From: Candidatus Delongbacteria bacterium
GTDB lineage: Bacteria > JAGOEH01
Reading direction: 5' to 3'
Assembly: GCA_017997825.1 (NCBI GenBank)
Contig: JAGOEH010000012.1
Location: forward strand, 1-32,628
DNA length: 32,628 bases
Both the position numbers and the translations under genes were made by a program. The notes under the pieces are model-generated. The model saw only the letters and a program-made list of their open reading frames with translations. It was not told the origin of the DNA and did no database searches. Shown here piece after piece: positions 1-32,628 of the stretch (positions are counted from its first letter, which is position 1; every line of letters begins with the position of its first letter).

Positions 1-255
1 AGATGGGTATAAGAGACATGCGATACAGTTCTTGGCGGCCAGATGGAAGACATAATCGACCTGGTTGAACAACGGATGGATCCCGCGGGAGCGGATATCG
101 ACCTGGTGAAACTCAACGCCTTCCGGAATCTGTTCCTTGACTCCATAGGCCAGATTATCGATACCTATCACCCGGTAGCGGCCTTCTTTAAGCAGCCGGT
201 CGGCCAGATTGGATCCGATGAAGCCGGCTACGCCGGTAATGAGTACGGTTTCCAT
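1..255 (-). CDS. NAD-dependent sugar epimerase/dehydratase, N-terminal part (cut by window edge)
   Basis: The minus-strand frame from the ATG at 255 stays open to base 1, so only the first 85 residues are seen. The N-terminus carries a Rossmann motif of extended short-chain dehydrogenases, TGVAGFIGSN (Gly8, Gly11, Gly14), then IGIDNL after the second strand and a VFHLAA segment near residue 70. These are typical of UDP-glucose 4-epimerase or dTDP-glucose 4,6-dehydratase relatives, which act on nucleotide sugars in the cytoplasm. The catalytic YxxxK lies beyond the window, so the exact reaction cannot be named. It starts 2 nt after the stop of the upstream sugar kinase gene, so the two are almost certainly co-transcribed and the substrate is probably a surface-polysaccharide precursor. 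Confidence 0.85.
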   Translation of the reverse strand, partial: METVLITGVAGFIGSNLADRLLKEGRYRVIGIDNLAYGVKEQIPEGVEFHQVDIRSRGIHPLFNQVDYVFHLAAKNCIACLLYPS

Positions 256-257
256 AA

Positions 258-1253
258 CTAAAAATTGACCAGGGTTTTGGAGCCTTCAAAATCAAAACGA
301 AAATCCATATATTTCATCCCTTCCGATTCCATAATTTTTCTGAGGTGCTTACGCCGCCCGTTTTCCACACAGAAGAGCATAAATCCCCCGCCCCCGGCGC
401 CCATGATTTTTCCGCCCAGCGCCCCGTGTTTAAGAGCCAGTTCATACCAATCGTCAATATGGCTGTTGCTCATCTGATTGGAGATTCGTTTCTTTTCCAG
501 CCAGTGATCATTCAACAAGCGGCCGAACCGGCAAATCTCACCCTGAACCAGGGCCTGCTTGACTTCCATTCCGATCTCTTTGATCCGGTGCATGGACGCA
601 ATCACGGTCTGCTCGTCATAACCGGCTTTTTGGCTCTGTTCAGCCAGGATTTGGTTGGCATCCCGTTCGATATGGGTATAAAACATCATCAGGCGGTTTT
701 CCAGTTCATAGATGATCTCATGATCCAGAGGCAAGGGAGTAACGGAGACCTGTCCGTCCGGTGCAATCTGAAGCTGAATGATTCCACCGAAGGCGGCGGC
801 GTATTGATCTTGTTTGCCGATCGGTTTTCCGATTCGATCGATCTCGATATGGCATGCCTCTTCCGCCAGTTCCTGGATCGAGATATAACGGCGCAGAAAG
901 GTATTCAGGCCTTTCAGCAGTCCCACCGTATAGGAACTGGAGGATCCCATCCCGGTGCCGGCGGCCAGATCCGCCATCGAGCTGATCTCGATCGGTTGGT
1001 TGATTCCGAGGTACTTGAGGGATTCTCTCACGATTTCATGTTTGATCTGATCGATCGCATTGACCTCGACCATTTCGACCTTGGAATAATTGATCTTGAT
1101 TTTATCGGCCATGGCTGGAAGATTGAGGCTGAGATAAAGGTATTTGTTGATGGCCGCGGTAATCAAACATCCCCCATAGCGGGAATAGTAGGAAGGAAGA
1201 TCGGTGCCGCCTCCGCCCAGGGGAAGCCGGAATGGTGAACGAACAAGAATCAT
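258..1253 (-). CDS. GHMP-family sugar kinase, HddA-like (heptose 7-phosphate kinase family)
   Basis: A 331-residue protein of the GHMP kinase superfamily. It opens with RSPFRLPLGGGGTDLP, the N-terminal signature of D-glycero-D-manno-heptose 7-phosphate 1-kinase (HddA) and related sugar kinases. Residues 98-107 (AGTGMGSSSS) form the glycine/serine-rich phosphate-binding loop, and a KIMGAGGGGF segment near residue 284 is the GHMP C-terminal motif. The length is normal for the family. The ATG at 1253 has a good ribosome site (AAGGTG) 7-8 nt upstream. The gene sits directly before a sugar epimerase (2 nt gap) and after a 312-nt space from the acetyltransferase gene, which may hold its own promoter. 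The substrate could be a heptose or another sugar 1-phosphate precursor; the family also includes fucose-type kinases, so specificity is not certain. Confidence 0.85.
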   Translation of the reverse strand: MILVRSPFRLPLGGGGTDLPSYYSRYGGCLITAAINKYLYLSLNLPAMADKIKINYSKVEMVEVNAIDQIKHEIVRESLKYLGINQPIEISSMADLAAGTGMGSSSSYTVGLLKGLNTFLRRYISIQELAEEACHIEIDRIGKPIGKQDQYAAAFGGIIQLQIAPDGQVSVTPLPLDHEIIYELENRLMMFYTHIERDANQILAEQSQKAGYDEQTVIASMHRIKEIGMEVKQALVQGEICRFGRLLNDHWLEKKRISNQMSNSHIDDWYELALKHGALGGKIMGAGGGGFMLFCVENGRRKHLRKIMESEGMKYMDFRFDFEGSKTLVNF

Positions 1254-1565
1254 GGATTTTCACCTTTAAGGTTAAAGAGTATATCGGTCTGAAGACCCTA
1301 AATCGGGGTCAGATCAGGTCAGCACTTCATCATTCATCAAACAGATCAACGGGATCATCAAATTGGGATTGAGCGATAAGAAAATGGAATCTCGAATCCA
1401 TGAAAAAACCATAAATTTTGTGACTCAAGTTAATAAAATATTATGCGAATGTCAATATCAAATTAAAGGATCAGCCGATCAGAATCGGATCGTATTAGGT
1501 CGAGTGAAAAGGATATCCGGGGCTCGGAATCACAAGGTGATAATCACATGGATTCATGATCAGGA
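1254..1565. other. Intergenic stretch with an unconvincing plus-strand frame
   Basis: These 312 bases separate two minus-strand sugar genes. A plus-strand frame (about 1363-1599, 78 residues) is open and runs into the 3' end of the acetyltransferase gene on the other strand. It begins at TTG without a ribosome site and resembles nothing I recognise. A small palindrome (GGTCT-GA-AGACC, near 1285-1296) lies next to the kinase gene. The stretch is more AT-rich than the flanking genes and may be a gene relic or simply a leader region. Confidence 0.4.
1427..1455 (-). promoter_or_regulatory. Possible sigma-70-type promoter for the kinase-epimerase pair
   Basis: On the minus strand TTGACA (1455-1450) is followed after 17 bases by TAACTT (1432-1427). 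The -35 box is perfect but the -10 box is weak. It would give a leader of about 165 nt to the kinase ATG at 1253 and would explain the wide gap inside an otherwise tightly packed gene block. Confidence 0.35.
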
Positions 1566-2147
1566 TTATGATTTCGTTTCATTCAGGAAAACCAACTGAT
1601 CGCCCTTCAGTTCGGCCTGACGGCCGCAGACACAGCCGGCATGGTCATTCCGGAGATCCAGTTTTCGGCCGCAGATACAGACCCAGCCCTTCTCCCGGGC
1701 GGGATTCCCATAGACCAGGCGATGAGGCGGCACGTCACGGGTCACGACCGAACCGGCTCCGATGGTGGCATACCGACCGATGATGCGGTTGGCTACGATG
1801 GTGGCATTGGCGCCGATACTGGCACCCTGTTGAACCAGGGTGGTCGCCACTTCTTTGGGGAAGGTCGAGCGGGGTTCCATCTCATTGGTAAAAACCGCCG
1901 AGGGTCCGACAAATACCCCGTCTTCCAATACCACCCCGTGCCAGACCGAAACATTGTTTTTAATCACGACATGGTTCCCGATCACCACCCCGGACTCTAT
2001 GAAACAGTTTTCGCCGATATTACAACCCTCGCCGATCACTACATCCTTCATCACATGGGCATTGGCCCAGATTCGGGTTCCTTTTCCGATCTGCAGGGTG
2101 TCCACCATGGCTCGCTCATGACAGAAATAGTTACGTACATCACTCAT
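1566..2147 (-). CDS. Left-handed beta-helix N-acetyltransferase, WbpD/WlbB-like
   Basis: A 193-residue acyltransferase made mostly of hexapeptide repeats ([IV]-G-x-x-[CAV]-x-[IV]), for example VVIGEGCNIGENCFI and ASIGANATIVANRIIGRYATIG, which fold as a trimeric left-handed parallel beta-helix that binds acetyl-CoA. The order and the NPAREKGWVCICG ending match WbpD/WlbB enzymes, which acetylate the 3-amino group of UDP-2-acetamido-3-amino-2,3-dideoxy-glucuronate. The tail contains two CxCG pairs resembling a small zinc knuckle. The ATG at 2147 is preferred: GGGAG lies 8 nt upstream and the codon overlaps the preceding gene's stop as ATGA, so translation is coupled. QdtC/FdtC-type acetyltransferases of dTDP-3-amino sugars are an alternative. 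Confidence 0.88.
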   Translation of the reverse strand: MSDVRNYFCHERAMVDTLQIGKGTRIWANAHVMKDVVIGEGCNIGENCFIESGVVIGNHVVIKNNVSVWHGVVLEDGVFVGPSAVFTNEMEPRSTFPKEVATTLVQQGASIGANATIVANRIIGRYATIGAGSVVTRDVPPHRLVYGNPAREKGWVCICGRKLDLRNDHAGCVCGRQAELKGDQLVFLNETKS

Positions 2148-3091
2148 CTCAGTTTCTCCCATAGTCTCATGATCGATAGCATGAATTTCTCATCCAGATG
2201 GTTGACCTTCAATCCCCGGGTACAATCCAGATAGAATTCCAACAGGGTTTTAAGCGGCGGAACGGCCGGAAAGGAAAAATACTCGGACTGGTTGGATTCC
2301 AGGTCATGAATCCGGATCTGGTTCTCATTTTTAAGACCGTCATACTCGATGATCCGGTCGCGGGTGTAGACGGTAATTCCGCGGCGCCGGAATGATAACG
2401 ACCAGCTCAGCAGAAGTTCAATCGGAATCGAGGATTGCTTCAATCGGATCCGTACCGTATCACAGCACTGATCATCGTAGAGAAACAATTTTTCGGCATC
2501 CTGCAGAGTGAGTTGACCGAACAGATACAGCAGAATACCGGCATCATGAAAAAAGAGATCGTCGATGACGCTGGTCTGGTTTCGGAACATGGTTTGGCGG
2601 ATCCGCTGGAGTCCCGCGCCGTCACGGCGCAGTTCATCGCCGCAGCGATAGATCTGGACATACCGGATCATATCCTGAGGGATATCCGCCAGGATTTTCT
2701 TTAAATGATCGATCGGAGGCAGAAACAGGTAAATGGCATCCATCATATAGACCAGATTTTTTTCCCGGGCTAATCGCCCCAGTTCTTCCACCTGTGAGAA
2801 GAGCAAGGCCGGTGGTTTTTCTACCAGCACATGCTTGCCGGACTGCAAGGCTTTCAAGCTTAAATCGTAATGATGGGATGGAGGAGTAGCAATACAGACC
2901 GCCGTAATCCCGGAATCATCCCATATCTGCTGGGGATCCGAGACCGGGGAAAATTTTTTATTGGCAGCGAATTTGGCATACTGGCCTGGATCAGGATCAT
3001 ACCCGTAGACTGTTCCAATTGAAGGAATCTCCTCACAGGTATTGATGATGTTCTTGCCCCACCATCCCGCTCCGAAGACCGCGATATTCAT
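2144..3091 (-). CDS. Gfo/Idh/MocA-family NAD(P)-dependent oxidoreductase, WbpB/WlbA-like
   Basis: A 315-residue protein with an N-terminal dinucleotide-binding fold (VFGAGWWGKN; Gly7, Gly9, Gly12), an IATPPSHH segment at residues 68-74 and the family hallmark EKP at 91-93. In WbpB/WlbA the enzyme oxidises C3 of a UDP-N-acetyl-hexuronate so the partner aminotransferase can install a 3-amino group. That assignment rests on the neighbours: an aminotransferase ends 6 nt upstream and an acetyltransferase overlaps downstream, the usual WbpB-E-D trio. The sequence beyond the EKP motif is divergent (EKPPALLFSQ), so the substrate is inferred and not read from active-site residues. An AAGGA ribosome site lies about 9 nt before the ATG. 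Confidence 0.82.
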   Translation of the reverse strand: MNIAVFGAGWWGKNIINTCEEIPSIGTVYGYDPDPGQYAKFAANKKFSPVSDPQQIWDDSGITAVCIATPPSHHYDLSLKALQSGKHVLVEKPPALLFSQVEELGRLAREKNLVYMMDAIYLFLPPIDHLKKILADIPQDMIRYVQIYRCGDELRRDGAGLQRIRQTMFRNQTSVIDDLFFHDAGILLYLFGQLTLQDAEKLFLYDDQCCDTVRIRLKQSSIPIELLLSWSLSFRRRGITVYTRDRIIEYDGLKNENQIRIHDLESNQSEYFSFPAVPPLKTLLEFYLDCTRGLKVNHLDEKFMLSIMRLWEKLR

Positions 3092-3097
3092 TGATGG

Positions 3098-4246
3098 TTA
3101 TCCTTTGCGGGTATAGAATTGCTTGACGGAATCGACGACATACTGAATCTGTTCCTCGGTCAAATCCGGATACATCGGAATGGAGAGTATTTCGCGGCAG
3201 CATTTTTCGGCCACCGGGAAGTCTCCTTCGCGAAGTCCCATATAGCGGTAGGCCTCTTGAACGTGGAGCGGCATCGGATAATGCAGACCGGTATCGATCC
3301 CCTTATCCTTCAGAAAATCGGCCAGGGCCTGGCGCTGAGGAACCCGGATTACAAACAGATGATAGACATGCTTATTACCGGGCAATTCCTTGGGGGTCTT
3401 GACCTCGTCCACGGATTGAAACAGTTCCCGATAGCGGGCGGCCACCTGGCGGCGCTGGTCGGTCCATTTCTCGAGATACCGGATTTTAACACCCAAAACG
3501 GCGCCCTGGATCTCTTCCATCCTGTAATTATGACCTTCCAGATTATGGACATATTTAACCACCGCTCCATGCTGGCGGAAACTCAGCATCTTTTCATACA
3601 GACCATGATCATTGGTCAAAACGGCCCCGCCTTCTCCATAAGCGCCCAGGTTCTTTCCCGGATAGAAGCTGAAGGTGCCGACCCGGCCGAATGTTCCGAT
3701 CAGTTTTCCTTTATAACGCGCCAGATGGGCCTGAGAGCAATCTTCGATCACCTCCAGATTGTGGCGCCGGGCGATGGCCGAAATGGCGTCCATATCGGCC
3801 GGCTGACCATACAGATGAACGGCTACAATGGCTCGGGTTTTAGGAGTAATTTTTTCCTCAATTTTAGCTGGATCAATATTGAAGGACTCCTCATCATGAT
3901 CGACAAATACCGGCCGACCGCCGGCAATGGTCAGCGACTCGCTGGTCGCGATATAGGTATTGACCGGGATGATCACCTCATCCATCTCTTCCTTCAAACG
4001 CCCAAGCTCGACCTGACTGCCGATTCCGATCCCCATACACCAATAAGCCAGATGCAGGGCATCCGTGCCGGAACTGAGTCCGAGACAATACTGGGCCTGA
4101 TGAGCCTGACTGAACGCTTCCTCAAAAGCCTTGACCTTTTTCCCGCAGATATAGGCCGTATTGTCCAATACCTCATTGATTCCGACCTGAATTTCCTCTT
4201 TGATCGAAAGATACTGGGTTTTCAAATCCAAAAAAGGTACACGCAT
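3098..4246 (-). CDS. DegT/DnrJ/EryC1/StrS-family sugar aminotransferase, WbpE-like
   Basis: A PLP-dependent nucleotide-sugar aminotransferase of 382 residues. Visible landmarks are the VPFLDLK start, SSGTDALHLA (cofactor phosphate region, about 58-67), EDCSQAH with Asp169 facing the pyridine nitrogen, and FSFYPGKNLGAYG with the Schiff-base lysine at 198. It probably transfers an amino group from glutamate to the 3-keto sugar made by the adjacent oxidoreductase. The ATG at 4246 is chosen because AAGGAG lies 6 nt before it and it gives the normal family N-terminus; an upstream ATG at 4264 lacks a site. Odd feature: about a dozen charged residues (77-88, SQVELGRLKEEM) are inserted where relatives have a short GIGPGDEVIVP turn. 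First gene of the sugar block in transcription order. Confidence 0.92.
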   Translation of the reverse strand: MRVPFLDLKTQYLSIKEEIQVGINEVLDNTAYICGKKVKAFEEAFSQAHQAQYCLGLSSGTDALHLAYWCMGIGIGSQVELGRLKEEMDEVIIPVNTYIATSESLTIAGGRPVFVDHDEESFNIDPAKIEEKITPKTRAIVAVHLYGQPADMDAISAIARRHNLEVIEDCSQAHLARYKGKLIGTFGRVGTFSFYPGKNLGAYGEGGAVLTNDHGLYEKMLSFRQHGAVVKYVHNLEGHNYRMEEIQGAVLGVKIRYLEKWTDQRRQVAARYRELFQSVDEVKTPKELPGNKHVYHLFVIRVPQRQALADFLKDKGIDTGLHYPMPLHVQEAYRYMGLREGDFPVAEKCCREILSIPMYPDLTEEQIQYVVDSVKQFYTRKG

Positions 4247-4409
4247 ACCAAACTCCTTGCTCATAGGTTATGGAAATAAATCGGCTAATCAGATTAGCAA
4301 ATTCGATGAATAATTCCTTTTAAAACTCATCAAACCGGCTATCAATTTATACAATACAGATTAAAAAGCAAGCCAAAATTCAAATGATTTGATAATCGAG
4401 ATGAAACGC

Positions 4410-7286
4410 TTACAAATAGAAGACCCATTCCCATAAGGATTCACGGGGTTCAGTCAGGTAAACCCAACGGATTCCCAGATAGATGGGAAGACGCAGGTGG
4501 AAAAAATAGGTTTCCGAAAACAGCTCCACTCCGACCGAGGGATACTCGACCGATCGGTCTCCCCATTCACCGCGGAGATAATCGCCGAATAGATTGGCAT
4601 GGATTCGTTTGGAATAAAGGGAGTGCAGCAGACTCACATCAGGATATAAAACAGGGAAGGCGTAATTGAGGCTGATTCTGTAAAGATCGGGATAATACCG
4701 GGAGTCATACCCGCGGGGAAAAACCAGCCGGCTGTCAAAGATGTAATTTTGGGGCTCTTGATGTTCATAGTCCAGATCCAATCGCCAGCCGTGATGGCGG
4801 AACAATCCGGGCAGATAAAGACGGCTGCTCACCGTCAGCCGCCGGCCCTGATAATCCCCTCCCCAGGGAGTGGATGTGTACCCGGCGAATATATCATGCC
4901 CCCGGATCGGATAGATATCTTTCATTCCCTGGTAGGCGCTGGAATAATGGAAATACCCGGTCAGATTATACTGAATGCCTTCCGGATTATCCGAATCGTA
5001 GCGATACTCCTGACGACTGATGGAACGGTATTCCCAGTTCACTCCGGCCGTGAGAAACGACTGATAATGGGAGGTGGTCAAGTTCAGCGGAATGCGCAGC
5101 CCGGTAATCACTCCCTTTTCTTTCCAACTATAGGACTGGTGCTTTCCGGCCGGATCAGTATACGTGGAGCTGCGTTCTCCGTAAACCGCATTGAAATCCA
5201 GAATGGGATACCAGCCGGCATAGCTGAATCCGCCAATCAGAGCCCGGGTATCCTCCTGGGTATCGAATTCCATGCCCCCGGTGACCTGACAGGTCCCCAT
5301 CACATTTTGGGAATTCAGGGACACCGACCAGCCGGCCGGCTCACTGACCGGCAGCAGATACCAACTGTGGAAATGGAGCAGATTTCGCAGGGTAGAATAG
5401 TTTGTGACAGTATAGGTCTGATGCGGGATATCGGCCGTCACATCCCGGCCGGCTTCCTGGGCTATACAGGGCTGATAATAATCATTAGGACGAATGACCG
5501 CCTGCTCCAGTTCCGTCCAATGATCAGGTTCAATTGACATTACAGCCGGGGAATAGCCCTGATCGTCCACATCGCAGAAAACCAGTTTGGCGCAGTCCGG
5601 CGATAAGGAAGGATAATAAGCGCCAAGGGTCCGGCGGGTCACCTGAAAAATATGTCCATCGGCTAAACGAAAAGCATAAATATTATCGATACCCGAGAGT
5701 CCGGAAGAAAAAAAGATATAATCATTAGAAACCACCGGATTGGATATGGTCAGGGTTGAGCAGGGCATCAGCACAACCGGGCTGGATTGATCAAGGAATT
5801 GCCGAGCCAATCCGGTTCCCGCCGGCCGCCGGGTTATGGTGTAGATAATGGATTTTCCATCGGGAGACCAACAAGGGGTTCGCAGTAGAAAATTATCCGG
5901 ATTTTTGAAATCCTGGATGAGGTGACCGGTTTGACGATCGAGCAGGCAGAGTCGGCAGCGGTTGTGGATATCGAATTCAACGGCCGCGATGGTTTTGCCG
6001 TCAGGAGAAAGGACCGGAGCATAATAGCGGCTTCGATGGGTCAGTTGTTTTTTATGTTGGGTGATAAAATCATAGCTCATGATAACCGAAAATGCCTGAT
6101 TCCCCCAGCGTTGATCGTAGCGGGTTTCGGCCCAGACCATAGTATGGCGGCTGACACTGAACGGAACATCCCGGTCGATCGGGCCCGGTTTGAATAATGC
6201 AGAGGTTTTATCGGTACTGGGGCAAAACAGGACAAATTCAGGAAAATCATCCAATCCATAACGCAGGATCACGGCCGAATCCGGGGTAATGTAGCGGGGG
6301 AAGCTATAATATGTCCAATCGGAATGGCGGGGTAAATTCCAGGATTGAGCCGGAGTAATCGGCAAATCCTTGACTTGCTCGTTAAAATAGATCCCGATTT
6401 CGTTCATGGTAGAGCGATAGATGCCGGGACATCCCTGCCCGGTCAGGGATCGGAGGGACAGAGAGAAGGCATGAGGAACAAAGGGCCAGGTTGAGGTTCG
6501 GTTCAGGGCCGTCCGGATGATCTGGCCGCCATGATGACGGCGGAGATAGGTGCACAGATAATAACCCAGCACATAATCGCGGTTGAGGGGAAACCAGTGG
6601 CGGTAGGATCCCAGTATGGCCTGGTCGTAAGTGGGAATATGATGGTAGATCAGATTACGACGTAATTCGACATCGAACTGGGGCAATCGTCCCCGTCCGC
6701 TGTTGCTCAGGAAGGTCTCCATGCCGACCGCATCCCCCTCCAGCAGCCAGCTCGGAAGCGAAAAGGCTTCCATGGCGGCCGGTCCCAGTTCACCCATTCC
6801 AAAATAGAGTAATCGGTTGAATCCACGATTGTAATGATTGAGCTGGGATACATGCCGGAATTCATGGATGGATAGAGCTTGATACCAATCCATCCATCCC
6901 AGGAACCCATCCTGGGGAGGAGTATTCCACCATTCGCTCCGAATGGGGAAATAGGCAACAAACCCATTGGAGATACTATGGCGGTTGTGGAGTACTAATG
7001 ACAATCGGGGATAAGGATCCAGACTCTGACCCATGAAGGGATAGAAATGATCCAAGCTGGAAGCGACCCGCTGGGCATCCGACTCGATTTCTTGAGGAAA
7101 TATGAGATCGACATGCCGGGCATGGATGGTTTTCCACCGGATACCCGGCGGATCCTGATCGATTCCCAGTTGCGCCCGACTGATCGGCATCATCAGTCCG
7201 CCTGATATCATCAATCCTGCGATTACGATAGTAATCCGCCAATTCCGCTTAATCGCCATATAATTATGCATCAGATGCCATTCCAT
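4410..7286 (-). CDS. Secreted HExxH peptidase / TolB-like propeller / outer-membrane barrel chimera (copy 1)
   Basis: A 958-residue exported protein with three apparent modules. After a signal peptide (hydrophobic about 18-33, PISRA cleavage region), residues 50-260 look like a gluzincin of the peptidase MA type: HEFRH at 141-145 supplies the zinc ligands and general base, and WLLEGDAVGME at 180-190 supplies the third ligand Glu183. A middle section has TolB/WD40-like blades (LSPDGKTIA, WSPDGKSII, LSPDCAKLV). From about residue 630 the sequence becomes the alternating aromatic strands of an Omp85-like beta-barrel and ends in WVFYL, a typical outer-membrane C-terminus. The ATG at 7286 follows AGGGGTG. 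It is alone on its transcript, with 145-183 nt spaces either side. A paralogue with the same plan lies at 20836-23805. The substrate is unknown. Confidence 0.8.
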   Translation of the reverse strand: MEWHLMHNYMAIKRNWRITIVIAGLMISGGLMMPISRAQLGIDQDPPGIRWKTIHARHVDLIFPQEIESDAQRVASSLDHFYPFMGQSLDPYPRLSLVLHNRHSISNGFVAYFPIRSEWWNTPPQDGFLGWMDWYQALSIHEFRHVSQLNHYNRGFNRLLYFGMGELGPAAMEAFSLPSWLLEGDAVGMETFLSNSGRGRLPQFDVELRRNLIYHHIPTYDQAILGSYRHWFPLNRDYVLGYYLCTYLRRHHGGQIIRTALNRTSTWPFVPHAFSLSLRSLTGQGCPGIYRSTMNEIGIYFNEQVKDLPITPAQSWNLPRHSDWTYYSFPRYITPDSAVILRYGLDDFPEFVLFCPSTDKTSALFKPGPIDRDVPFSVSRHTMVWAETRYDQRWGNQAFSVIMSYDFITQHKKQLTHRSRYYAPVLSPDGKTIAAVEFDIHNRCRLCLLDRQTGHLIQDFKNPDNFLLRTPCWSPDGKSIIYTITRRPAGTGLARQFLDQSSPVVLMPCSTLTISNPVVSNDYIFFSSGLSGIDNIYAFRLADGHIFQVTRRTLGAYYPSLSPDCAKLVFCDVDDQGYSPAVMSIEPDHWTELEQAVIRPNDYYQPCIAQEAGRDVTADIPHQTYTVTNYSTLRNLLHFHSWYLLPVSEPAGWSVSLNSQNVMGTCQVTGGMEFDTQEDTRALIGGFSYAGWYPILDFNAVYGERSSTYTDPAGKHQSYSWKEKGVITGLRIPLNLTTSHYQSFLTAGVNWEYRSISRQEYRYDSDNPEGIQYNLTGYFHYSSAYQGMKDIYPIRGHDIFAGYTSTPWGGDYQGRRLTVSSRLYLPGLFRHHGWRLDLDYEHQEPQNYIFDSRLVFPRGYDSRYYPDLYRISLNYAFPVLYPDVSLLHSLYSKRIHANLFGDYLRGEWGDRSVEYPSVGVELFSETYFFHLRLPIYLGIRWVYLTEPRESLWEWVFYL

Positions 7287-7475
7287 CTTCACCCCTATGG
7301 GGCAAGCCCTATTTTTGTTTGAGTCATGATATCATTGTATAATATAGATATAAACATAAAGGCTCTTCGGATAAACATTAATCCGTTATCAATAACAATC
7401 AAAAGCTTATCAATCGTTATTTGTCAATGATCCGGGCAGGTTATTATCCGTGACCAGGTGGATGAAAACAGCTGA

Positions 7476-8747
7476 TTAATTACTCCGGGTAGCCGCTAAA
7501 TAAGCCAGAACAACACTGGAAATGGTTGACATAATCGATAAAGCATCATATAAGGTATATTTGAATTTGGTTTTTATATAAATCTGGTCACCGGGCATAA
7601 TTGATTGGTTAAACCCTTGTATTTTATAAGTTTGCGATTTAAAATCACGGGTTAAGACGAATTTATCAGTAATTGAAGAAGGACTAAAACCACCTGCGAT
7701 TCCGATATAATCGGTTACCGTCATACCGGGAATATAGGGATAAGCGCCTGCATATCTGATATTTCCAGATAAATATACATACTGATTCTGAGTACCCAGA
7801 ATAATAACATCTCCATTTTTTAGGATATAGTCTTCCGTGAGTATATTAACATCCAGTAAACCGGAATCCGATTGTATAAAAATATGCTCCAGCGGAACAT
7901 CTTCACTATTCAATCCTATCCGCCGGATCAACTGACTGAGTGTTTCTCCCTGATACAGATTATAAAATCCATTATACTTTGATTGGCCTTTCAGGATGAT
8001 TTTGTCCTGCGTCAGTGAAACAGGAGGAACATAGACAATCAATCCATCGACCAGCAGTGGATTTCCTGTCGGCTTGCCATCAAATATGAATCCTTCATAA
8101 TTGACAGTGTCAACATAAGCATTAGAATAACGCAGCTCGATTCGTTTGAGATTGGCAAATGGAGAATGACCTCCGGCATAAGCCATAAGAGCTGTTAATC
8201 GGTCGGTAGCCTCCAGGGGATACATTCCGGGTTTTTTGACTTCACCGGAAAGATATACTTTAATCTTGCGCGGACTGATCAACGAAAACTCGATTTGAGC
8301 ATTACGGGCCCGCTGCTGGATAAAATCGGTAATTTCATGTTTTACCTGATGATAGGGTTTCCCGCCGGCATTATATAAACCGATTCCGGGAATCATAATC
8401 ATTCCATCGGTATTAATGATGGGAGTGATGATCTGGTCGATTGATCCGCTCAATAAGATCAGACAAACATCACCTGGACCCAGAATAAAATTAGAATCTA
8501 TAACGCCGCCGGATATACTGGTGTAAAGCGAACGCTGATTAAGCAGCAGTTCTTTGATTTCCTGCAATGTTTTTCGGATATCGGCTTGATCCGTAGATGC
8601 TTGAGGTTTGATTATCTGAAATCCGCTCTGATTATCCGAACGGTAAGGTGAAACCCCGGAGGCTTTTTGTTCATTTGAAACGCCCATTTGGGCCTGCATT
8701 GAGGTTTCTAATAAGACAAGAAAGAATATAGTATACCATCGTCTCAT
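7476..8747 (-). CDS. Wza-like polysaccharide export protein with SLBB domains
   Basis: A 423-residue exported protein. The signal peptide (residues 1-20) has no lipobox cysteine, unlike Escherichia coli Wza. ILGPGDVCLILLSGS marks the Poly_export domain. It is followed by three SLBB-like units with the pattern VYLSGEVKKPGMYPL, IILKGQSKYNGFYNL and VYLSGNIRYAGAYPY. The C-terminus has an amphipathic/hydrophobic helix (SIMSTISSVVLAYLAA), equivalent in place to the outer-membrane helix of Wza. Such proteins form the outer-membrane channel for capsule, exopolysaccharide or O-antigen-type polymers. The ATG at 8747 is chosen: GGAG lies 9 nt upstream and it overlaps the stop of the Wzz-like gene as ATGA, so the exporter and its partner are translationally coupled. 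Confidence 0.9.
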   Translation of the reverse strand: MRRWYTIFFLVLLETSMQAQMGVSNEQKASGVSPYRSDNQSGFQIIKPQASTDQADIRKTLQEIKELLLNQRSLYTSISGGVIDSNFILGPGDVCLILLSGSIDQIITPIINTDGMIMIPGIGLYNAGGKPYHQVKHEITDFIQQRARNAQIEFSLISPRKIKVYLSGEVKKPGMYPLEATDRLTALMAYAGGHSPFANLKRIELRYSNAYVDTVNYEGFIFDGKPTGNPLLVDGLIVYVPPVSLTQDKIILKGQSKYNGFYNLYQGETLSQLIRRIGLNSEDVPLEHIFIQSDSGLLDVNILTEDYILKNGDVIILGTQNQYVYLSGNIRYAGAYPYIPGMTVTDYIGIAGGFSPSSITDKFVLTRDFKSQTYKIQGFNQSIMPGDQIYIKTKFKYTLYDALSIMSTISSVVLAYLAATRSN

Positions 8748-9964
8748 TTTTTTCGTCTCCAAGGCCACAGAAAGTTAAAATCATGACGCAATAAAGTTGT
8801 AATATCATGTAATTGGTTATAGACATTAGGATCATGAGCAATCAGCCATTTTCTATACTCGATCCATGCAATATGGAATAAAGAGAACAGCAAAGAAAAT
8901 AAAAAAGCAATAATGACAATGATCATCCGTTTGGGACGGCTCTTGTAGTCGGGAACGAAAGGAGGATCCAACACCTGAATGGAAGGGGTGTTTCGAACCT
9001 CATTGATGCGCTCTTGTTCATATTGAGAAGTCAGCAATTCAAATAAAACTTCCTGAATCTTTAAATCGCGATAGAGTCTCATATATTCCAATGATAAATC
9101 CGGCAATTGGTTAAACGACGGCAGAAATCGACTTTCAGCTAATGCAGAATCGTTGCTCGAGTAAAGCTGATTCAGGAGGTTCTGGGTTTCTTTTAGTTTA
9201 AGATTCAGTTCAAACTGACGGCTATTACGGCCTGAAAACTGGGAATTAAGAGCTGTCAACTCTGTTTTATAAAGAGTAATATTGGAAATCAACCCGGCTG
9301 CTGTAGAAATCAGGGCTTGAGTTTGAGTCGGTATTTCAATCAGGTTATGATTCTTTTGAAATTCATTCAAACGCTGTTCGGCCAAGGTCAGCTCTTTTTT
9401 GGTATCATTCAGTCTTTTTTCCACAAAGATCCTGCGATTGGAGGCCATAGTGAGAGTCCGCTGCTGATTCAAGGTATCCAGATACTGTAATACTTCACTG
9501 ATAATGCGGTAGGCTCCTTCAGGATCTTCTTTTTTCTCAAAAGAGATTTTAATGGCGCCTTCACGGCCGACCTCCACAAAAAATCCGGCTTTAAAAGCCA
9601 AAATCGTGGGATTCATTTTTTCAGTCCGATAATAGTTCATTAAATCACAGCGATTTATAATATGGATAGCCATGGCGTTACTTTTCAACATAGTTACCCA
9701 GACATCGGAAGGTGAAGCCAAAACCGGGAGTTCAAACCCCCCGGACTGCATAAGATTTCCGGCTAATGCACCTAATCCGCCGACCGGCAAGCTGATTCCG
9801 TTTTCACGGATCGGAGGATAGATAACGGCTTCCGACTTGTAGTATTTTGGCAAAATAAAGGATACAGCCAATGTGACCAGCGTAGTCACGGAAACGATTA
9901 TCATGATCCTTTTACGGTAAGCTACCAGCATTTTAAGATAATTGAGAAAGTTATTCATTTCCAT
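8744..9964 (-). CDS. Wzz-like polysaccharide chain-length determinant / co-polymerase
   Basis: A 406-residue inner-membrane protein with the Wzz topology: a first membrane helix at about 19-38, a long periplasmic coiled-coil region (about 170-330, rich in Gln, Leu, Asn and Glu) and a second membrane helix near 345-370, preceded by the proline-rich DPPFVPDYKSRPKR segment. It controls polymer length and, with the Wza-like exporter encoded immediately downstream, forms the trans-envelope export machine. There is no Walker-box tyrosine kinase domain on the C-terminus. The ATG at 9964 lies only 7 nt after a strong -10 box and has no Shine-Dalgarno sequence, which suggests a leaderless message. An in-frame ATG two codons later changes little. 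Confidence 0.88.
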   Translation of the reverse strand: MEMNNFLNYLKMLVAYRKRIMIIVSVTTLVTLAVSFILPKYYKSEAVIYPPIRENGISLPVGGLGALAGNLMQSGGFELPVLASPSDVWVTMLKSNAMAIHIINRCDLMNYYRTEKMNPTILAFKAGFFVEVGREGAIKISFEKKEDPEGAYRIISEVLQYLDTLNQQRTLTMASNRRIFVEKRLNDTKKELTLAEQRLNEFQKNHNLIEIPTQTQALISTAAGLISNITLYKTELTALNSQFSGRNSRQFELNLKLKETQNLLNQLYSSNDSALAESRFLPSFNQLPDLSLEYMRLYRDLKIQEVLFELLTSQYEQERINEVRNTPSIQVLDPPFVPDYKSRPKRMIIVIIAFLFSLLFSLFHIAWIEYRKWLIAHDPNVYNQLHDITTLLRHDFNFLWPWRRKK

Positions 9965-9971
9965 AAGGCCG

Positions 9972-10000
9972 ATAATACAATATCATTTGCTAAAAGTCAA
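9972..10000 (-). promoter_or_regulatory. Sigma-70-like promoter for the wzz/wza-like operon
   Basis: Minus strand: TTGACT (10000-9995), 17-base spacer, TATTAT (9977-9972). Transcription would begin about 7 nt on, at or next to the ATG at 9964. It is divergent from the promoter at 10034-10062. Confidence 0.7.
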
Positions 10001-10033
10001 GTGTGAAATACCTCCATCCCTAATAAAACTCTC

Positions 10034-10062
10034 TTGACAAACCTCATTGTATTTTTTACAAT
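10034..10062 (+). promoter_or_regulatory. Sigma-70-like promoter for the polymerase/flippase operon
   Basis: TTGACA (10034-10039), 17-base spacer, TACAAT (10057-10062). The predicted start is near 10069, five bases before a short leader reading frame (10074-10169) and about 87 nt before the polymerase start. Confidence 0.7.
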
Positions 10063-10073
10063 TTACCCGTAAG

Positions 10074-10169
10074 ATGAAAAATAAATCGATCGGCTGGTTC
10101 GAAGCCATTAGTTTTTTTCAATTCTATCCATTGATTATCAAGGACTCAATACCCAGTGAACACTATTAG
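10074..10169 (+). CDS. Possible 31-residue leader peptide overlapping the polymerase start
   Basis: An ATG at 10074 opens 31 codons (start MKNKSIGWFEAISFF) and stops at TAG 10167-10169, overlapping the first 14 bases of the polymerase frame. The predicted transcription start is about 5 nt upstream, so it would be translated almost leaderless. The polymerase itself starts at GTG without a ribosome site, so termination of this peptide could feed ribosomes to it. No homologue is recognised and the frame could be chance. Confidence 0.3.
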   Translation: MKNKSIGWFEAISFFQFYPLIIKDSIPSEHY

Positions 10170-11583
10170 GGATTTACACTTTTCATGCAGAACTGTTTTT
10201 TTAGTAACATTATTCAGTTGTGTTATCTCTGTTTTTTTATCATGGATTTATTCAATCCATGGACTTTATTATATAATATTGATCGCAACGATTCCACCGA
10301 TCATTATCGGGTTCTTTCTATCAGTAAAGGATCCTTTTTATACCTTACTGTTATTGATTATCTCAACTTCTGCCAATATTTACGGCCGGTTGATCGAAGG
10401 AAGTGTATATTCATTGACAGTTTTTCATCTCAGCACCATTTTTTTTATTATCTCATTTGCCATCAATCAGCTCACTACCAAAAAAATGTCAATCAAATTC
10501 CCACCCGTCGTGGTTCCGATTTTATTACTATATTTATTAATGTTTATATCGATCAGTTATTCACCGAATCATCAGATGGCCTTGATTAATTTTTCACGCA
10601 TGTTTCTGCTTTTTCTGCTGTCCATTTTAATATACAATATCGATATTTCAAGAAAGAAACTGTATATCATTTTTATTGTACTATTCATAAACATACTAGC
10701 TATATCGCTTTACAATCTGTATGAATTTTCCCAAATCCCGGTAAAGCAATTCCTACTTGAGCAGCTTAATCCAACTCACAGCATTACACGCACGGGTGCA
10801 AATTTCGACAACATCAATAATTTTGCGATCCTAATCGCCACAATAATTGTAAGCGTCTTTTCGATTGTATTCATATCACGGATCCCGTGGATTTACAAAA
10901 TAGGCCTCATTATATTGACCATTCCCATCTGGATATCGATCGTCACCACTTTCACCCGAAGTGTGCCAATGATCATCGGCATTTCGCTGGTCGTCATCTA
11001 TTTTTTCTCTCCCTATCGGCGGTTTTTTCATATTCTGATAATTATAAGTGTGATACTATTAACCATACTTTATTTCAATCTTGGATTTGTAAAGGTTTAT
11101 CTGGACCGAATTGTTTCAATGGTCTTAGGCAATTATGATGACTCGATATCTACCCGAGGACACTTGTTCTGGCAGGGATTTCAGATTGGACTGGATCATT
11201 TCTTTTTTGGCATCGGGTTGGAGGGTTTTCCGGTTCATTATGTCCATCAGATTCCATTTACTCAGTTAAGCTGGGAAATCATCGCCAGTCACAATGTTTT
11301 GATAACATTATTTGCCGAATTGGGATTTATGGGTCCTCTTTTATACCTTTCGATATTCTACTATTATTTTAAACTGCACGGGAAAGAAATAAGGTCGATG
11401 ACGCCTTCATTATTCAAAGCCCTCTATTTCAGTAGTGTATTGATTGTCTTGATGTATTTTCAGTTCTTTCTATTCAACACCCCCTATTTCGATGAGAATA
11501 ACTTTTGGATATTCTGGGGCGTTTCATTCCTTTTCTGGAAAACAATCCAGTCAGAAAAAATTCCACCTATTACACTATGCTGA
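10156..11583 (+). CDS. O-antigen polymerase/ligase (Wzy/WaaL) family membrane protein
   Basis: A 475-residue protein with about 11-12 hydrophobic helices spread along its length. The C-terminal half has the Wzy_C/O-antigen ligase features: TFTRSVP before a membrane helix, STRGHLFWQG, a periplasmic loop with GIGLEGFPVHY, then SHNVLITLFAELGFMGPL. Such enzymes join lipid-linked repeat units, or transfer the finished glycan, at the periplasmic face of the inner membrane. The neighbours (Wzz/Wza-like genes divergent, flippase 3 nt downstream) favour the polymerase role. The start is uncertain: GTG at 10156 has no ribosome site. The coding sequence is strikingly AT-rich compared with the sugar and efflux genes, as is common for transferred polysaccharide polymerase genes. 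Confidence 0.85.
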   Translation: MNTIRDLHFSCRTVFLVTLFSCVISVFLSWIYSIHGLYYIILIATIPPIIIGFFLSVKDPFYTLLLLIISTSANIYGRLIEGSVYSLTVFHLSTIFFIISFAINQLTTKKMSIKFPPVVVPILLLYLLMFISISYSPNHQMALINFSRMFLLFLLSILIYNIDISRKKLYIIFIVLFINILAISLYNLYEFSQIPVKQFLLEQLNPTHSITRTGANFDNINNFAILIATIIVSVFSIVFISRIPWIYKIGLIILTIPIWISIVTTFTRSVPMIIGISLVVIYFFSPYRRFFHILIIISVILLTILYFNLGFVKVYLDRIVSMVLGNYDDSISTRGHLFWQGFQIGLDHFFFGIGLEGFPVHYVHQIPFTQLSWEIIASHNVLITLFAELGFMGPLLYLSIFYYYFKLHGKEIRSMTPSLFKALYFSSVLIVLMYFQFFLFNTPYFDENNFWIFWGVSFLFWKTIQSEKIPPITLC

Positions 11584-11586
11584 TCC

Positions 11587-12894
11587 ATGTTTAAATCCAT
11601 ACTCAATACTTTAGGTACGCGGTTTATATCCGCCTTAACCTCATTCATTCTTCTCATCACCAGCGCCAACTACCTGGGCGCCGCCGGCAATGGAGTCATT
11701 GGAACGTTGCTGACATGCATCGGACTGCTGATGATGATCAACGGGATTGCAGGAGGATCTGCCTTGGTTTACTTAATGCCCCAGAATCCAAGCCGTCATT
11801 TTTTTATCCACACCCTGATCATTGCCGCTACCTGGAGCGTAATAACCTGCAGTATTAGTTGTTTGGTTTTGGGCTATTTTAACTACATTCCTCATCATCT
11901 CATCATCCATGGAATGTTGATCGGATTACTAGCCTGTAATTCTCTATTTCATGCCTTAATCCTATTGGCCAACGAAAAAGTATCCGAACATAATATGACA
12001 ACGCTCCTTCAAGTTGTTGTCAATACTTTTTTATTTATCTTAATAACCTTTATAACATCACAAGCGTCTGTAAAAACCTATTTAATTACATTGTATTGCG
12101 GTTATGGTATCAGTTATCTATATTCCTGCTGGAGAATTCTTGCTCTCTATCGATCTTTAGCACCTATCCCAGACCAATCAGATTTCATTATCAACGCAAA
12201 GCGGATCATATATTACGGTTTCATTAGCCAAATTAGCAATCTTATTCAATTTTTAAATTACCGGTTAAGTATTTTTGTTTTAAATCGGTATGTTGGTGAA
12301 GCAGAGATTGGCGTTTTCTATTATGGAATCAGGCTATCGGAAGCCATCTGGATGATATCGAGCAGTATTTCATTAGTACTCTACACTCGCATCGCAAATA
12401 CAATCAATCAGGATTATAAGGAACAGATCACTTTAAATCTTACTAAAATCAGTTTTATTGCCACATTTTTATCCGCTATGCTACTAATCATTATACCTCT
12501 GGAGTGGTTTACATTTATACTCAGCCGGGATTTTTATCAAGTTCATCAGATTATATTAGTATTATCGCCAGGAATTGTTTTTTTTAGTATCAGTACAACC
12601 TTAAGCCACTATTTCGCAGGTCAAGGGAAGTATCAAATCAATACCTACGCTAATTTATCCGGACTAATCATAACCTTAACCGGAAATGCTTTCTTGGTGC
12701 CAAAAATGGGTATCATCGGGGCAGGAATTGTATCATCCGTTTCGTACATAACCAATACAATACTGCTGATTTTCATTTGGACTAAACTAACCCATCGACC
12801 AGTGAGTAATTTCCTTGTCCATCCACACGAGATAGCACAATTATATCAACAAATTATTAAGAATAAAACTAAGAATCTACCGCCAAGCCACTGA
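11587..12894 (+). CDS. Wzx-like polysaccharide flippase (MOP/MVF superfamily)
   Basis: A 435-residue integral membrane protein with about 12 hydrophobic helices. The N-terminus (TRFISALTSFILLITSANYLGAAG) is the usual start of Wzx/RfbX flippases, where the first helix is followed by LGAAGNGVIG. The second half has the mirrored helix pattern, with LSHYFAGQGKYQINTYANLSG, a common MOP-family segment. It would move undecaprenyl-linked oligosaccharide across the inner membrane for the adjacent polymerase. It begins 3 nt after the polymerase stop, so the two form one operon. Like the polymerase it is AT-rich. No recognisable terminator follows. Confidence 0.9.
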   Translation: MFKSILNTLGTRFISALTSFILLITSANYLGAAGNGVIGTLLTCIGLLMMINGIAGGSALVYLMPQNPSRHFFIHTLIIAATWSVITCSISCLVLGYFNYIPHHLIIHGMLIGLLACNSLFHALILLANEKVSEHNMTTLLQVVVNTFLFILITFITSQASVKTYLITLYCGYGISYLYSCWRILALYRSLAPIPDQSDFIINAKRIIYYGFISQISNLIQFLNYRLSIFVLNRYVGEAEIGVFYYGIRLSEAIWMISSSISLVLYTRIANTINQDYKEQITLNLTKISFIATFLSAMLLIIIPLEWFTFILSRDFYQVHQIILVLSPGIVFFSISTTLSHYFAGQGKYQINTYANLSGLIITLTGNAFLVPKMGIIGAGIVSSVSYITNTILLIFIWTKLTHRPVSNFLVHPHEIAQLYQQIIKNKTKNLPPSH

Positions 12895-13362
12895 TTCCAA
12901 CTATAAATTAAAGGTTATTATCTTCTTTTATCCTAATCTGTTCGATTAATTTTTCATATTCAGTGATTGCTTTATTTTTTAAATCAAGCCCCTTAATCAA
13001 AGCAATAGCATCATCCGCATAGAAATGCCTACATGGCTTTTTAATCACTAATCTTATCTAAAATGGTCCTCATTAGAACCCTGATCAAGGTTAATTTTTT
13101 TTACTGGGCTTGATTAATAAGTCAAAATTATTTACCCACTCCCTCTCTTGGAATTCAAATTATCATTAAAAACCTCAATTCCCACAAAATTCTTTAGGTT
13201 GGCATTATAACTGCCATTAATTTGACCGATCACTCCGTTCACGTTCACGGATACGATCATGGATTATTGTCATGATAGTGGCATAAGCATCGACATGGTG
13301 GCTTAACCGAATAATGGATTAACTGCACTCAAGACTGGAAATAAAAATTAAGGAGAATAACT
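12895..13362. other. AT-rich gene-poor stretch with short minus-strand frames, probably gene relics
   Basis: No convincing gene is present in these 468 bases. On the minus strand a 46-codon frame (GTG near 13046 to TAA near 12909) encodes KPCRHFYADDAIALIKG followed by a charged helical tail. A second stretch (about 13314-13219) encodes LSHHVDAYATIMTII followed by an Arg/Glu-rich end. Both are cut off upstream by stops and have no ribosome site, so they look like decayed fragments or chance frames. The downstream gene's ribosome site (AAGGAG) lies at the right end. No clear promoter was seen. Confidence 0.4.
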
Positions 13363-15009
13363 ATGAATCCTAAATATTCGAAACACTTTATTTTGATTAT
13401 AACCTCCCTACTGACAGTCTGCTATTCCCTTCTTACTCACTATGATAAACCGCTATGGGCTGATACCGGAGCAGATAAATTTAAGGTTTTACATTCACAC
13501 TCCAGCTTTTTGTATGGAGGGTGCATGAGCAGTTATCTTGGCAAAACTAAAGTAATGGCTTATACTGACCCCAGACACAATTTTTGTTGGCGGTTAGATA
13601 TCCACAAAGTCGGATATGATGACAAAACTCAAATCCATCAGTTCATCGACCATACTCAAGATGCAATTAGTCTTTTACCAAGCACTATGTCCATCGATAT
13701 TCAAAACAACATTATCATTGCCGGTGAAAAGATAAAGGTTCCCGATAGAGGAATTTTTATAATCAAACTGGATTCCAATCTGAATATTCTATGGTCGTCA
13801 TTCTACAATAAAATTCCTAACTCTTACCACGATAAGGCTAAAAGCATTATCACCGATCCAAAGGGTAACATTTATATCTTAGGAATTGAGGATTATTCAG
13901 TTACACTTGTAAAATATGATGCCGATGGTACCTTGATTTGGGATCAGTCAATTGGAGTATCCGAGATAGAGGATATAGTTAAAGTAGCTTCACTTAAATT
14001 TGATCCGACGGGGAATATCCTGGTGTGTTGTCATCGCTACATGAAAAAAATCAGCCCGGAAGGAGTAATTTTGTGGGGATGCTTATCCCCAGACCAATCC
14101 CTTTTCATTGATTGTCAAATCTATCAAAATTCCATTTATCTGTTGGATAGTCAGGCCTGTATTTATTGTCTCGATCTGTATGGTACAATTCGATGGTCGA
14201 GAACTCCCAAAACATCCTCAATTTCCCCCTGCGGCATCAGGATTAATCATGATGGAAATATCGTCATGGGCGGCACGGTCAATACTACCGATATTACAAC
14301 AACTGGAACAAAAATAAAGCAGTTCTATGTGTGCCTATTTGAACAGAATGGATGGCTGAACTGGGAAAAAACACTCGATCTTTATTCTGATACACTATCA
14401 TCCTGGAAAGAAAATGTTGCATCAACACTCTGCGTTGGCCAAGACAACAACATCTACATAACAGGGACAACCTGTTTTGTACAAGCTATTCCCTACACAT
14501 CTCTACGAAACCCGTTTATCGTCCGGATTAATAATGAAGGAAAAGAATTATGGCGCTATAGCCCAAATCATTATACTCCATCAACCGATTTAACGACTGA
14601 AATAGATCTGGCAGAAATCTATGTTGATCAATCCATCTATATTACCATAGAATCAGATTGCCATATTCGTCACCAAGAATGGGATGAAAGAGCCTTAATC
14701 AAGATAATTCCTGAACACTATTCCAATATAGATACCGGCCAAGAACCCAATCAACTAAAACTGATCCCGTTCCCCAATCCAAGCCAGCATGAAATAATAC
14801 ATCTCAATCTGGAATCGGGAGTTCAATCCCCTGTTAAAATCAGTATCTACGATCTGCTGGGAAAACAGATTGATTCATTCGATAGCATCATGAATCCAGG
14901 TCGCCAGACGATCCAATGGAATCCGGTCCATCTGCCTTCCGGCATCTATTTTATCAAGGCAGAGGCCAATGGATGGACGGATTACAGCAAAATCACCATT
15001 CTGAAATAG
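13363..15009 (+). CDS. Secreted PQQ-like beta-propeller protein with T9SS type A sorting domain
   Basis: A 548-residue exported protein. An N-terminal signal (hydrophobic about 9-26) is followed by about seven propeller-type repeats of the form [DG]-N-I-x-I-x-G ... G-x-x-x-W, for example NIYILGIEDYSVTLVKYD, NILVCCHRYMKKISPEG and NIYITGTTCF. From about 466 the protein changes to a C-terminal domain with FPNPSQHEII, VKISIYDLLGKQID, GRQTIQWNP and LPSGIYFIKAEANG, ending in SKITILK. This is the type A sorting signal of the type IX secretion system, which carries cargo across the outer membrane and often anchors it. Function is unknown; an adhesive or sugar-binding role is possible. The ATG follows AAGGAG by 7 nt. 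It is AT-rich and ends convergent to the next gene. No T9SS machinery gene is in this window. Confidence 0.85.
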   Translation: MNPKYSKHFILIITSLLTVCYSLLTHYDKPLWADTGADKFKVLHSHSSFLYGGCMSSYLGKTKVMAYTDPRHNFCWRLDIHKVGYDDKTQIHQFIDHTQDAISLLPSTMSIDIQNNIIIAGEKIKVPDRGIFIIKLDSNLNILWSSFYNKIPNSYHDKAKSIITDPKGNIYILGIEDYSVTLVKYDADGTLIWDQSIGVSEIEDIVKVASLKFDPTGNILVCCHRYMKKISPEGVILWGCLSPDQSLFIDCQIYQNSIYLLDSQACIYCLDLYGTIRWSRTPKTSSISPCGIRINHDGNIVMGGTVNTTDITTTGTKIKQFYVCLFEQNGWLNWEKTLDLYSDTLSSWKENVASTLCVGQDNNIYITGTTCFVQAIPYTSLRNPFIVRINNEGKELWRYSPNHYTPSTDLTTEIDLAEIYVDQSIYITIESDCHIRHQEWDERALIKIIPEHYSNIDTGQEPNQLKLIPFPNPSQHEIIHLNLESGVQSPVKISIYDLLGKQIDSFDSIMNPGRQTIQWNPVHLPSGIYFIKAEANGWTDYSKITILK

Positions 15010-15150
15010 AAATCGAGCTTCTCGTCAGATACTGCCGTTTATCCATCTGTCGCCACCGATTAAATGAATCAGTAATTTTACTCAATAACAGATAGCGGCC
15101 CGTCAAAACAATCTGAATCAACCTGTCTTGATTGCTTTTCGATATCTAAC

Positions 15151-16500
15151 TCAAAAATTATAAAAATAATAGCGATAGATCAGCTCATACTGGATGGAAT
15201 TTGTTGATCTGTTACCGTTGAGATAATCCTCCTGATTATGACTGAAACTCACAGTGGCTGTAATCACCATACGATCCTCTATAAAATAGTCCAGCGTTGA
15301 ACTTGGGGCGATACCCAGGTAAGTTTCCGTATAGTCACCATCTTCCGGCGTATTATACTTAACCTTATCAAAATTGAAGGATAATTGATTGCTCCAGACA
15401 ATTCGATCACTGACGATCCACAGGTACTCCCCGCTCAAATTGGCATACATCAAGTATTTGGTATCCTGCACATCATCACGGTAGGTTTTGCTGAAAAACT
15501 CATAGTTGCCATTCAGAGTGAACGAGAGCTGATGATCCAGATCCAGATTCCTGCTCCATTTCCCAAGCAGATAGATTCCAGCATACCGATTGTTGTAGTT
15601 ATCCGACTGTTTGTTTTGGCGGTAGTATGGTCCGGTTTCAATTTTCCATCCCTCATATCGGTTGGTCAGCGGTTCCTCCAAAACATCAGCCAGAAAAAAA
15701 TAATCAAACGGTTTCAATTGAGGAACAGAAGGGATCCCTTGAAACAGATCATCCCAAAAATACTTGTTTCCCCGAAAATAGATATTCTGATACCCTGAGT
15801 GTTTAGCGAACTGTTCGGCGATATGCTGAATGGCTTCTGAACTGAAGGAATAATCATACCCCAGATCCCGAACCCGCTCGGCAAACCGCATGGCTCTCAG
15901 AATCGGGGTAACATTGCGCAGTTTGCCGATCCCATACCCGATTTCAAACCAGTTCCCCACACCATAACCAAAATCTTTGTTGACCGTAGTTCCTGATTTC
16001 TGCTCTTCCTGGTCATAATAACTGCTGGAGTTATACAAACTGAGATTCAGATAGTGTTTGTCGCTAATATATCGGGCATACTCCACCTGGGCTCTGATCC
16101 CATAATACTGATCTACATTTTTTTCATCCTTGGTCTGAAGCGAATTCATCTTATCTTTCAGTTTCGAATAATTGAGAGATGTCTGAAGTCTAAGTCCAAC
16201 GGACAATACTCGGTCGTCACTCTCCCTATAAACTGTATAATCCGGTGCCAAGGATAAACCCTGGCTGAAAATAGTATTATCGGATTCCATATCGGATTCA
16301 TCGTTCTGGTTATTCTTGTCCTGGTAACCCCCGTTGCCGTTCATTGAAAGCATCCATGAAGAATATCCCCAATCCGGGAGACGATACTGCAAAAGATCAT
16401 TCAGTTTCTTGTTATTAGAAAACCCGATACTGGTGATCTGATCGGCTACAGATACGGTGATCAGGCAAAATACAACCATGATAATCCATGCAATTCGCAT
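15151..16500 (-). CDS. Putative outer-membrane beta-barrel protein, unknown function
   Basis: A 449-residue exported protein with a signal peptide (residues 1-19, ending SVADQ). After an Asn/Asp-rich N-terminal region (about 55-75) it consists of repeated amphipathic segments with alternating Tyr, Leu and Phe, such as YLNLSLYNSSSYYD, HQLSFTLNGNYEF and DRMVITATVSFSH. It ends RYYFYNF, and a terminal aromatic residue is the usual outer-membrane barrel signature. I do not recognise the family; it could be a porin-like or a structural barrel protein. The ATG at 16500 has a strong GAGGAGA ribosome site. It is transcribed towards the T9SS cargo gene and stands apart from the racemase gene upstream, with a 175-nt space that contains a short CACCGG-8-CCGGTG hairpin. 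Confidence 0.7.
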   Translation of the reverse strand: MRIAWIIMVVFCLITVSVADQITSIGFSNNKKLNDLLQYRLPDWGYSSWMLSMNGNGGYQDKNNQNDESDMESDNTIFSQGLSLAPDYTVYRESDDRVLSVGLRLQTSLNYSKLKDKMNSLQTKDEKNVDQYYGIRAQVEYARYISDKHYLNLSLYNSSSYYDQEEQKSGTTVNKDFGYGVGNWFEIGYGIGKLRNVTPILRAMRFAERVRDLGYDYSFSSEAIQHIAEQFAKHSGYQNIYFRGNKYFWDDLFQGIPSVPQLKPFDYFFLADVLEEPLTNRYEGWKIETGPYYRQNKQSDNYNNRYAGIYLLGKWSRNLDLDHQLSFTLNGNYEFFSKTYRDDVQDTKYLMYANLSGEYLWIVSDRIVWSNQLSFNFDKVKYNTPEDGDYTETYLGIAPSSTLDYFIEDRMVITATVSFSHNQEDYLNGNRSTNSIQYELIYRYYFYNF

Positions 16501-16651
16501 TTTTCTCTCCTCGTTTTGGCTACAGCCGGTTAAACCTTATGAATTCATTATCAGGAGCAGATCGACAGGAGAGAATGATTCCAGCCTGTCTCATTTTCAA
16601 CAATATCCTTTCAAGGCTGTTGATTTTTTAGTGATCGGTTCAGAATCGATA

Positions 16652-16671
16652 CCACCGGAATGATCACCGGT
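16652..16671 (-). other. Short inverted repeat downstream of the racemase gene
   Basis: On the minus strand CACCGG and CCGGTG flank an 8-base loop just after the racemase stop. There is no run of T after it, so it is a weak terminator at best; it might protect the 3' end of the transcript. Confidence 0.35.
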
Positions 16672-16675
16672 GCGA

Positions 16676-17806
16676 TTATCTATCGTCATCAGACGAAACA
16701 TAATGTTTAGCGACATAGGGAGAGGTAGCCAAAGCCAGTAAGGCGCCATAATTGGGAATGAACAAGATCCGGTCACCGACCCGGAGCGGGGTCCGGCTGT
16801 CGCTGACATCGACCAACAGATGATCGGAGCTGGCACCCAGAATAATATGACCGGGATCGAGCGGAGTCAGGCCATCAAAAACCACATCCTGGCGGCCCAG
16901 AGCCAGAATGGCCCGCTGACGGATCCCACGATCGATATAACGGGCTTGCTCCCCGAACGCATTTTGTCCGGTAACTCCCCGCGGCATGGAGGGTTTGGTC
17001 TGCAGCTCGATGATTTCGGCCCGGCAAATCATGGCATCCTGCCGGGTTCCGGGCAGATCGCTCCGGTCGATCACGTTTTTCCCCAGCAGAATACTCTCTC
17101 CTAATCGGAATGAATTGATTCCCTTTGGCATACTACCGTCAAGCAGCATCGGAACCGCACTCGAATTTCCCCCGGAAATCATCTCCAGAGGATAATCGCA
17201 GACCTGTTCAATCTGAAACGCTAACTTCAGTAACCGTTCCATTATAGCCCGATCGGGAATCACTCCCCCATAGCAGGCCAGATTGGTTCCAATACCAATT
17301 AGTTTTATATTGGGTAGAGTGAGGGTATTTCGAACCAAGCTGATCAGATTGCTGGGATTCCCAGTATCGATCCAGATCCCTTCCCTCAGATCCCCCAGAT
17401 CCACCATCAGAACGATCTGATGAATCCGCCTCAACTCACCGGCGGCTTGGGACAAAAGCTGCAGAGTTTTCCATTCCGAGTTCAGACTGATATCGGCGGT
17501 TTCCACCACCTGCCGGACCTGGGAAGGAGCCGGGATCCTCAGCAACATAAGTGGTAAAGCCTGAAATTCAGGCCAATCCGTCATCGCCACTCGGATTTTT
17601 CGTAGGTTTTCAAAGCGGGAATCCGCCAAACCGCAGCATCCACCCTCCAGCATAACCCGGGCAACCTCAGGACTGCCGGATAAAGCCTTGGTCACTCCGA
17701 ACACGCCGGCCCCGACCCGTTCCCTGGCCAGACCGGTCAAGTATCGCGTGTTTTGCCGGATTTTATCCAGATCCACCGTCAAACTCGGCGTATAATCGCT
17801 CATCAT
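16676..17806 (-). CDS. Ornithine/alanine racemase-family PLP enzyme
   Basis: A 376-residue PLP enzyme of the alanine racemase barrel family, closest in pattern to ornithine racemases. The start is SLTVDLDKIRQNTRYL, the cofactor lysine lies in GVTKALSG, and GLADSRFENLRK, MVDLGDLREGIW, GTNLACYGG, ISGGNSSAVPML and FRLGESILLG follow in the order expected for Orr-type enzymes. It probably interconverts L and D forms of an amino acid such as ornithine, lysine or alanine, for catabolism or for D-amino acids in the wall. The start at ATG 17806 has GAGGGAG 5 nt upstream, and the next codon is also ATG. A 33-codon membrane-peptide gene stops 10 nt before this start, so the two are probably co-translated. 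Confidence 0.88.
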   Translation of the reverse strand: MMSDYTPSLTVDLDKIRQNTRYLTGLARERVGAGVFGVTKALSGSPEVARVMLEGGCCGLADSRFENLRKIRVAMTDWPEFQALPLMLLRIPAPSQVRQVVETADISLNSEWKTLQLLSQAAGELRRIHQIVLMVDLGDLREGIWIDTGNPSNLISLVRNTLTLPNIKLIGIGTNLACYGGVIPDRAIMERLLKLAFQIEQVCDYPLEMISGGNSSAVPMLLDGSMPKGINSFRLGESILLGKNVIDRSDLPGTRQDAMICRAEIIELQTKPSMPRGVTGQNAFGEQARYIDRGIRQRAILALGRQDVVFDGLTPLDPGHIILGASSDHLLVDVSDSRTPLRVGDRILFIPNYGALLALATSPYVAKHYVSSDDDR

Positions 17807-17816
17807 GCTGACTCCC

Positions 17817-17918
17817 TCAATCCCGATGGACACGGGGTAATTCTTTGACGATCCACCCAACCCATCCTCCAACACTTAAAAACACCAGTAAGGGCATCAC
17901 CATTCCCAAAAGACTCAT
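17817..17918 (-). CDS. 33-residue single-pass membrane micro-protein upstream of the racemase
   Basis: A short frame begins at ATG 17918 with GGGAG 6 nt upstream and ends at TGA 17817-17819, 10 nt before the racemase ATG. It starts MSLLGMVMPLLVFLSVGGWV and ends in a basic tail (KELPRVHRD), so residues 3-23 would form one membrane helix with the positively charged end in the cytoplasm. The ribosome site, the position and the tight spacing support a real gene. Its function is unknown; possibilities are a membrane tether, a regulator, or an aid to translating the racemase. Confidence 0.6.
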   Translation of the reverse strand: MSLLGMVMPLLVFLSVGGWVGWIVKELPRVHRD

Positions 17919-18012
17919 TCTTTTCTCCCATCGGTTCAAAGGATCCTTTAATCACGATTCAATATCGATACCCTATCGTCATATTCAATACTCTAATTGG
18001 GCTGTTCATTAC

Positions 18013-18114
18013 CTATAATCCTGAATCCGGAATAATCCATCCAACCTCTATCATTGACATCAATCCTATCAAAGAGAACAGCATCCGGCTCTTCATCATC
18101 CAGCTGTCATCCAT
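18013..18114 (-). CDS. Possible second 33-residue hydrophobic micro-protein
   Basis: A minus-strand frame from ATG 18114 to TAG 18013-18015 encodes 33 residues (start MDDSWMMKSRMLFSLIGLMS). It has a short hydrophobic middle and a VGWI motif shared with the next micro-protein downstream. It begins about 20 nt after the transcription start predicted from the promoter at 18142-18170. No good Shine-Dalgarno sequence is seen, so it may be chance. Confidence 0.3.
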   Translation of the reverse strand: MDDSWMMKSRMLFSLIGLMSMIEVGWIIPDSGL

Positions 18115-18141
18115 AAAAAGAGAATTCAGATCTTACAGCTA

Positions 18142-18170
18142 CTATAATATGAAATCGACCTAAAAGTCAA
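18142..18170 (-). promoter_or_regulatory. Sigma-70-like promoter for the micro-protein/racemase transcript
   Basis: Minus strand: TTGACT (18170-18165), 17-base spacer, TTATAG (18147-18142); an overlapping TATTAT lies two bases closer. The transcript would carry a leader of about 217 nt before the micro-protein at 17918. It is divergent from the promoter at 18267-18295. Confidence 0.5.
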
Positions 18171-18266
18171 GGACTATTATGAATATTCCAAATCTGAATC
18201 AATGATTATCATCTGAAACCCGAATCAATTTAAAACCGGCATGGATCAATATTATAAATTTTCAGC

Positions 18267-18295
18267 TTGACATTTCGGCAAAAGATGATCATAAT
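18267..18295 (+). promoter_or_regulatory. Sigma-70-like promoter for the tandem nonapeptide-repeat genes
   Basis: TTGACA (18267-18272), 17-base spacer, CATAAT (18290-18295), giving a start near 18302 and a leader of about 48 nt that ends in the GGAGG ribosome site. The box and spacer sequence resemble the promoter at 20657-20685. Confidence 0.7.
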
Positions 18296-18349
18296 ACTGT
18301 AAACAGAGGGATTATTACCAGAGTACTTCACTACTAACGGAGGAAGAGA

Positions 18350-18970
18350 ATGAAAAGCAAGAAATCGATTTTATTTTTAGTTTCAGTGATTTTGTTGGCG
18401 ATTGTGGCTTATTTCGGTTTATTCCATCAGCAGCCCCAACCGGAAGAGATTACCGGAACCCTGGGCGGGGTAGAAAAGGCGCAAAAGCTTCAGGCCACCC
18501 CCCTCAGTGAAGAGGATATCGCCACGTTGAAAACAAAGTATGATGATCTGCTGCAGAGCGCTGATTTTCAGAATATGATCAAATCGGACAAATTCCAGAA
18601 GGTGATGGGCGATGCCAATTTTTACGTATTTTTAGCCAATCCCAGTTTAGTCAATGTGATCGTGCCTACGGCTCAGAGCAAAGAAGTTCAGGCCTTACTG
18701 TTGGACGGGGCGTTTATTCGTGCTCTGAATTCCGGCAACAACCAGCAAATCATGGACGTCATTTACATTCATACCTTGAATGACAACACGGCACTGGTCG
18801 ATGCGCTGATGGATCCCAGCATTCAAAAGGCATTGGCCAACCCGGATTACCAAGCCATCATCCGCAGCCAGGAATTTACATCATTATGTCGGAATTCATC
18901 TTTCGTTTCAGCCTGCTATGCCAATGAACTCCAGGGACTGGTAACCTTAGGCCCTATCGAAATCGAGTGA
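18350..18970 (+). CDS. Membrane-anchored nonapeptide-repeat protein, paralogue 1 of 3
   Basis: A 206-residue protein not matching a family I recognise. Residues 6-24 form one N-terminal membrane helix with lysines before it (MKSKKS), so the body should lie outside the cytoplasm. After a GTLGGVEKAQKL linker and a conserved EEDIATLKTKYDDLLQS segment, large hydrophobic residues recur exactly every 9 positions: Phe73, Phe82, Phe91, Leu100, then Leu149, Ile158, Tyr167, Phe176, Phe185, Leu194. The unit is roughly x-x-F-x-x-h-h-x-[NSD], often followed by Pro (ANPSL, DPSIQ, ANPDY). Cys180 and Cys189 sit one repeat apart and could form a disulfide. The short helices recall STI1/DP-type repeats, which is only an analogy. 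Strong GGAGG site; first gene of a three-copy array. Confidence 0.85.
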   Translation: MKSKKSILFLVSVILLAIVAYFGLFHQQPQPEEITGTLGGVEKAQKLQATPLSEEDIATLKTKYDDLLQSADFQNMIKSDKFQKVMGDANFYVFLANPSLVNVIVPTAQSKEVQALLLDGAFIRALNSGNNQQIMDVIYIHTLNDNTALVDALMDPSIQKALANPDYQAIIRSQEFTSLCRNSSFVSACYANELQGLVTLGPIEIE

Positions 18971-19164
18971 TTGATCCTGATTGAAATGCCTTAACTCATT
19001 CTCTCGGATCCTGTGGCAATCCGTACAATAATTCCTGCCAGGTCAGTGTATAGTGGATGATTGATCTGTTCGCATGAGCGGATGCCTTTGATAACCGAAT
19101 GTATCAGATTATGAAGAACTGCATGCTGTCCGAAAGGTTTTAACCTGTGTCAAGGAGAAAAAGC

Positions 19165-19794
19165 ATGGAAAGTAAGAGTAAACGATCATTACTGATTGTT
19201 ATTACAGTGATTTTAGCGGCAATAGTCATCTATTTCGGTTTATTCCATCAGCAGCCCAAGCCGGAAGAGGTTTCCGGGACCCTGGGGGGAGTGGAAAAGG
19301 CGCAAAAGCTTCAGGGAACCACTCTCAATGAAGAGGATATCGCCACATTGAAAACAAAGTATAATGATCTGCTGCAGAGTGCTGATTTCCAGAACCTGGT
19401 CAAATCGGACAATTTCCAAAAGGTGATGGGTGATGCCAATTTTTACTTAGCTTTAGCCAATCCCAGTTTAGTCAATGTGATCGTACCGACCGCTCAGAGC
19501 AAAGAGATTCAGGGACTGCTGCAGGACAGCCAGTTCATCAAGGCTCTGAATTCCGGCAACAATCAGCAAATCATGGACGTCATTGTCGTTCGCTCATTGG
19601 ACGGCAACACCAATCTGGTCAATGCCCTGATGGATCCCAGCATTCAAAAGGTAATGGCTAATCCGGATTACCAAGCCGTCATCCGCAGCCATGAATTTAC
19701 ATCCTTATGTCAAAATTCATCCTTCGTTTCCGCCTGCCAAGCCAATGAGCTTCAAGGACTGGTAACCTTAGGTCCAGTCGATGTAGTGGAGTGA
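19165..19794 (+). CDS. Membrane-anchored nonapeptide-repeat protein, paralogue 2 of 3
   Basis: A 209-residue protein very similar to paralogue 1 over its whole length, in DNA as well as protein, so the duplication is recent. It has the same membrane helix (about 9-27), the same FGLFHQQPKPEE and GTLGGVEKAQKLQ linkers, the EEDIATLKTKYNDLLQS segment and the two blocks of 9-residue repeats, including ANPSLVNVIVP and DPSIQKVMANPDYQ. The paired cysteines (SLCQNSSFVSAC) are kept. Differences cluster in the middle of the protein. The ATG at 19165 is preferred over the in-frame GTG at 19147 because AAGGAG lies 8 nt before it. The 194-nt space from paralogue 1 has no terminator, only a weak TTGATA/TATGAA pair, so the genes may be co-transcribed. 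Confidence 0.85.
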   Translation: MESKSKRSLLIVITVILAAIVIYFGLFHQQPKPEEVSGTLGGVEKAQKLQGTTLNEEDIATLKTKYNDLLQSADFQNLVKSDNFQKVMGDANFYLALANPSLVNVIVPTAQSKEIQGLLQDSQFIKALNSGNNQQIMDVIVVRSLDGNTNLVNALMDPSIQKVMANPDYQAVIRSHEFTSLCQNSSFVSACQANELQGLVTLGPVDVVE

Positions 19795-19818
19795 AGGTAA
19801 TTTTAATGATATTACCTT
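19794..19818 (+). other. Hairpin between paralogues 2 and 3
   Basis: AAGGTAAT (19794-19801) and ATTACCTT (19811-19818) form an 8-bp stem with a 9-base loop directly at the stop of paralogue 2. No T run follows, so it is unlikely to be a full terminator; it may stabilise the upstream message or reduce read-through into paralogue 3. Confidence 0.45.
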
Positions 19819-19860
19819 ATCGTTTGAGGAGTTCCATAACCGAATTAAAGGAGGAAGAGC

Positions 19861-20472
19861 ATGGAAAGCAAGAGTAAGCGATCATTACTGATCGTTATAA
19901 CCGTGGTTTTAGCGCTTGTGGTCATCTATTTCGGCTTCTTCAATCAAAAACCCAATCCCGATGAATTAGCCGGCACCATCGGTGGAGTGGAAAAGGCCGA
20001 CAAGATTGGGAGTAACCTGACCGAAGAGGATATCGCCACCCTCAAAACCAAATACAATGATCTGATCCAGAGCGCCCCGTTTCAGAATCTGATCAAATCT
20101 CCGATCTTCCAGAAACTCGTCACGGATTCATCATTTATTGCTATCCTGTCGAATCCGGATCTCCGCCAGGACTATGTTGCTTGTCTGGCAGACGGATCAT
20201 TGAAAACCGCGTTGAATATTCCGGCAGTCATCGACCCGGTCCAGAATGCCAGTCCGACCGAAGCCATGATTGAAGCCGGGATATCCCAGGACAGCAAACT
20301 GATCCCGCTTTACGACAATCAGGATTTTCATACGCTTCTGCTAAATCCCGATTACAGAGAACTTCTTATCGACAATGATATTGCGCTTATCGTAGCCAAT
20401 CCCTCCTTTATCGATTGCTGCGCCGGCAACGAGATTCAGTCGCTGGTCACTGTATGCTGCAGTCCGCTATAA
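19861..20472 (+). CDS. Membrane-anchored nonapeptide-repeat protein, paralogue 3 of 3 (diverged)
   Basis: A 203-residue relative of the two preceding proteins. The N-terminal third is nearly the same (MESKSKRSLLIVIT, GGVEKADK, EEDIATLKTKYNDLIQS), but the rest has diverged while keeping the repeat period: Phe74, Phe83, Phe92, Leu101, then Leu147, Phe156, Tyr165, Ile174, Phe183, Ile192. The central part (about 105-145) is new in sequence, and the C-terminus has an altered cysteine set (Cys108, CC at 186-187, CC at 199-200) in place of the single spaced pair. This pattern suggests the same fold with a different surface or partner. GGAGG lies 7 nt before the ATG. A strong terminator follows 35 nt after the stop. 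Confidence 0.83.
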   Translation: MESKSKRSLLIVITVVLALVVIYFGFFNQKPNPDELAGTIGGVEKADKIGSNLTEEDIATLKTKYNDLIQSAPFQNLIKSPIFQKLVTDSSFIAILSNPDLRQDYVACLADGSLKTALNIPAVIDPVQNASPTEAMIEAGISQDSKLIPLYDNQDFHTLLLNPDYRELLIDNDIALIVANPSFIDCCAGNEIQSLVTVCCSPL

Positions 20473-20506
20473 CAATCCAATCCTTCATCATTTGATTCGA
20501 TTCACA

Positions 20507-20543
20507 GGGTTAATCGGAACGCCGTTCCGGTTAGCCCTTTTTT
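20507..20543 (+). terminator. Rho-independent terminator ending the tandem paralogue array
   Basis: GGGTTAATCGGAAC (20507-20520) pairs with GTTCCGGTTAGCCC (20524-20537) along all 14 positions, counting two G-T pairs, with a GCC loop and six T immediately after (20538-20543). Confidence 0.9.
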
Positions 20544-20656
20544 CAGTGATCCATCACCATCAGCTCAGAAAAAATCTGAATCATCACCGAGGAATGAATT
20601 TACATAACCGCAATTATTTCCAATCAACGGAATACTCTGTTGCATAATCTTTCCTA

Positions 20657-20685
20657 TTGACATTTGAGCGGAAAATGCTCATACT
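20657..20685 (+). promoter_or_regulatory. Sigma-70-like promoter for the peptidase-barrel/PrsW operon
   Basis: TTGACA (20657-20662), 17-base spacer, CATACT (20680-20685), start near 20692 and a leader of about 144 nt. The element TTGACATTT...AAAATG-TCATA is shared with the promoter of the repeat-protein array at 18267-18295, so one regulator could act on both. Confidence 0.65.
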
Positions 20686-20835
20686 ATCTTGGTCGATCAT
20701 GGCTCTTAGGTCACGCTATATCTCGGATCTCGATTAAAGAGCGTTTCTGTCGGCAACGTTATTAATGCAAACGGAATTAAACCCGGATTCATGAAATTCA
20801 ATCGGATAAATTGATGTCCCATAACGGAGATTGCC

Positions 20836-23805
20836 ATGCAGAATCGGTTTAAAATTAATTCGGTTCGACCCATCTGTTATTCCACCCTGCTTCTCTCTTT
20901 TATAGTATTAATTGCCTTGCCTTTTGACAATCAGGCCATCCCGCTCAAATTTGTCCAGACCCGTGATATGAAACTGATCCATTACAGTATGGCCCACGAA
21001 TATATTCTGCCCCATCTGGGACGCTGTTACGAAAATTCACTCCATTTTTATCAAAAGCTGTTCGATTACAATCCCAGCCAGCCGACCGGTCTGTTCCTCC
21101 AGGACTTTTCCGATCCTGGAAATGCCGGGGCTACGGCGGTTCCCTATAATTATATCACGGTTTATATCTCCCCATTTTACTATGCTTATGAAAACCTCCC
21201 CACCTATGAACGAATGTCATGGCTGATGAACCATGAGATTGTGCACGTGATTGCCATGGATCAGGCGGCACCGCGTGATCGGTTATTCCGGAATCTCTTT
21301 TTCGGGAAGGTTCTTCCCGAACCGGAGAATCCGATCAGCCTGTTCTACGGTTTTCTGACCAGCCCCCGCCGATATGCCCCTCGCTGGTATCATGAAGGCA
21401 TTGCCTGTTTTCTTGAAACCTGGACCAACCAGGGCAACGGACGGATTTTGAATCCCTATTATGAAATGGAATTCCGAAGTCTGGTTCAGGGTCAGGATCA
21501 TATCTATGATGCCGTCGGACTGGAATCGGAAGGCACGGCCATCGATTTTCAGGTCGGAAGTATGTCCTATCTTTACGGAACCCGTTTTTTCGGGTATCTG
21601 GCCCATCGTTACGGTCCCGACAAGCTGATTGAATGGTGTAAACGTGACCCAGGATCTCGGGCCTATTTTTCCAGCCAGTTTAAAAATGTTTATTCCCGGG
21701 ATCTGAACAGCATCTGGTCGGAATGGATCGACTATGAAATCCAGTGGCAGACCGGCAATCTGGAACGACTGCGTCAAAATCCGGTCACCCGGGGAAAACA
21801 GATTACCGACCGGAAGCTGGGTTCGGTTTCCCGTCCCTGGTTCGACCGGAAAGACTCATGTCTCTATTTGGCTGTCCTCTATCCAGGGGAATTGGGAAGG
21901 ATCATCCGGCTGGATATCCGGACCGGAACAATCAAACGCCTGTGCGACATTAAGGACGCCATCCCCTATGCCGTATCCTCTCTGGCTTATGACGAATCCG
22001 GCCGGAAGCTCTTTTTCACCACCGATAACAAACACTACCGGGATCTCAACCAAATCGATATCGAGACCGGAAAAACCCGACGGCTGATTACTGATCTGCG
22101 GGCCGGCGACCTGACTTTTAACCCGGCCGATCGCACTCTATGGGGTGTCCGGCGTAATAACGGCATATCCACCATCATCGTTATTCGGGAGCCCTATACC
22201 GACTGGACGGCCCTTTATGCCTTTCCTTACGGCCATGATCCCTACGATCTGGATATCTCACCGGACGGCCGGTATCTGTCCGCCGCCCTATCCGACATTT
22301 CCGGCAAACAGCGGCTGGTCCTGATGTCGCCCGAAAAATTACTGAAAGGGGATCCGGCCTGTGATACCCTCTACGATTTCGATGTCAGCTCCCCCACCAA
22401 TTTTGTCTTTTCACCCGACGGCCGGCACCTGTTCGGATCATCCTATTATTCGGGTGTTTCCAATATCTATCGCTACGATCTGGAAGAGCGGGATATCTTT
22501 ATCCTGACCAACAGCGAAACCGGGCTGTTCCGCCCGGTACCGGTCACTCCGGATTCACTGATTGCGTTTCAGCACAGCGCTCATGGATTCAATCCCATCT
22601 GGATCCGGAATCAACCCCAGGAAAAAGTCAGCGCCATTCTGTACCAGGGACAGCAGATCGTCGAGAAATACCCTCACGTCAAAGAATGGTTTCCGGGATC
22701 TCCCAAATCGATTCCGCTGGACAGTATGATCACAGCCAAAGGAGACTACCACCAAATTGGCGATCTGAAACTGCGATCCGCCTATCCGATCGTCGAAGGA
22801 TACAAGGATTATGCCGCGGTAGGGTATCGGATGAGTTTCATGAACAGCCTGGCCATCACCCGTCTAAACCTTAACTTTTCAGTATCTCCCAGCCAGGATA
22901 CACCGGAATCGGAGCGGTATCACCTTGGAATTCAATTCAAGCATTGGTTCTGGACCCTCAAAGCCGGTTACAATACGGCGGATTTTTATGATCTGTTCGG
23001 CCCGACCAAAGTCAGCCGCAAAGGACATTTCGGTTCGATCGGCTACAAAAAAAGCCTGATTTTCGATACTCCCCGTTTACTGGATCTGGATATCCAGCTG
23101 GCCGGTTATGGAGGACTCGAGCGGCTGCCCGAATCCCAGAATATTGCCGCGGATTACTCTGAAATGGTCAGCCTGAAGAGCGGTCTGGATTACCAATTTC
23201 TGCAAAAATCCCTGGGAGCCGTGGATGATGAAAAAGGCTATCATCTGAGACTCGATGGGCAAACCAACCTGGTCAACCGCCACCTCTATCCCCGATTGAT
23301 GCTGAAAACCGATTGGGGTTTTCCCCTTCCTTTCCCCCACAGTTCGCTGTGGCTCCGGAATACCTGCGGTTTTTCGTCCGGTAAGCGGGACAATCCGTTT
23401 GCCAATTTCTATTTTGGGGGATTCGGCAACAACTGGGTGGATTATCAGAGTGAAAAACGCTATCTTGAGTATTACAGCTTCCCAGGCATGGAAATCAACG
23501 CTCTGGGAGGTACCCGGTTCAACCGGGCCATGCTGGAATGCCACCTGCCTCCGGTTCGATTCAGCCGGACAGGCAACAGCCTGCTTTATCTCCGATGGGC
23601 CCGGATTTCCATGTTCGGTTCAAGCCTGATTACCAATCCCGACCACGCTTCTTCCCGCCGAGAGGTTTACAACTTGGGTTCTCAACTTGACCTGCAGGCC
23701 ATATTTATGTCGCTGCACAACCTGACCCTATCGTTAGGTTATGCCGTAGCATTGGAAGATCGTGAAACATCCAACGAATTCATGCTCTCGTTGAAACTGT
23801 TTTAA
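20836..23805 (+). CDS. Secreted HExxH peptidase / TolB-like propeller / outer-membrane barrel chimera (copy 2)
   Basis: A 989-residue exported protein with the same plan as the protein at 4410-7286. A signal peptide (hydrophobic about 14-30) precedes a gluzincin-like domain. The zinc motif is HEIVH at 133-137, with RWYHEGIACFLET at 183-195 giving the third ligand Glu187, as in peptidase MA proteins. Residues 310-590 form a TolB/WD40-like propeller (ISPDGRYLSA, FSPDGRHLFG). The last third, from about 640, has alternating beta strands of an outer-membrane barrel and ends MLSLKLF. Zinc site and third ligand are intact, so it should be active. The two copies are clearly diverged, so they are old paralogues. 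GGAG lies 7 nt before the ATG. A PrsW-type protease gene starts 18 nt downstream. Confidence 0.82.
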   Translation: MQNRFKINSVRPICYSTLLLSFIVLIALPFDNQAIPLKFVQTRDMKLIHYSMAHEYILPHLGRCYENSLHFYQKLFDYNPSQPTGLFLQDFSDPGNAGATAVPYNYITVYISPFYYAYENLPTYERMSWLMNHEIVHVIAMDQAAPRDRLFRNLFFGKVLPEPENPISLFYGFLTSPRRYAPRWYHEGIACFLETWTNQGNGRILNPYYEMEFRSLVQGQDHIYDAVGLESEGTAIDFQVGSMSYLYGTRFFGYLAHRYGPDKLIEWCKRDPGSRAYFSSQFKNVYSRDLNSIWSEWIDYEIQWQTGNLERLRQNPVTRGKQITDRKLGSVSRPWFDRKDSCLYLAVLYPGELGRIIRLDIRTGTIKRLCDIKDAIPYAVSSLAYDESGRKLFFTTDNKHYRDLNQIDIETGKTRRLITDLRAGDLTFNPADRTLWGVRRNNGISTIIVIREPYTDWTALYAFPYGHDPYDLDISPDGRYLSAALSDISGKQRLVLMSPEKLLKGDPACDTLYDFDVSSPTNFVFSPDGRHLFGSSYYSGVSNIYRYDLEERDIFILTNSETGLFRPVPVTPDSLIAFQHSAHGFNPIWIRNQPQEKVSAILYQGQQIVEKYPHVKEWFPGSPKSIPLDSMITAKGDYHQIGDLKLRSAYPIVEGYKDYAAVGYRMSFMNSLAITRLNLNFSVSPSQDTPESERYHLGIQFKHWFWTLKAGYNTADFYDLFGPTKVSRKGHFGSIGYKKSLIFDTPRLLDLDIQLAGYGGLERLPESQNIAADYSEMVSLKSGLDYQFLQKSLGAVDDEKGYHLRLDGQTNLVNRHLYPRLMLKTDWGFPLPFPHSSLWLRNTCGFSSGKRDNPFANFYFGGFGNNWVDYQSEKRYLEYYSFPGMEINALGGTRFNRAMLECHLPPVRFSRTGNSLLYLRWARISMFGSSLITNPDHASSRREVYNLGSQLDLQAIFMSLHNLTLSLGYAVALEDRETSNEFMLSLKLF

Positions 23806-23823
23806 CCCTTTGATCCGCTGATT

Positions 23824-24849
23824 ATGCCTAATAACTTTATCTTTTTCATCGCTTTGTTTCCTGTTCTGATCTACCTGGGGCTGTTGCTTTTCATGGATAG
23901 CTATAAACTGGTCCGAACGGCTCAGGTTCTATCGGTCGTCGGATATGGCATCCTGGCTGCCCTGCTCTCCTGGGGCATCAACACCGTTCTGATCGATACC
24001 ATCTCGATCCAGTTCTCGTCCTATTCCCGTTGGATCGCCCCTTGGATCGAAGAAAGTGTTAAGGCTTTCTTCATTCTCATTCTATTGAAAAAATCCCGGC
24101 TGGCATTTCTGGTGGACAGTCTGATTTATGGATTTGCAGTCGGTACCGGATTCGCCCTGATTGAGAATATCTACTATTACCTCCATCTCCACTCCGTAAA
24201 TCCCGCCATTTGGATTATTCGGGGAATCGGAACGGCAGTCATGCATGGAGGATGTACCGCCATCTTCGCCCTGATCACCAAACGACTGTACGACGGTTCT
24301 TGGCTGCGGGCCTGGCGGTGGGCGATTCCAGGGTTGGCCATCGCCGGTCTGCTTCACGCTATGTTCAATATGGTTTACTTTCATCCGATCGTGACGTCAA
24401 TCATCCAAGTCATATTGTTTCCCGTCATTGTCATTCCCATCTATCGTCAAAGTGAACGAAACCTGAAAAACTGGTTGGAAATCGGGATGGATACCGATAT
24501 AGAATTGCTCGAATCCATCAAATCCGGCCGGATTCTGCAAACCCGAATCGGGATTTATCTCCAATCACTCAAGGATCGGTTCACACCCATTATATTGGGA
24601 GACATGCTGTGCTATCTCCAGATTCACTTGGAGCTGGCCGTTCGGGCCAAGGGTGTTCTGCTTTTGCGGGAAGTCAACATGAATTTGCCCGACGATCCCG
24701 ATATCCAGGCTAAATTTACCGAACTGGAGTATCTGAAAAGAAACATTGGCCCCACCGGCCGCCACATCATCGACACCTTCATTCATTATAATACCCGCGA
24801 TCTCTGGCATATTTATTTCCTAACCCCCAACCAACTCCCTAAGAAATAA
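23824..24849 (+). CDS. PrsW-family intramembrane protease
   Basis: A 341-residue membrane protein with about eight helices and the family signatures. EESVK at 76-80 holds the paired glutamates; GTGFALIEN at 107-115 adds Glu114; RGIGTAVMHGG at 133-143 adds His141; and LLHAMFN at 176-182 adds His178. In Bacillus subtilis PrsW cuts the anti-sigma factor RsiW; related CPBP-type enzymes do other intramembrane cleavages. A soluble C-terminal region of about 130 residues (from 210) follows the membrane core and is longer than in short PrsW forms; its role is unknown. Starting 18 nt after the peptidase-barrel gene with no promoter between, it is probably co-transcribed with it. No anti-sigma factor gene is nearby. 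Confidence 0.87.
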   Translation: MPNNFIFFIALFPVLIYLGLLLFMDSYKLVRTAQVLSVVGYGILAALLSWGINTVLIDTISIQFSSYSRWIAPWIEESVKAFFILILLKKSRLAFLVDSLIYGFAVGTGFALIENIYYYLHLHSVNPAIWIIRGIGTAVMHGGCTAIFALITKRLYDGSWLRAWRWAIPGLAIAGLLHAMFNMVYFHPIVTSIIQVILFPVIVIPIYRQSERNLKNWLEIGMDTDIELLESIKSGRILQTRIGIYLQSLKDRFTPIILGDMLCYLQIHLELAVRAKGVLLLREVNMNLPDDPDIQAKFTELEYLKRNIGPTGRHIIDTFIHYNTRDLWHIYFLTPNQLPKK

Positions 24850-24894
24850 CTCCGGTTATAATCCATTCCTTATCCGGATTTTGTCTGAATCCGC

Positions 24895-24923
24895 TTGCAT
24901 TTTAACATCGAAATCATTATTTT
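24895..24923 (+). promoter_or_regulatory. Sigma-70-like promoter for the heavy-metal efflux block
   Basis: TTGCAT (24895-24900), 17-base spacer, TATTTT (24918-24923), start near 24930 and a leader of about 67 nt. The boxes are off-consensus, which would suit an activated, metal-responsive promoter, but no operator is recognised. Confidence 0.5.
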
Positions 24924-24996
24924 ATGGAGATTTCGAATGGATTGAAGAAAACGGATCGTTCCTGGACTAACTGACCTTGAATCTAAGAGGCTCACG

Positions 24997-25425
24997 ATGA
25001 ATCGATCATGGCCAATAGCGCCGGTGTGGATGATTGTCATCCAGTTTACACTCCTTCAGTTTATGGGAGCCCGCGGGTATGTGTTATGTACCACCGATCA
25101 TGGAAGAACGGCACTGGAGCTGTGTACCACCACCTGTGAATGCCGTCAGATCACCCATCATACCTGCCCGATTTCCCATGCTTCCGCTCTGACCGCCTGT
25201 CATCAAGAGACAGCCTGTCAGGATATTCCCATTCTCGATAAAATCAAATCGTTAAATCCACTTCATGAATTCCCCAAATGCATTGACCTCCAATCGCTTG
25301 AAATCGATCCAGCATTTCCCCCTCTTCCGATTGAGTCCCGGTTGACCCCAAACGGTACCGATCCCCCGCTCCCATCAGTCAACAAGAATCTTGATCGTCT
25401 AAAATCGGTCATTCTGATTATTTAA
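24997..25425 (+). CDS. Exported Cys/His-rich small protein upstream of heavy-metal RND genes
   Basis: A 142-residue protein with an N-terminal hydrophobic helix (about 10-25, likely signal or anchor). It is followed by a dense metal-ligand region: Cys31, 43, 47, 49, 57, 68 and 74, with His35, 54, 55, 61 and 69. The pattern C-x3-HGRTALE ... CxxxCxC ... ACQDIPI resembles small proteins I know only as hypotheticals beside Cus/Czc-type efflux genes (C-x-x-x-G-H-V-A-L-E ... C-x-D-I-P). The remaining C-terminus is Pro-rich and of low complexity. A periplasmic metal-binding or metal-sensing role is likely but inferred. The gene starts about 200 nt before the TolC-like gene and has a GAGG site. A HYC_CC_PP-type family label is possible. 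Confidence 0.7.
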   Translation: MNRSWPIAPVWMIVIQFTLLQFMGARGYVLCTTDHGRTALELCTTTCECRQITHHTCPISHASALTACHQETACQDIPILDKIKSLNPLHEFPKCIDLQSLEIDPAFPPLPIESRLTPNGTDPPLPSVNKNLDRLKSVILII

Positions 25426-25627
25426 TCCCCATTACTCCATCGTTTCGTAATTAATCCGGGTAAAGATTCATCCCCCAGCACTCGGAATCGTCTGTTTTGG
25501 CTCCGATCGAGTTCTCTCTCCGCTTAACGGAATTATTTCATCGGATCGGTCGATTCGGAACTCCAATCAGACAACGGGATGACCGGATACCTCGATTTCT
25601 AATCATTCATACCCATAAGGAACCGTT

Positions 25628-26911
25628 ATGAAAGCTCATCATCTCATTTTTATCCATCTGTTATGGATCGGGTGGATTCAGGGACAGAGCGCCGACAGCC
25701 TGGCTCGCATGGCGATCCGGCATGATCCGGAACTGATCCGGGCCGCCCGTCAGGTTGAACTGGCCAAGCTTGAACAAAGAGCCGCCGGATCTTTCGCCCC
25801 GATCGAATTGAATTTCAGTTTGGGAGGCATTGAGGATTTCAGTCGGATTGACCGCAGCGATGAAAAAAGCCTCGGAATATCGAAATCATTCAGTTGGCCG
25901 GGAATCAGAACCGCAAAACACCAATCGGCCGGGCAGGCGCTCCGATTGGCCGAATTGGAACTGGAACAGACACTGAAATTTAAAACCCGTAGTATTCGGG
26001 ATCTGTTATTGCATCGCTCTTATCACACAACACTCTCGGTTCGATGCCGGAATCTGATCTCCACCCTCCAAAAATTGTCGGACATCACCCAAACTCGTTA
26101 CGGATTGAAGCAATCCCCATACAGTGATCTGGTGGCGATTCGGATGGAACTCACCCTGCTGGAACAGGATCTGGCGGATCATCAGCAGGCTAAGGCGGAG
26201 CTGGAAACCCGCCTCAAAATCATGACCGGATGTGATTCTCTGCCCGATCCGGATTCATCGATGCTGGAACCGGCTGATCTGCCCTATTCATCGGCGGAGA
26301 CTGCCCAAGCGGAGTTGATCCGACAATCATTTCGTTACCAAATGATCCAGATTCAGCAAGCCAGGCTTGAAACGAACCGAAAGCTGAGCCGGCTGGAACT
26401 GATTCCGGTTCTCAGCCTTGGGATATCGCATGACTGGAACGAAAACGATCCTCCATTCAATCTGAACGATTATGAAGGCCGTCCGGGAAAGAGTTGGGGT
26501 ATTGAAGGCAGTTTTACAATCCCCCTGTTTTTTCTTCCGGCATCCCAGATCCCGGGCAAAACCATCGAACTTGAGTCCAGGGTGGACCGGCAGATCAATA
26601 CTCTGATTACACAGGCACAGCCTCAAACCATATCCGATGCTTATCGGTGTTTGACAATCCGGATCGAACAGCTTAACCGCTTTCAACAGAGTATCCTGCA
26701 CGATGGAGAGATAGAGATGCAGAATTTGCTGGACCGGTATGCGGCCGGACATATTGCGCTTTCGGAGGTCATGCTCTACCTCCATAACCTGACCCGATAT
26801 CGAAATGAGTATGAAGAAGCCCGGCTGCAGTACGGACTGGCCTTGAATGAACTGCACGTATGTGCAGAAATCGATCCCTATACCGAAAAGGAAACCGACC
26901 ATGACAATTAA
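25628..26911 (+). CDS. TolC/CusC-like outer-membrane efflux protein
   Basis: A 427-residue protein of the outer-membrane efflux family. A signal peptide (about 1-19, ending WIQGQS) is followed by two related long helical halves: ARMAIRHDPELIRAARQVELAKLEQRAA opens the first, and AELIRQSFRYQMIQIQQARLETNRKL the second. Each also has a barrel hairpin (LNFSLGGIEDF; LSLGISHDW). No lipobox Cys is seen, unlike CusC. It forms the exit channel of the tripartite metal pump with the two downstream proteins. The ATG follows AGGA by about 8 nt. The gene overlaps the membrane-fusion protein gene by 11 nt (ATG at 26901 before the stop at 26909-26911), so translation is coupled. Confidence 0.9.
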   Translation: MKAHHLIFIHLLWIGWIQGQSADSLARMAIRHDPELIRAARQVELAKLEQRAAGSFAPIELNFSLGGIEDFSRIDRSDEKSLGISKSFSWPGIRTAKHQSAGQALRLAELELEQTLKFKTRSIRDLLLHRSYHTTLSVRCRNLISTLQKLSDITQTRYGLKQSPYSDLVAIRMELTLLEQDLADHQQAKAELETRLKIMTGCDSLPDPDSSMLEPADLPYSSAETAQAELIRQSFRYQMIQIQQARLETNRKLSRLELIPVLSLGISHDWNENDPPFNLNDYEGRPGKSWGIEGSFTIPLFFLPASQIPGKTIELESRVDRQINTLITQAQPQTISDAYRCLTIRIEQLNRFQQSILHDGEIEMQNLLDRYAAGHIALSEVMLYLHNLTRYRNEYEEARLQYGLALNELHVCAEIDPYTEKETDHDN

Positions 26912-27977
26912 ATACATTCTGGCCCCGGCCATCGCCCTGATGGGACTGATCCTCGGATGCAACCAATCGGAAAGCGAATCCTCCCATCATCATGAAGAAG
27001 AACAGGCCGTGATTGACCATATCATCATTTCATCCCAGGCCCTGCGGGAAAACCATATCAAAAGCCGACGGATGGAATTGGAGTATTTATCGGCGGAAAT
27101 CAAAGCCACCGGCACCGTAGAGGCGGATCCGGCGCGGGTATTCTCCATTGCCCCCCGGGTGTCGGGCTGGATCAAAACCATTTATGGCCGGCCAGGGCAA
27201 AAAGTCCAGCGCGGCGATCTCCTGGCAGAAATCCATAGTCCGGAATTCATTGCCGCCCAGCAGGAATATCTGAATCTCGTTTCCGGATCACTCCAAGCCC
27301 AGGCCGATCAGCGTCTCCGATGGCTAGGCCTCACATCCCACGACATCAGCCTGATTCGCTCCAATCAAACCGTGATGGAATACTATCCCCTCCGGGCTTC
27401 CGCTGCCGGATCGGTAACCGCTTCGGAACTATCCGTCGGAGATTTTGTGGATGCCAATCAATCCCTGGGAACGATCACCGACATCTCAGCCGTCTGGGTA
27501 ACGGCCCGTTTCCAGGAGCAAGCCCTGATGAATATTCATTTACCGGCTCAGGCCATCATGCAAACCTCAGCCTGGCCCGGATCGAGTTTTACCGGCCGGC
27601 TCAACTTAATCGAGGAGGTTATCGATCCTGAAACCCGGACCATCGGGGGCCGGATTGAAATCCCAAATCCTGATCGGAAGCTGAAACTGGGGATGTTTAT
27701 GACGATTCATCTACAAAGCGATAATCCGGCCGCACCACCGGCCCTGTATGTCCCGGAAGAAGCGGTCCAGCGGCTGGATGGCGTTCCGTTTGTCTTTGTT
27801 TGTGAAAATGATACCACATTCATCAAACGGGATATCGATCCGGGAAAGACCCTGCACGGACGAATCGAGATTAAGGCGGGACTGAAAGCCGGCGACGTCA
27901 TCATCATCGAGGGCAGTTTTCTGCTCAAATCCGAAATGATGAAAAATTCGCTGGAAGGACATGATCATGCTGAATAA
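26901..27977 (+). CDS. CusB/CzcB-like membrane-fusion lipoprotein
   Basis: A 358-residue adaptor protein of a heavy-metal RND pump. The N-terminus is a lipoprotein signal with the lipobox LILGC (Cys20), followed by a His/Glu-rich stretch (SSHHHEEEQ, 27-35) that could bind metal. The barrel-sandwich hybrid (lipoyl-like) domain shows in SGWIKTIYGRPGQKVQRGDLL and the second half in LRASAAGSVTASELSVGDFV. A beta-barrel domain follows (VWVTARFQEQALMNI; DPETRTIGGRIEI), then a membrane-proximal domain (LYVPEEAVQRLDGVPFVFV). The ATG at 26901 is chosen over longer in-frame starts because it gives the correct lipoprotein signal and the short overlap with the previous gene. It overlaps the pump gene downstream by 17 nt. 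Confidence 0.9.
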   Translation: MTIKYILAPAIALMGLILGCNQSESESSHHHEEEQAVIDHIIISSQALRENHIKSRRMELEYLSAEIKATGTVEADPARVFSIAPRVSGWIKTIYGRPGQKVQRGDLLAEIHSPEFIAAQQEYLNLVSGSLQAQADQRLRWLGLTSHDISLIRSNQTVMEYYPLRASAAGSVTASELSVGDFVDANQSLGTITDISAVWVTARFQEQALMNIHLPAQAIMQTSAWPGSSFTGRLNLIEEVIDPETRTIGGRIEIPNPDRKLKLGMFMTIHLQSDNPAAPPALYVPEEAVQRLDGVPFVFVCENDTTFIKRDIDPGKTLHGRIEIKAGLKAGDVIIIEGSFLLKSEMMKNSLEGHDHAE

Positions 27978-30900
27978 AATCATCGAGTTCTGCCTTCAGC
28001 ACCGAAAGACCATACTGTTCATGGCCTTGCTCGGCGTCGGCATGGGAATCTGGAGTATCCGCCGCCTACCCATCGAAGCCCTGCCCGATGTTACCAATGT
28101 CCAGATCGAAATCGTCAGCACCTCCAATGGATTTTCTCCATTGGAAATCGAGCAGTTCGTCACCTATCCCATCGAAATGGAAATGAAAGGATTGCCGGGG
28201 CTGGAGCAGCTGCGTTCAGTCAACAAGTATGGGATTTCGGTTGTGACCCTGGTTTTTACCGATCGAACCGATATCTATTTTGCGCGGGAACAGACCGCTC
28301 AACGGCTGAATGAAATCCGGGAGAAGCTGCCGGAAGGGGTCGAGGTCGAGATGGGCCCTATCGCGACCGCATTGGGCGATATCTATCAGTATACCCTGGA
28401 GGGCCAAATGCCGGCCGATTCGGCCGAGGCCGTCCAGTACCTGACTGAACTCCGAAGCCTCCAGGACTGGGTCGTGGCCCCCATGCTCAAAGGAATACCC
28501 GGCATCAGCGAAATCAACTCGTTCGGCGGATATGTCAAGCAATACCAGATCATCCTGCGGCCCGAATCGTTGATCAAATATCGACTGACGGCATCCGAAA
28601 TCGGCGAATTGATCGACCGCAACAATCGGAACCGGGGCGGATATCTGGACATCAGTCCCGAACAGCAAGGCATCATCCGTTGCATCGGGTTGATCCGATC
28701 CATTGACGATATGCGCCGGATCGTGGTTAAAAACCAAAGCGGGATCCCGGTCTACCTGGAGGATATCGCGGATTTCCAAACCGGACAGGCCCTCCGGCAG
28801 GGAGCGGCTCTGAAAAATGGCGGAATTGAAGCCGTCGGCGGGATTATCATGATGCTGAAGGGTGAAAATGGACTTGAACTGGAAAAGGCTATCGCCCGGA
28901 AAGTGGAAGAGATCAACCGCAACCGGATTTTGCCGGAAGGGATCCGGATTGTCCCTTACTATCGTCAATCACCCCTGATCCAGAGCAGCATCCGAACCGT
29001 GCTCAAATCCCTGGCTGAAGGTTCGATCCTGGTCCTGCTGGTACTGATGTTTTTTCTCCGCAATCTGAGAGGATCCATCGTTATCCTGATTTCACTACCG
29101 CTCTCCATTCTGGGCGCCATGATCGGCCTGAAGCTGGCCGGCATCCACGCCAACCTGATGTCATTGGGCGGCCTGGCCATTTCGATCGGAATGATTGTGG
29201 ATGCCACCATCATCCAGGTGGAAAATGTCCAGCGACATTTATCCGAATCCAGGGATCAGCTTCCGTTTCGGGATTTGGTCAGAATGGCGGTCATGGAAGT
29301 CCGCCGTCCCAGCATCTTTGGGGAACTGATCATTGCGCTGGTCTTCATTCCCATCCTGGCCCTGCAGGGCTTGGAAGGTAAAATGTTCAGCCCGCTGGCG
29401 CTGACGGTATCCATAGCTCTCTTGTCCTCCCTGATCATATCGGTATTCGTCAGCCCGGTTTTGTGCAGCCTGGTTTTAAGGCATCGGATCGAGAAAGCCA
29501 ATCCGTGGATGGACCGGCTCCAGAACGGATATTCATCCATCCTGAGCTTAGCCCTTCGATACCGCAAAACCGTATTGGGAGGGGCATTGATCCTGTTGAT
29601 ATCGGCCATTTTCCTAATTCCCCGCCTGGGGCGCGAATTCTTGCCGATCATGGATGAGGGGGCCTTCGACATGGATATCCAGATACTGCCGGGCGTCTCA
29701 TTGGATAAAGCCATGGATATCAATCGCCAAATCCAGCGGAAACTGCAGACATTTCCCGAACTGGTATCGGTCGTTTCCAAAACCGGCCAAACCGGAATTG
29801 CCCTGGAAGCGCGTAGTGCGGACAAAACCGGTTATGTCGGTACGCTCAAGCCTCATTCGCAATGGCAGACAGCCAAGACCAGACGGGAATTGTTTGCGGC
29901 CATGCGGGACAGCATCTCCACTATCCCGGGATTCCTCTTCGGATTCAGCCAGCCTATCCAGTGCCGGATCGATGAATTGGTGGCCGGAACCCGCGCCCAG
30001 CTAATGATCAAGGTTTTCGGAACGGATCCCGACAGCCTGTCGCGCCTGGCCAACCAGATTGCTCGTGAATTGTCGAGCCTACAGGGGACAACCGACCTAA
30101 TGGTGGAAAAAAACCAGGGTCTTCCCTATCTGGTGGTGGATTTGAATCGGGAAGCCTTGGGACGCTATGGCCTGACGGCTCAGGAAGTCATGGAATTCAT
30201 TCAGGTGGCTTTTGATGGAGCCGTGATCACCCGGATTTATGAGCAAAACCGCTTTTTCGACTGTATTCTCCGATTTCCCGAATCGTATCGGCAGAGCATT
30301 CAGCAGGTCAGACAACTAAGTTTCCAGAGCCAGGACGGCCGCACCATTGACTTAGCGGCGCTGGCCGATATCAGGATGGAAGAGGGACCGGTCCAGATCA
30401 GCCGTGAAAACGGGATGCGCTTTGTCGGGATTGAACTGAACATCACCGGGCGCGATCTGGTCGGTTATGTGGAACAAGCCCGCGATACGATTCAGGGTAA
30501 AATGATTCTCCCTGAAGGGTACTTCCTGGAATGGGGCGGCCAGTTTGAAAACCAGGCGCGGGCCATGACCCGTCTGATGATCATCGCACCAATGGTCATC
30601 GGCCTGATTATCCTGCTTCTCATCATTACATTCCGGGCCGTCAAACCGGCTCTGCTGGTCCTCTTCAACCTTCCCTTCGCTCTGATCGGGGGCGTCTGGA
30701 GCCTGTATCTGGCCGGCCAATACCTGTCGGTACCTGCATCGATCGGCTTTATCGTGCTGTTCGGAGTAGCCGTATTGAACGGCATGGTACTGGTATCCCA
30801 TATCATGGAATTGAAATCCAAGGGATGCGAAATGAATGATGCCGTGACCCGGAGCTGCCGAGTCCGATTACGGCCGGTCCTGATGACAGCCATGACCACC

Positions 30901-31068
30901 ATATTCAACCTGATTCCGATGATCGCCGCGGTCGGTCCCGGCTCGGAAATACAGCGCCCTCTGGCGCTGGTAGTCGCCGGCGGCCTGATTTCCGCCACCC
31001 TGCTGACCCTGATTATCCTGCCGGTCCTGTTTACTCTCTTTTACAAAGATGTTCCTATCTGCCGTTAA
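27961..31068 (+). CDS. CusA/CzcA-family heavy-metal RND efflux pump
   Basis: A 1035-residue inner-membrane pump of the heavy-metal RND family, full length, with 12 expected helices and the LPIEALPDVTNVQIEI start. In membrane helix 4 the sequence is GGLAISIGMIVDATIIQVEN: the Asp414 and Glu421 pair is present, while the position that is Asp in divalent CzcA-type pumps (DFG) is Ser408, as in monovalent CusA-type pumps. By contrast the periplasmic pocket has RIDELVAGTRA (Glu672), which resembles CzcA and not the CusA RIDM methionine. The metal therefore cannot be named with confidence. The gene overlaps the adaptor gene by 17 nt and completes a CusCBA-like tripartite system. ATG at 27961 or 27967 is possible. 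Confidence 0.92.
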   Translation: MIMLNKIIEFCLQHRKTILFMALLGVGMGIWSIRRLPIEALPDVTNVQIEIVSTSNGFSPLEIEQFVTYPIEMEMKGLPGLEQLRSVNKYGISVVTLVFTDRTDIYFAREQTAQRLNEIREKLPEGVEVEMGPIATALGDIYQYTLEGQMPADSAEAVQYLTELRSLQDWVVAPMLKGIPGISEINSFGGYVKQYQIILRPESLIKYRLTASEIGELIDRNNRNRGGYLDISPEQQGIIRCIGLIRSIDDMRRIVVKNQSGIPVYLEDIADFQTGQALRQGAALKNGGIEAVGGIIMMLKGENGLELEKAIARKVEEINRNRILPEGIRIVPYYRQSPLIQSSIRTVLKSLAEGSILVLLVLMFFLRNLRGSIVILISLPLSILGAMIGLKLAGIHANLMSLGGLAISIGMIVDATIIQVENVQRHLSESRDQLPFRDLVRMAVMEVRRPSIFGELIIALVFIPILALQGLEGKMFSPLALTVSIALLSSLIISVFVSPVLCSLVLRHRIEKANPWMDRLQNGYSSILSLALRYRKTVLGGALILLISAIFLIPRLGREFLPIMDEGAFDMDIQILPGVSLDKAMDINRQIQRKLQTFPELVSVVSKTGQTGIALEARSADKTGYVGTLKPHSQWQTAKTRRELFAAMRDSISTIPGFLFGFSQPIQCRIDELVAGTRAQLMIKVFGTDPDSLSRLANQIARELSSLQGTTDLMVEKNQGLPYLVVDLNREALGRYGLTAQEVMEFIQVAFDGAVITRIYEQNRFFDCILRFPESYRQSIQQVRQLSFQSQDGRTIDLAALADIRMEEGPVQISRENGMRFVGIELNITGRDLVGYVEQARDTIQGKMILPEGYFLEWGGQFENQARAMTRLMIIAPMVIGLIILLLIITFRAVKPALLVLFNLPFALIGGVWSLYLAGQYLSVPASIGFIVLFGVAVLNGMVLVSHIMELKSKGCEMNDAVTRSCRVRLRPVLMTAMTTIFNLIPMIAAVGPGSEIQRPLALVVAGGLISATLLTLIILPVLFTLFYKDVPICR

Positions 31069-31074
31069 AATAGA

Positions 31075-31103
31075 TTGACTTTTCACCAACCCCGACTTAT
31101 TAT
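31075..31103 (+). promoter_or_regulatory. Sigma-70-like promoter for the DUF5050-like gene
   Basis: TTGACT (31075-31080), 17-base spacer, TATTAT (31098-31103), start near 31110, that is, at the left arm of the inverted repeat at 31109-31144. Confidence 0.65.
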
Positions 31104-31108
31104 TCCAA

Positions 31109-31144
31109 AACCCGGGTATCCCCCCTCCCACCGATACCCGGGTT
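31109..31144. repeat. Perfect 12-bp inverted repeat at the predicted transcription start
   Basis: AACCCGGGTATC (31109-31120) and GATACCCGGGTT (31133-31144) are exact reverse complements around a 12-base loop. There is no T run, so it is not a standard terminator for the pump gene. It could be a repressor operator or a 5'-end hairpin of the message. Confidence 0.7.
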
Positions 31145-31255
31145 GAGGATTGCGCCAGGATCGGGCTGCGGCAGGTCGCAGGCACAGGATGCAGGAAAAG
31201 CGGACGGACAACGGCACCGTTCCTCTTTTTCAACTAATTGGAAAGAGGGTATCGC

Positions 31256-32605
31256 ATGAAACCGATTTTTCAGGGCGTTATTTTTTTTCTGGTGCTGGCA
31301 TGCATGGAAGCCGCCATCGAGGATGCCCTTCTGCTGACGATCGGGAAACCGGATTCGGCCTTTGTTTCCTATAGCCGCAAAAAAACCGGCGGCCGCCACG
31401 CTTCCGGATATGCTCTATACTATCAGTTTCATACTCCTGACGGCTCATTATATTCCGGGCACGTCGACTCCGACCGGGAACACAGCCTGATCAAAATCCG
31501 TTATCTGGAACGATTTCCTCACATCAATTCCGCCTATTCATCGACCCTGCTTTTCATTTTCTCACTCTTCTGGTTCTGTCTGGGAATAACCGGTCTCTAT
31601 CTGCTGGTTCGAATCCGGAATAAAAAACCATCCGCCGGTCTCTATTCAAAGACGACACCGATTTTGACGTCGCTCATCTGTATCTATCTCTATCTGTTCC
31701 ATTTCGGTACGACCGATTGGTTCTCGATCCGGGCAAAACCCGCCATCATTCAGGGCGAGCCGGGCAACACCCCGGGCAACCTGCTCAATCAGGGCGAACT
31801 GGTAAGTGACCGGCACTGGATATACTATTCGGCCTCCGATCCAGCCAATCCGGGAATCTATAAAACCGACATGGCAGGTCAAACCACGGTTCGTCTTGCC
31901 GACGATGTAGCCTTCCATATGAATCTTAAAGATAACTGGATCTATTATATCAATTTCAATGATAACAGCTATATCTATGCCCTGTCAACCGATGGCGAAG
32001 ATAGACACCGCATTCTCAAAGAACCGGCTCATGAACTGGTACTCAAAGGCGACTGGCTCTTCCTGGTCTGCCGAAGTGATCACAACAAGCTTTACCGCTG
32101 TAATCTAAAGGGCAGCCGGCTGACCAAACTGAATGATGACCCCTGCGCCCGGATTACTCCACTCGGGGACTGGATCTACTATATATCCGGTACGGGAGAT
32201 TATCCGGCCGTCGGCCCGGTTTACCGGATCATGAATAACGGTACCGACCGTCAGCCATTCCTGCCGAATGTCAGAACCTCCACCCTACTATCCGACAGCA
32301 CCTCGCTCTATTATATCCCCGATACACCCGAACGCAATCTCTACCGGATCAGTCTGATATCACCGGATTCAGCGGTGTTGATATGCGATTCCAGCATGGC
32401 ATTCATCAACCTCCGGAATCAGGACCTGTATTTCTCCAGCTACCATTCCGGTTTTATTTACCGATTGAATTTGACCGATCGGCAAATCACCCCTATTCTG
32501 GAAAAAAACTGCTGGAATTTTTATCTGGCCGGGCACTGGCTCTATTACCGCCTGGACATGATGGAATCGGATGATTCAAAACTTCATCGGATTCCGCTGC
32601 CCTGA
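31256..32605 (+). CDS. Membrane-tethered DUF5050-like seven-bladed beta-propeller protein
   Basis: A 449-residue protein. It has three hydrophobic segments: an N-terminal signal or anchor (about 4-18), a helix near residue 96-118 (LLFIFSLFWFCLGITGLYLL) and another near 136-148 (LTSLICIYLYLF). From about 180 it contains seven repeats of the form DxWIYYxxxxx...IYRxxxDGxxxxxL, for example HWIYYSASDPANPGIYKTD, NWIYYINFNDNSYIYALSTDG, DWIYYISGTGDYP and HWLYYRLDMMESD. This is the pattern of DUF5050-type propellers, and seven blades would close one full propeller. It probably faces the periplasm; its ligand is unknown. The ATG at 31256 has GAGGG about 6 nt upstream; an in-frame TTG at 31238 is less likely. 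Confidence 0.78.
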   Translation: MKPIFQGVIFFLVLACMEAAIEDALLLTIGKPDSAFVSYSRKKTGGRHASGYALYYQFHTPDGSLYSGHVDSDREHSLIKIRYLERFPHINSAYSSTLLFIFSLFWFCLGITGLYLLVRIRNKKPSAGLYSKTTPILTSLICIYLYLFHFGTTDWFSIRAKPAIIQGEPGNTPGNLLNQGELVSDRHWIYYSASDPANPGIYKTDMAGQTTVRLADDVAFHMNLKDNWIYYINFNDNSYIYALSTDGEDRHRILKEPAHELVLKGDWLFLVCRSDHNKLYRCNLKGSRLTKLNDDPCARITPLGDWIYYISGTGDYPAVGPVYRIMNNGTDRQPFLPNVRTSTLLSDSTSLYYIPDTPERNLYRISLISPDSAVLICDSSMAFINLRNQDLYFSSYHSGFIYRLNLTDRQITPILEKNCWNFYLAGHWLYYRLDMMESDDSKLHRIPLP

Positions 32606-32628
32606 TTTTTTTTTAATTTATTGACACC
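32606..32628. other. Window end: T-rich tract and possible start of another promoter
   Basis: A run of T follows directly after the last stop codon but has no stem in front of it. TTGACA at 32621-32626 could be the -35 box of the next gene's promoter; the rest lies outside the window. Confidence 0.25.

Follow-up and report, generated by a model that had tools for sequence, protein, structure and literature searches.

Three tandem genes in the window (the whole stretch of 32,628 nucleotides analysed here) encode membrane-anchored proteins built of very short units with a nine-residue hydrophobic period, and they are followed by the genes of a large HExxH protein and of a PrsW-family intramembrane protease, an association nearly always kept among their relatives from several phyla of bacteria. 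These repeat proteins are probably a functional component of an envelope stress or quality-control system that has yet to be described.

Architecture and Predicted Fold of the Repeat Proteins

Repeat protein 1 (P1; 18350-18970, + strand, 206 aa) is composed of a transmembrane helix at residues ~5-24, a GTLGGVEKA segment at residues 36-44, and short-helix repeats spanning residues ~71-198. Repeat protein 2 (P2; 19165-19794, + strand, 209 aa) shares 79% identity with P1, the most likely start of its gene being the ATG at 19165, preceded by AAGGAG, rather than the GTG at 19147. Repeat protein 3 (P3; 19861-20472, + strand, 203 aa) has diverged to 40% identity with P1 and keeps the same hydrophobic period. 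As proposed in an earlier note on this DNA, each of the three tandem genes encodes a single N-terminal hydrophobic helix together with an EEDIATLKTKY segment, in which no residue differs among P1, P2, and P3. The anchor positions named in that note are likewise all hydrophobic, both in P1 (F73, F82, F91, and L100, followed by L149, I158, Y167, F176, F185, and L194) and in P3 (F74, F83, F92, and L101, followed by L147, F156, Y165, I174, F183, and I192).

Lag 9 gave the top hydrophobic autocorrelation between lags 3 and 30 in P1, P2, and P3 (0.30, 0.34, and 0.38, respectively), a score reached by none of the 2000 shuffles made for each of them. Residue identity at this same lag is only 11-12% in the array proteins, and the two values together indicate that what recurs every nine residues is hydrophobicity, not a remnant of recent duplication. 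To call it strict was nonetheless an overstatement, since it is interrupted by steps of 11-16 residues and one of the relatives (G184) shows a period of 8.

AlphaFold2 modelling of P1, with an input alignment of 5 sequences, predicted a membrane helix, after which ~14 short helices begin at residues 54, 71, 80, 89, 98, 111, 120, 131, 147, 156, 165, 174, 183, and 194, mostly spaced by 9 residues, with block pLDDT values of 74-94 across residues 61-190. The repeats that the earlier note described are therefore recovered, though not their division into two separate blocks, as the model presents one continuous array with some longer steps. A similar helix spacing was predicted for the relative L009, the G001 protein, in a model of low confidence (mean pLDDT 45). 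These predicted helices, together with a period kept across lineages, argue for the selected fold of short stacked helices that had been suggested, and the structure prediction run on P1 displays a repeat architecture to which Foldseek found no similar solved fold. When the P1 model was compared by Foldseek with the PDB (best E 1.9) and BFVD, no convincing fold match appeared, nor did one in a second look with VIA-align (best Z 3.0), neither result by itself proving a new fold; STI1 structures were not among the matches listed by either program, which does not exclude the STI1 hand fold. The fold would be a solenoid of very short amphipathic helices, each unit contributing ~7 residues of helix and ~2 of turn, and we know of no helical repeat of comparable kind with a unit shorter than 9 residues.

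Family Assignment and STI1 Likeness

Pfam and NCBIfam scans of P1-P3 returned no family above cut-off, in agreement with the expectation that the array proteins themselves belong to no curated family of these collections. PDB sequence searches produced nothing significant, either with P0002, whose best match (E 0.0075) was partial and judged to be chance, or with the family N-terminal profile A4, and the literature search on nonapeptide-repeat solenoids found no description of them. The STI1 flavour that the earlier note saw in these helices does find an echo: STI1-HOP_DP (PF17830), the sole Pfam family recurring widely in the repeat family, is matched by 8 of its 21 members at E <= 0.01, the array proteins remaining below cut-off. 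Against the Pfam gathering cut-off of 29.1 bits, which applies to the whole-protein score, P1 and P2 scored 17.0 and 18.9 bits and P3 was unmatched; the relatives L009 and L044 passed it with 57.4 and 120.9 bits, scores inflated by repetition. Sti1 DP1 and DP2 also ranked 1 and 3 among the six weak, non-significant PDB sequence matches to the G001 repeats. In STI1 domains, a groove formed by short helices binds hydrophobic segments (PMC8010706, PMC13083928).

Relatives and Lineage-Specific Units

Genome-collection searches identified relatives of the array proteins in nine genomes of Cloacimonadota and in seven further ones. The family is characterized by a short basic N-terminus, one transmembrane helix, a G-T-[IML]-GG-VEKA-like segment (GTIGGVEKA), and a repeat array, the juxtamembrane segment being its best conserved part. 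Lengths range from 203 to 1135 aa, more than fivefold, and 20 of the 21 members show a significant hydrophobic lag 9, the longest of them, that of G184, being the exception. The units themselves vary with lineage. Cloacimonadota have SQDFQKxxx (for example, L014), G001 and G185 intersperse ADPNFQALM and ADRPWKWQKLF, G188 has a unit of 18 residues (MSNAKSAQVMQSAAFGE, with variants), G459 carries ASDGFAKLV, and of the two repeat genes of G323 one (L098) has ANASFREAL and the other a 22-residue variant. Within genes, units are homogenised in several lineages, being near-identical in some relatives, and they are unlike each other in the array proteins, G110, G075, and G115, where lag-9 identity is 11-16% and the hydrophobic period is kept.

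Three copies in tandem occur only here, relatives having a single one, except for two separate copies in G184 and in G323. The three-gene array, which the earlier note took to behave as a unit, is absent from the relatives, and what is conserved is the repeat gene with the genes of the peptidase/propeller/barrel protein and of PrsW. At L068 (3904-5252; G185), the repeat gene frame is broken between the membrane helix and the repeats, by either a lesion or an assembly error. L023-L026 and G143 were discarded as relatives, their weak one-helix or partial matches looking like chance.

Conserved Linkage to Two Proteases

The gene at 20836-23805 (+ strand) encodes a conserved partner of 989 aa with an HExxH zinc-peptidase motif (NHEIVH; EGxAxxxETW), a propeller region, and a probable outer-membrane barrel, and the one at 23824-24849 (+ strand) a PrsW-family intramembrane protease (Pfam PF13367, E 2e-21); these peptidase and PrsW genes, at 20836-24849, belong with the array. 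No Pfam peptidase model matches the ~980-aa partner, which retains 44-53% identity between phyla, and its H133, E134, and H137, together with the downstream glutamates E187/E194 of EGxAxxxETW, are invariant in all readable homologues. Its propeller similarity is weak (TolB-like; PD40), many residues are invariant in its C-terminal part, and the outer-membrane barrel is deemed probable from a weak Omp85_2 match. Regarding PrsW, the catalytic motifs EE..K, EN, H, and H..FN are invariant in the alignment wherever readable. A 960-aa protein encoded elsewhere in the window (4410-7292, - strand) resembles the ~980-aa partner in architecture, with an HExxH-like HEFRH motif and PD40 propeller repeats, and has no adjoining repeat gene.

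With a single exception, all assessable intact cases have the repeat gene directly 5' of the ~980-aa gene; in G074, the peptidase gene is present with no repeat gene before it. The PrsW gene comes next wherever the contig extends far enough, on the opposite strand in G305, an intact PrsW gene being unconfirmed in G459 and downstream of the second copy in G323. Co-occurrence, which is nearly perfect, was evaluated with Fisher tests that treat genomes as independent, an assumption that does not hold. Among 125 Cloacimonadota genomes, both genes were found in 9, the repeat gene only in 1, the peptidase gene only in 2, and neither in 113 (p 3.5e-11), a count from which the chance matches L023-L026 to the repeat profile are left out. 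The repeat-only genome, G117, carries a degraded gene with an in-frame stop and a frameshift (L034, 5795-6600) and no peptidase, and the peptidase-only ones are G074 and G121, in which the contig starts within the peptidase gene. Among 386 sampled genomes, with close peptidase homologues counted, the corresponding numbers were 5, 1, 0, and 380 (p 8.6e-11; entering the six distant peptidase homologues as peptidase-only gives 3.9e-8), the repeat-only case being G450, a doubtful match covering the TM region alone. The link of the repeat protein to the peptidase has as much support as sequence data can give.

Promoter-like Elements and Genomic Context

A promoter-like element, TTGACA-17-CATAAT (site 18267-18295, 11/12), precedes the array within a 30-mer (18267-18296, + strand) that is shared, with 23/30 identical positions, by a second copy located before the peptidase gene (20657-20686, + strand). 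On the + strand of the region, no promoter-like site scores above these two, and a match as high as theirs was obtained in none of 1000 dinucleotide shuffles, other upstream regions in the window matching the 30-mer at 17-19 positions. No third site with <=2 mismatches exists in the 3.58-Mb genome; considering that the pattern was built from the 18267 and 20657 sites, their own match arises by construction, and it is the absence elsewhere that is informative. A terminator-like hairpin (20506-20538, + strand; 15 bp, loop 3, T-run) follows the array and would divide the array and peptidase transcripts, though promoter- and terminator-like sites are in total no more numerous in the region than in shuffles. 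Of the claim that the array has its own promoter and terminator, the promoter-like site and the hairpin with its T-run stand, and the array as a stand-alone unit does not.

Elsewhere in the window, a cluster of surface-polysaccharide type, judged from ORF translations only, occupies 258-12894, with genes for a sugar kinase, an acetyltransferase, a dehydrogenase, an aminotransferase, Wza/Wzc-like proteins, and ligase/polymerase-like and flippase-like membrane proteins. At 25628-31068 are genes for an outer-membrane factor, a membrane-fusion protein, and an RND pump, by eye of the heavy-metal efflux type, preceded by that of a small cysteine-rich protein, probably secreted (24997-25425).

Sigma and Anti-Sigma Genes beside the Repeat Gene

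Genes for an ECF sigma factor and a one-TM anti-sigma lie directly upstream of the repeat gene in six genomes (G001, G185, G188, G305, G323, and G459), with GAF-SpoIIE, HATPase, and STAS genes 5' of the pair in several genomes and, in G323, two short frames, one possibly a gene, between the anti-sigma and repeat genes. SigW is the best NCBIfam profile for the ECF sigma, below cut-off, and a PrsW homologue is read in the same cluster in 4 of these six genomes. Homologues of the L068 anti-sigma were found in all six and in G184, and at E <= 0.001 there is none in this genome (G000), none beside the array, and none was found in the Cloacimonadota genomes searched. In G184 (L108, 6060-7941), the pair sits at a separate locus, and after it comes the N-terminal part of a second repeat gene, otherwise masked as N, an arrangement suggestive of a cluster broken up by rearrangement. 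Soon after their membrane helix, the anti-sigmas at L102-L107 and L108 exhibit a [GA][TS][IM] motif that resembles the GTIGG of the repeat proteins, both being possibly a shared protease recognition site. In B. subtilis, PrsW is one of the two membrane proteases that cut RsiW (PMC5358783), and it has been described as the site-1 protease (PMC3482391).

Proposed Function and Alternative Explanations

A tentative reading, to which we grant somewhat less than even confidence, is that a membrane-anchored periplasmic solenoid acts as a partner in an envelope module with the peptidase and PrsW, binding clients or partners and gating proteolysis. The repeat proteins would be anchored in the inner membrane with the solenoid facing the periplasm, and the module would consist of the repeat protein, the outer-membrane HExxH peptidase/propeller/barrel protein, and PrsW. 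By analogy with STI1/Hop-DP domains, the helix array may expose a putative hydrophobic face or groove, able to bind exposed hydrophobic client segments or the partner proteases; binding would sense misassembled envelope proteins and gate cleavage by both proteases. The output, in several lineages, would be an ECF sigma similar to SigW, freed by a PrsW-type site-1 cut of its membrane anti-sigma; since no anti-sigma was found here or in Cloacimonadota, the module there would act directly in quality control. What the sequence analysis itself demonstrates is the anatomy, the periodicity, the predicted fold, the gene linkage and co-occurrence, the conservation of catalytic motifs, and the promoter-like element in common. 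We infer from there the periplasmic location, the client binding, the gating of proteolysis, and the link to a sigma pathway, and the periplasmic partner-binding role earlier envisaged gains support, now with a conserved linkage to two proteases. It is also possible, with more reservation, that these proteins constitute a new class of periplasmic alpha-solenoids with 9-residue units and are the subunit by which a trans-envelope stress module with two proteases, undescribed so far and shared by several poorly studied phyla, senses its clients; the repeat sequence would be replaced by lineage while period and partners stay fixed.

The main rival to client sensing is that the repeat protein is a substrate, cut near GTIGG by PrsW and/or the outer-membrane peptidase, with release of the repeat domain as the signal or functional event. 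The best conserved segment, juxtamembrane G-T-[IML]-GG-VEKA, is placed where a site-1 cut would be expected, the anti-sigmas of the same clusters carry the similar [GA][TS][IM] motif past their membrane helix, and two proteases are encoded next door. However, the shared motif is just three residues long and was noticed post hoc, and a regular fold under such strong selection suggests that the repeats exceed the role of a cleaved tail. We consider this explanation rather unlikely. Lower still we place a passive tether or spacer, by which the solenoid would form a physical connection between the inner membrane and the peptidase/barrel protein of the outer membrane: one N-terminal anchor followed by an extended regular array, and a partner that is probably in the outer membrane given the weak Omp85_2 match and the C-terminal invariant residues, would suit it, but a more than fivefold length range is unfit for a fixed intermembrane gap and weakens the idea of a fixed-length ruler, and this genome has three short versions.

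Two further explanations concern the repeats as sequence. The near-identical ANASFREAL units of L098 and SQDFQKxxx units of L014, encoded beside two proteases, might recall a precursor of repeated nonapeptides, signals or antimicrobials matured by these enzymes; such a precursor should keep the peptide sequence and not a fold pattern, whereas the array units are not alike and the period is kept, and on that ground it was rejected as very improbable. Homogenisation of units within genes in several lineages could speak for low-complexity drift, the period being a functionless remnant of recent tandem duplication, but the period outlives unit similarity in some members and gene linkage is tight across phyla, so that drift is largely refuted and hardly credible.

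A client-sensing solenoid in a two-protease module would be a testable envelope system named for phyla with almost no genetics, based on a gene set that recurs in several lineages (short-helix repeat protein, peptidase/propeller/barrel protein, PrsW, and often a SigW-like sigma/anti-sigma pair). It would supply a bacterial periplasmic counterpart of STI1-type client binding, as well as a case of a repeat protein that swaps its sequence wholesale while the period stays.

Comparison with Known Systems

STI1/Hop DP domains (PF17830; Sti1 DP1, 2LLV, and DP2, 2LLW; Sgt2-C; ubiquilin STI1) resemble the repeat family in their runs of short amphipathic helices, the frequent DP/NP at turns, and the hydrophobic positions along one face. 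They differ in that their 5-6 helices form a hand, in co-chaperones of the eukaryotic cytosol, whereas the repeat family is bacterial and membrane-anchored, with ~14 to >100 short units of regular length.

The six relatives recall the regulated intramembrane proteolysis of the SigW-RsiW-PrsW system of B. subtilis in that genes for an ECF sigma of SigW-like type and for an anti-sigma with one TM helix lie in the cluster of the repeat gene, a PrsW homologue being read in four of these clusters. By contrast, the hosts here are judged to be two-membraned, a repeat protein and a peptidase/propeller/barrel protein are additional, and this genome and Cloacimonadota yielded no anti-sigma homologue.

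The DegS-RseA-SigmaE system of E. coli senses misfolded outer-membrane proteins. The likeness to it lies in the proposed logic, by which envelope misassembly would gate site-1 proteolysis; no DegS-like protein is seen in the module, and the proteases present belong to other families, the proposed sensor being a helix solenoid.
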